Source: Actinoallomurus soli
Lineage (GTDB): Bacteria; Actinomycetota; Actinomycetes; Streptosporangiales; Streptosporangiaceae
Assembly: GCF_024055715.1 (NCBI RefSeq)
Contig: NZ_JAMXMV010000008.1
Coordinates: 1 to 64,000 of the forward strand
Length of the DNA: 64,000 nucleotides
Direction: 5' to 3'
Position 1 is the first letter of the stretch, and each line of letters begins with the position of its first letter. Positions 1 through 64,000 of the stretch are shown here, piece after piece. The notes beneath the pieces are model-generated. The model made no database searches. It saw only the letters and a list, made by a program, of their open reading frames with translations, and was not told the origin of the DNA. The position numbers and the translations under genes are program-made.

Positions 1-51
1 GAGGAGTGTCGTCCCTCCGGGCTCGAGAGTCCTCGGCGCCGACGCCTCCGG

Positions 52-1587
52 TCAGCCCTTCACCGTCAGCAGCGGCCGGAGCTCGGCCACCGGATCGGCG
101 ACGCCCGCGCGGCTCAGGCTGGAGACCACCGGGCCGACGTCCTTGTAGACCCAGGGCGCCTCCTGCTTGAGGTCACGGCGCCACGCGGCCATCACGTCCG
201 GCCGGCGGGTGACGGCCGGGTCGCGGTGGTCGAGCGGCGTCACGACCCGGAACTCCCGCAGGAAGGCGTCCAGGTCGGCGTCGTTCCCGCGTGAGGCGGC
301 GCCACGGGGAACGCGACGGCCCGCGCCGTGGCAGGCGCTCGCCAGCGTCCGCGGGTTCCCGTGCCCGCGCAGGACGTGGCTGGCCGCCCCCATCGAGCCG
401 GGCACGATGACGGGCTCGCCCCACAGGGCGTACGGCCCGCCGGCCGCCTCGGCGTACCCGCCGGCCGGCGTAGCGCCCTTCCGGTGCACCACATGGTCAT
501 CGCCGTCCGGCCACAGCAGGTTGTGCGGAGCGTCGTAGATCACCTGGCCCGACACCTCCCCGCACTCCGCGGCGAGCCCGGCCCGCATCATCAGGGCGAG
601 GAAGAACCGGTTGCCCACCGCGAAGTTCGCCGCGTTGCCGAACGCGTCGAGGTAGCGCCGCCGTGCCTCCTCCGAGCGCTCGTCGAGCAGCAGCGGCAGG
701 ATTCCGTTGTCCGGCAGCGGGACGCCGCCCGGCCACATCCGTCTCGCCTGTTCCAGGCCCGTTCCGTTCGCCTGGTGGCCGAGCGACAGGGAGCCGCTGT
801 GCACCATCAGCACCACCTGGCCGGCCGACAGGCCCCAGGCGTACGCGGCCTGCCGATCGTGCACGGCCGCGACGTACTGCAGCTCCGCGAAGTGGTTCCC
901 GCCGCCGACGCTGCCGATGATGCTGTCGTAGCTGGTGCCGCCCGCACTCTCGATCCAGTCCCGGAACGCGGCCGCGGTCGTGGTCGGATACCGCGCCGCG
1001 TGCAGCCGCCCGGGATCGGCGTCGCCCGGCCGCAGAGCCGACCAGACCCCGTCGGCGGGCGGGCTCCCGGCGTTCAGCAGGCCGGGCAGGCCGTCGCGCA
1101 GCAGTGCCTCGCGCTGCAGACCGGACAGGGCGATCCGCCGCCCGCCCTCGAAGAACAGGTGCCGGAGCCGCCGTTCGACGGCGTCCAGGTGCGGGCGTAC
1201 CCGGTCGACGGTCAGCGAGGTCGTCTCCAGCCGCATTCCGCAGTTGACGTCGTTGCCGACCGCCTGCGGGATCAGCGCGCCGCGGGTCCGCAGCACGGTG
1301 CCGATCGGGATGCCCGCCCCTTTGTGCAGGTCGGGGGTGAGCGCGACCCGGTCGATGGCCGCCCCGGGATGCCCGGTCGCCGCCGCGAGCCGCTCCAGGG
1401 TGCCGGCGGTCTCCAGCACGGTGAGGATCTCGTCGACCGCGCTGGACTCGATCGGAACGTCCGGGCCCGCGCAGAGGTCGACGGGGATGTCCCACGGGTT
1501 GGGCAGGGTGAGCCAGTGGTCGTCCACGCGGACGAACCGCGGGTCGGGGGAGGGCGAAGCGGCGCCGCGCCGCTTGATGGTCGTCAT
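52..1587 (-). CDS. rtcB: RtcB-family RNA ligase
   Basis: RNA-splicing ligase of the RtcB family, which joins 2',3'-cyclic-phosphate or 3'-phosphate RNA ends to 5'-OH ends using GTP and Mn2+ in the cytoplasm. The 511-residue product shows the family blocks in order: HKGAGIPIGTVL, GNDVNCGMRL with the metal-binding Cys116, GGGNHFAEL, MVHSGSLSLGHQ, and ACHGAGR, whose His420 matches the residue that is guanylylated in the family. It ends in the typical YKDV...VKG tail. I chose the ATG at 1587 because AGGAAGG lies five bases upstream; the frame stays open 24 codons further up but without a ribosome site there. It reads towards the left edge, alone, and no archease or RtcR partner is visible. Its substrate in this organism is unknown; repair of cleaved tRNA or mRNA is an inference. 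Confidence 0.92.
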   Translation of the reverse strand: MTTIKRRGAASPSPDPRFVRVDDHWLTLPNPWDIPVDLCAGPDVPIESSAVDEILTVLETAGTLERLAAATGHPGAAIDRVALTPDLHKGAGIPIGTVLRTRGALIPQAVGNDVNCGMRLETTSLTVDRVRPHLDAVERRLRHLFFEGGRRIALSGLQREALLRDGLPGLLNAGSPPADGVWSALRPGDADPGRLHAARYPTTTAAAFRDWIESAGGTSYDSIIGSVGGGNHFAELQYVAAVHDRQAAYAWGLSAGQVVLMVHSGSLSLGHQANGTGLEQARRMWPGGVPLPDNGILPLLLDERSEEARRRYLDAFGNAANFAVGNRFFLALMMRAGLAAECGEVSGQVIYDAPHNLLWPDGDDHVVHRKGATPAGGYAEAAGGPYALWGEPVIVPGSMGAASHVLRGHGNPRTLASACHGAGRRVPRGAASRGNDADLDAFLREFRVVTPLDHRDPAVTRRPDVMAAWRRDLKQEAPWVYKDVGPVVSSLSRAGVADPVAELRPLLTVKG

Positions 1588-1725
1588 GGAGGCCTTCCTG
1601 GTGGCCGCTGAGGTGAGGGCATGGGTCGATGTCGCCGCCATCTCGAGTCGATGGCGCACGGGACGGTCGCCGGACTCCTCCGGCGACGTGCTCCCCGGGT
1701 TCAGCAGCCGCGAGGTGGAACCAGG

Positions 1726-2535
1726 TTAACGATCACGATCGACGCGGTCGACCGGATATCCCGCCGTTCCGGCGGGGGCGTGGCCGGAGAGGCGGCGGGT
1801 GAGTTCGGCGGCGGCCTCACGGACGCGGGCGGCGAGGTCCGGCCACTCCTCCTCGTCGTGGGTCTCGCGGCGGAAGGTCACGGCCATCGCGGCGGCCGGG
1901 CGGCCGACGTGGTCGAAGCTGCACGCGGCGATGCTGGCGAAGCCCTCGGTCACGTGGCCGTCCTCGACGGCCCAGCCGCGCCGCGCGTCCTCGGCGAGCG
2001 CCCGGCGCAGCTCGCGCAGCGACCGCGGCCCGGCGCCGGTCCGGGTCACGAACTCGCCGGGGAACAGCGCGCGGACCTGCGCGGCCGGAAGGTGCGCCAG
2101 CATCGACCGGCCGCTCGCGGTGAGGTACGCCGGGAGCCGTACGCCCACGTCGGTGACGAGCGTGGCATGGTGCCGGGGCTGCTCCTTCAGCAGGTACAGC
2201 GTCTCGGCGCCGTGCAGCACGCCGAGCTGGCCGATCTCCCCGAGCCGGTCGACGAGGCGTACGAGGAGGGGGCGGGCGAGCCGTTCGAGCGGGCCCTGCC
2301 GCAGGTACGCCGAGCCGATCTCGAACGCCGTCACGCCCAGGCCCCACAGCCGGTCCTCCGGGAGGTAGGTGACGAAGCCGTCCTCGGCCATGGCGGTGAG
2401 CAGGTGGTAGGTGCTCGACCTCGGCAGGGACAGCTCGCGGGCGATGGCGGACGCGGCGAGCGGCCGGGCCGAGGACGCCAGCAGGCGGAGGACGGCCAGC
2501 GCGCGCCGCGCCGCGGGCACCTGCTCGGCCGCCAT
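1726..2535 (-). CDS. IclR-family regulator, probable hut repressor
   Basis: A 269-residue IclR-type transcription factor. The N-terminal winged helix-turn-helix is visible around residues 20-65 (core LAASAIARELSLPRSSTYHL) and is followed by an IclR effector-binding domain. The ATG at 2535 is preceded by AGGAGGAGG; an upstream in-frame start lies before this site and was not used. The gene is divergent from hutH across 92 bases. Control of histidine use is inferred from that position and from a 16-base sequence in the divergent promoter (2558-2573) that recurs at 19267-19282 in front of hutI. The effector is unknown; urocanate is the usual inducer in other hut systems. Confidence 0.85.
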   Translation of the reverse strand: MAAEQVPAARRALAVLRLLASSARPLAASAIARELSLPRSSTYHLLTAMAEDGFVTYLPEDRLWGLGVTAFEIGSAYLRQGPLERLARPLLVRLVDRLGEIGQLGVLHGAETLYLLKEQPRHHATLVTDVGVRLPAYLTASGRSMLAHLPAAQVRALFPGEFVTRTGAGPRSLRELRRALAEDARRGWAVEDGHVTEGFASIAACSFDHVGRPAAAMAVTFRRETHDEEEWPDLAARVREAAAELTRRLSGHAPAGTAGYPVDRVDRDR

Positions 2536-2557
2536 CCTCGCCCCCCTCCTCCTAAGA

Positions 2558-2573
2558 GTCTCGCATCTCAGAC
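2558..2573. promoter_or_regulatory. Putative hut operator 1 (iclR/hutH)
   Basis: The sequence GTCTCGCATCTCAGAC lies between the divergent iclR and hutH genes. Its ends form a GTCT...AGAC inverted repeat around a central AT. The same 16 bases, with one change, occur upstream of hutI at 19267-19282. Conservation at two hut promoters about 17 kb apart is strong circumstantial evidence for a regulator site, most simply for the adjacent IclR protein. Binding is not shown. Confidence 0.62.
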
Positions 2574-2627
2574 ACCACCGTCGTCCCCCGGTCCCCCTCA
2601 CGCGGACCGGTCGAGTGCAATGGGCGT

Positions 2628-4181
2628 ATGGAAACGACGAGTGATGCGTGTGTCGAGGTCGGAGTGGGTCCGCTCGCCTTCGACCAGGTCGTGGCCGTCG
2701 CCCGGCACGGTGCGCGGGTCGCGCTGACCGAGGAGGCGCTCAAGGCGATCGCCGCGGCACGGGCGCACGTCGACGAGCTCGCCGCCCGGCCGACGCCCGC
2801 GTACGGCATCTCCACCGGGTTCGGCGCGCTGGCCACCCGGCACATCCATGAGGACCTGCGGGCCAAGCTCCAGCTGAACATCGTCCGCTCGCACGCCGCC
2901 GGCTCCGGAGCGGAGGTGGAGGCCGAGGTCGTCCGGGCGATGATGCTGCTGCGGCTGAGCACGCTCGCCACCGGCCGTACCGGAGTGCGGCCCGTGACCG
3001 CCGAGACCCTCGCCGCGCTCCTCAACGCCCGGATCACGCCCGTCGTGTACGAGTACGGCAGCCTCGGCTGCTCCGGCGACCTGGCGCCGCTCTCGCACGT
3101 CGCTCTCGCGCTGATCGGCGAGGGCGAGGTCCGTGACGCCGAGGGACGGCTGCGACCTGCCGCCGAGGCGCTGGCCGAGGCCGGGATCGAACCTCTCAGC
3201 CTCGTCGCCAAGGAGGGCCTCGCCCTGCTGAACGGCACCGACGGCATGCTCGGCATGCTCGTGCTGGCCATCGAGGACCTGCGCCGCGTGCTCAAGGCCG
3301 CGGACGTCGCCGCCGCGATGAGCGTCGAGGCGCAGCTCGGCACCGACCGGGTGTTCGCCGCCGACCTGCAGGAGCTGCGGCCGCATCCGGGTCAGGCCGT
3401 GAGCGCCGCGAACCTCCGGGCGTTGCTCGCCGACTCGGCGATCATGGAGTCGCACCGGGGCCCGGACTGCACGCGCGTGCAGGACGCGTACTCGCTGCGC
3501 TGCTCGCCGCAGGTGCACGGCGCCGCCCGCGACACTCTGGAGTACGCCGCCCTCGTCGCCTCCCGCGAACTGGCCTCGGCGGTCGACAACCCCGTCGTGC
3601 TGCCCGACGGGCGGGTCGAGTCGAACGGCAACTTCCACGGCGCGCCCGTCGCGTACGTCCTGGACTTCCTGGCCATCCCGGTCGCCGACGTCGCCTCGAT
3701 CTCCGAACGCCGTACCGACCGGATGCTCGACCCCGCCCGCTCGCACGGGCTGCCCGCGTTCCTCGCGGACGACCCGGGCGTGGACTCCGGGCACATGATC
3801 GCGCAGTACACCCAGGCGGGCATCGTCTCGGAGCTGAAGCGGCTCGCCGTCCCGGCGAGCGCCGACTCGATCCCCAGCTCCGCCATGCAGGAGGACCACG
3901 TCTCGATGGGCTGGAGCGGGGCCCGCAAGCTGCGGCGGGCCGTCGACGGCCTGACCCGCGTCGTCGCCATCGAGATCCTCACCGCCGCCCGGGCACTGAA
4001 CCTGCGGGCGCCGCTGCGGCCCGGCCCCGCGACCGGCGCGGTCGTCGCCGCCCTGCGCACCCGGGTGCCCGCGCCCGGCCCCGACCGCTACCTGGCACCC
4101 GAGATCGCCGCCGCCGTGGACCTGGTCCGCGACGGCTCCCTCGTCGCCGCCGCCGAAACCGTCACCGGCCCGCTGGCCTGA
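2628..4181 (+). CDS. hutH: Histidine ammonia-lyase
   Basis: Histidine ammonia-lyase converts L-histidine to trans-urocanate and ammonia, the first step of histidine degradation. The 517-residue protein is full length and carries the prosthetic-group loop [14 protein letters not shown]. The MIO electrophile would form from Cys148-Ser149-Gly150, with Cys where many family members have Ala. Other family landmarks are [10 protein letters not shown] near the N-terminus and [10 protein letters not shown] in the C-terminal half. No good ribosome site precedes ATG 2628, so leaderless or weakly led translation is possible. It is followed after 14 bases by hutU and belongs to the hutH-hutU-M20-hutF operon. 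Confidence 0.96.
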
Positions 4182-4195
4182 GCAAGGAGAACACG

Positions 4196-5878
4196 ATGGG
4201 TCCTCGTCCCGTACGCGCGCCGCGCGGCACGACGCTGAGCGCCAAGGGCTGGCAGCAGGAGGCCGCCCTGCGCATGCTGATGAACAACCTCGATCCGGAG
4301 GTCGCCGAGCACCCCGACGAGCTGATCGTCTACGGCGGGTCCGGGCGGGCGGCGCGCTCGTGGGACGCGTTCGACGCGATGGTCCGCTCGCTGCGCTCCC
4401 TGGAGGCCGACGAGACGCTGCTCGTCCAGTCCGGCAAGCCGGTCGGCGTCATGCGCACCCACGAGTGGGCGCCGCGCGTGCTCATCGCCAACTCCAACCT
4501 CGTCCCGCAGTGGGCGAACTGGGAGGAGTTCCGGCGGCTGGAGGCGCTCGGGCTCACGATGTACGGCCAGATGACGGCCGGGTCGTGGATCTACATCGGC
4601 ACGCAGGGCATCCTGCAGGGCACGTACGAGACGTTCGCGGCCGTCGCCGCCAAGCTCAGCCGGCGGAGCTTCGGCAAAGGGGAGAGCAGCGGCGGCTCCC
4701 TCGCCGGCACGATCACGCTGACCGCCGGGCTCGGCGGCATGGGCGGCGCTCAGCCGCTCGCCGTCACGATGAACGGCGGCGTCGCGATCTGCGTCGAGTG
4801 CGACCCCTCCCGCATCGACCGGCGCGTCGAGCACCGGTACTGCGACGTGCGCGTCGACGACCTCGACGAGGCGCTGCGCCTGGCCGTCGAGGCCCGCGAC
4901 GCCCGCCGCCCGCTGTCCATCGGCCTGCTCGGCAACGCCGCCGACATCGTGCCGAAGCTGCTGGAGATGGGCGCGCCGATCGACATCGTCACGGACCAGA
5001 CCTCGGCGCACGACCCGCTGACGTACCTGCCGCGCGGCGTCGCGTTCGAGGACATGGCCGACGCGCGCGCCAAGGACCCGGAGGGCTTCACCATCCGGGC
5101 CCGCGAGTCGATGGCCGCGCACGTCGAGGCGATGGTCGGCTTCCAGGACGCCGGCGCGGAGGTCTTCGACTACGGCAACTCGATCCGCGGCGAGGCGCAG
5201 CTCGCCGGGTACACGCGCGCGTTCGACTTCCCGGGCTTCGTCCCCGCCTACATCCGGCCGCTGTTCTGCGAGGGCAAGGGCCCGTTCCGCTGGGCGGCGC
5301 TGTCCGGCGACCCGAAGGACATCGCCCGTACGGACCAGGCGATCCTCGACCTGTTCCCGGAGAACGAGCAGCTCGCCCGCTGGATCCGGATGGCGGGGGA
5401 GAAGGTCCACTTCCAGGGCCTGCCCGCGCGGATCTGCTGGCTCGGCTACGGCGAGCGCGACCGCGCCGGCCTGGAGTTCAACAAGCTCGTCGAGACCGGC
5501 GAGATCAGCGCGCCGATCGTCATCGGCCGCGACCACCTCGACTCCGGCAGCGTCGCCTCGCCGTACCGCGAGACCGAGGGCATGGCCGACGGCTCCGACG
5601 CGATCGCCGACTGGCCGCTGCTGAACGCCCTGGTCAACGCCTCCTCCGGCGCCTCCTGGGTGTCGATCCACCACGGCGGCGGTGTCGGCATCGGCCGGTC
5701 CATCCACGCCGGGCAGGTGTCGGTGGCCGACGGCACGCCGCTCGCGGCTCAGAAGCTGGAGCGGGTGCTGACCAACGACCCGGGCATGGGCGTCATCCGG
5801 CACGTCGACGCCGGCTACGACCGCGCCACCGAGGTCGCGGCCGAGCGCGGCGTCCGCGTCCCGATGAACGAGCAGTAG
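4196..5878 (+). CDS. hutU: Urocanate hydratase
   Basis: Urocanase hydrates urocanate to 4-imidazolone-5-propionate with a tightly bound NAD+ as electrophile. The 560-residue product matches the family along its whole length, including the N-terminal block [17 protein letters not shown], the segment [20 protein letters not shown] and the glycine-rich segment [12 protein letters not shown]. An AAGGAGAA ribosome site precedes ATG 4196, 14 bases after hutH, so the two are surely co-transcribed. The product of this step needs HutI, which in this window lies about 13.5 kb downstream and outside the operon. Confidence 0.97.
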
Positions 5879-5890
5879 ACCGGTGTTCCC

Positions 5891-5923
5891 GCCGCTCCGC
5901 CCGCTGCCCGTGGGCGGAGCGGC
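5891..5923. terminator. Intra-operon hairpin after hutU
   Basis: A perfect 12-base-pair stem (GCCGCTCCGCCC paired with GGGCGGAGCGGC) with a nine-base loop lies between the hutU stop and the ribosome site of the next gene. There is no T-tract. It could be an attenuator or a 3'-end stabiliser that sets hutHU apart from the downstream genes. The stem is seen; its role is inferred. Confidence 0.45.
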
Positions 5924-5942
5924 GCCCGCGTGAGGAGAGGCG

Positions 5943-7136
5943 ATGGGCTACGAAGAGATGTGGCGGGACCTGCTGCCGATCGGGCGGGTCTCCGGCGGCG
6001 GCCACCGGCGGTACTCCTGGACGGCCGCGGACCGGGAGTGCCGCGCCTGGTTCGCCGAGGAGGCGGGCCGGCGCGGCCTGACCCTGGAGGAGGACCGCAA
6101 CGGCAACCTCTTCGCCTGGTGGGACGTTCCCGGTGAGCGACGGGACGCCGTGCTGACCGGCAGCCACCTGGACTCCGTGCCGGACGGCGGCGCGTTCGAC
6201 GGGCCGCTCGGCGTCGTGTCGGCCCTCGCCGCGATCGACCTGCTGCGCGAGCGCGGCGTGACCCCGGCCCGGCCGCTCGGCGTCGCCGTCTTCGCCGAGG
6301 AGGAGGGCGCCCGGTTCGGCGTCGCCTGCCTGGGCTCGCGCCTGCTGACCGGCGCCATCGACCCGGTACGGGCCCGGGGCCTGCGGGACGCCGACGGGGT
6401 CACCTGGGCCGACGCGATGGCCGCCGACGGCCGCGACCCGGAGGCGATCGGGCCCGACCCCGACCTGCTCACCGGCATCGGCTGCTTCGTCGAACTCCAC
6501 GTCGAACAGGGCCGGGCCCTGGAGGTGCCCGTCGGGGTGGCGAGCGCGATCTGGCCGCACGGCCGCTGGCGGTTCGACTTCACCGGCCAGGGCAACCACG
6601 CCGGGACCACGCTGCTGCGGGACCGCCGGGACCCGATGCTGCCGTTCGCGCACACGATCCTGGCCGCCCGCGACGCCGCGGCCCGGCACGAGGCGGTCGC
6701 GACGATGGGCAAGGTCCACGTCACCCCGAACGGCGTCAACGCCATTCCGTCCCTCGTCCGGGCCTGGCTCGACACCCGCGCGCCCGACGACGCGGCCGTA
6801 CGCGCGACGGTCGCCGAGATCCGCGCCGCCGCGGAGAAGGTCGCCGGCGAGCACGGTGTCGAGGTCGCGCTCGCCGAGGAGTCCTACACCCAGGTCGTGG
6901 ACTTCCACGCCGGGCTGCGCGACCGGCTCGCCGCGACGCTCGGCGGCGCGCCGGTCCTGCCGACCGGCGCGGGGCACGACGCGGGGATCTTGTCCGCGCA
7001 CGTCCCGACGGCGATGCTGTTCGTGCGCAACCCCACCGGCGTCTCGCACGCCCCCGAGGAACACGCCGAGACCGGCGACTGCCTCGCCGGCGTCGAGGCG
7101 CTCGCCGCCGTCCTGGAGGACCTGCTCACCCGATGA
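5943..7136 (+). CDS. M20 amidohydrolase (allantoate amidohydrolase-like), possible N-formylglutamate deformylase
   Basis: A 397-residue metallo-amidohydrolase of the M20 / AllC-HyuC carbamoylase group. The dinuclear-metal ligands are visible as SHLDSVPDGGAFDGPLG (His and Asp), FAEEEGARFG (Glu pair) and ELHVEQG (His), and the dimer/lid segment GQGNHAGTT is present. Its closest named families hydrolyse allantoate or N-carbamoyl amino acids. It sits inside the hut operon and its stop overlaps the hutF start by ATGA. HutF makes N-formylglutamate, and no canonical HutG deformylase is present in the window. I therefore infer that this enzyme may remove the formyl group. GAGGAGAGG precedes ATG 5943. 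Confidence 0.83.
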   Translation: MGYEEMWRDLLPIGRVSGGGHRRYSWTAADRECRAWFAEEAGRRGLTLEEDRNGNLFAWWDVPGERRDAVLTGSHLDSVPDGGAFDGPLGVVSALAAIDLLRERGVTPARPLGVAVFAEEEGARFGVACLGSRLLTGAIDPVRARGLRDADGVTWADAMAADGRDPEAIGPDPDLLTGIGCFVELHVEQGRALEVPVGVASAIWPHGRWRFDFTGQGNHAGTTLLRDRRDPMLPFAHTILAARDAAARHEAVATMGKVHVTPNGVNAIPSLVRAWLDTRAPDDAAVRATVAEIRAAAEKVAGEHGVEVALAEESYTQVVDFHAGLRDRLAATLGGAPVLPTGAGHDAGILSAHVPTAMLFVRNPTGVSHAPEEHAETGDCLAGVEALAAVLEDLLTR

Positions 7137-8458
7137 AACTGCACGCCGAACACGCCTGGCTCGGTGACCGCGTCGCGGCCGACGTCCTCATCGAGATCGC
7201 GGGGGAGCGGTTCGCCCGGATCACCCCCGGCGTGCCGGCCCCGCCGGACGCCGAACGCCTGCCCGGCCTGACCCTGCCCGGCCTGGCCAACGTGCACTCC
7301 CACGCCTTCCACCGCGCCCTGCGCGGGCGGGTGCAGGCCGGCCGGGGCACGTTCTGGACCTGGCGCACCCACATGTACGAGGTGGCGGCACGGCTCGACC
7401 CGGACTCCTACCTCGCGCTGGCCCGCGCCGTCTACGCCGAGATGGCCCTGGCCGGGATCAGCTGCGTCGGCGAGTTCCACTACGTCCACCACGGCCCGGG
7501 CGGCACCCCGTACGCCGACCCGAACGCCTTCGGCGAGGCGCTTTTGCAGGCCGCGCGCGAGGCCGGCATCCGGATCACGCTGCTCGACGCCTGCTACCTG
7601 ACCGGCGGCATCGGCAAGGACCTGGAGGGGCCGCAGCTGCGGTTCGGCGACGGCACCGCCGACGCCTGGGCCGACCGGGTCTCGGAACTGCGCGCGGACG
7701 GCCATGCCCGGATCGGCGCGGCCATCCACTCCGTACGCGCCGTCCCCGGCGACCAGCTCCGGACCGTCGCCCAGTGGGCCCGGCAGCGCCGCGCCCCGCT
7801 CCACGTCCACCTGTCCGAGCAGCCCGCCGAGAACGAGGCGTGCCTGGAGACGTACGGCATGACGCCGACGCAGCTGCTGGCCGACAAGCGGGCGCTCGGC
7901 GGCCGGACCATCGCCGTCCACGCCACCCACCTGACCGCAGAGGACATCGGCCTGCTCGGCGCCAGCCAGAGCGGCGTGTGCATGTGCCCGACCACCGAAC
8001 GCGATCTCGCCGACGGCATCGGCCCCGCCCGCGACCTGGTCGGCGCCGGATCGCCGCTCTCCCTCGGCTCCGACCAGCACGCGGTGATCGACCTGTTCGA
8101 GGAGGCCCGCGCCGTCGAGCTCGACGAGCGGCTCCGCACCCGCAGGCGCGGCCACTGGACCGCCGGGGAGCTCTTGGCCGCGGCGACCTGCAACGGCCAC
8201 TCGGCGCTCGGCTGGTCCGAGGCGGGCCGCATCGAACCCGGCTCGTACGCCGACCTGGTCACCGTGGACCTGAACTCCGTACGACTCGCCGGCGCCGCCC
8301 CCGACCACCTCGCCGAGTCCGCCGTCTTCGCCGCCTCACCCGCCGACGTCCGCCACGTCGTCGTCTCGGGAAAGCAGATCGTCCGCGACGGTCGCCACCT
8401 GCTGATCGACGACGTCCCCGCCGCCCTCTCCCAGGCGATCACGGCCGTGACCGCCTGA
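7133..8458 (+). CDS. hutF: Formimidoylglutamate deiminase
   Basis: A 441-residue amidohydrolase-superfamily enzyme that deiminates N-formimidoyl-L-glutamate to N-formyl-L-glutamate and ammonia. The metal site is recognisable from NVHSHAFHRALRGR (HxH near the start of the barrel), VHLSEQPAENEA, AVHATHLT and GSDQHAVIDLFEEAR. The ATG overlaps the stop of the preceding M20 gene by four bases, so translation is coupled. The gene is followed within about 12 bases by a tight hairpin that probably ends the operon. In the gene orders I know from other actinomycetes hutI commonly follows here; in this window it does not. Confidence 0.92.
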   Translation: MKLHAEHAWLGDRVAADVLIEIAGERFARITPGVPAPPDAERLPGLTLPGLANVHSHAFHRALRGRVQAGRGTFWTWRTHMYEVAARLDPDSYLALARAVYAEMALAGISCVGEFHYVHHGPGGTPYADPNAFGEALLQAAREAGIRITLLDACYLTGGIGKDLEGPQLRFGDGTADAWADRVSELRADGHARIGAAIHSVRAVPGDQLRTVAQWARQRRAPLHVHLSEQPAENEACLETYGMTPTQLLADKRALGGRTIAVHATHLTAEDIGLLGASQSGVCMCPTTERDLADGIGPARDLVGAGSPLSLGSDQHAVIDLFEEARAVELDERLRTRRRGHWTAGELLAAATCNGHSALGWSEAGRIEPGSYADLVTVDLNSVRLAGAAPDHLAESAVFAASPADVRHVVVSGKQIVRDGRHLLIDDVPAALSQAITAVTA

Positions 8459-8469
8459 CGGATGTCGGG

Positions 8470-8490
8470 GTCCCCGACGGGGTCGGGGAC
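8470..8490 (+). terminator. Hairpin terminator after hutF
   Basis: GTCCCCGAC and GTCGGGGAC form a perfect nine-base-pair stem around a GGG loop just after the hutF stop. There is no clear T-tract, as is usual in such GC-rich genomes. It marks the probable end of the hut operon and the left border of the biosynthetic block. Confidence 0.6.
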
Positions 8491-8649
8491 GCGCTCGGCT
8501 GCTCGGGTAATTCCTTCCCCATTGAGCCGTTCGCTCTCGCCCAAATCTCATGCGGGGTGTCACCGGCAGGGTTTTCCGGGGAACCGCCCGGGCAGGTACA
8601 GACTTCGATCGCATGATATGGACGACACTCCATTGTCACGAACGGTCCT

Positions 8650-10125
8650 ATGGGCATGCATGCGAAGTCGGCTTTCCGGAAGAAGCCGCGATCGCCCGTT
8701 CGCGTACTCGGCGGGGCGGTGACGTTGTCCGTGCTCGGCCTGACGGTGATCGATGCCGGATCGTCGCATGCCGTGTCGCGGGATTCCGGCGCCGCGCGCC
8801 GGTCTCTTCCATCCGCGCCCGGGCTTCATATTCTGCGGGACCGGCCGGGGACGGCGCCGTGGATGATATTGATAACTCCGCAGAGTCTGCCCCCGGGGCC
8901 GCGGGACGGTAACGAGATCCTCGACGGACAGGGACGGCCGGTCTGGTTCAGGCGGGTCCCGGCCCGGCATTTCATGACCGACCTGCGCGTTCAACGCTAT
9001 CGGGGGCGGCCGGTGCTGACCTGGTTGCAGGGCACGCTCAAGGGCGATCCCACTGTTTTCGATTATCACGGCACCGGATACATCGCCGATGCGCATTATC
9101 ACGTCATCGCCAGGCTCGGGCATCTCGCCGATCCGCACGAATTGCAGATCACTCCGAGGAACACCGCCCTGCTCATCGACGCCGGGCGTCGGCGAATGGA
9201 CCTGTCACCGGTCGGCGGCGCCCGGAACGACACCGTCCGCGACGGGATCCTCAAGGAGGTCGACGTCAGGACCGGCCGGACCCTGTGGCGCTGGAGCGGC
9301 GTGGACCACATACCGATCACCGAGTACTACCGTCACAGGATCAAGCCGCGAGAGCCCCGTCCTTTCGACTACCTGCACCTCAATTCGGTCGAGGAGGGCC
9401 GCGACGGCAACCTGCTCGTCTCGGCCATGAGCACGTGCACCCTCTATGAAGTCGACCGGCGGACCGGACGCATCATCTGGCGGCTGGGCGGGCGTGACAG
9501 CACGTTCCGGCTCGGACCCGGCGTGCGGTTCTGCGGGCAGCACGACGCGCACTGGGCCGGTGAGAACCTGATCAGAGTCTTCGACAACGGAACCCTCCGG
9601 AAGCGGCACGCGGCGCGCGTCGCCTGGATCGAACTCGATCCCGTGGCCAGGACGGCCACGCTCGTCAGGCAGATCGTGCAGCCCCAGCACAGGTCCGTCG
9701 CCATCCAGGGCAACGCTCAGGAACTGCCGAACGGCGACACCGCGGTGGGCTGGGGCTCGGAGGGCCGGATCTCGGAGTTCGCCCCTGACGGGAGGAGCCT
9801 GTTCGATGCCGCGCTCCCCAGAGGCATGATCACCTACCGGATGTACCGGATGCCGTGGAACGGCCGGCCGAACACACCACCGACCGTGATGACGCGGGGC
9901 GGCACCGTGCACGCGGTCTGGAACGGCGCGACGGGCGTCGCTCGCTGGCGCGTCCTCGCCGGTCCGACGCCGAAGGCCGTGAAACCGGTCGCGGAGGCGG
10001 CGTGGAACGGCCTGGACACGGCCATCGCGCTGCCCGGCGCCTCGGCCTCGGCGCCGTACCTCCAGGTCCAGGCGCTGGACGCCCGCGGCAGGGTGCTCGG
10101 CATCGGCATTCGTGGCAGGCGGTGA
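8650..10125 (+). CDS. Secreted arylsulfotransferase (ASST)-like protein
   Basis: A 491-residue protein of the arylsulfotransferase (ASST) beta-propeller type. Family-like blocks are GNEILDGQGRPVWFRR, HEL, FDYLHLNSVEEG, GRIIWRLGGRDS, CGQHDAHW and FDNG. The N-terminus has basic residues, then a hydrophobic stretch around residues 19-35 and a small-residue region, so it is probably exported. Well-studied ASST enzymes move sulfate between phenols; the actinomycete members are poorly known. The first part of the gene uses many A/T-ending codons, unlike the hut genes, which suggests transfer. Its stop overlaps the polyketide synthase start by TGATG. The ATG at 8650 lacks a convincing ribosome site, and ATG 8656 is an alternative. 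Confidence 0.72.
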   Translation: MGMHAKSAFRKKPRSPVRVLGGAVTLSVLGLTVIDAGSSHAVSRDSGAARRSLPSAPGLHILRDRPGTAPWMILITPQSLPPGPRDGNEILDGQGRPVWFRRVPARHFMTDLRVQRYRGRPVLTWLQGTLKGDPTVFDYHGTGYIADAHYHVIARLGHLADPHELQITPRNTALLIDAGRRRMDLSPVGGARNDTVRDGILKEVDVRTGRTLWRWSGVDHIPITEYYRHRIKPREPRPFDYLHLNSVEEGRDGNLLVSAMSTCTLYEVDRRTGRIIWRLGGRDSTFRLGPGVRFCGQHDAHWAGENLIRVFDNGTLRKRHAARVAWIELDPVARTATLVRQIVQPQHRSVAIQGNAQELPNGDTAVGWGSEGRISEFAPDGRSLFDAALPRGMITYRMYRMPWNGRPNTPPTVMTRGGTVHAVWNGATGVARWRVLAGPTPKAVKPVAEAAWNGLDTAIALPGASASAPYLQVQALDARGRVLGIGIRGRR

Positions 10126-11165
10126 TGTCCCCCGCGCGGATCACCCGGATCGCGTTCACCTCCCCTCCTTTGATCAGCATGAAGGAGTTCGCCGAGTTCT
10201 TCGCCGACGACGCCGGCGGCCAGAACGTCGTGGACATGGTCCGCAACGCGGCGATAGAGACCAAGGGGATGGCGGTCAACCCGCTCGCCGACGACCCGCG
10301 CGGCTGGGGAACCGCGCGTCGCATGCAGGTCAGCCTGGCGATGGCCCGGAGCCTCGGGCTGGAGGCGGTTCGCCGGGCGCTGGCCGATGACGGCCTGCGG
10401 CCCGACGACGTCGGTCTCCTGGTCACGGCCACCACCACGACCCACTCCACCCCGGGCCTGGACGCGCTGATCACCCAGGTGGGGATGCGGCCTGACACCG
10501 AGTTCCAGTCGCTCGGCCCGATGGGCTGCTACGCCGCGCTCCCCGCGCTGGCCACGGTCCGGAACTGGGTCGAGATCCACGGCCGCCCGGCGGTGCTCGT
10601 CTGTACCGACCTCTTCTCGCCGTACCTGCCGCCGCCGCCGTACGACAAAGAGCAGGCCGTAGTGCTCACGATCTTCGGGGACGGCGCCGCCGCGGTCGTG
10701 GTGCGCCCGGGAAGGGAGCACGTCAGGGGACTGGACATCCTCGACACCGAGACGTTCTACGCACCCGAGTTCGCCGACGACCTGCAGATTCACGTCGGCG
10801 ATGGTGGTATGCGCGTTCGTCTCGCCCCGACCATGCCCGACGTCACCGCGGCGGCCGTCGCCGGTCCGACCGACCGCCTGCTCGGCCGGTTCGGCCTCTC
10901 CCGCGCGGACGTACGGTGGTGGGCGCTCCACCCCGGAGGACGCCGGATCATCGATCGGGTGGCCGAGGAACTGGCACTGCCGGCGGCCTCGGTGGACGCC
11001 TCACGCGCGGTGATGCGGGAGTACGGCAACACCGCCGCACCGGCCGTCATCGGTGTACTCGGGCACCTCCAGGATTCCCGCCCGCTCGCACCCGGAGACC
11101 ACGGCGTCGCGCTGGCGTTCGGGCCGGGCGCCACCATCTGGGCCGTCCTCCTCCGCGGCGCCTGA
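10125..11165 (+). CDS. Type III polyketide synthase (chalcone/stilbene synthase-like)
   Basis: A 346-residue thiolase-fold condensing enzyme. The catalytic triad of type III polyketide synthases is visible: Cys135 in SLGPMGCYAALPA, His269 in WALHPGGRRIID and Asn302 in REYGNTAAPAV. The spacing and the His/Asn contexts fit chalcone/stilbene synthases better than FabH, which was the alternative considered. Such enzymes extend an acyl-CoA with malonyl-CoA and cyclise the chain to pyrones, resorcinols or other phenols. The ATG overlaps the stop of the ASST-like gene (TGATG), so the two are translationally coupled. This favours a shared pathway, for example a phenolic product that is later sulfated; that link is inference. 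Confidence 0.82.
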   Translation: MSPARITRIAFTSPPLISMKEFAEFFADDAGGQNVVDMVRNAAIETKGMAVNPLADDPRGWGTARRMQVSLAMARSLGLEAVRRALADDGLRPDDVGLLVTATTTTHSTPGLDALITQVGMRPDTEFQSLGPMGCYAALPALATVRNWVEIHGRPAVLVCTDLFSPYLPPPPYDKEQAVVLTIFGDGAAAVVVRPGREHVRGLDILDTETFYAPEFADDLQIHVGDGGMRVRLAPTMPDVTAAAVAGPTDRLLGRFGLSRADVRWWALHPGGRRIIDRVAEELALPAASVDASRAVMREYGNTAAPAVIGVLGHLQDSRPLAPGDHGVALAFGPGATIWAVLLRGA

Positions 11166-11202
11166 GACGCACGACCGGACTCTCCTGGGGGAAGGAGTCG
11201 CC

Positions 11203-11859
11203 ATGCTGGAGGTCATCGGCGCCGGCTTCGGCCGTACCGGCACGCTCTCCTTGAAGATGGCGCTGGAACGGCTCGGTTTCGCTCCCTGCCACCACATGCT
11301 CAAGCTGCTCGATAAGCCGGATGAGGTCCGGCTGTGGCGGATGGCGGCCCGTGGCGAGGCCGTGGACTGGGACGAGGTGTATCGCGGATACCGCGCGACC
11401 GTGGACTGGCCGGGCGCACGGTTCTGGCGCGAGCTGGCGGAGCGTTATCCGGCGGCGAAGGTCATCCTCACCATCCGTGACCCGGAATGCTGGTACGAAA
11501 GCGTCCTCGGCACCATTCACCGCGCCGCGATGGACGACTCGCCTCCCGACTCACCCATTCTGGCCGAGATGCGCGTCATGGTCCGTGAGGTCGTATGGGA
11601 CGGGGTGTTCGAGGGGCGTTTCACGGACCGCGAGCACTCATTGCGGATCTTCGACGACCATATCGAGGCCGTACGCGGGCGACTGCCCGGCGACCGGCTG
11701 CTGATCTTCGAAGTGGCTCAGGGCTGGGAGCCGCTCTGCGAATTCCTCGGCAGGCCGGTGCCGGACGCGCCGTTTCCCCACCGCAACCGCCGGGAGGACT
11801 TCGACTCCCTGATGCGAGAGCACGGCGGGACCGGCGCGGACGCGCCCGGTTCGGGTTAG
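11203..11859 (+). CDS. P-loop sulfotransferase-family protein
   Basis: A 218-residue protein with the N-terminal P-loop GAGFGRTGTLSLKMAL that binds the 5'-phosphosulfate end of PAPS in sulfotransferases, and the later block VILTIRDPECWYESV that resembles the 3'-phosphate site. The C-terminal part has LIFEVAQGWEPLCEFLG and PFPHRNRRED, typical of the short family often annotated as sulfotransferase (Sulfotransfer_4). GGAAGGAG precedes ATG 11203, 37 bases after the polyketide synthase. Together with the ASST-like gene it gives this small operon two unrelated sulfotransferase folds. Its substrate is unknown. The 3' end overlaps the convergent next gene by four bases. Confidence 0.75.
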   Translation: MLEVIGAGFGRTGTLSLKMALERLGFAPCHHMLKLLDKPDEVRLWRMAARGEAVDWDEVYRGYRATVDWPGARFWRELAERYPAAKVILTIRDPECWYESVLGTIHRAAMDDSPPDSPILAEMRVMVREVVWDGVFEGRFTDREHSLRIFDDHIEAVRGRLPGDRLLIFEVAQGWEPLCEFLGRPVPDAPFPHRNRREDFDSLMREHGGTGADAPGSG

Positions 11860-12344
11860 ACCGGCCGCCTGGTCGCGTTCCCGTCGGCGCGATCGGCGGA
11901 TCGGCGGAGTACGTGACGGAGCTCGTCGGTGTGCTGCCGGGCGAGTTCGGGCCGGCCCCGGTAACGCACCTGGATGTTGTGGAACAACGCGATCCGCCAG
12001 ATCCCCGACTGCTGCTGGGCGACCAGCGACTGGACGGTGTTGGCGGCCGGATCCAGCACGGTCCGTCCTGGCGGGATCATGCCGGCGATGGCGCGCAGCA
12101 GGACCACCTCATCGCTCAGCGGCCGGACCTCATGCACCTTGAACACGTACGACGGAAGGGCGTCGTCCACGAAGATCGGGGTCAGGTGCTCCACGATCCG
12201 GGGGCCGGGAACGTGGCCGCCGTCGTATTCGATCAGCGCGCCGTCGGGGGCGAACAGCGCCGCGTACCCCTGGGCATCGCGTCGGTTCCACGCGGCGAGC
12301 AGGTCCTCGTACAGCGCTCGCACGGCGGCTTCGGGAGGCTTCAC
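11856..12344 (-). CDS. SgcJ/EcaC-like (DUF4440, NTF2-fold) protein
   Basis: A 162-residue protein with the cone-like NTF2 fold pattern: an N-terminal helix pair (AVRALYEDLLAAWNRRDAQG), then YAALFAPDGALIEYDG, and a C-terminal sheet with WRIALFHNIQVRYRGRP. This is the SgcJ/EcaC type often found next to polyketide genes, where some members act as cyclases or accessory proteins; many have no known role. It starts with GTG at 12344 and lies on the opposite strand to its neighbours, overlapping the sulfotransferase tail by four bases. The 204 bases between its start and the PPOX gene must hold the divergent promoters; I see no clear operator there. Confidence 0.7.
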   Translation of the reverse strand: MKPPEAAVRALYEDLLAAWNRRDAQGYAALFAPDGALIEYDGGHVPGPRIVEHLTPIFVDDALPSYVFKVHEVRPLSDEVVLLRAIAGMIPPGRTVLDPAANTVQSLVAQQQSGIWRIALFHNIQVRYRGRPELARQHTDELRHVLRRSADRADGNATRRPV

Positions 12345-12548
12345 CTGGTCAGTGGTCTCCGCTTCGTCGGAACGTGAAACTCCACCCGGTCAATCATTCC
12401 GTAATGGCGGGTCATCCTTTGGAAAAGCACGGTAATCACCTGACTCGGGCGCTGCCTTTCCATGCGGTGATGGGTTTCAGTGGCGGGTTGGCGGGCATTT
12501 TGTCCCGAGAAGACGCATCTCGACAGCTTTTTTGGGTGGAGGGCGTAG

Positions 12549-13010
12549 ATGAACCTCACCATGTCAAGCGATTGTCGGGAGAGGTTCCTCGCGGACCTGC
12601 ACGTGGGCGTGCTCGGGGTGACCGATCCGCGAGGAACGTCCGCCCCTCTGCTCGTGCCGGTCTGGTACGGCTATGAGCCCGGCGGCGTGGTCACCGTCCT
12701 GACGGCCCGGAGCTCGACCAAGGCCGAATTGATCAGGCGGGCCCGGCGGTTCAGCCTCTGCGCGCAGAGCGAGTCCCCTCCTTACCGCTATGTCAGCGTC
12801 GAGGGGCCTGTCGTCGCCGTGGAGGACGGCTTGAACAGGGCCGAGTGGGAGGCGATCGCCCACCGCTACCTCGACCGGGACACCGCCGTCGCCTATCTCG
12901 CGGCGAACCGACACCAACTCGAGGAGTACATGACCTTTCGGATGCGTCCCCAGCGGTGGAGGACGGCCGACTTCACCGCCTTCGCGCGGCAGTTTCAGCC
13001 GACCGAGTAA
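12549..13010 (+). CDS. PPOX-class flavin-dependent protein
   Basis: A 153-residue split-barrel protein of the pyridoxamine-5'-phosphate-oxidase-like superfamily (FMN or F420 binders). The visible pattern is FLADLHVGVLGVTDPRGTSAPLLVPVWYGYEPGG in two steps, then a strand with TARSSTKAELIRRARRFSLC and the segment YRYVSVEGPVVAVEDG, in the order expected for this fold. GGAGGG lies about five bases before ATG 12549. It is the first gene of the PPOX-NRPS-P450-ABC run, 44 bases ahead of the NRPS, so it is likely to be a tailoring or protective redox protein of that pathway. The cofactor cannot be decided from sequence alone. Confidence 0.75.
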   Translation: MNLTMSSDCRERFLADLHVGVLGVTDPRGTSAPLLVPVWYGYEPGGVVTVLTARSSTKAELIRRARRFSLCAQSESPPYRYVSVEGPVVAVEDGLNRAEWEAIAHRYLDRDTAVAYLAANRHQLEEYMTFRMRPQRWRTADFTAFARQFQPTE

Positions 13011-13054
13011 TCGGTGGTCGCGCGTCGTGTCAATCATCGGTAAAGGAGTTCGGC

Positions 13055-16000
13055 ATGTCGGTTCAGCGCTGCCGGGCCGATTCCGCGCTGACAGAGTGGA
13101 ACGACACCGCGACCGACTATCCGCGGAACAGTTGCCTGCACGGGTTGTTCGACGCGCGGGCGGTCGAAGAGGCCGACGTGGTGGCCGCGGTGCACGCAGG
13201 GCGCCGGCTGACCTTCGGCGAGCTGCGGGACCGCTCCGACGCCTTGGCCGCGCGCCTGCGTGACGCGGGCGTACGGCAGGGGGACCGGGTGGCGGTCTGC
13301 GGGGGGCGCTCGCTGGACGCTCTGGTCGCCGTCCTGGGGGTGTTGAAGACCGGCGCCGCCTACGTCCCGCTCGATGACACGATGCCACCCGCGCGGCTGC
13401 GCGCCCTGGCCGAGGACGCGGGGGTGCAGACGGCGGTGGTCCTGCCGGGCGCGACGTGCCGGGTGCGCCGGCTGCGCGCCCGGGTCGACCTGTCCGACGA
13501 CGCGGTCCCCGCGCCGGTCGACGGGCAACCGCCCGTGGAGTCGGCGCCGCTCGACTGCGCCTACGTGATGGCCACCTCGGGCTCGTCCGGCCGGTCCAAG
13601 GCGGTGGGGGTCCCGCACCGCGGCGTGGTCCGGCTCGCCTACGCCGACGTCGCGGGGTCACGGCCGGGCCCCGGCGACCGGGTGCTCCACGCCTACGAGC
13701 TGTCCTCCGACGCGTCCACGATCGAGATCTGGTCGGCCCTGCTCAACGGGGCCTGCCTCGTGCTGGTCGGCCGGGAGGACCTGCTGTCCCCCGCCGCGCT
13801 TCACCGGCGGCTGCGCTCTGAGCGGGTGACCGTGGCGTACCTGACCACGGGCGTGCTGCACAACGTGGCGCGGACCATGCCCGAGGCGCTGCGGTGCCTG
13901 CGGTTCGTCTCGGCGGGAGGCGAGGCGATGGACCCGGCCCTGGCCCATGCGGTCCAGGCGGCCTGTCCGGACACGACCCTGGTCAACTTCTACGGGCCGA
14001 CCGAGAACAGCGTCGTGTCCACCGCCCACGTGGTCCGCGACCTGCCGCCCGGAGCCGACGACGTGCCCATCGGCCGCCCGCTGGCCAACTCCACCTGCCA
14101 CGTGGTGCGGCCGGACGGCACTCCGGCCGAGGTCGGCGAGCAGGGTGAACTCCTCGTCGGGGGAGACGGGCTGGCGCTGGGCTACCTCGGCGACCCGGAG
14201 CTGACGGCCGAGCGTTTCATCGACGATCTCCGCACACCGGGCACGCGTCTGTACCGCACGGGCGACCGGGTGTCCTGGCTCCCCGACGGCGCGCTTCGCT
14301 ATCACGGCCGGATGGACCGGCAGGTCAAGCTGCGCGGTCACCGCATCGAACTGGAGGAGGTGGAGACCAGGCTGCGGGCGCACCGTACCGTCGGCGAGGC
14401 CGTCGCCGAGGTGGTCCGCGACGCCGCGGACACCGAGCACCTGATCGGCTACGTCACACCGGCCGGCCCCGGGGGAACGGTGTCGCCGGCGCAACTGCGC
14501 CGATACCTGGCCGACTGGCTGCCGGCCCCGGCCCTGCCGTCTCGGCTGGTCGTCCTGCAACGCCTTCCCCTCACCTCCGCCGGCAAGATCGACAGAGGGC
14601 GCCTGGCGGCGGAGGCGGCCGAGGACATCAGGGCCGGGCCGGGATCCGCGCCGTGCGCCGTGACCGGCCCGGCCGACGTCCTCGCCGAGATCTGGCAGCA
14701 CACGCTGCGTGTCCGTCCCACGCCCGTCGACGATTTCTTCGCCCTCGGCGGTGACTCCCTGCTGGCCGCCGAGGTCGTCGCCCGCACCCTGGCCGCACTC
14801 GGCATGGACGCCCGGCATGGCAGCGAACTGATCCGCCGGCTGCTGGGGAGGCCGACCCTCGCCGGCTACGCCGAGGCGGTCGACGAGGTTCGCCGCACCG
14901 ACGCGCCGGCCCCCGGGACGATGGACTTCGAAGCCGAGGCGGTCCTGGGTTTCGACCTCCCGCCGCGGCAGGGCCCCGCGCCACGCTGGGCCGAACCCCG
15001 GCACACCCTGGTCACCGGGGCCACCGGCTTCGTCGGCGCCTTCCTGGTCGACCGGCTGCTGCGGTCGACCTCGGCCACGGTGCACTGCCCGATCCGAGCA
15101 CGTGACGCGCGACGCGCGAGGCAACGGCTGGCGGCCAACCTCGCCCGCTTCGGCCTCGCCCCACCAGGGGTGACCGAACGGGTGGCGTGCTTCCCCGCGG
15201 ATCTCGCCGCGCCCCGGCTCGGACTGTCCGCCGAGCACGCGGCCGAGCTCTCCGGAGCCCTGGACCTGGTGTTCCACGCCGGCGCCGAGGTCAACTTCCT
15301 GTACCCCTACGCGCAACTGCGCGCGGCGAACGTGGACGGGACGCGGTCGGTGATCAGGCTGGCGGCTCCCCGCCGGGTCCCGGTGCACTTCCTGTCCACC
15401 ATCGCGGTGATCGCCGGCTTCGGGACGGCCGGGGTGGAGCGCGTCGACGAGGACCTGCCCCTCGCGCACGCGGACCGGCTGACGATGGGGTACGCCGAGA
15501 GCAAGTGGGTCGCCGAGCGCGTGCTCCGGCAGGCCGCCGCCCTGGGGCTCCCGGTGGCCGTGTACCGGCCCTACGAGATCACCGGTGACCGGCACAACGG
15601 GGCGTGCAACACCGAGACCGCGATCTGCTCGCTGTTCAAGACCATCGCCGAGACCGGCCTCGCGCCGGACGTGCCACTGCCGATGGACTTCGTCCCCGTC
15701 GACTACCTGGCCGACGCCGTCGTGCACCTCGCGACCAGCCGTCCCGCCGCCTGGCGGGTCTATCACCTGACCAACCCCCGGCCCGCCCGGCTGGCGGACA
15801 TGCTCGACCGCATGCGCGCGGCCGGCTGCGACATCACCACGCTGCCCTATCCGCGATGGGTGGCCGAACTGGTGCGGCACATCGCCGAGCACCCGACCAG
15901 CCCGACCGCCCCCTTCCTGTCGCTGTGCGTCGACCGCAGCAACAAGACCGACATCTCGGTCAAGGAGATGTACTTCGAGGGCACCTTCCCGTCGCTGGGA

Positions 16001-16165
16001 CGTGACAACGTCGACCGTGATCTCGCCGGCAGCGGCCTGCACTGTCCGCCGGTCGACCGGGCGCTGCTCGACCGGTACCTCGCGTACTTCCTCTCGACCG
16101 GATACATCCCGCGTCTGCGGCAGGGCGGGGGCGACCGCCTGGCGGCCGGAAGGGGGACGAGATGA
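13055..16165 (+). CDS. Single-module NRPS: adenylation, carrier, thioester-reductase
   Basis: A 1036-residue A-PCP-R enzyme without condensation domain. The A domain covers about 1-530, with ATP loop YVMATSGSSGRSKAVGVPHR from residue 170, NFYGPTENS, YRTGDRVSWLPDG, RMDRQVKLRGHRIE and the catalytic-lysine block LPLTSAGKIDRGRL. The carrier protein follows, with phosphopantetheine Ser568 in LGGDSLLAAE. The R domain runs from about 650, with Rossmann motif TGATGF at 654-659 and the SDR pair Tyr813/Lys817 in YAESKWVAERV. It should activate one amino acid, keeping the usual Asp in SSDAST, and release it as aldehyde or alcohol with NAD(P)H. By eye the specificity pocket reads D-A-I-Y-V-A-F-V-V; I cannot match it to a known substrate. 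AAAGGAG precedes the ATG; the stop overlaps the P450 start (ATGA). Confidence 0.9.
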   Translation: MSVQRCRADSALTEWNDTATDYPRNSCLHGLFDARAVEEADVVAAVHAGRRLTFGELRDRSDALAARLRDAGVRQGDRVAVCGGRSLDALVAVLGVLKTGAAYVPLDDTMPPARLRALAEDAGVQTAVVLPGATCRVRRLRARVDLSDDAVPAPVDGQPPVESAPLDCAYVMATSGSSGRSKAVGVPHRGVVRLAYADVAGSRPGPGDRVLHAYELSSDASTIEIWSALLNGACLVLVGREDLLSPAALHRRLRSERVTVAYLTTGVLHNVARTMPEALRCLRFVSAGGEAMDPALAHAVQAACPDTTLVNFYGPTENSVVSTAHVVRDLPPGADDVPIGRPLANSTCHVVRPDGTPAEVGEQGELLVGGDGLALGYLGDPELTAERFIDDLRTPGTRLYRTGDRVSWLPDGALRYHGRMDRQVKLRGHRIELEEVETRLRAHRTVGEAVAEVVRDAADTEHLIGYVTPAGPGGTVSPAQLRRYLADWLPAPALPSRLVVLQRLPLTSAGKIDRGRLAAEAAEDIRAGPGSAPCAVTGPADVLAEIWQHTLRVRPTPVDDFFALGGDSLLAAEVVARTLAALGMDARHGSELIRRLLGRPTLAGYAEAVDEVRRTDAPAPGTMDFEAEAVLGFDLPPRQGPAPRWAEPRHTLVTGATGFVGAFLVDRLLRSTSATVHCPIRARDARRARQRLAANLARFGLAPPGVTERVACFPADLAAPRLGLSAEHAAELSGALDLVFHAGAEVNFLYPYAQLRAANVDGTRSVIRLAAPRRVPVHFLSTIAVIAGFGTAGVERVDEDLPLAHADRLTMGYAESKWVAERVLRQAAALGLPVAVYRPYEITGDRHNGACNTETAICSLFKTIAETGLAPDVPLPMDFVPVDYLADAVVHLATSRPAAWRVYHLTNPRPARLADMLDRMRAAGCDITTLPYPRWVAELVRHIAEHPTSPTAPFLSLCVDRSNKTDISVKEMYFEGTFPSLGRDNVDRDLAGSGLHCPPVDRALLDRYLAYFLSTGYIPRLRQGGGDRLAAGRGTR

Positions 16166-17412
16166 CCGCGAGGGGAACACCGTCCGACCACGCGTCGCCG
16201 GCCGGGAGGACGGCGGACCGGGAACGGCCGCCGGTCATGGACTTCCCGCTCGGACCGCCGGGGACGATGGGGCCGATCGAGGAGTACGGACGGCTGCGGC
16301 GGGAATGCCCGGTCGCGAGGGTCCGCACGCCGATGGGCGCCACCGCCTGGTACGTCACTCGTTACGCCGACGTCAGGGCACTGCTCGCGGACGCCCGGCT
16401 GGTCAGGCCGACCATCAACGCCTGGCCCGTCCGCCCTGAGGACCTCCCGGAGCCGGGTCCCGGCCTGACGACCATGATGGAGCTGGACGGCCCCCGGCAC
16501 GCCGCGTTGCGCAGGGCGCTGGCCGACGAGTTCGCGGTCCACACCGTGGAGGGTCGTCTGGGACGTGTCCGGGCGCTGGCCGAGGGGCTGCTCGACGACA
16601 TCGAGACCGGTGGCCGGCCGGCCGACCTCGCCGCCGACTTCGCCGAACCGTTCCCGCTGCTGGTGATGTGCGACCTGGTGGGCATTCCCTACGAGGACAG
16701 GGACTACTTCCTGCCCATGGCCGACGTCGCACTCGGCGCGCTGGTGACCCTCGACGAAGGACGCGAGGTCACGCACGCGCTGCGCGGCTACATCGCCGAG
16801 CTGATCGCACGGAAACGGCGCCGGCCCGGGGATGACGTGCTCACCCGGCTGGTGCGCCGATGCGACCAGGGCGAACTCGACCGGGAGGAGGTGATCTGTT
16901 TCGGCCTGTCCATGCTCATGGCCGGCTACCGGACCTGCACCATGTTCCTGGCCGACGCGATCCTCGTCCTGCTGACGCGGCCCGGCCGGTTCGCCCGTCT
17001 CCGCGACGACCGCGGGATGATGCCGCGGGCGGTGGAGGAACTCCTGCGCTACCTGCCGGTGATGAACGGCGTCGTCGTCCTGCAGGCGACCCGGGACATC
17101 GACCTGCACGGACGCGCGATCCACGCCGGTGAGGCCGTGCTGCCGGTGCTCGCCGCCGCCAACCGGGACGGCTCCGTCTTCCCCGACGCCGATCGACTCG
17201 ACCTGCGGCGGGATCCCAACCCGCACCTCACCTTCGGCCAGGGCGCTCACTACTGCATCGGCGTGCACCTGGCCCGCGCCGAACTCGCGGTGGCGCTCGA
17301 CTCCCTCCTCGACCGCTTCCCGGGCCTGCGCCTGGCCGTCGACGAGAGCGAACTGCCGTGGGAGGACGAGTCACCGGCCAAGTCACCGCTGGCCATACCG
17401 GTCGAATGGTGA
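16162..17412 (+). CDS. Cytochrome P450 with an atypical I-helix
   Basis: A 416-residue bacterial class I P450. The heme loop FGQGAHYCIG holds the ligand Cys365, and EELLRYLP supplies the ExxR motif. In the I-helix the oxygen-activation motif AGx(E/D)T reads A254-G-Y-R257-T-C-T, so the usual acid is Arg. This may alter proton delivery or indicate a substrate-assisted or unusual reaction. The gene overlaps the NRPS stop (ATGA), which argues that it acts on the NRPS product or carrier-bound intermediate. No ferredoxin or reductase gene lies nearby. An N-terminal extension of about 25 residues has no match I recognise. Confidence 0.9.
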   Translation: MTARGTPSDHASPAGRTADRERPPVMDFPLGPPGTMGPIEEYGRLRRECPVARVRTPMGATAWYVTRYADVRALLADARLVRPTINAWPVRPEDLPEPGPGLTTMMELDGPRHAALRRALADEFAVHTVEGRLGRVRALAEGLLDDIETGGRPADLAADFAEPFPLLVMCDLVGIPYEDRDYFLPMADVALGALVTLDEGREVTHALRGYIAELIARKRRRPGDDVLTRLVRRCDQGELDREEVICFGLSMLMAGYRTCTMFLADAILVLLTRPGRFARLRDDRGMMPRAVEELLRYLPVMNGVVVLQATRDIDLHGRAIHAGEAVLPVLAAANRDGSVFPDADRLDLRRDPNPHLTFGQGAHYCIGVHLARAELAVALDSLLDRFPGLRLAVDESELPWEDESPAKSPLAIPVEW

Positions 17413-17417
17413 GGTCG

Positions 17418-19196
17418 ATGAGCGGGCTCGACGGGTCGAGCGGATCACTGCGCGTTCTCTGGCGCTACGTGCATGACATGCGGCGGTTCCTCGCCGTGAT
17501 GATGGTGCTCGAACTGGTGGGGAACGCGGCCGCGCTGTCCCAGCCCTTGATCGCACGCTGGGTCCTGGACGAACTGAAGGCCGGCGGCAGCCTGTCCCGG
17601 CCGCTGATGGTCCTCGGCGGGCTCGCCGTCATCGGGATGACGTTGTCGGGCGCCTGCACGTTGTTCCTCGGCCGGGGCGCCCTGCGGCTCGTGACGAATC
17701 TGCGGTGCGCCCTGGTGCGGCGCGTGCTGGGCGGCAGCGTGGCCACGGTCGAGCGCAGGCCGGTCGGCGACGTCCTCTCCCGCATCGGCACCGACACCAC
17801 TCTGCTGGGGGACACGGTCGGCGACGCCCTCGTACGCTCCGCCGCCACCCCGGTGGTCGTGCTGGCGGCGCTCGTGCTGATGGGCACCATCGACGTGCTC
17901 ATGCTCGGGGTGGTCGTCGGGGTACTCGTGATCACCGCTCTGGGAGAGATGATCGCGGGACAGCGGATCAGAGAGGCCACCGAACGCACCCAGGGACGCG
18001 TCGCCGCGATGACCTCGTCGATGCAGCGGGCGCTGATCGCATTCCGTACCGTCAAGGCGTCGGGCACCGAACAGGCGGAGTCGGACCACGCCTGCGCCGA
18101 GGCCGAGGCCGCCTTCCGGGCCGGAAGGCGGGCGGTGCGCGTCGAGGCGTTCCTCGGGATGCTCACCGCGGTCTCGGTCGACGTGACCTTCCTGGCGGTG
18201 CTCGCCGTCGGCGGCGCGCGGGTCGCGTCCGGCGGTATCGGCGTCGGCGACCTGGTCGCGTTCCTGCTCTACGTGATGTTCCTCGGGGAGCCGATCGATT
18301 CGCTGGCCTTCACCATCCCCCAGATCGCCCAGGGCCTGGCGGCCGTCCGGCGGATCGAGGCACTGCGTTCCCTGCCCGCGGAGGCGGAGGAACTGCCCTC
18401 CAGGGGCCGCGGCAGCGGGCGGGTCACCCGGACCGGTTCGAACGGCGGACCGGCTCCCGAGGTGCGGTTCGACGGGGTGTGGTTCGGCTACGACGACCGG
18501 CCCGTGCTCCGCGATGTGAGCTTCGCGGCACGCCGCGGCCTCACCGTGCTCGTCGGACCGTCCGGCGCGGGCAAGACGACCCTGCTCGGCCTCATCCTGC
18601 GATTCGCCGACGTGGACCGGGGCCGGGTCCTGCTCGACGCGGTCGACGTGCGGGAACTGGAACGTGACAAGCTGCGGCGGCGGCTCGCCTACGTGCAGCA
18701 GGAGGCCGCGCTGCTCGGCGAGACCGTGCGGGAGGCGATGCTGTACGGCGTGCCGAGTCCGAGCTCGGCCGACGTGCGAGGCGCGCTCCGCGCCGTGGCC
18801 CTGGACGACTGGGCGGGCTCCCTGCCGAAGGGCCTGGACACGCCGGTGGGGGAACGCGGGGTGGCGATCTCCGGGGGGCAGCGGCAACGGCTGGCGGTCG
18901 CCCGGGCGCTGCTGCGCGGCGCGGACGTGCTGCTGCTGGACGAGGCCACCTCTCAGCTGGACGCGGTCAGCGAGCGCACGCTCCTGGAGTCGTTGGCGCG
19001 AGAGGCGCAGAGCCGGGTGGTCCTGGCCGCCACCCATCGGGTGTCGGTCGCCGCCAAGGCGGATCAGATCGTGCTGCTCATCGAGGGCGGCGTACGAGCC
19101 GTCGGACGGCATGCGGCGCTGCTGAGATCCGATCCCGTCTACCGTGAGCTGGCCTCCGCTCCGTCGTGGGCGTCGGAGGCCGGAACCGAGCCATAG
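17418..19196 (+). CDS. ABC exporter (fused permease and ATPase)
   Basis: A 592-residue half-transporter. Six hydrophobic helices fall between about residues 20 and 300, followed by an ATPase domain with Walker [12 protein letters not shown], a Q-loop in [12 protein letters not shown], signature [15 protein letters not shown] and Walker [13 protein letters not shown]. It is probably a homodimeric exporter for the product of the preceding NRPS/P450 genes. I placed the start at ATG 17418, six bases after the P450 stop, using GGTGAGG as the ribosome site; ATG 17406 overlaps the P450 gene and is less likely. The hut operator and hutI follow, so this is the right border of the inserted block. Confidence 0.85.
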
Positions 19197-19266
19197 ATCC
19201 GCGCGGGCGTCCGCCGCGCGAGCGAGACGGCGGGCGGTGCGCGCGGTGACTGCGGGCGGCCCGGCC

Positions 19267-19282
19267 GTCTCGTATCTCAGAC
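19267..19282. promoter_or_regulatory. Putative hut operator 2 (hutI)
   Basis: GTCTCGTATCTCAGAC lies 68 bases before the hutI start. It differs at one position from the site at 2558-2573 between iclR and hutH. It probably keeps hutI under the same regulator although the gene is detached from the operon. Confidence 0.62.
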
Positions 19283-19350
19283 GGTGTCCGCCTCCCGCCA
19301 CCGGGGGTCTCTCGGTGGGGGTGCCATGCTGGCGGGAGAGGGAGGCGGGC

Positions 19351-20493
19351 GTGAGCATTCTGATCACGAACATCGGAGAGCTGGTCGGGGCCGACGCGGA
19401 GCGGTGGGTGATCGAGGACGCCGCGCTGGTCATCGACGGTGACCGGATCGGCTGGGCCGGCCCGGTGGCCGCCGCGCCGGCCGCGGACGAGGTCGTCGAC
19501 GCCGGCGGGCGGGCGGTGCTGCCCGGGTTCGTCGACTCCCACGCCCATCTGGTGTTCGCGGGGGAGCGGGCGGAGGAGTTCGCCGCGCGGATGAGCGGCC
19601 GGCCGTACGCCGCCGGCGGCATCCGCACGACGGTCGCGAAGACCCGGGCCGCCTCCGACGACGAGCTGCGGGCCGGCGTACGGCGGCTGGTGGCGGAGAT
19701 GGTCCGGCAGGGGACCACCACGATCGAGTGCAAGTCGGGGTACGGGCTGACCGTCGCCGACGAGGAGCGCGCGGTGCGCATCGCCGCCGAGCTGGTCGAC
19801 GAGGTCACCTACCTGGGCGCGCACGTCGTCCCGAACGGGACGGACGCCGCCGACTACGTCCGGCTGGTCGCCGGGGAGATGCTCGAGGCGTGCGCGCCGT
19901 ACGCGCGGTGGATCGACGTGTTCTGCGAACGAGGGGCGTTCGACGCCGACCAGACCCGGGAGATCCTGGCGGCGGGCAGGGCCGCCGGGCTGATCCCGCG
20001 CCTGCACGCCAACCAGCTCGGCCACGGTCCGGGCGTCCGGCTCGCGGTGGAGTACGACGCCGCGTCGGCCGACCACTGCACGTTCCTGTCGGACGAGGAC
20101 GTGGCCGCGCTGGCGGACTCGGAGACGGTCGCGACCCTGCTGCCCGGCGTGGAGTTCTCCACTCGCCAGCCGTACCCCGACGCCCGCCGTCTCATCGACG
20201 CCGGCGCGAAGGTCGCGCTGGCGACCGACTGCAATCCGGGGTCCTGCTACACCTCGAGCATGGCGTTCTGCGTGGCCCTCGCGGTGCGGGAGATGCGCAT
20301 GACGCCGGAGGAGGCGGTACGGGCGGCCACCGAAGGCGGCGCGCGAGCCCTGCGACGGACCGATGTGGGGCACCTGCGGCCCGGTGCGCGGGCCGATGTA
20401 CTCCTGCTCGACGCTCCCTCGCACATCCATCTGGCCTACCGGCCGGGAGTGCCGCAGGTCGCGCGGGTATGGCGGTCCGGACTACCCGCCTGA
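19351..20493 (+). CDS. hutI: Imidazolonepropionase
   Basis: A 380-residue amidohydrolase that opens 4-imidazolone-5-propionate to N-formimidoyl-L-glutamate, the step between HutU and HutF. Metal ligands are visible in [13 protein letters not shown] (HxH), and the segments [21 protein letters not shown] and ATDCNPGS are typical of HutI. I placed the start at GTG 19351, preceded by GGGAGG; the longer frame upstream runs through the operator and has no ribosome site. The gene is needed for the pathway encoded at 2628-8458 but stands alone behind its own operator, with eight unrelated genes in between. Confidence 0.96.
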
Positions 20494-20513
20494 CAATTCA
20501 GAAATGGCCTACG

Positions 20514-20533
20514 TCAATTATCTTAATAATTGA
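20514..20533. promoter_or_regulatory. Palindrome TCAATTAT-n4-ATAATTGA
   Basis: Perfect eight-base arms separated by CTTA, just after hutI. It may be a weak terminator for hutI or an operator for ramR. AT-only arms are unusual in this genome. Confidence 0.45.
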
Positions 20534-20542
20534 TCTTGTCGT

Positions 20543-20554
20543 GTAACCTGTTAC
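20543..20554. promoter_or_regulatory. Palindrome GTAAC-CT-GTTAC
   Basis: A short perfect inverted repeat (five-base arms, CT centre) 10 bases after the previous palindrome, upstream of the ramR-like gene. A regulator site is possible; nothing else supports it. Confidence 0.35.
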
Positions 20555-20802
20555 TGACACGGCCCGAGGTGGCCACGCCACGATGCGGGATTGACTGTTA
20601 ACACTTCGTCATCCACTCTTGAGGGGATCGCCCCCAGCCCCTCGGGAGCCTCCTGATGTACCTGCGTGGCCACCTACTGCCTGAAGTACGCCTCTCACGG
20701 TCAGTCGCCGGTGATCTGTTGCACTGAGCCGGGGTACCAAAAGGATTTCACCGCGCCCGGGGAATCGTCGGTTCGGTGGAATCGAAATGCCAAGAGGCGG
20801 AA

Positions 20803-21408
20803 ATGATACGCGTTCTCATCGTGGAGAATACAAACCTGGTCCGTGGTGGGCTCGTCGCCCTGCTCAACGCACAGCCCGATATGACGGTCGGCGCCGCGTT
20901 AGAGTCCGCGGACAAGGCACTGCCCACCGCCCTGGAGACCGACCCCGACGTCGCCCTCATCGGCACGGGGTTAGCGGGGGGAGACCGCTTCGCGGTCGCG
21001 CGCGCCTTGCACGACGAACTGCCCTCCTGCGGGATCCTGATCATGGCCGACCGCCGTCGGCCGGGCGATCTGCGGCGTGCGGTGGCCGCCGGGGTGATGG
21101 GCTACCTCCTCATCGACACACCCCCGGAGGACCTCGCCGACGCCGTCCGGTGCGTCGCGCAGGGCGAGCGCGTCATCGACGCGGAACTGGCCTTCGCCGC
21201 CCTCGAGACCGTTGAAAGCCCCCTCACCGGCCGTGAACTGGACGTCCTGCGGCTGGCCGCGCAGGGAGCGTCATCCGCTGAGATCGCGAACCACCTCTTC
21301 CTGTCGGTCCGCACCGTCCGGAACCACATGTCGCGCATCATCGGCAAGATAGGGGCGCGCAACCGGGTCGACGCCATCCGTATCGCCGACGACGCGGGCT
21401 GGCTCTGA
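20803..21408 (+). CDS. RamR/AmfR-like LuxR-type regulator with atypical receiver
   Basis: A 201-residue protein with an N-terminal receiver-like domain and a C-terminal LuxR/NarL helix-turn-helix (LTGRELDVLRLAAQGASSAEIANHLFLSVRTVRNHMSRI, read here in two adjoining parts, helices around 140-185). It is placed like RamR/AmfR, the activators of SapB-type lanthipeptide loci. The receiver lacks key residues: the phosphorylated Asp position reads LIGTGLAG, and the conserved Lys near the end of the domain reads GYLLID. Control by phosphorylation is therefore unlikely. The start is ATG 20803 with AGAGGCGG upstream. The 3' end converges on, and overlaps by 138 bases, the long reading frame of the ABC gene. 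Confidence 0.83.
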   Translation: MIRVLIVENTNLVRGGLVALLNAQPDMTVGAALESADKALPTALETDPDVALIGTGLAGGDRFAVARALHDELPSCGILIMADRRRPGDLRRAVAAGVMGYLLIDTPPEDLADAVRCVAQGERVIDAELAFAALETVESPLTGRELDVLRLAAQGASSAEIANHLFLSVRTVRNHMSRIIGKIGARNRVDAIRIADDAGWL

Positions 21409-23229
21409 GCCGACGCCGTCCGTCTCGCCGACGACGCGGGCCGGCTTTGAGCCGACGCCGTCCGTCTCGGCGGCGACACGCTCTGGTACGACGCCATCCG
21501 CGTCGGCGGCGACGCGGACCGGCGCCGGGCCGTCCGCCGCCCAGTGTCCGTGCAGGGCGCGGTACGGCTCGCAGCGGACGAGCAGGTCCTCGTGGCCGCC
21601 GAGCCAGGCCCGCGTGCCGTCGAGCATGAGCACGCGGCGGGCGCGCCGCGCCGAGGTCATCCGGTGCGCGATGACGATGAGGGAGCCGGGCCGGGCGGCG
21701 AAGGCCGCTTCGGCGCGCTCCTCTGCCGTGGCGTCGAGATGGCAGGTGGCCTCGTCCAGCAGGACGAGCCGCGCCGGGGACAGGTAAGCGCGGGTCAGCG
21801 CGATGAGCTGGCGTTCCCCGGCGGACAGCGCGGCCGGGTCGACCTCCGCGTCGTACCCGCCGAGGCGTTCGGCCAGGGCGGTCAGGCCGACGGCGTCCGC
21901 GGCGGCGTCGAGCTCGTCGCCGCCCGGCGCCTCGATGTCCCCGCGCAGGTAGCACAGGTTGTCCCGCAGCGTGCCGCCGAAGACGTACGCCTCCTGCGGG
22001 ATGAGCGCGCGGTACTCCGGAGCGACCTCCGGGGCGGGCGTGCCGCCCAGGAGCACGGTGCCGCGCGCGGGCCTGAGCAGCCCGGCGACGAGCAGGGCCA
22101 GCGTCGACTTGCCGATGCCGCTCGGCCCGACGATCGCGAGGTGGTCGCCGTCGGGCACCGACAGGGACAGGTCGTCGATCACAGGCTCGGCGTCCGGCCC
22201 GTACGCGAAGGTCACCCCGGACAGCCGCAGGTCGCCGCCGCCTCCGGTCGGGCGCGGCACGGCGGGGACCTCACCGGCCTCGATCAGGCGGGCGAGGGTC
22301 ACCGCCAGGCGCAGTCCGCTGCCGCCCAGTCCCCGGACGGCGGTGTGCAGCGCCGGGGCGAGGCCCTGCAGGACGTACGTGAGCGCGCCGAGCACCGCGC
22401 CCGGCGTCGCGCCGTGCCGCAGCAGCCACGGCGCGGCGGCGACGATCGCCAGGAGCGGCAGGCGCCCGCCGACGGCGAGGGCGATCGTGCGGGCGGCGGC
22501 GAGTCTCGCCACCGACCGGGCGGCCGCGGCCTGAGCGTCGATCAGCCGCCCGACCTCGGCGGCCCTGGCGTCCTCGGTGCCGCAGGCGGTGATGTCACGG
22601 AGTCCCGCGGCGAGGCCGGTCGCGGACGCGGCGATCCGCTCCTCGGCGAGGATGAGCTCCCGCTGACGGGTCATCGCCCGCGACACGATGCCGAGGAACA
22701 GGCCGAGTCCCACCGCGACCGGTGGGACCACGAGGAGCAGCGTCACCGGCATGAGGGCCGTCAGTCCGGCCAGCGCGCTCGCCAGGGTGAACACGAATCC
22801 GCTGACCAGCAGCAGCACGCCCGAGAACGTGTCGCGTACGATCTCGACGTGCTGGGTGAGCCGGGCGACGGCCGCCTCGCCCGGGCGGCCGGTGCGGACG
22901 GCCTCGTTGACGGCGCTGCCGACGACCCGGCGGACCAGCGCGTCGCGGAACGGCTCGACGATCCCGGCGAGCGGCCGGTACGTCCCCGCGCTGCCGACCG
23001 CCCCGACGGCCGCGGTCACCGCCATCGCGGCGAGCCAGGCCAGCCCCGTCGCCATGCGGTGGGCCAGGAACGCGTCCGTCGCGCCCGCGACGGACCGGCC
23101 GAAGAGCAGGACGGGCGCGGCCTCGACCACCGACCACATCCCCAGCAGCGCCGCCTCGCGCGGATGGCGCCGCAGGGTGGTGACCAGCACCCGCGTGCCG
23201 GTGAGACGCGTGCGCCGCCGGAAGGTCAC
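21271..23229 (-). CDS. ABC half-transporter, RamB-like, with repeat-built C-terminal tail
   Basis: Permease helices in about residues 20-290 and an ATPase domain with Walker A GPSGIGKSTLALLVAG, signature LSAGERQLIALTRAY and Walker B LVLLDEATCHLD. Together with the preceding gene it forms a heterodimeric exporter of the RamAB/AmfAB kind. GTG 23229 overlaps the ramA-like stop (GTGA) and has GGGAGGTG before it. The conserved part ends near HWAADGP at about residue 575. Beyond that the frame continues for some 75 residues through 14-residue repeats such as ETDGVGSEPARVVG and into the convergent ramR gene. Either the protein has a repetitive tail or an original stop was lost; the family normally ends soon after the ATPase domain. 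Confidence 0.82.
   Translation of the reverse strand: MTFRRRTRLTGTRVLVTTLRRHPREAALLGMWSVVEAAPVLLFGRSVAGATDAFLAHRMATGLAWLAAMAVTAAVGAVGSAGTYRPLAGIVEPFRDALVRRVVGSAVNEAVRTGRPGEAAVARLTQHVEIVRDTFSGVLLLVSGFVFTLASALAGLTALMPVTLLLVVPPVAVGLGLFLGIVSRAMTRQRELILAEERIAASATGLAAGLRDITACGTEDARAAEVGRLIDAQAAAARSVARLAAARTIALAVGGRLPLLAIVAAAPWLLRHGATPGAVLGALTYVLQGLAPALHTAVRGLGGSGLRLAVTLARLIEAGEVPAVPRPTGGGGDLRLSGVTFAYGPDAEPVIDDLSLSVPDGDHLAIVGPSGIGKSTLALLVAGLLRPARGTVLLGGTPAPEVAPEYRALIPQEAYVFGGTLRDNLCYLRGDIEAPGGDELDAAADAVGLTALAERLGGYDAEVDPAALSAGERQLIALTRAYLSPARLVLLDEATCHLDATAEERAEAAFAARPGSLIVIAHRMTSARRARRVLMLDGTRAWLGGHEDLLVRCEPYRALHGHWAADGPAPVRVAADADGVVPERVAAETDGVGSKPARVVGETDGVGSEPARVVGDTDGVDPVARPYLADDARHVVPDGADRQEEVVRDLSG
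21370..21453. repeat. 42-base tandem repeat at the ramR/ramB 3' ends
   Basis: Two 42-base units (21370-21411 and 21412-21453) differ at only a few positions. Two shorter, more decayed copies start at 21454 and 21490. Unit 1 contains the last codons and the stop of the ramR-like gene, so unit 2 carries a duplicate of that gene end. On the other strand the unit is exactly 14 codons and keeps the ABC frame open. Confidence 0.8.
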
Positions 23230-24857
23230 CGGAACACCTCCCGGTACTCCGGGTCGGCCCACAGTTCCCGGTGCGGTGCGCAGGCGCGGATCCGCCCTCC
23301 GTCGAGCCAGGCGACCAGGTCCGCCCGGGCCGCGGTCGCGGCCCGGTGCGCGATGATCAGGCGAGTGCGTGGATCGCGGGTGAGGGTCTCGCCGATCTGC
23401 ACCTCGGTGACGGTGTCGAGGCTGGAGGTCGCGTCGTCGAGGACCAGCAGCCGCCCGGGATGGGCGAACGCGCGGGCCAGGCCGAGTCGTTGCAGCTCAC
23501 CGCCGGACAGCGGAGCGGAGTCCGGAGGGGTCGAGTAACCGGCGGGCAGGCGGCGGATGAACCCGTCCGCCCGCGCCGCGCGGGCCGCCGGGACGGCCTC
23601 CCCGCCGATGGCCTCGGCGATCGTCGCGCCGAACAGGGAGGGCCGGGCGAACGCGTAGCCGACCGCGCTCCGCAGCGCCGCGTGGCTCAGGTCCCGCAGC
23701 GGTACGCCGTCCAGCAGGACCTCGCCGGCGTCCGGCTCGGCGAGGCGGCCGGCCAGCGCGGCCAGCACCGACTTGCCCGATCCGGACCGGCCGACGACGG
23801 CGACGGCACGGCCGCCGGGGACGGTGAGATCCAGACGCTCGATCGCCGGGGCGGCCGACACCCCGCGGAACTCCAGGCACCCGGGCCCCTCGGGAGGCGA
23901 GGCGGTGCCGTACGCGGGCGGCTCCCGGTCGAGCACCGGGAGCAGGCGGGCGGCCCCGGCGCGGGCGCGGGCCAGCCGGCCGAGCTGGACGATCACCGGG
24001 CCGACGTCCGCGCCGAGCCCGGCGTACTGGGTGGCGGCCAGCAGGCCGCCCGGGGTCAGCCGCCCGGCCGCCAGTTCGTACCCCGCGACGGCCAGGACCG
24101 CGAGCTGCAGCAGCGGGACGGCGAGGGTGCCCCTTCCCGCGGTCGCCGCCTGCACCCGCCAGGTCCGGTGCCCGTACTCGGCGAGTTCGGGGAGGGGCTG
24201 GAGGATCCGGGCGGTCTCGCGGTCGGCCGTTCCGGCGGCCGCGACCGTCCGGTTGCCGGCCAGGGCCTCGACGAGCCGGCCGGCGATCGTGCCCTGGACG
24301 GCCAGGTAGCGGCCGACGACGGCGGAGGTGTCCCGGACGAACGCGTTCAGCACCGCGATGATGAGCGGCAGGCCCACCGCGAACGCCAGCGCCAGCCAGG
24401 GGTCGATCAGCAGGAGGGCGATCATTCCGCCGACCGGGGGCAGGACGGCGGTGACCGTGAGGACGAGGGCGGACGGGGCGAGGCCGGTGTCGGTGGTGGC
24501 CGTGACGGCCCGGCTGGTCATGTCGCCCGCCGCGAGGCCGGGCGGCCCGGCCGAGGGGCCGAGGGACAGCAGGCGGCGTACGAAGCGGTGCCGCATCCGT
24601 GCGGTCGCGGCCGCCGCGCTGGTCCCGATCGCGAGTTCGGTGAGGACGTCCCCGGTCATGGCCGCGGCCACCAGGGCGGCGTAGACGAGAGGCCAGGTGG
24701 ACGTCCCGCCGTCGTGCAGAACGCCGTCCACGGTGCGGCCGAGGACGGCCGGCAGGAGCGTCTCCGCTCCCGCCCGCAGCAAAGAGGTGACGGCGAGCAG
24801 GCTCGCCCAGACGCCGCCGTCGCGGATCGCCCGAATCACGAGCCCACTCGCCGTCAT
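23226..24857 (-). CDS. ABC half-transporter, RamA-like
   Basis: A 543-residue permease-ATPase fusion with hydrophobic helices in about 1-290, Walker A GRSGSGKSVLAALAG, signature LSGGELQRLGLARAF and Walker B LLVLDDATSSLD, where DD replaces the usual DE. Such a change often marks the weaker site of heterodimeric exporters. It should export the lanthipeptide made from the adjacent precursor gene. I placed the start at ATG 24857, five bases after GGGAGA and 55 bases after the precursor stop; the frame stays open to 24902 without a ribosome site. It is translationally coupled to the next half-transporter by GTGA. Confidence 0.85.
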   Translation of the reverse strand: MTASGLVIRAIRDGGVWASLLAVTSLLRAGAETLLPAVLGRTVDGVLHDGGTSTWPLVYAALVAAAMTGDVLTELAIGTSAAAATARMRHRFVRRLLSLGPSAGPPGLAAGDMTSRAVTATTDTGLAPSALVLTVTAVLPPVGGMIALLLIDPWLALAFAVGLPLIIAVLNAFVRDTSAVVGRYLAVQGTIAGRLVEALAGNRTVAAAGTADRETARILQPLPELAEYGHRTWRVQAATAGRGTLAVPLLQLAVLAVAGYELAAGRLTPGGLLAATQYAGLGADVGPVIVQLGRLARARAGAARLLPVLDREPPAYGTASPPEGPGCLEFRGVSAAPAIERLDLTVPGGRAVAVVGRSGSGKSVLAALAGRLAEPDAGEVLLDGVPLRDLSHAALRSAVGYAFARPSLFGATIAEAIGGEAVPAARAARADGFIRRLPAGYSTPPDSAPLSGGELQRLGLARAFAHPGRLLVLDDATSSLDTVTEVQIGETLTRDPRTRLIIAHRAATAARADLVAWLDGGRIRACAPHRELWADPEYREVFR

Positions 24858-24912
24858 CGGTCTCCCTGCCCGCATGGCCCGAGCCATGGCTCCCGGTGCC
24901 ATGCGTATTTCA

Positions 24913-25026
24913 TTAGAGGCAGAGCGTGATGCTGTTGGAGCTGTGGCACAGCAGGCTCAGGCTGCTGTTGGCCTCGCCGCCACCACCCGGGGTGGACTCC
25001 ATGCCCTGCATGTCGAGAAGCGTCAT
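24913..25026 (-). CDS. ramS: SapB-like class III lanthipeptide precursor
   Basis: A 37-residue peptide that begins MTLLDMQGMESTPGGGGEAN and ends SSLSLLCHSSNSITLCL. The leader carries the LLDMQ motif matching the LFDLQ type recognised by class III synthetases. The core has two S-x2-S-x(2-3)-C units: Ser21-Ser24-Cys27 and Ser29-Ser32-Cys36. The second closely resembles the SSLSITTC unit that I recall from SapB. Labionin or lanthionine rings from these residues are predicted. AGGAGGTGA lies seven bases upstream, inside the junction with the synthetase gene, whose stop is only six bases away. SapB is a surface-active peptide that helps aerial hyphae rise; the same role is likely but inferred. Confidence 0.93.
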   Translation of the reverse strand: MTLLDMQGMESTPGGGGEANSSLSLLCHSSNSITLCL

Positions 25027-25032
25027 CGTGAT

Positions 25033-27594
25033 TCACCTCCTCACCGTGTCCGTGTCTCCGACACCCGCGAGGGTTCTCGCGGGTGGCTCTGGTGCCGCGA
25101 GGAACGGCAGGTGGACCGGCCGGTCGTGCAGTGCCGCGCCGAGCGCGAGCAGGACGCCGGCGGTCCCGGTGCCCAGGTCCATCGAGAGCCGCAGCAGGTT
25201 CTCCCCGATGAACGCCAGGCCGTCCTCGTACGAGAGGGCGTGCCACGCCAGGTCGCGGATGTGCGCCGCCATCCGGGGATCGCCCTGCCGGGCGAGGTGG
25301 AGCAGCATCCCCGCGCGGCCGCCGAACAGCCCGGCCTGGGCGTAGTAGACCGACTTGGCGGCGAGCCGGATCCCCTCACGGGCCTCGCGGAACCGCTCGT
25401 CCTCGCGGTGCGCGAGGTAGTCGTCGATCACCAGGCCGATTCCGACGCTGCCCCGGCCGAGGTACGGCAGGATCCGCGACCCGTCTTCGACGTGCAGCGC
25501 GCCCTCCTTGTCGGTCACGCATCGCCGGAGGTCGAGCCGGATGGCCGCCGCGGCGAGGTCGAGGAGGTTCGGGTCGCCGGTGTGCTCGTAGAACCGGATG
25601 AACATCAGGGCGGGGCCCGCCATGCCGCGCAGCAGGCCCGGTCGTGCGGGGGCCTCCGTCGCCGCCAGGACCTGGTCGGCGACGATCTCGGCCGCCTTCG
25701 CCGCCGCGTCGCGCAGGGCCGGGGCCTCCAGCGGGCCGGCCAGCCGCTCCAGCGTGAGCGCGACGCCCGGCAGCCCGCCGTACAGGTCGGTGCCGAGACG
25801 CTCCCACCGCTCGCCGAGACAGAGATCGACGACCTTGCCCGCGGCCTCCAGGTGACCGAGGTGCGCGAGGGTGAACGCGGCGCCGTACAGGCCGTCGTAC
25901 AGGCCGAGGCCGCTGCCGGGTTCCGGGTTCGTCGCGTGCCGGATCAGCCAGTCCGTGTGCTCGACCGGGCAGCCGGTGACGTCCAGGGCGTACAGGACGC
26001 CCGCCGCGCCGTAGGCCAGGCCGAGCGCGCCGCCGCCGAACTGCTGGATGTCGCCGGGGAAGAGCCGGTCGTCCCGCTCGGGCGTCGCGCTGGCGAGGAT
26101 CGCCCTGCTCAGTGCCGAGCGCGCGTCCTCCCAGCCGGCCGGGTCGGGCCGCAGGGAGGGGCGTACTCCGACGAGCCGGGTTCCCGTGGCCGCGTCGCGG
26201 GAGATCTCCTCGACGGCCGACTCCAGGTACCCCTCGGGCAGGGCGAACCATTCGCCGATCACGTCGGCCAGATGGGCGGCCTTCGTACGGTCGACCTGGA
26301 GCATCGTGGTCAGCGGGGCGAACAACGCCAGCTTCAGGCACGCCAGGCAGTACCGGTCGACCGCGGCGCCCCGGCGGTCGGGCGGGGCCAGGAAGCCGGG
26401 GTTGGCGAGGATCTGCCGGCCCTCGTCGGTGACCGGCGCCGCCGTCTCGAAGTCGATCAGCGCGACCGTGTCGTCCGGCCGCACCATGATGTTGAACATG
26501 TGCAGGTCGTTGAAGACGACGCCACGCGCGTGCACGGCCTCGACGACGCGCTCGGTGCCCTCGTAGATCTTCAGCGCCCACGCCGTGTACTCGGCGATCC
26601 GGTCCGGATCGGGTTCCGGGTCGAGGAGCGGGTGACGTTCGGCGAAGAAGGTGTTGAGCGGCCGCCCCTCGACGAACTCCTGGACCAGGAACTCGTGGTC
26701 GCCGAGGGTGAAGTAGTCGTGGACCGCGGGCACGCCGTCGACTCCGGCGAGCCGCTGCAGCATCTCGTGCTCCCGGCGGAGCCGGGTGACCGCGTCGGCG
26801 CCGCCGGCGGCGAGCCCGGCGTGCGGCCGGCCCTCCTTGAGGATGACGCGCTCCCCGGTCCGGGTGTCCTCGGCGGCGTAGACGCCTCCGCCGTTGGAGA
26901 AGTGCAGCGCCTCGGTGACGCGGTACGGCAGGCCGGCCATCGTCACGGCGGCGCGGGCGTCGAGGTGCGGTCGCAGGCAGTCCGGCACGGTGACCCAGTC
27001 CGGCACCCGGAAGACCGGATCACGGCGGTCCGGCACGAGCCGGCCGTTCCCGTCCTCGATGGCCGAGACGAGTCGCCCGTCCTCGTCCTTGCAATGGCGT
27101 TCCATGAAACCGCCGTAGCGCACATAGAGAGGGCCGTCGCCGATGCGGAGGTCGGTGAGGATGTACGGTCCCGGCTCGCCCGCCAGAATCTCGCCGAGGT
27201 CGTCGAGAATCCGCTCGAGTTCGGCCTCGTCGCGGGGGTAGATGGTGACGAGTTTCCCGCTTCCGCCGCGCGGCGCGTATTTCGCGTTGCGCATGAAAAG
27301 GACCTCGGAACTGCGCAGGTGCTTGAACGAGATCGTCCTGGGGACGCAGTAGTCACGGACCCGGGTCAGCACGCCTTCGGCGTTATCGTGGCACGCGGAG
27401 ACGTGGATCTTCCAACCCTGCTGGGGAATGTCCTGGGCCGGCGGAACGTAGATGAGCCATTCATTCCGGCGAACTCGCTGCCACCCTTCGGGGAGGATCT
27501 CGTCGGCGATGGCGAAAGCCGGGCGCTCCTGACCGTCCAGGACGTCATAGAAGAGCCTGTCTTTCTGGCAATACAGTTCGTACTGCTTTTCCAC
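25033..27594 (-). CDS. ramC: Class III lanthipeptide synthetase (LanKC / RamC-like)
   Basis: An 853-residue trifunctional enzyme. The N-terminal lyase region starts VEKQYELYCQKDRLFYDVL. The Ser/Thr-kinase-like domain has the catalytic loop VVFNDLHMFNIMV and the metal motif IDFETA (DFE rather than DFG). The C-terminal LanC-like cyclase has the glycine-rich repeats YGGLPGVALTL, RGMAGPALMFI, FGGRAGMLLHLA and LGTGTAGVLLAL. The zinc-binding Cys/His ligands of class I, II and IV cyclases are missing, as expected for class III. It phosphorylates Ser residues of the precursor, eliminates phosphate and forms the rings. I chose GTG 27594 because the family begins here and AGAGGA precedes it; the open frame extends to 27690. 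Confidence 0.94.
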   Translation of the reverse strand: MEKQYELYCQKDRLFYDVLDGQERPAFAIADEILPEGWQRVRRNEWLIYVPPAQDIPQQGWKIHVSACHDNAEGVLTRVRDYCVPRTISFKHLRSSEVLFMRNAKYAPRGGSGKLVTIYPRDEAELERILDDLGEILAGEPGPYILTDLRIGDGPLYVRYGGFMERHCKDEDGRLVSAIEDGNGRLVPDRRDPVFRVPDWVTVPDCLRPHLDARAAVTMAGLPYRVTEALHFSNGGGVYAAEDTRTGERVILKEGRPHAGLAAGGADAVTRLRREHEMLQRLAGVDGVPAVHDYFTLGDHEFLVQEFVEGRPLNTFFAERHPLLDPEPDPDRIAEYTAWALKIYEGTERVVEAVHARGVVFNDLHMFNIMVRPDDTVALIDFETAAPVTDEGRQILANPGFLAPPDRRGAAVDRYCLACLKLALFAPLTTMLQVDRTKAAHLADVIGEWFALPEGYLESAVEEISRDAATGTRLVGVRPSLRPDPAGWEDARSALSRAILASATPERDDRLFPGDIQQFGGGALGLAYGAAGVLYALDVTGCPVEHTDWLIRHATNPEPGSGLGLYDGLYGAAFTLAHLGHLEAAGKVVDLCLGERWERLGTDLYGGLPGVALTLERLAGPLEAPALRDAAAKAAEIVADQVLAATEAPARPGLLRGMAGPALMFIRFYEHTGDPNLLDLAAAAIRLDLRRCVTDKEGALHVEDGSRILPYLGRGSVGIGLVIDDYLAHREDERFREAREGIRLAAKSVYYAQAGLFGGRAGMLLHLARQGDPRMAAHIRDLAWHALSYEDGLAFIGENLLRLSMDLGTGTAGVLLALGAALHDRPVHLPFLAAPEPPARTLAGVGDTDTVRR

Positions 27595-27998
27595 CGCTGC
27601 GTCCTCTGCTCGGGATGGGCTGGTCGGGTGTTTCCCGGGCGCTACGAGAAGAAAGAATGGCAGGGGGCTCGATGGGTCGCCTAGGGACAAGTGTCACGAA
27701 TGACCCGTGAACATGTCCTATGGCGACATGGGACTATCAGCCGGGACAAGTCATCCCATGCGGTATCTGTGCAGATAGGTGCCTTTCCGGAGAATGGCTA
27801 CTCCACGGTATCCCCGCGCGTCCGCGGCGCCGTCCCGGCCGGGAGACCCACGTGCGGGGCGCGGCGCTCCGGCCGGCTCGCCGACCCTGGTGACCCCGTG
27901 GCGTACGAGCACGCGCAGCGGGAACACCGGCTGTGTCGAGGCCGCGGTGGCAGTGGTGGGCCGCCTGCCGGCCCTCCGGCCCGCGAGCAGAGAGGCGG
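27595..27998. other. Divergent promoter region of ramC and the RHH gene
   Basis: No credible gene lies in these 404 bases. The box GGGACAAGT occurs at 27684-27692 and again at 27743-27751, with a related GGGACTATC at 27730-27738. CATGTC and GACATG form an inverted repeat with a seven-base spacer around 27712-27730. These are candidates for binding sites of the RamR-like or the RHH protein. The half near the RHH gene looks like ordinary GC-rich spacer. Confidence 0.5.
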
Positions 27999-28289
27999 AT
28001 GGACGCCATGCCTGAGACGCCGGGATCCGCGACGGGGGAACCGGAGCGGGGGAAGGCGTCCGCGGCCGGCCGTTCCCAGAGCCCGTTGGAGCGGGTCACC
28101 GTGAATCTGACCCCGCGTTCGGCCGCAGCGCTCGACGAGGTGGTCCGGCTGACCCAGGACACCAAGACCGATGTGATCAACCGGGCGCTCCAGGTCTATG
28201 CGTTCCTGGAAAAGGTCATGAATGAGGGCGGCGCCGTCTATATCCGGGAAGCCGAATCCACGGACATCGAGCGCCTGAAATTCTTCTGA
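27999..28289 (+). CDS. Small ribbon-helix-helix protein
   Basis: About 96 residues. The middle part, RVTVNLTPRSAAALDEVVRL followed by TQDTKTDVINRALQVYAFLE, fits a ribbon-helix-helix (Arc/MetJ/CopG-type) DNA-binding domain: one strand, then two helices. The first 30 residues look disordered, and the tail EAESTDIERLKFF is acidic. ATG 27999 has GAGGCGG close upstream; ATG 28008 is an alternative. It is divergent from the lanthipeptide synthetase gene, with the repeated GGGACAAGT boxes between them, so a regulatory role there is possible. No toxin partner is adjacent, which argues against a toxin-antitoxin pair. Confidence 0.75.
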   Translation: MDAMPETPGSATGEPERGKASAAGRSQSPLERVTVNLTPRSAAALDEVVRLTQDTKTDVINRALQVYAFLEKVMNEGGAVYIREAESTDIERLKFF

Positions 28290-28341
28290 TGCCGGTCACT
28301 CGCTCCCCATGCCTTCACGGAGAGAACCGACCCGGGGAGCG

Positions 28342-28833
28342 TCAGCGGTAGCGGCGGTTGACGCGGATCAGAGGCGGCCGTCCCGCGTCGACGTAGTCGA
28401 TCGCGAGGACCTCGGCGATGAAGAGGACGTGGTCGCCCGCCGGAACGCGCTGCCGGGTCTCGCACTCCAGGGCGGCCGATCCTCCCTCGATCACCAGTGC
28501 GCCCGAATCCGCGCCCCGGTGGTGGGGCTCACCCGCGATGAGCAGCCGGGCGCTCGGCCGGCCCGCCGCCGCGAACCGGCCCGCGATCACGCGCTGGGCC
28601 GCGGACAGCACCGTCACGGCCCAGCGGTCGCACCGCTGCAGGACCTCGCCGAGGTACGAGCCGGTGCCGACGCCGATCAGGACCATCGGCGGGTCGAGGG
28701 AGACGGAGCCGAACGCGGTCAGCGTCGTACCGATGTCGTCGCGCCCGTCCCGTACGGTCACGACCACGACGCCGGTCGCGAACGCGGCCAGCGCCTCGGT
28801 GAACTCGGCCGGCGCCACCTCGCCCACGGTCAC
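28342..28833 (-). CDS. Flavin reductase-like (FMN-binding split barrel) protein
   Basis: A protein of about 163 residues with the split-barrel pattern of NAD(P)H:flavin oxidoreductases: FTEALAAFATGVVVVTV, then GTTLTAFGSVSLDPPMVLIG, the FMN-facing WAVTVLSAAQ and the end block HVLFIAEVLAIDY. It probably reduces flavin for a partner monooxygenase, or is itself an FMN enzyme; no partner is nearby. The start is uncertain. GTG 28833 overlaps, as GTGA, the stop of a 17-codon frame that itself starts on the sppA stop (TGATG); a GTG at 28902 inside sppA would add 23 unlikely residues. Confidence 0.75.
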   Translation of the reverse strand: MTVGEVAPAEFTEALAAFATGVVVVTVRDGRDDIGTTLTAFGSVSLDPPMVLIGVGTGSYLGEVLQRCDRWAVTVLSAAQRVIAGRFAAAGRPSARLLIAGEPHHRGADSGALVIEGGSAALECETRQRVPAGDHVLFIAEVLAIDYVDAGRPPLIRVNRRYR

Positions 28834-28882
28834 CGCGTGGCCGGCACGGACACCCGGCCGGCCACCGTCGGCGCATCCGCCA

Positions 28883-30592
28883 TCAGCGGATCTCCCAGGC
28901 ACCCGGCAGCATCAGCGGGCCACCGGAGGGCAGGCCCAGACGGGCGGCGACGCCGGTGAGCGGTCCCCACGCGTCGACGCGTGCGCTCGCGGCCGTACGG
29001 TCGTCGCTGGACTCGGCCGGGCGCAGGCGGTCGAGCGTCGAGACGCGCGGGTAGGTCCGGATCGGCGCGTCGGTGGCCAGCCCGGCCTTCTTCCGCGCCA
29101 GGTCGACGGCGTGGGCCAGGCCGCCGAGCCGGTCGACCAGCCCGCGCTCGTGGGCGTCGGCGCCGGTCCACACCCGTCCCCGTGCCAGCTCGTGCACGCG
29201 CTCGGGGGACAGCCCCCGGCCCTCGGCGACCTTGCCGACGAAGTCGTCGTAGACCCGGTCGAGGAACGTGTTGACCCGCGACCACTCCTCGTCGGTGAAG
29301 TCGCGCGTCGGCGCGTACATCCGGGCGTGCGCGCCGTGCTCCACGCTGCCGAGCCCGATCCCGAGCCGGTCGAGCAGGTCACCGACGACCGGCTTGCCGA
29401 TGACGACTCCGATCGAGCCGGTCAGCGTGCCCGGCTGCGCCACGATGACGTCGGCGGGAGCCGCGACGAAGTAGCCGCCCGAGGCCGCGACGTTGCCCAT
29501 CGACACGATGACGGGCTTGCCGGCCTTGCGGGCGAGGATCACCTCGCGCCAGATCGTGTCCGAGGCGACGTACGAACCGCCGGGACTGTCGATCCGGAAC
29601 ACGATGGCCTTGACCTTGTCGTCCCCGACCGCCGCGCGGAACGCCGCCGCGACGGTGTCCGAGCCGATCGACGCGCTCTGCCCCGGCAGGAGACTGCGGC
29701 CGCTACGGCCCAGCCGGATGGGACCGTGCCCCTGGATCAGCGCGACGACGTCCTGCTGGGGGCGGGGAATCCGCTTGCTCACCCCCTGGGCCCGGTTGTA
29801 CCGCGCGACGTAGCGCAGCCGGGCCTCCGCGCCGGGACCACCGGCCGCGGCGCGTACCTCGGCGTAGACCTCGTCGCGGTAGGCGAGCCGGTCGACCAGC
29901 CCCGCCTCGAGGGCCTCGGGGCCCAGGAGCGGCGCCCGGTCGATCAGCTCGCGGACGCGGTCCTCCGGCAGCCCGCGCCCGGCCGCCACGCCCGCGATCA
30001 GCTGCTCGCCGATGGAGGAGACGATGCGATCGGACATCTCCCGGTGCTCGGCGGTGTACGAGCGCTCCGTGAAGGTGTTCGCGGCCGTCTTGTACTCGTG
30101 CCGCTTGGCGAAGCGCGGCGTGATCCCGGCCTTTTCGAGGGCCTCGTTGAAGAACGGCTCCTCGAGCGCCACGCCGGTCAGCGCGAGGTCCCCGGACGGC
30201 TGCAGGTAGATCCGCTCGAACGCGGTCGCCAGGTAGTACGGAACGGTCCCACGGCCCGTCTCGCCGAAGGACTCCGCCCACGCCACCGTCAGCTTCCCCG
30301 CGTCACGGAACGCCTGGACGGCCGTGCGAAGCTCTTGGGCCACGGCGAGGCCGAGCCGGTTGCCGCCGATCCGTACGAGCAGGGCCCTGACGCGGGGGTC
30401 CGAACGGCCTTTGCGCAGCCCGTCCAGGACGTCCCGCAGGTGCGCCCGGCGCATCGAGATCACCGCGGACACCGGGTCGGCGGGCGGTCCCTCGACGAGC
30501 CCGTCGGTCAGGTCCAGTTCGAGTATCAGCGGGGCGGTGCGCCGCTCCCGTGCGTCCTTCAGCAGGTCGACCACTGCTCCGGCATCCACCAT
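28883..30592 (-). CDS. sppA: Signal peptide peptidase SppA, 67K type
   Basis: A 569-residue serine protease with two tandem SppA domains that degrades cleaved signal peptides at the membrane. The Ser-Lys dyad is visible: Lys168 in the N-terminal domain (HEYKTAANTF) and Ser371 in the C-terminal domain (GNVAASGGYFVAAPAD). The segment GTLTGSIGVV is also typical. No clear N-terminal membrane anchor is present, in contrast to the E. coli enzyme, so it may be a peripheral or soluble form. It is followed by the coupled flavin reductase gene. The upstream side holds the chitinase terminator. Confidence 0.92.
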   Translation of the reverse strand: MVDAGAVVDLLKDARERRTAPLILELDLTDGLVEGPPADPVSAVISMRRAHLRDVLDGLRKGRSDPRVRALLVRIGGNRLGLAVAQELRTAVQAFRDAGKLTVAWAESFGETGRGTVPYYLATAFERIYLQPSGDLALTGVALEEPFFNEALEKAGITPRFAKRHEYKTAANTFTERSYTAEHREMSDRIVSSIGEQLIAGVAAGRGLPEDRVRELIDRAPLLGPEALEAGLVDRLAYRDEVYAEVRAAAGGPGAEARLRYVARYNRAQGVSKRIPRPQQDVVALIQGHGPIRLGRSGRSLLPGQSASIGSDTVAAAFRAAVGDDKVKAIVFRIDSPGGSYVASDTIWREVILARKAGKPVIVSMGNVAASGGYFVAAPADVIVAQPGTLTGSIGVVIGKPVVGDLLDRLGIGLGSVEHGAHARMYAPTRDFTDEEWSRVNTFLDRVYDDFVGKVAEGRGLSPERVHELARGRVWTGADAHERGLVDRLGGLAHAVDLARKKAGLATDAPIRTYPRVSTLDRLRPAESSDDRTAASARVDAWGPLTGVAARLGLPSGGPLMLPGAWEIR

Positions 30593-30649
30593 GGGCCCAA
30601 CCCTATGCCGCGTACGGGAGGGCCGGGACGAGTCCCGGTGCGCAGCCGC

Positions 30650-30728
30650 GAAGGGCAGCCACTCCCGGAGAGGCGGTGAAGGGCCGGCGCTCCCGGAGAG
30701 GTGGTGAAGGGCCGGCGCTCCTGGAGAG
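30650..30728. repeat. 28-base tandem repeat, almost three copies
   Basis: Units begin at 30650, 30678 and 30706, each starting GAAGGGC and running through CTCCCGGAGAGG. The first is the most diverged and the third is cut short by the terminator. They lie between sppA and the chitinase gene. Duplication of one hairpin arm is a likely origin. Confidence 0.75.
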
Positions 30729-30739
30729 AGCGCCGGCCC
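30709..30739 (-). terminator. Terminator of the chitinase gene
   Basis: GGGCCGGCGCT pairs perfectly with AGCGCCGGCCC (11 base pairs, nine-base loop), seven bases beyond the chitinase stop on the transcribed side. A strong hairpin without a T-tract. Confidence 0.7.
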
Positions 30740-30746
30740 GTACGGA

Positions 30747-32738
30747 TCAGTGAAGGCCGCTGTCGAGGGCGGTCATCAGGGGGCCGGTGTCACCGGACAT
30801 CTCCCAGATCATCGCGCCGAGCAGGTTCTTGGACTTGATGTAGTCGGTCTTCTTGCCGATCGACCAGGGGTCGTCGAAGGACCACCACTGGCCGTTCGCG
30901 CCCGTGTAGCAGTACGTCGCGACGGCCTGTTCGTCGTGGTAGACGGTGCAGCCCGGGACGTTGGCCGCGATGTTCTTGTACCCGCGTGTGCCCGCCTCCT
31001 CGGGGAAGTCGCCGGGCGCCGCGCCGTTCGCCGTCTGCCACTCGCCGTTCTTGCCGCCGTCGGCCACCTGCTGCCAGCCCCGGCCGTAGAACGGGATCCC
31101 GATGGTGAGCTTCCGGGTGTTCACTCCGGCGTCGGTGTAGACCTTCACGGCCGAGTCGACGCTGAAGTGGGTGGAGTACGGGTCGTCCGGGTCGACGTAC
31201 AGGTTCGCCTGGTGGCCGGTGCGGTTCGGCTCCCAGGAGTTGTCGCTGCCCGAGCCGTGGAAGTCGTAGCCCTGCACGTTGGCGAAATCGAGGTAGTTGA
31301 AGATCGCCGGCAGGTCCCAGCCCGCGTTCACCTTGACCGGGTCGGCGGGGGTGAAGGCGGTCAGCAGGTATCCGCTGCCGAGGGCGTTCAGCTGGCTGCG
31401 GAACTCCGCCAGCAGCGCGGTGAGGTTCGCCTTGTCGCTCGGGTCGTAGTGGTTGCCGGGGTGCCCGTCCGGGCTGCCCGGCCACTCCCAGTCGACGTCG
31501 ATGCCGTCGAACACGCCCGCACCGGTGCCCGGCCCGCCGGTGCCGTCGGACGACGCGGGCAGGTTGCCCTTGATGAACATGTCGATGCAGGAGCTGACGA
31601 GCTTCTTACGCCCGGCGTCGGTCTTGGCGGCGTCGGAGAAGAACTTGGAGTACGTCCACCCGCCGATCGACACGAGGACCTTCAGGTTCGGGTACTTCGC
31701 CTTCAGCTTCTTGATCTGGTTGAAGTTGCCCTTGAGCTTCTGGTCCCAGGTGTCGCCGACGCCGTCGACGCTGTTGGCCGCCGACACCGAGGCCCCGTAG
31801 TCGGCGTACGCGTCACCCGCGCCGGTGCCCTGGTCGGGGTCCTCCGGGTTGGACGTCGTGCCCTTCGTGGTCTCGGCGCAGGTCAGGTTGGTCGGGTCGA
31901 GGTTCTCGAACGCGTAGTTGAGCACGGTGAGCTTCCCGGCCGCGCCGTCGGTGTCGAGGTTCTTCATCCAGAAGTTGCGGCCGTAGATGCCCCACTGGGG
32001 GTAGTAGCCCACCTTCTGGTAGGTGCCCCCGCCACCGCCGCCGGGCTGCGTCGTGCCGGACACGGTGGCGCTCTTGGCGGACTCGTTCCCCGCCGCGTCC
32101 CGCGCGGTCACGGAGTAGGTGTGGCTGCTGCTCGCGGCGAGGCCGCCGATCGTGGCGCTGGTGGAGGTCGTCGTCGCCACCACCGTGGACCCCTCGTACA
32201 CCCGGTAGCCCGTGACGCCGACGTCGTCGGTGGACGCGGTCCAGGAGAGGCTGATCGAGCTCGACGTCGTGCCGGTCACGCGCAGACCGGTGGGCGCCGT
32301 CGGCGGTGAGGTGTCGCCGCCTCCGCCTCCTCCTCCGCTGCCGTCGCACGGCTGCCCGTTGAGCCTGCAGTTGATCGGCGTGGCCGACTCGGGAGCGCCG
32401 GTCCAGCCGAAGCTCGCGGAGGCGCCCGGCGCGAGCGTTCCGTTGTACTCCCGGTTGGTGAAGGTGTAGTGGGTGCCGCTCTGGGTCATCAGGGCGTCCC
32501 AGTACGCGCCGACCGAGCCGCCGGCGGGCACGTCGAACTCGACCTTCCAGCCGGTGAGCGTCGTGGAGCCGCCGTTGGTGATCGTGTACTTGCCCTGGTA
32601 GCCGGTGCCCCAGCCGGAGTCCTTGCTGAAGGTGGCGGTGGGGGCGGTGGCCGCGCGGGCGTACGGGGTCGAGTGGGGCAGGGCGAGGAGGGCCGTCGCC
32701 GCGAACGCGACGACGAGCCGGAGGATGATCCGTCTCAA
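30747..32738 (-). CDS. Secreted GH18 chitinase with CBM2 and FN3 domains
   Basis: A 663-residue extracellular chitinase. A Sec signal peptide occupies about residues 1-29 (LRLVVAFAATALLALP, cut near ARA). Next come a CBM2-type polysaccharide-binding domain (about 30-135, with WGTGYQGKYTITN and a C...C pair), a Gly-rich linker, one fibronectin III domain (about 147-232) and the GH18 barrel, whose DGIDVDWEWPG motif holds the catalytic acid Glu418. Other GH18 marks are VLVSIGGWTYS and AMIWEMSGD. It starts with TTG 32738 behind GAGGAG. It should cut chitin to oligosaccharides. A perfect 27-base palindrome 44 bases upstream is a likely operator. Confidence 0.95.
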   Translation of the reverse strand: MRRIILRLVVAFAATALLALPHSTPYARAATAPTATFSKDSGWGTGYQGKYTITNGGSTTLTGWKVEFDVPAGGSVGAYWDALMTQSGTHYTFTNREYNGTLAPGASASFGWTGAPESATPINCRLNGQPCDGSGGGGGGGDTSPPTAPTGLRVTGTTSSSISLSWTASTDDVGVTGYRVYEGSTVVATTTSTSATIGGLAASSSHTYSVTARDAAGNESAKSATVSGTTQPGGGGGGTYQKVGYYPQWGIYGRNFWMKNLDTDGAAGKLTVLNYAFENLDPTNLTCAETTKGTTSNPEDPDQGTGAGDAYADYGASVSAANSVDGVGDTWDQKLKGNFNQIKKLKAKYPNLKVLVSIGGWTYSKFFSDAAKTDAGRKKLVSSCIDMFIKGNLPASSDGTGGPGTGAGVFDGIDVDWEWPGSPDGHPGNHYDPSDKANLTALLAEFRSQLNALGSGYLLTAFTPADPVKVNAGWDLPAIFNYLDFANVQGYDFHGSGSDNSWEPNRTGHQANLYVDPDDPYSTHFSVDSAVKVYTDAGVNTRKLTIGIPFYGRGWQQVADGGKNGEWQTANGAAPGDFPEEAGTRGYKNIAANVPGCTVYHDEQAVATYCYTGANGQWWSFDDPWSIGKKTDYIKSKNLLGAMIWEMSGDTGPLMTALDSGLH

Positions 32739-32781
32739 GTTGGCTCCTCAGAGACTGGCGGGAGGAGCACGGCGCCGTACT

Positions 32782-32808
32782 CACTGAAAAGAAACTTTCT
32801 TTTCAGTG
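32782..32808. promoter_or_regulatory. Perfect 27-base palindrome upstream of the chitinase
   Basis: Two 13-base arms, CACTGAAAAGAAA and TTTCTTTTCAGTG, flank a single central C. The core contains GAAACTTTC, the type of box I recall from LacI-family sites at actinomycete glycoside-hydrolase genes. It lies between the chitinase and Nudix genes and is A/T-rich in a GC-rich setting. A repressor site for the chitinase gene is the simplest reading. Confidence 0.72.
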
Positions 32809-32925
32809 CTCGGAAGCTAACTCGGTCGGGAGACGCCGTCAATGCCTGAAAAACCAGTGGTCAGCCGGGTGGTAAGGGTGGTTTTCGTCGGCAGCCGTCC
32901 CTACCTGCCCGTTACCCTCACTGGT

Positions 32926-33735
32926 ATGGGCGACGGGGACGGATGGGTGAATTGCGACGCGGGCCACCGGCACTGGGGACGCCACGGCGCGGCCGGCCTG
33001 CTCCTGTACCACCTGGCTCCGGAGCCCCATGTGCTCCTCCAGAAACGCGCCCGCCTCTCCATCGGCGGCGGCACCTGGGGCCTCCTCGGCGGCGCGCGGC
33101 ACAGCCACGAGGACGCGGTCGCCGGTGCGCTGCGCGAGGCCGGGGAGGAGAGCACGCTCGACCCGTCCGTCGTCCGCGTGCACGGCCTCATCGGCGAGTA
33201 CCACGGCGGCTGGTCGTACGAGACGGTGATCGCGTCCGTCGCCGCGCGGCCCGACGTCCGCCGGGCGTCGTTCGAGACGGCGGCCGTCGCCTGGGTCCAC
33301 GTCGACCAGGTCCCCGGCAGGAGGCTGTTCCCGGCGTTCGCCGACGGCTGGCCCCGGCTCCGCGCCGCGCTCGTCCGGCCGGTCCTGGTCGTCCACGCCG
33401 CCGCCCTCGACGGAGCGGGAACCGACCTCGCCCGGCTCCGTGACCGGCTCGCCGCGCTCGGCCCGGTCCCGAACCTCCCCGGCGCCATCGCCGACTTTTC
33501 CTTCCCCGAGATCGTCCTCGCCGCCGAGGACGCCGCCCCCATCGAGGAAGAGGACTCCGCCGTACGAATCATCGCCGTCCGGGACGGCGCGGAGGGGCTC
33601 GCGCGGCTCGTCGCGCCGCGGGCTCCGGACGAGCACCGGGTCGTCGTCACCGGCGACCCGGCACTGCGCCGCCGCGCCGAGGCGGCGGGCGCGACGGCCG
33701 CCGACCCGGGCTGGCTGCTCGGCCTCCTCTCCTGA
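32926..33735 (+). CDS. Nudix hydrolase fused to a degenerate NYN/PIN-like domain
   Basis: A 269-residue fusion. The N-terminal half is a Nudix domain with the box G-x5-E-x7-REAGEES (GARHSHEDAVAGALREAGEE), which binds Mg2+ and cleaves nucleoside-diphosphate-linked substrates. The C-terminal half aligns by eye with the stand-alone NYN-type protein at 34545-34964: both have a DRLA(A/R)LG stretch and end in LRRRAEAAGA...WLL. In this copy the nuclease motif DGANV reads VVHAAALDG, so the first Asp is gone and it is probably catalytically dead. ATG 32926 has no ribosome site and may be leaderless; the frame is open 28 codons further upstream. Confidence 0.78.
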   Translation: MGDGDGWVNCDAGHRHWGRHGAAGLLLYHLAPEPHVLLQKRARLSIGGGTWGLLGGARHSHEDAVAGALREAGEESTLDPSVVRVHGLIGEYHGGWSYETVIASVAARPDVRRASFETAAVAWVHVDQVPGRRLFPAFADGWPRLRAALVRPVLVVHAAALDGAGTDLARLRDRLAALGPVPNLPGAIADFSFPEIVLAAEDAAPIEEEDSAVRIIAVRDGAEGLARLVAPRAPDEHRVVVTGDPALRRRAEAAGATAADPGWLLGLLS

Positions 33736-33743
33736 GCGCTCCC

Positions 33744-34466
33744 TCACCAGGGCAGTGGGCCGTTCTCGTCGAAGTAACCGCACGTGGGTCCGTCCTCGCC
33801 CAGCAGCGCGAGGTCGATGGCGACCTTGGCACTCTGCGCGGGCGTCCGCAGTCCCCGGTGCTCGTTCAGGTCGGTGGCGGTGTAACCGGGCTCGCAGGCG
33901 TTGACCTTGATCGCGGTGTCCCGCAGCTCCTTGCCGTACTGGACCGTGATCGCGTTCAGCGCCGACTTGGACGATGCGTACGCGAGGTAGGGCGGCATCG
34001 CCGAGTCCGGGGCCGCGTAGGCGCTGATCGACGCGAGCCCGCTGGACACATTGACGATCCGCCCCGCCGGGGAGCGCCGCAGCAGCGGCAGCAACGCGTT
34101 CGTCACGGCCACGACCCCGAACACGTTCGTCTCGTACACGGCACGCATCGCCGGCAGGTCCGTCTCACTCGGTGGCCCGGGAACGGGCCGATCGGTGATT
34201 CCGGCGTTGTTCACCAGAATGTCGAGCCGGCCGAAGCGCTCCTCGATCCAGCCCGCCGCCTCGGCGATCGACGACGCGTCCGTGACGTCGACCCGCACGT
34301 AGTGGAACTCACCGCCGTCATCCCTCAGTGCGGCGACCGCCTGTTCGCCTCGTGCCCGATCACGGGCGGCCACCAGCACGGCGCAGTCGTGCCGTGCCAG
34401 CCCGCGAGCGATCTCGAACCCGATGCCCTTGTTCGCCCCGGTCACCAGGGCCAGTTTCGATGCCAT
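33744..34466 (-). CDS. Short-chain dehydrogenase/reductase
   Basis: A 240-residue classical SDR of the carbonyl-reductase kind. The cofactor motif TGANKGIG, the strand motif NNAG, the catalytic Ser in NVSSG and the pair Tyr-x3-Lys in YASSKSALN are all present. A basic residue after the first glycine motif and ARDRARG suggest preference for NADP(H). It overlaps no neighbour and is convergent with the Nudix gene (eight bases apart). It ends ENGPLPW, as in small plant-like carbonyl reductases. The substrate is unknown. Confidence 0.9.
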   Translation of the reverse strand: MASKLALVTGANKGIGFEIARGLARHDCAVLVAARDRARGEQAVAALRDDGGEFHYVRVDVTDASSIAEAAGWIEERFGRLDILVNNAGITDRPVPGPPSETDLPAMRAVYETNVFGVVAVTNALLPLLRRSPAGRIVNVSSGLASISAYAAPDSAMPPYLAYASSKSALNAITVQYGKELRDTAIKVNACEPGYTATDLNEHRGLRTPAQSAKVAIDLALLGEDGPTCGYFDENGPLPW

Positions 34467-34544
34467 GCGACGATCGAATCTTTTAGAGCGCGCTCGAAGT
34501 CAAGCCCGTCGCTTGGGACCGGGGCGCTCGGGAATGGTGGCGCT

Positions 34545-34964
34545 ATGACGGAACAGCACCCGGGCGAGGCGCCCCGGAGACCGGTTCTGATCGTCGACGG
34601 GGCGAACGTCGTGGGCGCCACGCCCGACGGCTGGTGGCGCGACCGGGCCGGTGCGGCGACGCGCCTGCGTGACCGGCTCGCCCGTCTCGGCGCGGTGGAG
34701 GGACTGCCGGGGGCCGGCTCCGGCACCGTTCAGCCGGAGGTCATCCTGGTCACGGAGGGCGCCGCCCGTGGCGTGCCGGGCGTGCCCGGCGTGCGCGTCG
34801 TCGAGGCGCCGGGCAGCGGCGACGACACGATCGCCCGGCTGGCCGCACCCGAGGCGGGAGAGCAGCGCACCGTCGTCACCGCCGACCGCGGGCTGCGACG
34901 CCGCGCCGAGGCGGCGGGCGCCTCGGTCGTCGGCCCCACGTGGCTCCTGGACCGCCTGCCCTGA
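34545..34964 (+). CDS. NYN/PIN-like nuclease-domain protein
   Basis: A 139-residue single-domain protein. LIVDGANVVG near the N-terminus, GSGDDTIARLA in the middle and VVTADRGLRRRA near the end supply the acidic residues expected of NYN (PIN-like) metal-dependent RNases. It is similar over its length to the C-terminal half of the Nudix fusion at 32926-33735 and, unlike that copy, keeps the acidic residues. The RNA target is unknown. The ribosome site before ATG 34545 is weak (GGTGG). The frame extends far upstream, but antisense to the SDR gene, so I did not use it. Confidence 0.78.
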   Translation: MTEQHPGEAPRRPVLIVDGANVVGATPDGWWRDRAGAATRLRDRLARLGAVEGLPGAGSGTVQPEVILVTEGAARGVPGVPGVRVVEAPGSGDDTIARLAAPEAGEQRTVVTADRGLRRRAEAAGASVVGPTWLLDRLP

Positions 34965-35008
34965 CCCCGATCCCACCGAAGACGCGGATCGGTGCCGGTC
35001 GGCCGTGT

Positions 35009-35028
35009 TATTGTCCAACTTGACAATA
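35009..35028. promoter_or_regulatory. Putative TetR operator TATTGTC-n6-GACAATA
   Basis: Perfect seven-base arms with a six-base spacer immediately before the ribosome site (AGGAGG) of the TetR gene. The left arm can serve as a -10 box, so binding there would repress the gene's own promoter. Confidence 0.7.
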
Positions 35029-35038
35029 GGAGGCCCCG

Positions 35039-35686
35039 GTGACGGCACCACGGCGCAGGCGCCGTTCGCCCGACGAGGCGCGCGAGGAGATCCTCGCCGC
35101 GGCGGCGGCGCTGATCGCCGAGCGCGGACCGGACGGTGCCGGCCTCCGGCAGGTGGCCGAGGCGGTCGGCGTCACGCACGGCCTGGTGACGCACTACTTC
35201 GGCACCTACGGCGCCCTCGTCCGTGAGGTCCTCCGGCGCGAGAACGCACTGCTGCGCGACCGCGTACGCGAGCGGATCCGGGCCGAGGCGGGCGTGCCGA
35301 CCGCCACGGGCATGATGGGCGTCCTGTTCGACGCGCTCGCCGACGAACGGTACGTACGCCTGTTCGCCTGGGCCGAACTGCACGCCGACCTGGGCATGGC
35401 GGACCAGGGCCTGCGGGAGCTGGTCGACGCCATGGAACGGGGCATCCGCGCGGCACTGCCCGGACCGGAGGTCCCGGGACGGGACCGGATCGAGGCGGTC
35501 GTCCTGCTCGGCCTGGCCGCCTCCTACGGCTACGCCATCGGCGGCCGGTCCTGGCTCTCCGCGCTCGGCCACGACCCGGCCGACCCCGCCAGGCAGGCCG
35601 CCTTCCGGTCGAGCCTGACGACCGTGCTCGCCGGCTACATGACGGAGGACTCCGGGCTGGTGCCCCGGGACGAGGAGGACCGGTGA
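35039..35686 (+). CDS. TetR-family regulator
   Basis: A 215-residue TetR-type repressor with an N-terminal helix-turn-helix (AREEILAAAAALIAERG, then LRQVAEAVGVTHGLVTHYFG, residues about 13-60) and a divergent helical ligand-binding domain. It starts with GTG 35039 behind AGGAGG, directly after a perfect inverted repeat that is probably its own operator. The stop overlaps the start of the next gene (GTGA), so the membrane protein downstream is likely part of the same response. The ligand is unknown. Confidence 0.92.
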   Translation: MTAPRRRRRSPDEAREEILAAAAALIAERGPDGAGLRQVAEAVGVTHGLVTHYFGTYGALVREVLRRENALLRDRVRERIRAEAGVPTATGMMGVLFDALADERYVRLFAWAELHADLGMADQGLRELVDAMERGIRAALPGPEVPGRDRIEAVVLLGLAASYGYAIGGRSWLSALGHDPADPARQAAFRSSLTTVLAGYMTEDSGLVPRDEEDR

Positions 35687-36174
35687 ACGGCGTGACGTTA
35701 GACGTCGCCCTCGCGGTAGGGATCACCGCGCTCGTCATCGTCCTGCAGTTCGCGACGCGGCCGGTGCGGTGGCAGGCCTGGATCTGGGTGCTGCTCTGCG
35801 TCGCCCGCGGCCTCGTTCCGCCGGGACCCGCCCGGGCGACCACCGCGGGCATCACCCTGCTCGTCGTCTCGCTGATCGCCTCCGCCTTCTTCGGCGCGTT
35901 GCGCGGCCGGACGATGCGGATGTGGCGGGACCGGGACGGCGTCGTCTACCGGCGGGGCGGCGGTGTCACGTTGCTGCTGTGGCTGGCGACGATCGCCACC
36001 CGGCTCGTGCTCACCGCGCTGGGGCACGCGGTGTTCGACGAGCCGATCGACCTCGATGCCCTGTGGCTGGGACTCGGTGTGACCCTCGCGGCCCAGCAAC
36101 TGGTCATGACCCGCCGCGCCGGCCGTCTCCCGCAGCCGGACCCCCGGCCCGCCCGGCCCGCCCGCACCCGCTGA
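35683..36174 (+). CDS. DUF1453-like membrane protein
   Basis: A 163-residue protein with four predicted membrane helices (about residues 6-24, 30-46, 52-72 and 95-112, with a further hydrophobic stretch near 125-142). The segment FGALRGRTMRMWRDRDGVVYRRGG between helices is typical of the DUF1453/CcdC-like family, whose biochemical role is not known. A Pro-rich tail follows. GTG 35683 overlaps the TetR stop; co-regulation by that repressor is inferred. Confidence 0.75.
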   Translation: MNGVTLDVALAVGITALVIVLQFATRPVRWQAWIWVLLCVARGLVPPGPARATTAGITLLVVSLIASAFFGALRGRTMRMWRDRDGVVYRRGGGVTLLLWLATIATRLVLTALGHAVFDEPIDLDALWLGLGVTLAAQQLVMTRRAGRLPQPDPRPARPARTR

Positions 36175-36210
36175 CCGCGGGCGAGCGGCACCACGAGTCC
36201 ATGATGGTCC

Positions 36211-36446
36211 TCAGACGAGCCGGCCGCCGCCGTCGACGTGCAGCACGGTGCCGGTTCCTCGCCAAGCACCTGGCCGGGCAGGTGAACGAGGGCGGGTCTT
36301 TCACCTTCTTCTCCGGGGTGGCCGCCTGGCGGCCCTCTCCCGAGCGGACCGTGATGGCCACGAAACAGGGGACCTATCACCTTGGCGGCGAAGGCCCGCT
36401 GGACCGCGGCGAGGTCCAGGTCGGCCAGAGGACCGTTGGCGGGCAC
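36211..36446 (-). pseudogene. SDR remnant with an internal inverted segment
   Basis: Read on the minus strand from 36446, the frame gives VPANGPLADLDLAAVQRAF and AKVIGPLF, a mid-N-terminal SDR stretch. The next expected piece, FLAKHLAGQVNEGGSFTFFS and on to RTVMATK, is present at about 36255-36363 but on the plus strand. The usual C-terminus GTVLHVDGGGRLV and stop follow on the minus strand at 36211-36255. About 110 bases have thus been inverted in place, and the N-terminus and roughly 80 C-terminal-half residues are lost. The bases to 36600 hold only an unrecognised plus-strand tail (LTAAFADLLSRQVRTDAG). Confidence 0.72.
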
Positions 36447-36584
36447 CGCGGCCGTCCTCAGCGCCTACAGCCGAATCCGCCCGGACCCCCTCACCGCCGC
36501 CTTCGCCGACCTGCTCTCCCGCCAGGTCCGCACGGACGCCGGACTGATCCGGCCCGCACGGCGCTGAGCCCCTTTGTCGCTGCT

Positions 36585-36613
36585 TTGCGTAGTCGATCAA
36601 CTACCTCTAGTGT
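36585..36613 (+). promoter_or_regulatory. Leaderless promoter of the Rpn-like gene
   Basis: TTGCGT and TAGTGT are spaced by 17 bases. The -10 box ends seven bases before the GTG start, and no ribosome site exists, so transcription should begin at or next to the start codon. Confidence 0.55.
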
Positions 36614-36620
36614 TCGACTC

Positions 36621-37472
36621 GTGCCCAGTCGTGACCACCAGATGGTGTTGGAGTTGATCCGGGAGCGTCCCGCGCTCGCGGCTGACCTGCTGGATTGCGT
36701 GTGCAAGGGGCTGGTGCCGTCGACCGCCCACGCGCGCCTGGAGTCCGCTGACCTCAGCGAGCACAAGCCGGTTTCCTATCACGCCGATGCCGTCGTGACG
36801 CTCGGGAGCGATCGCGCGGAGCTTGCCGTCATCGTGGAGGTGCAGCGGCGCCAGGACCCGCAGAAGCGCCTGACCTGGCCGGCGTACGTCGCAACCGCCC
36901 GCGCCCGGTTGGGCTGTCCGACCGTGCTCTTTGTGATCTCCCCGAAGCAACGCGTGGCCGGTTGGGCTCGCGAGCCCATCCTGCTCGGTCATCCGGGACT
37001 CGTCCTGCGCCCGCTCGTCCTCGGCCCGGACGAGGTCCCGGTCCTCACGGACGGACAGACGGTCCCCGTCCCGGAGCTCGCCGCCCTGTCCGCCGTGGTG
37101 CACGGCCCGGGCCCCGACGGTCCCAAGGTCTTTGAAGCATTGCTGCAGTGCATGAAGACCATCGATGCTCAGAGGGCACAGGGTTTAATAGACGAGGTAA
37201 TCGCCGTGCTTCCTCGGGCGGCTCGGGATCTTCTGGAGGGATTGATGAAGACCGCAACCGGCGAATACAAGAGCGAGTTCTTCCGCAACGCCGTCCGTGA
37301 GGGGCGGCGTGAGGGGCGGGTGGAGATCATCCTCGACGTACTGTCCGCCCGGGGAGTCATAGTGCCGGATGAAGCGCGGGCGCGGATCGAACAGTGCGCT
37401 GATCTCGATCAGCTCGTGGAGTGGGGGCGGCGGGCGGCCACGGCGGACTCCATCGAGGACGTGCTCGGCTGA
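36621..37472 (+). CDS. Rpn/PD-(D/E)XK-type nuclease-like protein
   Basis: A 283-residue protein. The N-terminal half has the restriction-endonuclease-like pattern DAVVTLGSDRAELAVIVEVQRRQD, read as D...ExQ with the acidic EVQ strand, then KRLTWPAYVATARARLGCPTV; this is the layout of the Rpn / transposase-like nuclease family. The C-terminal half is helical and charged (FRNAVREGRREGRVEIILDVL, split by glycine). Relatives promote RecA-independent recombination or are mobile domestic copies; the role here is not known. No terminal repeats flank it. It starts with GTG 36621 without a ribosome site. Confidence 0.68.
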   Translation: MPSRDHQMVLELIRERPALAADLLDCVCKGLVPSTAHARLESADLSEHKPVSYHADAVVTLGSDRAELAVIVEVQRRQDPQKRLTWPAYVATARARLGCPTVLFVISPKQRVAGWAREPILLGHPGLVLRPLVLGPDEVPVLTDGQTVPVPELAALSAVVHGPGPDGPKVFEALLQCMKTIDAQRAQGLIDEVIAVLPRAARDLLEGLMKTATGEYKSEFFRNAVREGRREGRVEIILDVLSARGVIVPDEARARIEQCADLDQLVEWGRRAATADSIEDVLG

Positions 37473-37489
37473 GGGCGTCTGTACGCGAG

Positions 37490-37521
37490 CGGGCCCCGGG
37501 ACGATCACGTCCCGGGGCCCG
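37490..37521. terminator. Bidirectional terminator
   Basis: CGGGCCCCGGGACG pairs with CGTCCCGGGGCCCG (14 perfect base pairs, ATCA loop) between the convergent Rpn-like and S15 peptidase genes. Confidence 0.82.
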
Positions 37522-37534
37522 TCTCATTCGCGGA

Positions 37535-39463
37535 TCAGCGGAACTGGCGGGGCTGCTTGGGCAGCACGACGTGGGTCGGGCCGCGCCACTTCTGCTGGGC
37601 GGAGAAGGACGGCGTCGACAACGAGCCGCCGATGATCACCGGGAGGGTGATCTGGCTGCCGGCCAGGTCGACGGTCACGGCCGCGCCGGTGGCGTCGTCG
37701 TCCTGGGTGTCGGCGTCGGTGCCGATGAGGACCAGGGCGAGCCGGTGCCCGGCCTTGAAGCGGTAGTCCTGCGGCAGGGTGTTCCAGCGGACCGTGTAGG
37801 TCTTGCCCGGCGTCAGCGGCGACGGGTGGCTGAGTGACGTGCGGTTCTGCGCGTCGAGGTAGCCGCGGGTCACCACGTTGACGTCGGAGGTCACGGTGTC
37901 CGTGACGACCTTGTAGTAGCAGGCGTCGTCGGTGGCCGTGCTCTCACCGTGGCAGTCCTGGGTGGTCAGCGTCTTGACGCCCGATCCGGCGCCCAGGTAG
38001 TTCACCCGGGTGTCGGTGCCGTAGTCGACGAGCAGCGCGCCGAGGTTCGCCGTGGGCTTGTCGAGCTTGATCTTCAGGCTCACCCGCGGCGTGCCGGACA
38101 GCCGTACGTCGGTCTTCAGCGGCGGGGTCGTGTAGGCCAGCCGGTACGGCTTCGCCGTGGTCGGGTCGGACACGGCGTCGTCCTCGGCCTGCTTGGTGTC
38201 GCTGTAGGTGCCGACGCCGGTGCCGGCCTTGAGGCCGAGGGAGCCGTCCGCCTGGGGGCGCAGGCTGAGCTGCCGGGTGTGCGGCGCGGGCCAGTCGGAC
38301 TGGGTGGCCCACTGGTCGGGCCCGACCTCGACGTCCGCGCGCGGCTGCTTCATGATGTCGTTCGGCAGCTTCCAGAGCCAGTGGTCGAACCACTGGTGCA
38401 GGGTGTCCACCCAGACGTCGCGGCGGAAGTCGAACGGGTCGACGTGGCCGTACTGCGACAGCCATACCTTGCGGGGCACTCCGCGTTTCGCCAGGGCCGC
38501 CCACCAGGTGGAGAACTGGCTGGGCTTGACGTTCAGGTCGTTCAGCCCGTGGACCGCGAAGACGCTGGCGTGCACCCTGCTCGCGTCGGCGATCGGCCCG
38601 GTGCGGTAGTTGCGCTCGTTCCAGAAGGCGTTGTAGTTGCCGGTGGCGTCGTCCTGGCCCTGGGTGAGCCGCTGCTGGACGGCGGCGCACTTGGCGGGCG
38701 GGTCGGTGTCGACCACCTGCGCGAGGCCGTCCTCCTCGCCCTTGAACCAGATCACGCCGTTCATGCGGCTGTAGTCGTACCAGGAGCTGATCGCGGAGAT
38801 CGGCACGATGGTGTCCAGACCCTTGACGCCGGTGGCCGCGACGGCGTTGGCGAGAGTCCCGTCGTACGACTTGCCGATCATGCCGGCGTGACCGGTGGAC
38901 CAGGTGGCCTTGACCGGCCTGCCCTGGGCGTCGAAGGCCTTGGCCCGGCCGCCCAGCCAGTCGATGACGGCCTTGCCGCCGAGCACGTCCGACGCGCCAC
39001 CGGAGGTGGGGCAGCCGTCGGACTTCGTGGTGCCGTCCATGTCGACCTGCAGGACGGCGTAGCCGCGCGGCACGAAGTAGTTGTCGTAGAACAGCGGGAA
39101 CTTCGCCGGGTTGCCGTTCGCGTCGTACGTCTTGCGCTCGCCCTCGTTGCCGCGGCCGAGGTTGTCGTAGTACGGGCTCTCGTCGATGATCGAGGGCACC
39201 TTCAAGCCGGCGTCGGTCTCCTTCGGCCGGATGATGTCGACCCGGATCAGGTCCTTCTTGCCGTCGCCGTCGGAGTCGACGCTCGACTGCACCCGGACGA
39301 ACTCCCGGATGGCGTTCTGGTACGAGAAGACGGGCTGGGTGACCCCGTCCGCCACCTTGATCGTCGGCTTCTTCGCCGCGTGGGCGGCGGGCGCCCCGGT
39401 CGCCGTGAGGGCGGCCGCGACTGCCATTGAGGCGAGAACTCCTCGCCGTGCTGAGATCCGCAC
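37535..39463 (-). CDS. Secreted Xaa-Pro dipeptidyl-peptidase-like S15 hydrolase
   Basis: A 642-residue alpha/beta hydrolase of peptidase family S15 / CocE-NonD type. A signal peptide spans about residues 1-29 (VLASMAVAAALTATGAPAAHA). The nucleophile Ser lies in IGKSYDGT, the acid probably in NDLNVKPSQ, and the His in QYGHVDPFD. The C-terminal jelly-roll domain includes HPSPLTPGKTYTVRWN. Family members remove Xaa-Pro dipeptides or cleave esters, so the exact substrate is open. It starts with GTG 39463 behind AGGAGG. It stands alone between two terminators. Confidence 0.88.
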   Translation of the reverse strand: MRISARRGVLASMAVAAALTATGAPAAHAAKKPTIKVADGVTQPVFSYQNAIREFVRVQSSVDSDGDGKKDLIRVDIIRPKETDAGLKVPSIIDESPYYDNLGRGNEGERKTYDANGNPAKFPLFYDNYFVPRGYAVLQVDMDGTTKSDGCPTSGGASDVLGGKAVIDWLGGRAKAFDAQGRPVKATWSTGHAGMIGKSYDGTLANAVAATGVKGLDTIVPISAISSWYDYSRMNGVIWFKGEEDGLAQVVDTDPPAKCAAVQQRLTQGQDDATGNYNAFWNERNYRTGPIADASRVHASVFAVHGLNDLNVKPSQFSTWWAALAKRGVPRKVWLSQYGHVDPFDFRRDVWVDTLHQWFDHWLWKLPNDIMKQPRADVEVGPDQWATQSDWPAPHTRQLSLRPQADGSLGLKAGTGVGTYSDTKQAEDDAVSDPTTAKPYRLAYTTPPLKTDVRLSGTPRVSLKIKLDKPTANLGALLVDYGTDTRVNYLGAGSGVKTLTTQDCHGESTATDDACYYKVVTDTVTSDVNVVTRGYLDAQNRTSLSHPSPLTPGKTYTVRWNTLPQDYRFKAGHRLALVLIGTDADTQDDDATGAAVTVDLAGSQITLPVIIGGSLSTPSFSAQQKWRGPTHVVLPKQPRQFR

Positions 39464-39579
39464 GCGCTACCTCCTGGGGTTGCGCGCGAAATCTCTCGCA
39501 CCGCGAGGCTCTCCCACAACATCATTGCCACATGTGGCCCGGTGATCATCGCCACTCGCGCGGCACCGGCCGCGCCGTT

Positions 39580-39614
39580 CCGTCGTGGCCGCGCCACCGG
39601 CACGGCCACGACGG
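39580..39614 (-). terminator. Terminator after glgB
   Basis: CCGTCGTGGCCG and CGGCCACGACGG form a perfect 12-base-pair stem with an 11-base loop, 20 bases past the glgB stop. It closes the glgE-treS-mak-glgB transcript. Confidence 0.7.
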
Positions 39615-39634
39615 TCATTCCGCGCGGGAGCGCG

Positions 39635-41845
39635 TCACTGCGCAGGGGTCTCCGGGGCGAGCCAGAGGGCGCCGAGCGGAGGCACCCGCAGGCAGGCGGA
39701 GGCCGGCAGCCCGTGGCTGGGATCCTCGACCGCCTCGACCGCGCCGAGGTTGCCGACCCCGCTGCCGCCGTACTCGTACGCGTCGGTGTTGACCACCTCG
39801 CGCCAGCGGCCCGCGCAGGGCAGGCCGAGCCGGTAGTTCTCGTGTGGGAGGCCGGAGAAGTTGACGACGCAGGCGAGCGGCGAGCCGTTCGGGCCGTACC
39901 GCAGGAAGGAGATGACGTTGCCCGCGACGTCGTCGGCGGCGATCCAGCGGAAGCCCGCCGGGTCGGTGTCCATCGTCCACAGCTGGGGCGACGCGGTGTA
40001 GGTGTGGTTCAGGTCGCGGACCAGGCGTCGTACGCCGACGTGGAAGTTGTCCTCGGCCTCGTCCAGCAGCCACCAGTCGAGGGAGCGGGACTCGGCCCAC
40101 TCCGCGCCCTGGCCGAACTCCTGCCCCATGAACAGCAGCTGCTTGCCCGGATGCGCCCACATGAACGCCAGCAGCGCCCGCAGGTTGGCGAACCGCTGCC
40201 ACTCGTCGCCGGGCATCTTGCCCAGCAGGGAGCCCTTGCCGTGCACGACCTCGTCGTGCGACAGCGGCAGCACGTAGTTCTCCGAGTACGCGTAGACCAT
40301 CGAGAACGTGATCTCGTGGTGGTGGTAGCCCCGGTAGAGCGGGTCCCGCTCGAGGTAGGCCAGCGTGTCGTGCATCCAGCCCATGTTCCACTTGAACCCG
40401 AACCCGAGCCCGCCGAGGTGGGTGGGGCGGGAGACGCCCGGCCAGGCGGTGGACTCCTCGGCGATCGTCACGATGCCGGGGGAGCGCTTGTAGGCGGTGG
40501 CGTTCATCTCCTTGAGGAAGTCGATCGCCTCGAGGTTCTCCCGGCCGCCGTAGATGTTCGGCGTCCACTCGCCCTCGGCGCGGGAGTAGTCCAGGTACAG
40601 CATCGAGGCGACGGCGTCGACGCGGAGCCCGTCGACGTGGAACTCCTCCAGCCAGTAGTTCGCGTTGGCGACCAGGAAGTTGCGGACCTCGGCGCGGCCG
40701 AAGTCGAAGATGAGGGTGCCCCAGTCCTTCTGCTCGCCGCGGCGCGGGTCGGCGTGCTCGTACAGCGGCGTGCCGTCGAAGCGGGCCAGGGCCCACTCGT
40801 CCTTGGGGAAGTGGCCCGGCACCCAGTCGATGATCACGCCGATGCCGGCCTGGTGGAGCCGGTCGACGAGGTGGCGGAAGTCGTCGGGGTTCCCGAAGCG
40901 GGAGGTGGGGGCGTAGTAGGACGTCACCTGGTAGCCCCAGGAGCCGCCGAACGGGTGCTCGGCCACCGGCAGGAACTCCACGTGCGTGAAGCCCATCTCG
41001 GTGACGTAGCCGACCAGCTGGTCGGCGAGTTCGCGGTAGCCGAGGTCGGCGCGCCACGAGCCGAGGTGCACCTCGTACGTGCTCATCGGCGAGTGCAGCG
41101 CGTCGTAGGACTTGCGGCGCGTCATCCACTCGTCGTCCTCCCACTCGTAGGAGGAGGTGAAGACCGTGGACGCGGTGGCGGGGGGCCGCTCGGCGTACCG
41201 CGCCATCGGGTCGGCCTTGCGCCGCCAGACCCGGTCGGCGCCGAGGAGCTCGAACTTGTAGTTCGTGCCGTCGCCGACGTCCGGGATGAACAGCTCCCAG
41301 ATGCCCGAGGCGCCGAGCGAGCGCATCGGGTGGGCCCGGCCGTCCCAGTGGTTGAAGTCGCCGATGACCCGTACTCCGCGGGCGTTCGGCGCCCACACCG
41401 CGAAGGAGGTGCCCGACACCGGGCCGAAGACCGAGGCGTACGTGCGGGTGTGCGCGCCCAGGACCTTCCACAGCTCCTCGTGCCGGCCCTCGCCGATCAG
41501 GTGCAGGTCGAGCTCGCCGAGGGTCGGCAGGTGCCGGTACGGGTCGTCCTGGATCACCTCGGGCCCGTCGTACGCCACCGCCAGCCGGTAGTCCGGCACC
41601 GCCTGGGGCTCGTCCCCGGCGAGGGAGGCGTCGGCCGGCAGCGTGACCGCGAAGACGCCCTCGTGCACGTGGCGCATCGGATGCCGGGCACCGTCCGGGA
41701 GGACCACCTTGACCGTGGTGGCCAGCGGCCGCAACGCGCGAACGGTGATGCCGTCGCGCCCGGGATGGGCGCCGAGCACGCTGTGGGGGTCGTGATGATC
41801 TCCGCCGATCAACCGGTCGATCTCGTCGTTGGTGACCCGCGCCAT
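39635..41845 (-). CDS. glgB: 1,4-alpha-glucan branching enzyme
   Basis: A 736-residue GH13 enzyme that cuts alpha-1,4 chains and re-attaches them as alpha-1,6 branches. An N-terminal CBM48-like region (about 110-220) precedes the barrel. The catalytic motifs are [18 protein letters not shown] (nucleophile Asp), IAEESTAWP (acid/base Glu) and [12 protein letters not shown]. The ATG at 41845 has GAGGAG five bases upstream; the open frame reaches 42184 but would overlap the kinase gene. It acts on the linear glucan made by GlgE and is the last gene of the run. Confidence 0.96.
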
Positions 41846-41964
41846 GACGCTCCTCAGATGTTCTCGTATGCCCACGCTCTCCCTAAGCCTGCCCGACGAG
41901 CGTCGGCTAATCCTCGCTGGGTCCGGATCTTCGATCGGCGGAGGACACGGGATGAGCGCGCGCG

Positions 41965-43350
41965 TCAGGAGGCCAGGTAGCCGGACTCCGGGCGGGTGCT
42001 GAGGGCGGCGATCGACCCCAGCGGGATGGGCAGCCAGGAGGGCCGGTTGCGGGCCTCGTACATCACCTCGTAGACGGCCTTGTCGAACTCGAAGGCCCGC
42101 AGGATCACCTCGTGCGCGGCCGGGTCGACGCCGCCGGCCTCGGCGTATCCGTGGCAGAAGGCGGCGCGGTTCCGGTCGGCCCACTCCTGGGCGCGGTACT
42201 CCAGCTGGTCGCGGTCGCCGCGGAAGGTCTGCCCGTTGACGAGCAGGTGACGGGCCGCGTAGTCGAACGAGCGCAGCATCCCGGCGACGTCGCGGAGCGG
42301 GTGGGCGGGCGCCCGGCGCTCCTCCAGAGACTTGACGGGCTCGCCCTCGAAGTCCAGCAGCATCCAGCCCGAGTCGGTCCGCATGACCTGGCCGAGGTGG
42401 TAGTCACCGTGGACGCGCTGCACGACGAGGGGCTCGTCGAGCTCGGCCAGCGCGTCGAAGGCGTCGGTGAGCCGTCCGGCGTACGGCCGGAGCTGCGGGA
42501 CGACCTCACAGGTCTCACAGAGTCGCTCGTGCATCCGCTCGGCGACCGCGCGGACCTCGGCCGGGGTCATCTCACCGGTGCCGAAGGCGTTGGCCATGTC
42601 CCGGTGGACGTCGGCGGTCGCCGCGCCGAGCCGTTCGGACTCGGCGGCGAAGTCGCCGCCCACCTCGTCGGCACGCAGGTCGGCCTCGGCGTACAGGTCG
42701 CGGACGCTGGTGCCGGCGAGCTGCCAGCCGTCGGTGCCGCTGCGCAGGAACTCCGACATCATCGCGAGCGTGGACAGTGTGCCGCCGAGGTCGCTGGAGA
42801 ACCAGCCGTACAGCTCGGGGACGTGCTTGCTGCCGGCACGTGCGAGGCCGATGCTGACCTCGAGGTCGGGGTTGATGCCGGGGGTGAGCCGGCGGAAGAG
42901 CTTGCAGATGTAGGCGTCGCCGTAGATCAGCGAGGTGTTGCTCTGCTCGGCGGGGCTGGCGAAGCTCGGCAGGTCGGTGTCGATGCCGGTGATGGAGCGG
43001 AAGGTCAGCGGGCCGACGTCGACGTTGCCGGCCATGTTCTCCAGCCAGACCCGGGTCAGCAGGGGGTCGTGGACCGCGTCATAGACGCACGATCCGTTGT
43101 CGAGCTGCCCGATCGCGGCGTACTTGAGACGGCCGGGCAGCTCGCTGCGAACTCCGAGGGGCACCTGGTACCGGTCGGAGCCCCCCTCCTGGTGCACGGC
43201 GATGATCAGATGGTGCAGCGAGGGATCGCCCTCGACGAGCTCGGTGTCGGAGACGACGGATATCCCGTCGATCCTCCGATCTTTGCCCGCGAACCACCGC
43301 TGGCGCGGGAGCCAGTTCACCAACAGATCGTCGAGTCGTTCCAACAGCAC
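41965..43350 (-). CDS. mak: Maltokinase (Pep2/Mak1 type)
   Basis: A 461-residue kinase that phosphorylates maltose with ATP to maltose-1-phosphate, the GlgE donor. The N-terminus ([19 protein letters not shown]) is typical of Pep2/Mak. The phosphotransferase core shows [15 protein letters not shown] and [10 protein letters not shown] (the D and DFE residues of the aminoglycoside-phosphotransferase-like fold). GTG 43350 lies 37 bases after treS with GAGGTGA upstream. In many actinomycetes this domain is fused to TreS; here the two are separate neighbours. A 119-base gap separates it from glgB. Confidence 0.94.
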
Positions 43351-43387
43351 TGACTATGTCACCTCGCCTGTGCCTCCTGTTTGCACG

Positions 43388-45127
43388 TCATGGCGCTTCG
43401 CCATCACCCCCGGGGCTCGGGGACAGGAGGAACCAGTAGAAACCATGCCCAGGAAGCGTCAGAAGATACGGGAGCTCCCCAATCGTGGGGAATTGCACTC
43501 CTCCCATGCACTCGACGGGGTTGGCCCCCTCGAACCGCCGCAGGTCGAGCTCGACCGGCTGCGGGAAGCGCGAGAGGTTGTTGACGCACAACACGCGATC
43601 TTGACCGTATTCCCGCACGAACGCCAACACGCTCGGGTTCGACGCGGTCAGCTCGGTGTAGTCGCCGACGCCGAAGACCGGGTGCCGCTTGCGGATCTCG
43701 ATCATCTTGCGCGTCCAGTGCAGGAGCGACCCGGTGTTGTTCTGCTGCGACTCCACATTGATCGCCTGGTACCCGTAGATCGGGTCCATGATGACCGGGA
43801 GGTACAGCCGCGCCGGGTCACAGCTGGAGAAGCCGGCGTTGCGGTCCGGGGTCCACTGCATGGGCGTCCGCACGCCGTCGCGGTCGCCCAGCCAGATGTT
43901 GTCGCCCATGCCGATCTCGTCACCGTAGTAGAGAACGGGCGAGCCGGGCAGCGACAGCAGCAGGGCCGTGAACAGCTCCAGCTGGTTGCGGTCGTTGTCC
44001 AGGAGCGGCGCCAGGCGCCGGCGGATGCCGATGTTGGCCTTCATCCGCGGGTCCTTGGCGTACTCGGAGTACATGTAGTCGCGCTCTTCGTCCGTCACCA
44101 TCTCGAGCGTCAGCTCGTCGTGGTTGCGGAGGAAGATGCCCCACTGGGCGTTCTCCGGGATCTTCGGCGTCTGCGCCATGATCTCGGAGATGGGGTAGCG
44201 CTGCTCCCGGCGGACCGCCATGAAGATGCGCGGCATGACCGGGAAGTGGAACGCCATGTGGCACTCGTCGCCGCCCGTGGCCGGGTCGCCGAAGTACTCC
44301 ACGACGTCGGCGGGCCACTGGTTCGCCTCGGCCAGCAGCACCCGGTCGGGGTACAGCCGGTCGACCTCAGCCCGGACCCGCTTGAGGTAGTCGTGGGTCT
44401 CCTTGAGGTTCTCGCAGTTGGTGCCCTCCCGCTCGTACAGGTAGGGCACGGCGTCCAGGCGGAACCCGTCGATGCCGAGGTCCAGCCAGAACCGCAGGAC
44501 CTCCAGCATCGCGTCCTGGACCGCGGGGTTGTCGAAGTTCAGGTCCGGCTGGTGGTTGAAGAACCGGTGCCAGTAGTACTGGCCGCGCACCGGGTCGTAC
44601 GTCCAGTTCGACGTCTCGGTGTCGACGAAGATGATCCGGGCGTCCTTGTACGCCTCGTCCGTGTCGGACCAGACGTAGAAGTCCCCGAACGGCCCGTCGG
44701 GGTCCTCCTGCGACGCCTTGAACCACGGGTGCTGGTCGCTGGTGTGGTTCATGACCAGGTCGGCGATGACGCGGATGCCGCGTTTGTGCGCCTCCTCGAC
44801 CAGCTCGACGAAGTCGCCGAGGTCGCCGAACTCCGGAAGGATCTTCATGAAGTCGCTGATGTCGTACCCGCCGTCGCGCAGCGGCGACTCGTAGATCGGC
44901 AGCAACCAGATGCAGTCGATGCCGAGCCACTGCAGGTAGTCCAGCTTCTGGGTGAGGCCCCGGATGTCACCGGTGCCGTCACCGGTGGAGTCGTAGAACC
45001 CCCGGATCAGAACCTCGTAGAAAACGCAGTTCTTGTACCAGTGAGGCTCGTTGGGCGTCTCACGCGTGAACGTGTCGGGAACCGGCTCGACGGGGCCGAC
45101 TCCGGGTAGGGGATCCAACTGCGTCAA
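43388..45127 (-). CDS. treS: Trehalose synthase (maltose alpha-D-glucosyltransferase)
   Basis: A 579-residue GH13 enzyme that interconverts trehalose and maltose. Motifs: [20 protein letters not shown] at the N-terminus, [30 protein letters not shown] with the nucleophile Asp, LLAEANQWP with the acid/base Glu, and [12 protein letters not shown]. It feeds maltose to the adjacent maltokinase. The start overlaps the glgE stop by four bases (ATGA), so the two are translationally coupled. No fused kinase domain is present at its C-terminus. Confidence 0.96.
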
Positions 45128-47247
45128 CTCTCGCCTCTCGAGACCGTGAAGATGTGGGCAGGCCGGGTGTGGGGGTCAAGGCGTACGTAGTTCGCCTGCC
45201 GCCAGCGATACGACTCGCCGGAGAGCTCGTCGGTGACGACGAACTCGTCCGACCAGTCGAGTCCGAGCGCGGGCAGGTCGAGATGGACCGTCGCCTCGCG
45301 AACCTGATGTGGGTTGAGATTCACGACGACCAGCACGACGTCTCCGAGGCGATCGGAGCCGTCCGACACGCGTTTGGAGTAGCAGATCAGCTCGGGCTGG
45401 TCGACATGGTGGAATCGTAGGTCACGCAGCCTGTGCAACGCAGGATGCGCCCGCCGCACGGAGTTCAGCGTCTCGATGAGCGGCGCCAGGCTGCGTCCCT
45501 CACGCTCGGCCGCCTCCCAGTCACGCGGCCGGTACTGGTACTTCTCCGAGTCGCGGTACTCCTCGCTGCCCGGCCGTACGGGGGTGTTCTCGTACAGCTC
45601 GTAGCCCGAGTAGACCCCCCACGTCGGCGACAGCGTCGAGGCGAGGACGGCGCGGATCGCGAACGCCGGCGGCCCGCCGTGCTGGAGGTACTCGTGGAGG
45701 ATGTCCGGCGTGTTGACGAAGAAGTTCGGCCGCATGTAGGCGGCGGCCGCGCCCGACAGCTCCCGGAGGTACTCCTCCAGCTCGTCCTTGCTGTTACGCC
45801 AGGTGAAGTAGGTGTACGACTGGTGAAAGCCGATCTTGCCGAGGGTGTGCATCATCGCCGGGCGGGTGAACGCCTCGGCGAGGAACAGCACGTCCGGGTC
45901 GGTCGCGGCGATGCTGCCCAGCAGCCGCTCCCAGAACGCCACCGGCTTGGTGTGCGGGTTGTCCACCCGGAAGATCCGCACGCCGTGCGCCATCCAGAGG
46001 CGTACGACCCGCTCGACCTCCTCGTAGATCCCCTCGGGGTCGTTGTCGAAGTTCAGCGGGTAGATGTCCTGGTACTTCTTCGGCGGGTTCTCCGCGTAGG
46101 CGATGGTCCCGTCGGCGCGCGTGGTGAACCACTCGGGGTGCTTGCCCACCCAGGGATGGTCCGGCGAGCACTGCAGGGCCAGGTCGAGCGCGACCTCCAT
46201 GCCCAGCTCACGGGTGCGGGCGACGAAGGCGTCGAAGTCCTCGAACGTTCCAAGCTCGGGATGGATGGCGTCGTGGCCGCCGTCCTCCGAGCCGATCGCC
46301 CAGGGCGAGCCGGGATCGTGCGGCTCGGCGTGCAGGGTGTTGTTCGGGCCCTTGCGGAACTGCCGGCCGATCGGGTGGACCGGGGGCAGGTAGACGACGT
46401 CGAAGCCCATCTCGGCGATCGCCGGGAGCCGCCTCATCGCCGTTCGGAACGTTCCCGACTGCGGTGCCCGGTAGCCCATCGGGTCGTACGTCGCGCCCTC
46501 GGACCGGGGGAAGAACTCGTACCAGGATCCGAACAGCGCCCGCTCCCGGTGCACGATCAGCGGATGCCACTCCGAGGTCGTGACGTGATCCCGCAGCGGG
46601 TGCTCGTCGAGGACCGCGCGGATCTCCGGTGCCTCCGCCGCCTCGAACCGCGTCATCGGCGGGATCGTCCGGTCCCGGAGCGTACGGGCCAGCGCGGTCA
46701 GCGCGGCCCGTTTCTTCGGCACGCCGACCTTCCCCTTGGGCAGGGCGGCCGTCGCCCGCTCGAACAGCCGGGCGCCCTCCTCGAGCATCAGCTCGGTGTC
46801 CTGACCGCGCGGGATCTTGATACCGGCGTCGTGGTGCCAGTGTGCGATCGGATCACCCCACGCCTCCACCCGGAAGTGCCACAGCCCGGTCGTGGCCGGG
46901 GCCACCCACGCGGCGTACCGGTCGGTGCCGGGGGCGACCTCGGACATGCGGACGAGCGGCCCGACACGGCCCTCCGGATCCCGCAGGACGACGCCGGCGC
47001 CGAGCATCTCGTGGCCCTCGCGGAACACGGTGGCGCCGACCTCGAACTCCTCGTCGGGAACGGCCTTGGCGGGCCAGCGTCCGCAGTCGATCACTGGCTG
47101 CACGTCGAGAATGGGAATGCGTCCGATCATCGCAGGGGAGCGTACAGACGCGGATCCGCGATCACCCTGTTCTTCGGAAAGCTCTGATCTTTTCTGAGGC
47201 TTGCTGCCGCCGGAGGGGGTGGGGGTGCTCGGCGTGGGTTGGCGCAT
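45124..47247 (-). CDS. glgE: Alpha-1,4-glucan:maltose-1-phosphate maltosyltransferase
   Basis: A 707-residue GH13_3 enzyme that transfers maltosyl units from maltose-1-phosphate to the end of an alpha-1,4-glucan. Motifs: [20 protein letters not shown] at the start of the conserved part, [26 protein letters not shown] with the nucleophile Asp, FLAEAFTRP with the acid/base Glu, and [13 protein letters not shown] kept the ATG at 47247 because GGAGACG precedes it. That gives a 39-residue Ser/Pro/Thr-rich leader before MIGRIPI; the ATG at 47130 lacks a ribosome site. It is the first gene of the glgE-treS-mak-glgB run and divergent from glgP. Confidence 0.96.
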
Positions 47248-47616
47248 AACGTCTCCGTTGCCGGTTTCGTGGGTGTGAAACAGAGTTCGTCACGCAGGAG
47301 TGGTGACTGTGCTGCTGCGTCCGGTAACGCCCGGGATCGCCGCGTTCGGTGACCGCGCGCGCCGACCTCCGTCCGCGCTCGGATTGTTTCATCGCCGCGG
47401 GTGAGGCGCCGGGCGCGACGCGTACCCGGTATGCCTCGGCTCGAAGAGGTCGGGGCACCCTCGCCGCCTTGTCGCTCCCATCCTCGCACTCGGGGAACTA
47501 GTTCGCATTTCGGACCTAGCCGTGAAGGTTTTCGGCGCCAAGTCGCGGCCAAGATGTGGCTCGCCGGGCGGGTTAAGGTCGCGAGCACCGGTCCGGACCG
47601 ATTAGTGTCGCCGCAC
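47248..47616. other. Divergent promoter region of glgE and glgP
   Basis: No gene is supported here. TAGTGT at 47603-47608 ends eight bases before the glgP GTG and no ribosome site is present, so glgP is probably leaderless. I see no convincing -35 box, operator or riboswitch fold in the remaining sequence. Confidence 0.5.
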
Positions 47617-50214
47617 GTGAAGGCGATCCGCAGATTCACCGTCCGCTCCGTCCTGCCCGAGCCGCTCCAGCCGCTCGAGGAGCTCGTACTCAACCTGCGC
47701 TGGTCATGGCATCCGGAGACACTCGATCTCTTCGAGTCGGTCGATCCGGACCTGTGGGAGGCGACCCGGCACGACCCGGTGCGCCTGCTCGGCGAGGTCT
47801 CGCCCGAGCGGCTGTCCGCTCTCACCGGTGACCGGCGCTTCCTGCGTGCTCTCGGCGACGCCGTCGACGACCTCCGCGAGTACGTCACCGCCCCGCGCTG
47901 GTATCAGACGCTCACCGACGCTCCCACGGCGATCGCCTACTTCTCCCCGGAGTACGGCATCGCCGCGGCGCTGCCGCAGTACTCCGGTGGCCTGGGAATT
48001 CTCGCCGGTGACCACCTCAAGACCGCCAGCGATCTCGGCGTGCCGATCGTCGGGGTGGGATTGCTGTACCGCCACGGTTACTTCTCCCAGTCCCTGTCGC
48101 CGGACGGCTGGCAGCAGGAGCGCTACCCCCCGATCGACCCGGCCGGGCTTCCGCTCACGCTCCTGCGCGAGGCCGACGGCACGCCGGCGCGGGTCGGCGT
48201 CGGCCTCCCCGAGGGCCGCACCCTCCACGCCCAGATCTGGGTCGCGAACGTCGGCCGCGTGCCGCTGCTCCTCCTCGACTCCGACGTCGAGGAGAACGAC
48301 CCGATCGCCCGTGACGTCACCGACCGCCTCTACGGCGGCGGCACCGACCACCGGCTGCTCCAGGAGATGCTGCTCGGCATCGGCGGCGTCCGCGCCATCC
48401 GCGTGTACTCCCGCATCACCGGCCACGCCGCCCCCGAGGTGTTCCACACCAACGAGGGCCACGCCGGCTTCCTCGGCCTCGAGCGCATCCGCGAGTACAT
48501 CGACGACCACGGCCTGACCTTCGACGAGGCCCTCGAGGCCACCCGCGCCGGCACGGTCTTCACGACCCACACCCCGGTCCCGGCCGGCATCGACCGGTTC
48601 CCGCGCGAGCTGATCGAGCGCTACTTCGGCGGCTCCAACGAAGAGGGCAGCCTGCCCGCCGACCGCATCCTCGCGCTCGGCGCGGAGTCCTACGAAGAGG
48701 GCGACCCGGCCGTCTTCAACATGGCGGTCATGGGCATGCGCCTGGCCCAGCGCGTCAACGGCGTCTCCGAGCTGCACGGCCACGTCAGCCGCGAGATGTT
48801 CGGCGGCCTGTGGCCCGGGTTCGACACCGACGAGGTCCCGATCGGCTCGATCACCAACGGCGTCCACGGCTCGACGTGGGTCGCGCCCGAGATCATCGAC
48901 CTGGCCCGCCGCGAGCTGCCCGACATCGTCGAGCTCGGCCGCGGCTGGGAGGGCGTCGAGAAGGTCTCCGCGGCCGAGATCTGGCGCATCCGCCGCACCC
49001 TGCGCGCCCGGCTCGTCGAGGACGCCCGCCGGCGGCTCCGGGAGTCCTGGCGCCAGCGCGGCGCCAGCGAGGCCGAGCTCACCTGGATCGACGACGCCCT
49101 CGACCCGGACGTCCTGACGATCGGCTTCGCGCGCCGCGTCCCGTCGTACAAGCGGCTCACCCTGATGCTGCGCGACCCGGAGCGGCTCAAGTCGATCCTG
49201 CTCGACCCCGAGCGCCCGGTGCAGATCATCATCGCCGGCAAGGCGCACCCGGCCGACGAGGGCGGCAAGCGGCTGATCCAGGACATCGTCCGGTTCAGCG
49301 ACGACCCCGCCGTACGGCACCGGATCGTGTTCCTGCCCGACTACGACATGGCGCTCGGTCAGTCGCTCGTCCAGGGCTGCGACGTCTGGATGAACAATCC
49401 GCTGCGCCCGCTGGAGGCCTGCGGCACGTCCGGCATGAAGGTCGCCCTCAACGGCGGCCTGAACCTCTCCATCCGCGACGGATGGTGGGACGAGTGGTTC
49501 GACGGCAACAACGGCTGGGCGATCCCGTCCGCCGACCGCGCCGACGACCCGGACCGCCGCGATGACATCGAGGCGCAGGCCCTCTACGAGCTGATCGAGG
49601 ACCACGTCACCACGCTGTTCTACGACCACGCCGGTGAGGGCATGCCGCGCCGCTGGCTGGAGATGGTCAAGCACACGCTGGCCTCCCTCGGCCCGAAGGT
49701 GCTCGCCGGGCGCATGCTCCGCGACTACGTCCAGGACCTGTACGCCCCGGCGGCCGCCTCGGCCCGCCGGCTGTCCGCCGACGGCAACGCCGGCGCCAAG
49801 GCGCTCGCCACCTGGCGGCACCGGATCGCCAAGGCGTGGCCGTCCGTCTCGGTCGAGCACGTCGAGTCCACCGGCGCGGGCAAGACCCCGCACCTGGGCA
49901 CGCGCCTGACCGTACGGGCCACGGTCCAGCTCGGCGAGCTGCGTCCGGACGACGTCGCCGTCGAGGTCGCGTACGGCCGGGTCGACGACAACGATGCCCT
50001 GGTCGGGCCGTCGTACCTCGAGCTCGACCAGGCCGAGGACCTCGGCGAGAGCCGGTTCCGCTTCACCGGTGAGGTCCCCCTGGACCGGACCGGAGCGTTC
50101 GGGTACAGCGTCCGCGTCGTGCCCCGGCACGAGCTGCTGGCCTCCCGCGCGGAGACGGGCCTGATCGCCCTGCCGCCGGCGCCGATCGGCATGACCAACG
50201 GCGACCTGCGCTGA
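47617..50214 (+). CDS. glgP: Alpha-glucan phosphorylase
   Basis: An 865-residue glycogen/maltodextrin phosphorylase of the actinobacterial type. The N-terminal DUF3417 block (LNLRWSWHPETLDLFESVDP) comes first, then the GT35 domain with EYGIAAALPQYSGGLG, VFTTHTPVPAGIDRF and the PLP-binding Lys in EACGTSGMKVALNGG. It releases glucose-1-phosphate from glucan ends, the opposite direction to GlgE. It is divergent from the glgE operon and followed by its own hairpin terminator. GTG 47617 is a probable leaderless start; the open frame extends 72 codons upstream without coding character. Confidence 0.95.
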   Translation: MKAIRRFTVRSVLPEPLQPLEELVLNLRWSWHPETLDLFESVDPDLWEATRHDPVRLLGEVSPERLSALTGDRRFLRALGDAVDDLREYVTAPRWYQTLTDAPTAIAYFSPEYGIAAALPQYSGGLGILAGDHLKTASDLGVPIVGVGLLYRHGYFSQSLSPDGWQQERYPPIDPAGLPLTLLREADGTPARVGVGLPEGRTLHAQIWVANVGRVPLLLLDSDVEENDPIARDVTDRLYGGGTDHRLLQEMLLGIGGVRAIRVYSRITGHAAPEVFHTNEGHAGFLGLERIREYIDDHGLTFDEALEATRAGTVFTTHTPVPAGIDRFPRELIERYFGGSNEEGSLPADRILALGAESYEEGDPAVFNMAVMGMRLAQRVNGVSELHGHVSREMFGGLWPGFDTDEVPIGSITNGVHGSTWVAPEIIDLARRELPDIVELGRGWEGVEKVSAAEIWRIRRTLRARLVEDARRRLRESWRQRGASEAELTWIDDALDPDVLTIGFARRVPSYKRLTLMLRDPERLKSILLDPERPVQIIIAGKAHPADEGGKRLIQDIVRFSDDPAVRHRIVFLPDYDMALGQSLVQGCDVWMNNPLRPLEACGTSGMKVALNGGLNLSIRDGWWDEWFDGNNGWAIPSADRADDPDRRDDIEAQALYELIEDHVTTLFYDHAGEGMPRRWLEMVKHTLASLGPKVLAGRMLRDYVQDLYAPAAASARRLSADGNAGAKALATWRHRIAKAWPSVSVEHVESTGAGKTPHLGTRLTVRATVQLGELRPDDVAVEVAYGRVDDNDALVGPSYLELDQAEDLGESRFRFTGEVPLDRTGAFGYSVRVVPRHELLASRAETGLIALPPAPIGMTNGDLR

Positions 50215-50220
50215 CCACCA

Positions 50221-50260
50221 CGAACGTCCCCGGACCCGGCAACGGGTTCGGGGACGTTCG
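50221..50260 (+). terminator. Terminator after glgP
   Basis: CGAACGTCCCCGGACCCG pairs with CGGGTTCGGGGACGTTCG (18 positions, one G-T pair) around a GCAA loop, six bases after the glgP stop. Confidence 0.85.
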
Positions 50261-50329
50261 CGTCGTCGGGTACTGCGCCGCTGCGGCATCCGCCCCGTAC
50301 GCCGCCCGGCGAAGCCGTAGGTTGTCCCG

Positions 50330-51343
50330 ATGACGCGATCTCGGACCACACCGCCCCGGCCCGTCGACGTCGCCACGGTGTTCCCGGAGCTGGCCGCCCA
50401 CCGTCGTACGGCGACGCGCCTGCATCCACGGCCGGGAGACCCCGGCCCCGGGGACAGCTCGGTGGGCGGGCCGCTGCTGTGGCCGGCGGACGAACCCTGG
50501 CCGACCTGCGAGCAGTTCCACGTCGGGATGGTGACGACCGAAGGTGTCCGGCTGCGGCGGCGCCTCCTCGAACGGGCCTGGGGCCGCACCAGACGAGGCG
50601 AGACCCTGCAGCTCACCGACGAGGAGAAGGCCGAGCTGAAGCGCGCCGAGGACCCGCCGACGGACGAGGACGACGCGAAGGCCGATCCGATGCCGCTGAT
50701 GGCGCTGGCCCAGCTGTACGCCCGCGACGTCCCCGGACTGACCTGCCCGGAGGGCATGGACCTGCTGCAGGTCCTGTGGTGCCCGCACGAGCACGACGAC
50801 CACGACCTGTACCTGCCCGCCGTCCACCTGCGCTGGCGCCGCGCGTCCGACGTGACCGCCGTCCTGGCCGACCAGCCGGAGCCCGCGACCGTGGAGTACG
50901 ACGACTACGTGCCGGAGCCGTGCGTGCTCCATCCCGAAGTGATCACCGAGTACGAGTACGTCGAACTGCTTCCCGAGGACCTGCAGGAGCGGATCAAGGA
51001 GTGGGAGGAGGCCACCGGGAACGACTACCGGGGCGAGCTGTCGCTCGCCCTCGGCTGGAAGGTCGGCGGCTTCGCCTCCTGGAGCCTGTCCGGCCCGGAA
51101 CCCATGGTCTGCGAATGCGGCCGCGCCATGGAGCCACTGCTCACGATCGACACCTGCGAATGGGAGAGCCCGTACGGCGGGAGCTGGCGGCCCGTCGAGG
51201 AGCCGGAACATCCCGCCGGCGAGTTCGAGTCCCTGGCCAACCCGAACATGCCCACGTCGATCGTCATCAGCCGCGGCTACGCCCTCTACGCGTTCAGCTG
51301 CCCGGCCTCTTTCGACCACCCACTGCGCTTCACGATGCAGTAA
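50330..51343 (+). CDS. DUF1963 (YwqG)-like protein
   Basis: A 337-residue soluble protein. GGPLLWPADEPWPTCEQ near the N-terminus, MALAQLYARDVPGL, LLQVLWCPHEH and the late block LALGWKVGGFASWSL resemble the DUF1963/YwqG family, which has no known biochemical role. An acidic insertion (residues about 100-118) and a Cys pair in VCECGRAMEPLL are present. It lies alone between the glgP terminator and the convergent regulator gene. The ATG at 50330 has no strong ribosome site. Confidence 0.65.
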   Translation: MTRSRTTPPRPVDVATVFPELAAHRRTATRLHPRPGDPGPGDSSVGGPLLWPADEPWPTCEQFHVGMVTTEGVRLRRRLLERAWGRTRRGETLQLTDEEKAELKRAEDPPTDEDDAKADPMPLMALAQLYARDVPGLTCPEGMDLLQVLWCPHEHDDHDLYLPAVHLRWRRASDVTAVLADQPEPATVEYDDYVPEPCVLHPEVITEYEYVELLPEDLQERIKEWEEATGNDYRGELSLALGWKVGGFASWSLSGPEPMVCECGRAMEPLLTIDTCEWESPYGGSWRPVEEPEHPAGEFESLANPNMPTSIVISRGYALYAFSCPASFDHPLRFTMQ

Positions 51344-51427
51344 GCCCGGTGCCCTCGTCGAGGGACGTCACCTCGACACACGTTTCACCGGTGCCGCTCC
51401 GGGACGACTTCCGCCAGATTGCGCTGG

Positions 51428-52228
51428 TCAGGTCCATTGCTTCGCCACTTCCGCCAGCAGATCGACCGATTGTTTCCCAGGGAGGGCCTCAACGCGCAAA
51501 GCCTCCCAGATCCGCTTCATCGTAGCGACGTCCTCGGCAGCGTCGATGATGTCGCCGCTGAAGGTGTCCTCCACGTAGACGGCTTCCCGGCCGTCGAAGC
51601 CGAGGATGAGGAAGCCGCCCGCCAGGCCCGGATAGGCGCCCACGCCGCTCGGAACGATCTGGATGACGACGCCCGGCCGCTCGGCGACGGCGAGCAGATG
51701 CGCGAGTTGCTCGCGCATCACCTCCGGGCCACCGACGGGCCTGCGGAGCACCGACTCGTCCATGACCGCGACCAGCAGGGGAGCGTCGTCCGCGGTCAGG
51801 ATCGACTGCCGGTCCAGCCGCGCCTGGACCAGTTCGTCGACGTCCGGATAGTGCCTGCCGGATCGCAGAAGGACTTCTCGCGCGTAGTCGCCGGTCTGCA
51901 ACAGCCCGGGTACGAGAAGCGGCTGATAGGTGGACAGTGATGACGACCGTCCTTCGATCTCAAGCAACCTCCCGAGCCATTCCGGGGCGTCGCTGGTCAC
52001 GAGTTCGGTGATCATCCGGGCGAGGATCGCGTCGATCCCGAGCACCTCGATGAGCGGAGGGACGTACTTGGGCTTGGGGATCCGTCGCCCCGACTCCCAC
52101 GCCGCGACCAGCGACTCGGACGCGTAGATCGCTTTGGCGAGGGCCGCCTGGGTCATTCCCTTCTGCTCGCGTGCCCGACGCAGCTCTTTGGCGATGAAGG
52201 CGCGCGGTGTCAGGTGGTTGCCGGTCAT
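51428..52228 (-). CDS. XRE-type regulator with DUF5753 (Scr1/WhiJ-like)
   Basis: A 266-residue regulator. The N-terminal XRE helix-turn-helix (LRRAREQKGMTQAALAKAI, then SESLVAAWESGRRIPK) covers about residues 14-60. The rest is the DUF5753 domain with LEIEGRSSSLSTYQPLLVPG, LQTGDYAREVL and QIVPSGVGAYPGLAGGFLIL. Many mycelial actinomycetes have dozens of such genes, and WhiJ in Streptomyces represses development. The ATG at 52228 follows GGAGGTG with a 10-base spacer. It is divergent from two coupled small genes that probably form its cassette. Confidence 0.9.
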   Translation of the reverse strand: MTGNHLTPRAFIAKELRRAREQKGMTQAALAKAIYASESLVAAWESGRRIPKPKYVPPLIEVLGIDAILARMITELVTSDAPEWLGRLLEIEGRSSSLSTYQPLLVPGLLQTGDYAREVLLRSGRHYPDVDELVQARLDRQSILTADDAPLLVAVMDESVLRRPVGGPEVMREQLAHLLAVAERPGVVIQIVPSGVGAYPGLAGGFLILGFDGREAVYVEDTFSGDIIDAAEDVATMKRIWEALRVEALPGKQSVDLLAEVAKQWT

Positions 52229-52351
52229 TTCTGCCGCACACCTCCATACAAGCGGATGCGTTCCCGTACAGGTCGTTGTGCTGCCTTTGAGTGTTCCACG
52301 GACAGGGGGCGGGCGGCATTCTGTTCGAGGAATCGACGGAAGGAATGATCC

Positions 52352-52633
52352 ATGCCGATCAACGACAGAAGTGACGTATACACGCTCGTGACGCGCCTGG
52401 CCGAAGAATGCGGGAAAGCGGGTCTTGTCGCCACGGTCATCAGCCCGACTCGGGTCCACGTCAACGCGGGGGTACATTCGCGCCTTGCTGAGACAATTCG
52501 GTGTCATCCGGACGCCGACGAGAGGCTGATGTGGTGGTGGAGCTGGGGCGAGCCCATCTGCCCGGCCGCCAGCATCGATCTCGCCGTGCGGCGCATCGCC
52601 CACGTCGTCGCTCCGGGCGTTGGAGATCGATGA
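52352..52633 (+). CDS. Small hypothetical partner of the XRE regulator
   Basis: A 93-residue protein, unrecognised by name. It has a helical start (VYTLVTRLAEECGKAGL), a strand (VATVISPTRVHVNA) and a Trp-rich block LMWWWSWGEPICPAA. I recall short actinomycete proteins with a WSWGE motif beside DUF5753 regulators. It is not the DUF397 type usually paired with WhiJ-like proteins. Its stop overlaps the next start (ATGA). Antagonism or ligand delivery to the XRE protein is a guess from context. Confidence 0.62.
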   Translation: MPINDRSDVYTLVTRLAEECGKAGLVATVISPTRVHVNAGVHSRLAETIRCHPDADERLMWWWSWGEPICPAASIDLAVRRIAHVVAPGVGDR

Positions 52634-52806
52634 ACGACCTCCAACGCGCGATCAACGACTTCTACGCGACCCTGGACGCGTTACGGTTCCGAGGTGCCTC
52701 GCAGGTCGCCGAACTGCAGCAGCTCGAGATTCTGGTCCGGAAATATCCGGAATTCGCGCAACGCTTTTTGGCGGGGCTGGGGCGCCATCATCACAATCCG
52801 GAATGA
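52630..52806 (+). CDS. Small hypothetical protein coupled to the preceding gene
   Basis: A 58-residue, mostly helical peptide (NDLQRAINDFYATLDALRFR, then VAELQQLEILVRKYPEFAQR) ending in a His-rich tail. The ATG overlaps the stop of the upstream gene by four bases, so it should be made together with it. It has no domain I recognise. Confidence 0.55.
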   Translation: MNDLQRAINDFYATLDALRFRGASQVAELQQLEILVRKYPEFAQRFLAGLGRHHHNPE

Positions 52807-52890
52807 TGGCGGCCCCGGGGCACTTTTTTCGTGATGTCCACTCAGTCGTGGTCGTCCGAGCCCCGAGCACTGCCGTATGCACTTTCGCCG

Positions 52891-52963
52891 GCCTTTGCTC
52901 TGCTCACCTCGAGTAGGCACTGGACCGTACCAGGTGCATACCCGAGGTGAGCAGAGCAAAGGC
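52891..52963. repeat. 73-base hairpin with perfect 21-base arms
   Basis: The left arm 52891-52911 (GCCTTTGCTC... to ...CACCTCG) is the exact reverse complement of 52943-52963. The 31-base loop itself contains GCACTGG and CCAGGTGC, which can pair further. It lies in the 330-base gap 52807-53136, which has no supported gene, between convergent genes. It may be a bidirectional terminator, but the length and perfection also suit a small mobile or structured element. Confidence 0.78.
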
Positions 52964-53136
52964 GGAGAGGAGAAGGGACGGTGGGGGTGGGGCGGTGAGC
53001 GGACAGGCACGCCTCGTCAGCGCCGTCCATCGCGGAAAGCGAGCCACAACCGATTTCCCCGCCTCAGGGCACACCGCTGACACCGTGGGACGACCATGGC
53101 CGCGCTTCATCGGCTGGTATGGCGCGGAATGAGAGA

Positions 53137-53940
53137 CTAATCCGGATCTTCGAGGTCGGGTAGGGCCTCGTAGGCGGGTTTGAGGACGTCGACGAGGTCC
53201 CGGCGGCGGACCTTGACCTTGGGCGGGTCGAGGAGACGGAGCAGCAGGGCCGGGGGGACCGGGGGAGCGGGCGGGCGGTCGCGGACGACGGCGGGCGCCC
53301 AGAAGTCCTCCATCCGCTCCGCCAGGGGCGTCTCCTCGATGGTCAGCGGGTCGACCTCGGCGGGTTCGAGGCGGCGCAGGCCGGCGAGGAGGTCGTCCTT
53401 CGTGCGGCCGTGCCAGGTGAGAATGAGGAACGGGTCGTCGTCGAACGCCTCGGCCAGGAGGTAGAGCACCGCGGCGGTGTGCTTGCACGGGTCGCCCCAG
53501 TCCGGGCAGCTGCACATCAGGTGCATGTCCGCCGACGACTGCGGGAACAGCGAGACACCGAAGATGGCGAAGACGTCCTCGATCTCCGGCGGCATCTCCC
53601 CGGCCAGCAGCCGCGCCCGGAACACCGCCTGGGAGGCCAGGGCCTGCTCGATCGACTCCCAGACCGCGTCCGGGACCGGGTCGATGCCGATCGACACCTC
53701 GTACGGCTCGGGGTCGGAGCCCTGGACGAGGGCGGTCACCTCGTACGCGTCGATCCGCAGCTTCATCACCTGGCCCTTGCGGGCGTACGTGCGGCCCCGC
53801 GTGAGCCGGCCACGATCGGCGAAGGACTCCAGGACGTCGATGAAGCGGCGGGACCACCACTGCTCGCCGATGGAGCCGCGCCCGCTCGACTTCGCCTTCA
53901 GGCCGTCCTCGACGGGCCGGGCCTTCCCGTAGATCGGCAT
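53137..53940 (-). CDS. SWIM zinc-finger protein
   Basis: A 267-residue protein with a SWIM finger (CxCx(n)CxH) read as CSCPDWGDPCKH at about residues 147-158. Before it are WWSRRFIDVLESFAD and the YARKGQV segment typical of this family, and a Pro-rich stretch (RDRPPAPPVPPALL) follows. Its ATG overlaps the stop of the SNF2 gene (TGATG), and the pair is a common actinomycete combination. The SWIM protein is thought to help the helicase bind nucleic acid or protein partners, but no defined process is known. Confidence 0.9.
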   Translation of the reverse strand: MPIYGKARPVEDGLKAKSSGRGSIGEQWWSRRFIDVLESFADRGRLTRGRTYARKGQVMKLRIDAYEVTALVQGSDPEPYEVSIGIDPVPDAVWESIEQALASQAVFRARLLAGEMPPEIEDVFAIFGVSLFPQSSADMHLMCSCPDWGDPCKHTAAVLYLLAEAFDDDPFLILTWHGRTKDDLLAGLRRLEPAEVDPLTIEETPLAERMEDFWAPAVVRDRPPAPPVPPALLLRLLDPPKVKVRRRDLVDVLKPAYEALPDLEDPD

Positions 53941-56900
53941 CAGTCGCTCACCGCCTCGGGGTCGAGCCGCATGATCTCGCGCAGGTCGGCGACGGACAGC
54001 TCGGTGAGCCAGCCCTCGCCGGTGCCGACGATGCGCTCGGCCAGGGACTTCTTGCGTTCGATCATCTCATCGACCCGCTCCTCGATCGTGCCGACGCAGA
54101 TGAACTTGCGGACCTGGACGTTCTTGGTCTGCCCGATGCGGAACGCGCGGTCGGTCGCCTGGTCCTCGACGGCGGGGTTCCACCAGCGGTCGACGTGGAC
54201 GACGTGGTTGGCCGCGGTGAGGTTCAGCCCGGTGCCGGCCGCCTTCAGCGACAGCAGGAAGATCGCCGGATCGGCGTCCTCCTGGAACCGGCGGATCAGC
54301 TCGTCGCGCTGCTTCTTGTTGACGCCGCCGTGCAGCCACAGCACCGGGCGGTCGAGCTTGGCCTCCAGGTGCGGCCGCAGCATCGCGCCGAACTCGGCGT
54401 ACTGGGTGAAGACGAGCGCCTTCTCACCCTGCTCGACGACCTCGGCGCAAATCTCCTCCAGGCGTTCGAGCTTGCCGGAGCGGCCGTGCAGGCGCGAGCC
54501 GTCCTTGAGCAGGTGGACGGGGTGGTTGCAGACCTGCTTGAGCTTGGCCATGGTGGCCAGCACGAGGCCACGCCGCTCCATGCCCTCGCTGCCGCTGATC
54601 TGGTCGAGCATGTCCTCGACGGTCGCCTGGTACAGCGACGCCTGCTCCTGCGTCAGATTGCACCAGACCTTGATCTCCTGCTTGTCCGGCAGGTCCGTGA
54701 TGATCGTCTTGTCGGTCTTCAGGCGGCGCAGGATGAACGGGCCGGTCGCCCGGTGCAGGGCGGCGGCGGCCTCCTCGTCGCCGTGCGCCTCGATCGGCAC
54801 CGCGAACCGCTCGCGGAAGTACTGGCGCGGTCCGAGCACGCCGGGGTTGGCGAACTCCATGATCGACCACAGCTCGGTCAGATGGTTCTCCACCGGCGTG
54901 CCGGTGAGCGCCAGCTTGCTGCGCGCCGGGATGCTCCGGACCGCCCGCGCCTGCCGGGTGCCGCTGTTCTTCAGCGCCTGCGCCTCGTCGCAGACGACGC
55001 GGTCCCACTCGATCGCGGCGAGCGCCTCATGGTCCCGCGCGGCGGTGCCGTACGTGGTCAGCACCAGATCGGCCTCGGCCGCCGCCTTCACGAGGTCCTC
55101 GCCGCGGTGCCGCCCGCTGCCGTGGTGCACGTAGATCCGCAGCTTCGGCGTGAACCGCGCCGCCTCCCGCTGCCAGTTCCCGATCAGCGACATCGGCCCG
55201 ATCAACAACGTCGGCCCAGTGGGTCGTTTCGAACGTTCGGCGGTTAGCAGGGCGAGCGTCTGCGCCGTGTTGTGGCAGATCATGCCGGCAGCCACATAGT
55301 TATGGTGCTCCGCGACCTCGAAGTCGTAGACCCAGCCTTCGTACTCGACGTCTTCGACCGACAGGACCTTCGCGTAGAAGACCTCTCGGTCTGCACGTTG
55401 CTTCAGCCGATCACGGATACCGCTCAGACCTTCCCGGTCGAGCCGTTCGTAACAGGCCGGTGCCTGTGCCGTCCACTTGCTCTTCTTCTTGCCCTGGTAG
55501 GCGGCGGCTGCTTCACCGGAGAGCATGGCATTGATCGCCGTGATGGCGGCGGACGCCGTCTTCTTCGACATCTCCTGAGTGCCGGTGAAGTAGACCGTGC
55601 CTACGCCGAAGTGCCTCATCGGCAGGCCGGTGACGTGCCGGGCATGTACGAGTAGGTCACAAGCCGGGATGCCCTCGACGTTGGTGTTGTGCTGCGTATC
55701 GCACAATAGGTCGAGCTTCTCTTGCTTGGCGGCGTCCGCTATGCCGATGCGGTCTCGGAAGGTTCGCAAGGAAGGGCCGCCGATGATCCCTACGGTGTAC
55801 GGCCGCTTGATCCCTGTGTCGTTGGTGGCGCTCTTGTACTTGACCGTCGTTCGCATCCAGACGCCATGTCGTCGCAGCATCATGGAGACCTGGTGGAGCA
55901 TCCAGGATGATGCCGAGGAGACCTCGACCATCTTCATCGACGTTCTGACCGAGCCTTCGGCGGCGAAGTAGTGGCGTAGGAAGAGCGCGGTGGTGGCGTC
56001 GTCAGCGGATGTGATGAACTCGGGAATCCTCTTGTGTGCAGAGACTCGCCCCCACCGGTGACCGAGCTCTTCGAGGAAGTAGGCGTAGTCCTTACTCGTG
56101 AATCGAAGGTAGGGTGTATTCCCGTTCGTGGGCACCAGGACCGACGGCTTGTTGATCACGAGTCCGTATTTCGTGCCGATCCTCAGCAGCGTATCGTGCA
56201 ATTCCTTCAGTACGGGCAGCTTCTTCTGAGTAATGGTCCCCGCGTAATGGTCGCCTTCGTATCCTTCGCTGAGCTGCCATGCAAGGAAGGTCGTCAGGTC
56301 GGGATCCGCCGGATCACCGGAGACGGTGAGCTTGGCCGGGACGCACACGCGATCCCCGGGGCGAAGCTCTCTTGTCCAGCCGTCGACTCCGAGCAGGTGG
56401 TGCCGCCGGGTGATCTTTATTTCGCTACCGTCGTCCAGTAGTACGCGTCGAATCGGCTCCCGAATATGCTGCCGGTACAGACGTGATATCGGGGCCGGGA
56501 CGATCCTCCCTGCGTCGTCTATCGCGTTTGTCGACAGAGGCTCGGTCGGCGTCGACCATTCGCCTTCACCATCGAACTCGGTTACTCCCGAGAAGCGGGC
56601 CCATGCGTCTTTGGCGCTGATGAGTGCGCCATTGATGAGGACCGGTGTCTCTGGCGCCAGGCATTTCCCCAGGCCCATGTCGTCCGCGAGGATTGCGCCG
56701 AGGCCGAGGCGGTCGAGGAAGGACAGCCAGGCGAGGCCGCGTTCCTGGTAGGGGCGCAGCGTGCCCTCGAAGTCGTCGGGGGTGCCGATCGGCTCCAGGC
56801 GGCGGTCGGCCTCGCCGGAGAACAGGTCGCCGAGCGGGCCGTCGGCGTCGACCTGGAGCAGCGGCAGGGCCTCGTCGCCCGCGTGGATGGCGGCGCGGAC

Positions 56901-58343
56901 GGCCTGGGCCGCGGTCATCTCGCCGGTGCGGCGCTGCTGCAGGAAGTCGAGGGCGGAGGCCAGCTGGCGCTCGTCGAGCTCGACCCACTTGCCGCGCAGC
57001 CGTACGAGCGGGGCCTTGAGCCGGGCCAGCTCGGCCAGCTCCTCCTCGGTGATGTCCTCGCCCTCGATCGCCAGGTCCCACCGGAAGTCGACCAGGCTGT
57101 CGAGGCCGAAGCCGGAGGAGGTGGCGGCCCCGGCCCCGTCGGTCGCGGTCTTGGCGCGGGTCGTGAGCTTCATGCCGAGCCGTGCCCGGCCCGCCCACTG
57201 CGGGAGCTGGACGCCGAATCCGGCGGCGGACAGCAGGGGCGCCGACTCCCGCAGGAACCGGAACGCGCCCTCGGCGTCGGTCGTCACGCTGGTGGGCGTC
57301 GCGACCCGGAGCGCCTGGGCGAGGTCCGGGTAGAGGCGCAGCGCGCGGCCCAGGCCGGTGAGCAGGGTCTCCTCGGCGTTCGGCACCGAGGTGACCTCGC
57401 CGGTCCAGAGGGCGGCGGCCGGGACGTAGAGGCTGGGGTCGTCGGTGCCCTGCACGGCGAACTCGACCGTCCACGGCCCCTGCACGACGACCTCGCCCTC
57501 GGGCGCGGGCGGCTCGACGAGGCGGAAGCAGACGCGGAGGGGACCGTGCGACCGGCGGGCCGCGGCGGCCCAGGCGTCCAGCTCGGCGGCGAGCGCGTCC
57601 GGGTCGTCGCCCGGCTCGCGGGACACGGTCGGGTCGGGCCCGGTGAGCGCGGCGGCCCAGCGCTCGGTGAGCGGCAGGCGGTCGGGGACGCGGCCCGTGC
57701 GCTCGGGCAGCAGCGGGTGCGGCACGACGCCGCGTACGGCGGCGTCGACGAGGCCGGAGAGCGCGTCAAGCAGGACGTCGGACGCGGCGAGGTCCTCGTC
57801 GGCGGCGCGGCAGGCGGGCGGCATCGCGGCGGCCAGCTCGCGAAATCGCGCGGCGTCGTCGCCGGTGATCACCGGCCGCCACCGGGCCGTCAGGTCGCCG
57901 TCCTCGCGTACGAGCGTGGGCAGGACCCGGCCCCGGGCGGCGAGGTGGACCGCCTCCTCGGCGACGTGCGCGAAGAACCGCAGGTCCGCGCCGCGTACGA
58001 CGTCCTCGGAGTCGGTGGCCAGGTGTAGCAGGGTCATGGCGGCGAGCGGGTCGAGCACGAGCGCCGGAATCCGCCAGGGATGCGGCCGGGGCCGTCCGGA
58101 CGTCGGCTCGCGCGCCAGCTCGGGCGAGGGGAACGGGCCGGTGGCGGAGCCGGGGAGCAGCAGGGTCGGCTCGATCCGAGGCGCGCCGTGCGTCACGGCG
58201 GCGTAGGAGGTGCCCTCGAAGTCGGAGGTCGCGAAGGGATGCGGCTTCGGGGAGACGCGGACGCGCGTGGTGAGGGGGAGTGCGGAGTCCTCCGCCCACA
58301 GGCACAGGGCACCGCCGTGCCAGGTGGCGTGCGCGACGAGCAT
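53940..58343 (-). CDS. SNF2-family helicase/ATPase interrupted by an intein
   Basis: A 1467-residue primary product: about 1002 residues of SNF2 protein plus a 465-residue intein at 561-1025. Without the intein the Walker A motif reads DDMGLGK-TAQTLALL. Further motifs are VVCDEAQALKN (DEAQ box), LTGTPVENHLTELWS, VFTQYAEFGAML, LSLKAAGTGLNLTAANHVVH and DRAFRIGQTKNVQV. The N-terminal 480 residues match the uncharacterised front half of bacterial SNF2 proteins with a SWIM partner. It probably remodels or translocates on DNA; the target is unknown. ATPase activity depends on splicing, since the intein splits the P-loop. Confidence 0.94.
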   Translation of the reverse strand: MLVAHATWHGGALCLWAEDSALPLTTRVRVSPKPHPFATSDFEGTSYAAVTHGAPRIEPTLLLPGSATGPFPSPELAREPTSGRPRPHPWRIPALVLDPLAAMTLLHLATDSEDVVRGADLRFFAHVAEEAVHLAARGRVLPTLVREDGDLTARWRPVITGDDAARFRELAAAMPPACRAADEDLAASDVLLDALSGLVDAAVRGVVPHPLLPERTGRVPDRLPLTERWAAALTGPDPTVSREPGDDPDALAAELDAWAAAARRSHGPLRVCFRLVEPPAPEGEVVVQGPWTVEFAVQGTDDPSLYVPAAALWTGEVTSVPNAEETLLTGLGRALRLYPDLAQALRVATPTSVTTDAEGAFRFLRESAPLLSAAGFGVQLPQWAGRARLGMKLTTRAKTATDGAGAATSSGFGLDSLVDFRWDLAIEGEDITEEELAELARLKAPLVRLRGKWVELDERQLASALDFLQQRRTGEMTAAQAVRAAIHAGDEALPLLQVDADGPLGDLFSGEADRRLEPIGTPDDFEGTLRPYQERGLAWLSFLDRLGLGAILADDMGLGKCLAPETPVLINGALISAKDAWARFSGVTEFDGEGEWSTPTEPLSTNAIDDAGRIVPAPISRLYRQHIREPIRRVLLDDGSEIKITRRHHLLGVDGWTRELRPGDRVCVPAKLTVSGDPADPDLTTFLAWQLSEGYEGDHYAGTITQKKLPVLKELHDTLLRIGTKYGLVINKPSVLVPTNGNTPYLRFTSKDYAYFLEELGHRWGRVSAHKRIPEFITSADDATTALFLRHYFAAEGSVRTSMKMVEVSSASSWMLHQVSMMLRRHGVWMRTTVKYKSATNDTGIKRPYTVGIIGGPSLRTFRDRIGIADAAKQEKLDLLCDTQHNTNVEGIPACDLLVHARHVTGLPMRHFGVGTVYFTGTQEMSKKTASAAITAINAMLSGEAAAAYQGKKKSKWTAQAPACYERLDREGLSGIRDRLKQRADREVFYAKVLSVEDVEYEGWVYDFEVAEHHNYVAAGMICHNTAQTLALLTAERSKRPTGPTLLIGPMSLIGNWQREAARFTPKLRIYVHHGSGRHRGEDLVKAAAEADLVLTTYGTAARDHEALAAIEWDRVVCDEAQALKNSGTRQARAVRSIPARSKLALTGTPVENHLTELWSIMEFANPGVLGPRQYFRERFAVPIEAHGDEEAAAALHRATGPFILRRLKTDKTIITDLPDKQEIKVWCNLTQEQASLYQATVEDMLDQISGSEGMERRGLVLATMAKLKQVCNHPVHLLKDGSRLHGRSGKLERLEEICAEVVEQGEKALVFTQYAEFGAMLRPHLEAKLDRPVLWLHGGVNKKQRDELIRRFQEDADPAIFLLSLKAAGTGLNLTAANHVVHVDRWWNPAVEDQATDRAFRIGQTKNVQVRKFICVGTIEERVDEMIERKKSLAERIVGTGEGWLTELSVADLREIMRLDPEAVSD
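55269..56663 (-). other. Intein with degenerate LAGLIDADG endonuclease domain
   Basis: In-frame insertion of 465 residues after the P-loop Lys. The splice blocks are Cys1 in CLAPETPVLING (block A), the block B region ITRRHHLLGVDGW with T-x2-H, VYDFEVAEHHNYVAAG (block F) and the terminal CHN followed by Thr as +1 nucleophile (block G). Two LAGLIDADG-like helices are visible, FLAWQLSEGYEG and FLRHYFAAEGSV, each with an acidic residue in place, so the homing endonuclease may still work. The segment is less GC-rich than the exteins, a sign of transfer. Confidence 0.94.
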
Positions 58344-58451
58344 GATCGCCTACCCCCCGTGACGGCGCTGCGGACCCGGTGAAGTTACCAAACCCCGCCG
58401 ACGTTCCCTCCCCTTCCAGCCTGTACTACTCCGTGAGAGGTTCCTCCGGCC

Positions 58452-59213
58452 TCAACGGCGATGGCCAGGCCAATGCGGGTCGTCCCAGCGGGCCGGACCG
58501 CTGAGGCCGAGCAGCCGCACCTTGTGCAGGAGCTCTTCGGCGTCACCGCACGCTCGCAGCCGGGCGGGGGCGTGGGAGACCAGCCAGGCCGTCAGCTGCA
58601 CACGGGTCCGCTCCTCGTCTTCCCAAGCGTCCCAGGGCAGGTTGTCATCCAGCAGTTCGGACTCCCAGTGCGCGACCGCTTGAAGCAGGTGCCGGTCCGC
58701 CACCGGGTGCCGGGTCGCTTCCCACGCGGCGAGCCAGGGGGTGAGCGTGGCGGAGGCCTCAGCGTTCGCGGCGAACACTTCGTAGGCGGGCACGGCGGGA
58801 TCCGGGTCGGTGAGTGTGTGGGCCCACCAGGCGTCCAGGAACGTCTGCACCGCTGTGGCCTGTGCGGTGGGCCATTGCTGCCACTGGCCGCGGGCCAGAC
58901 ACCGTCCCGCCTCCTCCATGCCGAACCACGGGGTGATGGATCCGTTGACCAGTGCTGAGGCGAATTGCGGCAGGATGCGCCGCAGCACCGCAGGGTGATC
59001 GGTCCAGTCCGGCGCCTGCCAGGTACGCCGCAGAAGGTCAGGGTCCAACTCCATGTCCGGCGTCTTCAGTTGCGCCAGCTCTTCCGCGCTGCCCCAATGG
59101 CAAGGGCAGTTGTACTCATCGGGCCGGGCGGTCATCCCGGCGAAGGCGGCCGCCAGGTCGTCGAGTGCGGCGTCCAGACGACGTCGGGCAAGTGCCGGGT
59201 CAGAGTCGATCAT
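58452..59213 (-). CDS. Conserved-looking hypothetical protein
   Basis: A 253-residue soluble protein that I do not recognise. It is rich in Trp and mostly helical, with ARRRLDAALDDLAAAFAGM at the start, a CPCHWGSAEELAQLK block near residue 36 that could bind a metal (C-x-C-H), and LGLSGPARWDDPHW at the end. The length and the even helical pattern look like a real protein. It lies upstream of and in the same direction as the SNF2 gene, 108 bases away, without overlap. No function is proposed. Confidence 0.6.
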   Translation of the reverse strand: MIDSDPALARRRLDAALDDLAAAFAGMTARPDEYNCPCHWGSAEELAQLKTPDMELDPDLLRRTWQAPDWTDHPAVLRRILPQFASALVNGSITPWFGMEEAGRCLARGQWQQWPTAQATAVQTFLDAWWAHTLTDPDPAVPAYEVFAANAEASATLTPWLAAWEATRHPVADRHLLQAVAHWESELLDDNLPWDAWEDEERTRVQLTAWLVSHAPARLRACGDAEELLHKVRLLGLSGPARWDDPHWPGHRR

Positions 59214-59446
59214 GGGCGTTCGCCTTTGCGGACTCCAGCGGCTGACGCCGACCGAAGATCACGAACTTACCGGTTCCTCTGCTGTCGGCGGGACATATGA
59301 CGGCACCTCATGCTCTGTGGCCACCAGGGCGGTGCCGTGGAAGCGCAGAGGAGCGCGAACGCTTCGGGGCGAGGGGTCCGCGGGTTCCTGAGCGGATACC
59401 GCCCTCGTTAGGCTCGCGACGCAGCGCAGTCGATGAGGGAGGCACC

Positions 59447-60226
59447 GTGGGCGAGTTCGTACGCGTGGAGGTCGAGGAGGCCGTCGCCACCATCCGGCTG
59501 AACCGGCCGAAGGTGAACGCACTGAACGCGCAGGTCGTGGCCGAGCTGGCCGAGGCGGCGCGGGCCGTGGACGCCGACCCGGACGTCCGGGCCGTCGTGC
59601 TGTACGGCGGTGAGCGGGCGTTCGTGGCCGGCGCGGACATCAAGGAGATGGCCGAGCTGCCGTACGCCCAGGCCACCGGGCACGCCCGGGCGCTGCAGGA
59701 CGCCCTGAACGCCGTGGCGCGGATCGGCAAGCCGGTCGTCGCCGCGATCACCGGGTACGCGCTGGGCGGGGGCCTGGAGCTCGCGCTGTGCGCCGACTTC
59801 CGCGTCGCGGGGGAGTCGGCGAAGGTGGGCCAGCCGGAGATCCAGCTCGGCGTCATCCCCGGTGCCGGCGGCACCCAGCGGCTGCCCCGGCTGATCGGGC
59901 CGTCCCGTGCCAAGGACCTGATCTTCACCGGACGGCACGTCGGCGCCGAGGAGGCTCTGGCGATCGGCCTGGTGGACCGGGTCGTGCCGGACGACCAGGT
60001 GTACGCCGCCGCAACCGAGCTGGTCGCGCGGTACGCCACGGGCCCGGCGATCGCGCTGCGCGCCGCCAAGCAGGCGATCGACGCCGGCCTGGAGACCGAC
60101 CTGGCGACCGGGCTGGAGATCGAGCGGCTGCAGTTCGCGGGCCTGTTCGCCACCGAGGACCAGAAGAACGGCATGCGCAGCTTCATGGAGGAAGGACCCG
60201 GGAAGGCCCGCTTCACCGGCCGCTGA
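59447..60226 (+). CDS. Enoyl-CoA hydratase/isomerase
   Basis: A 259-residue crotonase-fold enzyme. The oxyanion-hole motifs AFVAGADIKEMAEL and ITGYALGGGLELALCADF and the catalytic Glu pair region (GQPEIQLGVIPGAGGTQRLP) are complete, so it should hydrate 2-enoyl-CoA in fatty-acid or amino-acid breakdown. Both acids of the classical hydratase (GGGLELA and PEIQLG) are present. It starts with GTG 59447 behind GAGGGAGG. It stands alone, and the 233 bases before it hold its promoter and that of the divergent hypothetical gene. Confidence 0.94.
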   Translation: MGEFVRVEVEEAVATIRLNRPKVNALNAQVVAELAEAARAVDADPDVRAVVLYGGERAFVAGADIKEMAELPYAQATGHARALQDALNAVARIGKPVVAAITGYALGGGLELALCADFRVAGESAKVGQPEIQLGVIPGAGGTQRLPRLIGPSRAKDLIFTGRHVGAEEALAIGLVDRVVPDDQVYAAATELVARYATGPAIALRAAKQAIDAGLETDLATGLEIERLQFAGLFATEDQKNGMRSFMEEGPGKARFTGR

Positions 60227-60282
60227 CGGAACCCGGCGGCCCGGTCGTACGTCACACGATTGTGAACGGGTCAGGAGGCGGG

Positions 60283-61158
60283 GTGCCCGGCGAGTCGCTG
60301 CCGCCCGCGGCGCAGGCGAGGCTCGGGCAGGCCCGCGGGTCCGGCACCTGGACCTCCGGCCTGAACGTGAACGAGTTCGCCGGGCTGCGGTCGGTCGGGT
60401 TCGAGCCGGTCGGTCAGGTCATGGGCAGCGCGGTCCACAACCTGGCCTGGTGGTATCGCGCGTCGATCGACTGCGGCTACCGGCGCGCCTTCCTCGGCCC
60501 CGGCTCCGCGACGACGATCACGTCGGGGATGCAGGGCGCGTGGAGCGGTTATGGCGCGTACGTCGACACGCTCTACCGGGCCCGGCACACGGCGATGAGC
60601 CGGATGGCCGCCGAGTGCGCGGCGCTGGGCGGGGACGGCGTCGTGGCCGTACGGCTGACCGTCGCGCCGTTCCAGGGCTCGGCGCACCATCTGGAGTTCC
60701 AGGCGATGGGCACGGCCGTCCGCGCCGCCGGGGGCGTACGCCCGGGCCGGGTGTTCCTGTCCCATGTGAGCGGCCAGGAGTTCGTGAAGCTGATCGAGAC
60801 CGGCTGGGTGCCCGTGGACCTGGTGATGGGCACCTCGGTCGGCGTCCGCCATGACGACTGGCGGGTCAACTGGTCCACCGGCAGATTCGCGCCCGCGCAG
60901 GAGGTGGGCGGCTGGACGGAGCTGGTGTCGGTGACCCGGCACGAGGCCCGCGCGCGCCTGCTGGCCGACGCGGGGCGTACCGGCGCCGACGGGGTCGTCG
61001 TCTCCGGGGTCGACCTGCGCGTGAACGAACGTGAGTGCAGGGTGGCCGACAAGCAGCACGACCACGTCGTCGAGACCACGATCCTCGGCACCGCGATCGC
61101 CGAGTTCCGCGCTCCGCACCGCCCGATCCGCCCGTTGACGATCATGAGGTTGAGATAG
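60283..61158 (+). CDS. Double-domain YbjQ-like (heavy-metal-binding domain) protein
   Basis: A 291-residue protein made of two diverged copies of a YbjQ-type domain, about residues 22-148 and 158-285. Each has the pattern of a (L/S)-x-NVNEF or HVSGQEF start, a GFEPVGQVMGS or GWVPVDLVMGT strand, a helix with TAMSRMAAECAALGGDGVV or ARARLLADAGRTGADGVV, and a MGTAV or LGTAI end. Single-domain YbjQ proteins form pentamers and are called metal-binding by domain name; no clear metal ligands are seen here. It is followed directly by a paralogue. Confidence 0.8.
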   Translation: MPGESLPPAAQARLGQARGSGTWTSGLNVNEFAGLRSVGFEPVGQVMGSAVHNLAWWYRASIDCGYRRAFLGPGSATTITSGMQGAWSGYGAYVDTLYRARHTAMSRMAAECAALGGDGVVAVRLTVAPFQGSAHHLEFQAMGTAVRAAGGVRPGRVFLSHVSGQEFVKLIETGWVPVDLVMGTSVGVRHDDWRVNWSTGRFAPAQEVGGWTELVSVTRHEARARLLADAGRTGADGVVVSGVDLRVNERECRVADKQHDHVVETTILGTAIAEFRAPHRPIRPLTIMRLR

Positions 61159-61974
61159 ATGACCGATCCCGTCGCTCAGGGAGTTCCCGCCGACGCGATG
61201 ACCCGGCTCGCCGAGCTGCGCCCGGGGGCGCCCGGTGGGCTGTTCACCAGCGACCTGTCCGTGAACGAGTTCCTGCTCGTCCGGGAGGCCGGGTTCCGTC
61301 CGCTCGGGCTGGTGCTGGGCAGCTCGATCTACCACGTCGGCATCCAGGTCGGCCGGTGGAGCAAGAACATGGAGCTGGACCAGCTGTCCGGCGCGATGTA
61401 CCACGCGCGGGAGCTGGCGATGACCCGCATGGAGGCCGAGGCCGACCAGCTCGGCGCGGACGGCATCGTCGGCGTCCGGCTGCGCGTGGAGTTCCGCGAC
61501 TTCGGCAGCGACATCGCCGAGTTCATCGCCGTCGGCACCGCGGTCAAGGCCGACGACACCTCTCAGAACTGGCGGAACAACAAGAACCAGCCGTTCACCT
61601 CGGACCTGAACGGCCAGGACTTCTGGACCCTGATCCAGGCGGGGTACGCGCCGCTGGGCATGGTGATGGGCACGTGCGTCTACCACGTGGCGCACCGCCG
61701 GCTCGGCTCGGTCCTGGGCAGCCTGGGGCAGAACGTTGAGATCCCGGAGTTCACCCAGGCGCTGTACGACGCGCGGGAGCTGGCGATGACCCGCATGCAG
61801 GCGGAGGCGCAGGCCCTGCACGCCGAGGGGATCGTCGGGGTCTACCTCGACCAGTTCCACCACCAGTGGGGCGGCCACACGATGGAGTTCTTCGCGATCG
61901 GGACGGCCGTACGGCCGCTGCGGGCCGATCACGTCATCGCCAAACCGCAGATGGTGCTCGGGCTGGACCGCTGA
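61159..61974 (+). CDS. Second double-domain YbjQ-like protein
   Basis: A 271-residue paralogue of the preceding protein with the same two-domain plan: LSVNEFLLVREAGFRPLGLV and AMTRMEAEADQLGADGIVGV in the first half, LNGQDFWTLIQAGYAPLGMV and AMTRMQAEAQALHAEGIVGV in the second. The two halves are more alike than in the upstream gene. The ATG directly follows the upstream TAG, so the genes are co-translated and may form mixed oligomers. The function is unknown. Confidence 0.8.
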   Translation: MTDPVAQGVPADAMTRLAELRPGAPGGLFTSDLSVNEFLLVREAGFRPLGLVLGSSIYHVGIQVGRWSKNMELDQLSGAMYHARELAMTRMEAEADQLGADGIVGVRLRVEFRDFGSDIAEFIAVGTAVKADDTSQNWRNNKNQPFTSDLNGQDFWTLIQAGYAPLGMVMGTCVYHVAHRRLGSVLGSLGQNVEIPEFTQALYDARELAMTRMQAEAQALHAEGIVGVYLDQFHHQWGGHTMEFFAIGTAVRPLRADHVIAKPQMVLGLDR

Positions 61975-61981
61975 TTCACTG

Positions 61982-62377
61982 ATGGCCATGGACTTCGACA
62001 TGGTGGCCGCCGCGCTGCGCCGCGACACCGCCGACCTCGCCACGTACGCCCGCGTGCTGACCGGAACGCTCGCCGACGCGCTGCCGCCCGGCTGCGTGAC
62101 CGTCGAGCACGAGCGGAGTCTGGGCGACCGGCTGCGGGGGCGTGACGGGCGGCCCCATCGGATCGTCGTCCGGCTCGGCGAGCGCACGCTGTCCCTCACG
62201 GCCGCCGCCGGCCGGCCGGTCGGGGAGATCCACCACGAGGTGCGCGGCGTCGTGCTGTCCCGCGACCAGGTGACGCTCGACGTGTGGGTGCGCGCCCTCG
62301 CCGAGGAGCTCCTGGCCCAGGCCGAGGCGGACGCCCGTGCCGCCGAGGCGCTCCGCCGCCTGGTGGCCGGCGGCTGA
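61982..62377 (+). CDS. Small hypothetical protein of the YbjQ-like cassette
   Basis: A 131-residue protein with an amphipathic helical start (MVAAALRRDTADLATYARVL), a strand region RPHRIVVRLGERTLSLTA that looks like a small beta-sheet, and a long Ala-rich C-terminal helix. I do not recognise the family. It begins seven bases after the preceding stop, ATG 61988 being an alternative start, so it completes a three-gene unit with the two YbjQ-like proteins. Confidence 0.68.
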   Translation: MAMDFDMVAAALRRDTADLATYARVLTGTLADALPPGCVTVEHERSLGDRLRGRDGRPHRIVVRLGERTLSLTAAAGRPVGEIHHEVRGVVLSRDQVTLDVWVRALAEELLAQAEADARAAEALRRLVAGG

Positions 62378-62433
62378 CCGGCGAAGGTCCACGCTGTACG
62401 GTCGAGGCGCCGTCTTCGTGAAGGGAGTCGTCA

Positions 62434-63276
62434 GTGCGGGTGTTCGTCTCGGTCGACATGGAGGGCGTGTCCGGGCTCACCGACCCGGATGAGATGCGGG
62501 CGGGCGGGCGCGGCTACGAGCGCGGCTGCGAGCTGATGACCGCCGACGCGAACGCCGCGGTGGCCGGGGCGTTCGACGCCGGAGCCGACGAGGTGATCGT
62601 CACCGACGCGCACGGAAGCACGAAGAACATCCGCGCCGACCTCATCGACGAGCGGTGTTCGCTGATCCGCGGGCCGTACCGTCCGCTGCGGATGGGGCAG
62701 GGGCTCGACACCGGCCATGACGCGGCGATGTTCGTGGGCTACCACGCCCGCGCGGGCGTGCCGCACGGCGTGCTCAACCACACGTGGATGGGTTATGAGA
62801 TCCAGAACCTCTACCTGAACGGCGAGATCTGCGGCGAGATCCGGCTGATCGCCGCGCTGGCCGGGTCGATGGGCGTGCCGGTCGCGCTCGTGGCGGGCGA
62901 CGAGGCGGCGTGCGCGGAGGCCCGCGAGGTGCTCGGCGACGTCGAGACGGTCGCGGTGAAGAAGGGCATCGACCGTTACTCCGCGCAGCTCCTGCCGCCC
63001 GCCCGCGCCCAGGCCCTGATCCGGGAGGGCGCCGCCCGCGCCCTGCGCGACCTGGACCGCCGCCGCCCGTACACGGTGCCGTCCCCGTACACGCTGGGCA
63101 TCGACTGGGCGTCCACCGCGATGGCGGAGTCCTGCGCGATGATCCCGGGCGTCAAGCGGCTCGGCCCCCGGTCGGTGGAGTTCACCAGCGACGACTACGC
63201 CGAGATCATGGCGGTGCTGGGCATCCTGGCCTCGATCGGCGGAGACGTCGGCTGCACCGGCCGGCACTACGGCTGA
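62434..63276 (+). CDS. M55-family D-aminopeptidase (DppA-like)
   Basis: A 280-residue zinc aminopeptidase of the DppA type, which removes N-terminal D-amino acids and forms a decamer in Bacillus. The family signature SVDMEGVSGL (metal ligands Asp and Glu), VTDAHGS, MFVGYHARAGVPHGVLNHTW (metal His and the catalytic His region) and YLNGEICGEIRL are all present. It starts with GTG 62434 with GGGAG seven bases upstream. No peptide transporter is adjacent, unlike in the dpp operon; recycling of D-Ala peptides is inferred. Confidence 0.93.
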   Translation: MRVFVSVDMEGVSGLTDPDEMRAGGRGYERGCELMTADANAAVAGAFDAGADEVIVTDAHGSTKNIRADLIDERCSLIRGPYRPLRMGQGLDTGHDAAMFVGYHARAGVPHGVLNHTWMGYEIQNLYLNGEICGEIRLIAALAGSMGVPVALVAGDEAACAEAREVLGDVETVAVKKGIDRYSAQLLPPARAQALIREGAARALRDLDRRRPYTVPSPYTLGIDWASTAMAESCAMIPGVKRLGPRSVEFTSDDYAEIMAVLGILASIGGDVGCTGRHYG

Positions 63277-63332
63277 CGTCGGAGGTCCGGCTGACGCCGG
63301 CGGTCCGGGTGCCGTCGGTAGGGTGACGTCCC

Positions 63333-63860
63333 ATGTGGGGACTGTCGCTCGAGCCCGCCCTCGACCGTACGGATCTGCTCGCCGCGCCCGTGGCGGAGGC
63401 GATCCGCGCGTGGAAGGGCGAGGACGCCTTCCAGGTGGCCGAGATCGACCCGGAGCTCGCCGACACCGCCGCGTTCTGCGAGCGGTACGGCACTCCGCTC
63501 GACACGTCGGCCAACTGCGTGATCGTCTGCGCCAAGCGGGGCGGCGAGGTGCGGCTCGCGGCCTGCGTGGTGCTCGCGACGACGCGCGCCGACGTCAACG
63601 GCGTCGTACGGCGCCGGCTCGACGCGCGGAAGGCGTCGTTCGCGCCGCAGGAGCAGGCCGTGACGGAGACGGGCATGGAGTACGGCGGGATCACGCCGTT
63701 CGGCCTGCCCGCCGAGTGGCCGGTCCTGGTGGACCGGGCCGTCGTCGAGACCCCGTACGTCGTCGTCGGCAGCGGGGTGCGGCGGTCCAAGCTGATCGTC
63801 CCCGGCGCCTCGCTCGCCGCGCTCGGCTCGGCCGAGGTCATCGAGGGCCTCGCCCGCTGA
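63333..63860 (+). CDS. YbaK/EbsC-type aminoacyl-tRNA deacylase
   Basis: A 175-residue YbaK/ProX-like editing-domain protein. The segments TSANCVIVCAKRGGEVRLAA, read in two strands, then ADVNGVVRRRLDARKASFA with the substrate-contacting Lys-Ala-Ser-Phe, and GGITPFGLPAEWPVLVD match the family. Members hydrolyse mischarged Cys- or Ala-tRNA(Pro); which one cannot be told. GGGTGAC precedes the ATG. It is the last gene before the right edge and is followed by a hairpin. Confidence 0.9.
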   Translation: MWGLSLEPALDRTDLLAAPVAEAIRAWKGEDAFQVAEIDPELADTAAFCERYGTPLDTSANCVIVCAKRGGEVRLAACVVLATTRADVNGVVRRRLDARKASFAPQEQAVTETGMEYGGITPFGLPAEWPVLVDRAVVETPYVVVGSGVRRSKLIVPGASLAALGSAEVIEGLAR

Positions 63861-63893
63861 CGGACCCGGCGGCGCCTCCGCGCGCCGGGCCCC

Positions 63894-63915
63894 GGCGGGG
63901 CCCAGGGGCCCCGCC
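63894..63915 (+). terminator. Terminator after the YbaK-type gene
   Basis: GGCGGGGCC and GGCCCCGCC form a perfect nine-base-pair stem with a CAGG loop, 33 bases past the stop. Nothing further is recognisable to the window end. Confidence 0.6.
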
Positions 63916-64000
63916 CGGTTGACACGATCCGGAACCTCCGGAGCGGGTTCGGCGTCAAACCCTGCATGAACGCGACGGGAGTTGCGCCGCTGGGCTCGTA

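Follow-up and report, generated by a model that had tools for sequence, protein, structure and literature searches.

The window, a 64,000-nucleotide stretch of Actinoallomurus soli DNA, contains a cassette of eight natural-product genes, some 10.8 kb long and including an upstream region that belongs to it, between the stop codon of hutF and the operator of hutI. We conclude that the cassette occupies a slot of gene turnover. Probably it was already present in the common ancestor with A. spadix and later changed place as one unit in one of the two lineages, without a mobile element.

The borders of the slot belong to the histidine-utilisation regulon. hutH (histidine ammonia-lyase, 2628..4181, + strand; TIGR01225, 667.5 bits), hutU (urocanate hydratase, 4196..5878, +; TIGR01228, 915.8 bits), a gene for an M20-type amidohydrolase (allantoate amidohydrolase model, 5943..7136, +; NF006770, 652.9 bits), hutF (formimidoylglutamate deiminase, 7133..8458, +; TIGR02022, 514.7 bits) and hutI (imidazolonepropionase, 19351..20493, +; TIGR01224, 371.6 bits) each passed the NCBIfam cut-off, which confirms the identities read in an earlier note on this DNA. 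hutF forms the left border of the slot. The presumed hut regulator, of the IclR family (1726..2535, -), is divergent from hutH and is kept beside it; its NCBIfam IclR-family matches were all under the curated cut-offs (best, BhcR, 130 bits versus 350).

The consensus of the hut operator is the palindrome GTCTC-N6-GAGAC, and ahead of hutH it reached 10-11 of 11 in each of the 16 genomes scored. In the 9.42-Mb genome, only two matches with at most one mismatch were detected, and control matches were zero. Copy 1, GTCTCGCATCTCAGAC, lies between the IclR gene and hutH (2558..2573, no strand assigned). Copy 2, GTCTCGTATCTCAGAC, lies 5′ of hutI and forms the right border of the slot (19267..19282, no strand assigned). 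Thus, hutI stands behind its own operator, as the earlier note had it. The IclR protein would presumably bind the operator. As a background, 2000 stretches of 160 bp were drawn at random from the window, and 16 of them scored equally high. hutI with its own operator copy was found in 8/8 Actinoallomurus genomes versus 0/31 genomes from 22 other genera, and within Actinoallomurus it was present at empty and filled sites alike.

The Pfam assignments agreed with the earlier reading of the eight intervening genes as including two sulfotransferase types, a type III polyketide synthase (PKS), an A-PCP-reductase NRPS, a P450 and an exporter. In local alignment, the left edge and cassette upstream region (8485..8649, +) partly resembles the sequence that precedes the cassette in A. 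spadix. It is followed by an arylsulfate sulfotransferase gene (ASST, 8650..10125, +; PF14269, Arylsulfotran_2). The N-terminus of ASST is hydrophobic and, judged by eye, resembles a signal peptide, and H163, H220, H243 and H298 showed no variation across 14 sequences. The type III PKS (10125..11165, +) is of the Pfam chalcone/stilbene-synthase type, and its C135, H269 and N302 showed no variation across 15 homologues. Its nearest NCBIfam model is DpgA; however, as a DpgA dihydroxyphenylacetyl-CoA synthase it missed the NF042429 cut-off (148.9 bits versus 425). The PAPS-type sulfotransferase (11203..11859, +; PF17784, Sulfotransfer_4) has a GxGRTGTxS stretch without variation across 17 sequences. 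The remaining genes encode a DUF4440/SnoaL-like protein (SnoaL_2, 11856..12344, -; PF14534 above cut-off), a pyridoxamine-phosphate-oxidase-like protein (PNPOx, 12549..13010, +; PF12900, PF01243), the A-PCP-reductase NRPS (13055..16165, +; PF00501 (AMP-binding), PF00550 (PP-binding), PF07993 (NAD_binding_4), TIGR01733, TIGR01746), a cytochrome P450 (16162..17412, +; PF00067) and an ABC exporter with fused membrane and ATPase domains (17418..19196, +; PF00664, PF00005).

To place the junction in context, the hutF-hutI gap was measured in the 130 genomes of the family in which a single contig carries hutF and hutI, while another 13 could not be compared. It was below 300 bp in 108 of the 130, in line with the adjacent order that the earlier note had given for other actinomycetes. 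In Actinoallomurus, five of the eight genomes carry 4.6-10.9 kb between the two genes, whereas A. spadix (G007), G005 and G004 have empty sites with hutF and hutI adjacent. Given this adjacency, the part of the earlier history that assumed insertion into the hutF-hutI junction stands. The contents of the slot differ between filled genomes and are unrelated or partly related. Relatives with the same separation and none of these genes, which the earlier note had named as evidence against its reading, were found in part: hutF and hutI are separated in G001, G002, G003 and G006, and none of the eight genes of the window lies there. In G071, which belongs to another genus, a gene set of lanthipeptide type separates hutF from hutI, and hutI has no operator copy there. 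This set hints that the hutF-hutI junction is used more widely. Among the matches listed, from mostly open literature, none dealt with genes inserted at the hutF-hutI junction of actinomycetes.

The slot in G003 holds a remnant of the start of a monooxygenase gene that is intact in three other genomes. Its alignment score was 144, whereas the empty sites and two tested edges of the cassette gave no more than 28, and the start of the adjoining regulator was not above the control (28 versus 27-29). Thus, the slot also loses genes. Because the remnant shows an earlier filling of the slot in the clade, the empty sites may be secondary, and no direction of cassette movement is preferred. For the same reason, the operator cannot be claimed to be older than the first insertion, and we withdrew the proposal that it clearly predates all insertions. 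The empty G005 was placed by the tree in the group of G001, G002 and G006. The support for this placement is weak (85, 73), which makes any count of losses tentative. In the pair G001/G006, the M20 DNA is 92.5% identical versus 82.5% for hutF, which, from one genome pair, is only a hint of flank recombination.

Insertions might be common anywhere, so that this junction would stand out through conservation of the hut genes and selection within the operon, with the operator playing no causal part. We give this explanation a chance somewhat short of even. Other junctions in the 64 kb also vary (47401-50214/53137, in three of five genomes), and the operator of hutI arose in one clade only, as a single evolutionary event. 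Moreover, 9/125 family genomes outside Actinoallomurus have gaps above 2 kb (in three of these, hutI lies on the other strand), and neither the eight scored nor G071 have a hutI operator. This also speaks against a role of the operator. However, turnover at hutF-hutI was above that of the other junctions. Gaps above 2 kb occur in 5/8 Actinoallomurus genomes against these 9/125, and gaps more than 2 kb over the smallest one in 5/6 pair-by-genome cells at hutF-hutI against 12/129 at 24 other junctions, both in a small sample of related genomes that are phylogenetically non-independent. Conserved flanks with differing cargo and such elevated turnover are two features of an integration hotspot.

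The reading that we prefer places the cassette in this turnover slot. The slot may tolerate insertions since hutI is its own operator-controlled unit. In its wider form, gain of an operator at the last catabolic gene would have created a long-lived slot, in which cassettes are docked, removed and moved between the slots of sister species without mobile elements, while the host pathway stays coupled. We advance this wider form tentatively and regard it as rather doubtful.

A perfect hairpin with a 9-bp stem, GTCCCCGAC-GGG-GTCGGGGAC, was confirmed at the insert's left edge (8470..8490, +). The earlier note had let the operon end here. A search for a terminator-like site at 8470-8490 found none, the 61-nt fold gave z -1.66, and the hutF-hutI gap of A. 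spadix contains no hairpin of this kind. Thus, the hairpin is not established as the ancestral end of the operon, and its candidacy as ancestral terminator was dropped. Repeats or element ends bounding the cassette were also considered and rejected: no direct or inverted words of at least 9 bp are shared between 8441-8660 and 19181-19300. No integrase or transposase family was detected among the eight cassette proteins or the annotated proteins of the inserts in other genomes. The cassette therefore shows neither the enzymes nor the edge repeats of a mobile genetic element.

The earlier note had proposed to check whether the eight genes are also found as a group away from hut genes. A. spadix, the closest sampled relative of the window genome, gave the answer. 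Its C44 carries the same eight genes with their order unchanged and no hut genes at the locus, and the edges of the block fall at intergenic points. Among 345 genomes of the order, the PKS (at least 60% identity) and the NRPS (at least 59%) were found together only in the window genome and A. spadix, and none of the remaining six Actinoallomurus genomes has the cassette. As a separate observation, G000 carries a 28.8-kb block (C11) at the place matching the A. spadix cassette locus; by eye only, it appeared carbohydrate-related.

Between the window and A. spadix, divergence at fourfold sites was 0.184 in the cassette, against 0.170 over 29 neighbouring ORFs. Since the cassette diverges like its neighbours, it was probably present in the common ancestor and has since moved. 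The move as a block would have taken place in one lineage, with recombination as the probable means and no dedicated mobile element involved. Median protein identity was lower for the cassette than for the neighbours (86% versus 94%), so that each species could have acquired it separately from one donor pool. Such independent acquisition by both species, at two places, would also agree with the different loci, but it is unlikely: at fourfold sites the cassette has diverged just as the genome has, and a combination seen in only 2/345 genomes would have to be gained twice. A fresh horizontal transfer that brought the eight genes directly into the hut operon from a source beyond the genus is less probable still. 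It fits the absence from six Actinoallomurus genomes, the occurrence of relatives of parts in other genera, and the G+C content (insert 71.1% versus hut 74.3%). However, A. spadix has the same block at a divergence equal to that of the neighbours, and G003 holds its remnant of an older insert; the single fresh event of the earlier note is thus not supported. Its sign of transfer, atypical codon use where the ASST gene begins, carries little weight: the first 300 nt have a GC3 of 0.78, and among 131 segments taken from another 35 ORFs of the window, 3.8% reach this value or fall below it. Placement for function, with histidine breakdown and product formation co-regulated, is highly improbable, since the genome has no operator beyond the two hut sites, the A. 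spadix cassette lies without hut genes and the other slot cargo is functionally unrelated, although seven of the eight genes run with the hut operon and read-through from hutF is thus possible.

Mobility of natural-product clusters is known, yet the act of moving is rarely caught. Here, an intact cassette at two places in two close species, together with a clean empty site, makes the breakpoints directly readable. If the operator copy made the junction safe, a testable rule would follow for where genomes accept clusters.

The cassette joins two modules that are found apart elsewhere, namely ASST, type III PKS and sulfotransferase, and PNPOx, NRPS (A-PCP-R) and P450. At loci with a PKS at least 60% identical, the sulfotransferase was present in 16/16 and ASST in 15/16, and neither was present in 28/28 other loci. 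At the loci of NRPS homologues, PNPOx adjoined in 5/8 and P450 in 6/8, whereas PKS and ASST were found in 0/8. From these domains and the analogy below, a sulfation relay can be proposed. The type III PKS would make a small phenol or pyrone for sulfation by the PAPS-type enzyme, and ASST would pass the sulfate to the NRPS product, an amino aldehyde or alcohol presumably oxidised by the P450. The ABC protein may export the final product. The combination of a sulfation module with a single-module NRPS points to a sulfated product class worth seeking.

The best solved relatives are PDB 9kf1/9kf2 (sulfotransferase family protein; 9kf1, E 3e-66) and SgdX2 (8y9p, E 4e-53) for the PAPS-type enzyme, and 9kf4/9kf6 (sulfotransferase, E 6e-81) for ASST. 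From the neighbouring codes, our guess is that 9kf1/9kf2 and 9kf4/9kf6 are one enzyme pair. Two-step sulfation of caprazamycin was reportedly described by Tang et al. in 2013. According to excerpts of three papers, it uses the type III PKS Cpz6, the PAPS-dependent sulfotransferase Cpz8 and the ASST Cpz4 (PMC4257720, PMC6731281, PMC4924298). The same three classes, which together mark a cassette for PKS-dependent sulfation, are neighbours in one direction in the window, a likeness of enzyme class. In contrast to the liponucleoside pathway of these excerpts, the acceptor part in the window is an A-PCP-R NRPS with P450, and DpgA is the closest model for the PKS. Integration hotspots that lie between core genes and lack mobile-element genes have been described (Oliveira et al. 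2017, PMC5635113). As in the excerpted part of that study, the window slot has conserved flanks, cargo that differs between genomes and no integrase or transposase among annotated insert proteins; unlike the hotspots of that excerpt, it is set within a catabolic regulon under common control, where it separates an operon from a downstream gene that has an operator to itself.

Between hutF (ending at 8458) and hutI (starting at 19351), the window contains eight natural-product genes, in the order ASST, type III PKS, PAPS-type sulfotransferase, a DUF4440/SnoaL-like gene on the opposite strand, PNPOx, A-PCP-R NRPS, P450 and ABC exporter (the cassette). The gene calls of the earlier note were borne out here. 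The M20 amidohydrolase gene between hutU and hutF (5943-7136) far exceeded the model threshold for allantoate amidohydrolase, and its position is kept in all eight Actinoallomurus genomes and most relatives read. This enzyme may carry out the missing last hut step, formylglutamate deformylation.

The earlier note had taken insertion into the hut operon as the simplest history of the cassette. We searched for hutI in eight Actinoallomurus genomes, and the hut loci of the seven other than A. soli were read. hutF and hutI are adjacent in A. spadix, the closest sampled relative (hutI 96% identical to that of the window), and in the congeners G005 and G004, with 11, 22 and 96 bp, respectively, from the hutF stop to the operator upstream of hutI. 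In the remaining congeners, the hutF-hutI distance is 10,232 bp (G003), 8,725 bp (G002), 5,194 bp (G001) and 4,645 bp (G006). At the hut loci of these four genomes, the eight window genes were not found, save for ABC-domain similarity in neighbouring genes. Thus, a single insertion is not the whole story. In a tree of HutH, HutU, HutF and HutI, A. soli groups with A. spadix (support 98) and G003 joins next (100); in the other Actinoallomurus group, the placement of G005 is weakly supported (85 and 73).

In the wider family, hutF and hutI could be compared on a single contig in 130 genomes, and the gap is below 300 bp in 108 of them; it exceeds 2 kb in 9 of 125 family genomes outside Actinoallomurus. 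In genome G071 (genus g65), hutF and hutI lie 10.4 kb apart (L169, 7774-18190), and the genes in this gap encode a RamC/LANC-like synthetase (RamC_N, kinase and LANC_like) together with ABC and radical SAM proteins; this insert is a lanthipeptide-type gene set. Junctions of the 64 kb were compared in six genomes, without G004 and G005. Gaps more than 2 kb over the smallest were found in 5 of 6 cells for hutF-hutI and in 12 of 129 pair-by-genome cells for 24 other junctions. Since four further junctions vary, each in two or three genomes, hutF-hutI is the most variable junction of the 64 kb and not the sole variable one. At window 28883-32531, the neighbours lie about 35 kb apart in G002 and about 17 kb in G006, which is another large rearrangement near hut. 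In G001, about 2 kb (L035, 14777-16776) separate hutH from the IclR gene, and the operator remains beside hutH; in the other Actinoallomurus genomes measured, the distance is about 60 to 105 bp.

The slot between the hutF stop and the operator holds different genes in different species. Common to G001, G002 and G006 are a BTAD-type regulator (about 1030 residues, 71-74% identity) and an FAD monooxygenase (81-83%); in G002, extra genes flank this pair on both sides. Ten other ORFs were scanned in the G003 slot, including YhcG-type nuclease, NmrA, TetR and AraC proteins. The same slot (L033, about 9651-9877) contains a remnant of approximately 165 bp that matches the start and upstream region of the monooxygenase gene present intact in G001, G002 and G006 (blastn 78%, E about 1e-28 against a database of these sequences). 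The alignment score was 144, compared with at most 28 for empty sites and the two window cassette edges, and no monooxygenase relative better than 40% was found elsewhere in G003. Thus, the slot of the G003 lineage once held this monooxygenase module and was then partly emptied; the slot both gains and loses genes. Counted as sets rather than events, at least four were separately gained: the window cassette, the regulator with the monooxygenase, the G003 genes and the extra G002 genes.

A check for the eight genes together away from hut, proposed in the earlier note, found them in A. spadix. All eight are present at C44:222061-232741 in the same order and directions, with proteins 73 to 94% identical. 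Similarity between the two cassettes extends left into the upstream region (window from about 8485) and right to about 19271. On one side of the A. spadix cassette lies a gene for a conserved protein of 314 residues, and on the other an MFS transporter gene. In A. soli, both flank genes are found on contig C11, where a 28.8-kb stretch of other genes (1238392-1267170; L101, L102) separates the two, so the A. spadix place is variable too. Many of the genes in this stretch look, by eye, secreted and carbohydrate-related. Fourfold-degenerate divergence between the two species was 0.184 in the eight cassette genes (1956 sites) and 0.170 in 29 window ORFs (7080 sites), which fits a cassette that the common ancestor already had and that later changed place. 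The lower protein identity of the cassette (86%, versus 94% for its neighbours) leaves room for separate acquisition by the two species.

All 16 genomes scored at hutH have the operator, GTCTC-N6-GAGAC, upstream of this gene; in the A. soli genome, the only sites are those at 2558-2573 (hutH side) and 19267-19282 (hutI side). Upstream of hutI, it is present in all eight Actinoallomurus genomes, at empty and filled sites (score 9 to 11 of 11), whereas none of 31 genomes spanning 22 other genera scored above 8. Among 160-bp stretches drawn at random from the window, 16 of 2000 score at least 9. The 31 comprise sets of 10 and 19 genomes, plus G071 and G057; G008, with 28 bases of upstream sequence, was left out. 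Since the 19-genome set was scored over longer upstream windows (441 to 501 bases), absence there is stricter. Thus, control of hutI by the predicted operator is a trait of Actinoallomurus. The hutI operator may have come before or along with the first slot insertion, and the G003 remnant fits either.

Relatives of the PKS occur in 33 of 345 genomes of the order and, in a second scan, at 44 loci in named genomes. Of the 16 loci with a PKS at least 60% identical, all carry the sulfotransferase and 15 carry ASST, the one without ASST being a 3,984-base contig; nine have the window order ASST-PKS-sulfotransferase. Actinoallomurus, Actinomadura and Streptomyces are all represented among these 16 loci, whose other surrounding genes mostly differ. 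Neither sulfotransferase nor ASST was found at the other 28 PKS loci, some of which are on short contigs. At six Actinomadura loci (L121-L124, L129, L137), the conserved neighbours of the sulfation trio include a gene resembling ammonia-lyases (36-39% to HutH), presumably a different pathway. NRPS relatives (59 to 66%) were found at eight loci in seven other genomes, beside PNPOx (5/8), P450 (6/8) and a sulfotransferase (44%; 1/8), with PKS and ASST at none of the eight. Since the trio and NRPS-PNPOx-P450 occur apart elsewhere, the window cassette joins two modules. Locus L213 of genome G079, with NRPS-PNPOx-P450 and a related sulfotransferase (44%) and without PKS or ASST, is perhaps a one-step version.

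The PKS Cys-His-Asn, the four ASST histidines and the sulfotransferase PAPS-site stretch are conserved, so these enzymes look active, judging from their residues. The product released by the NRPS would be an amino aldehyde or alcohol, with a hydroxyl on it as the likely sulfate acceptor. In the caprazamycin relay, as described in excerpts of PMC4257720, PMC6731281 and PMC4924298, a PAPS-dependent enzyme sulfates a PKS product, which is then the donor for ASST; the window trio matches the relay as described there. The finding is real and goes beyond a single insertion. The hotspot, the mobile cassette and the two-step sulfation are each of a known kind; what is new is their combination and the operator-capped position.
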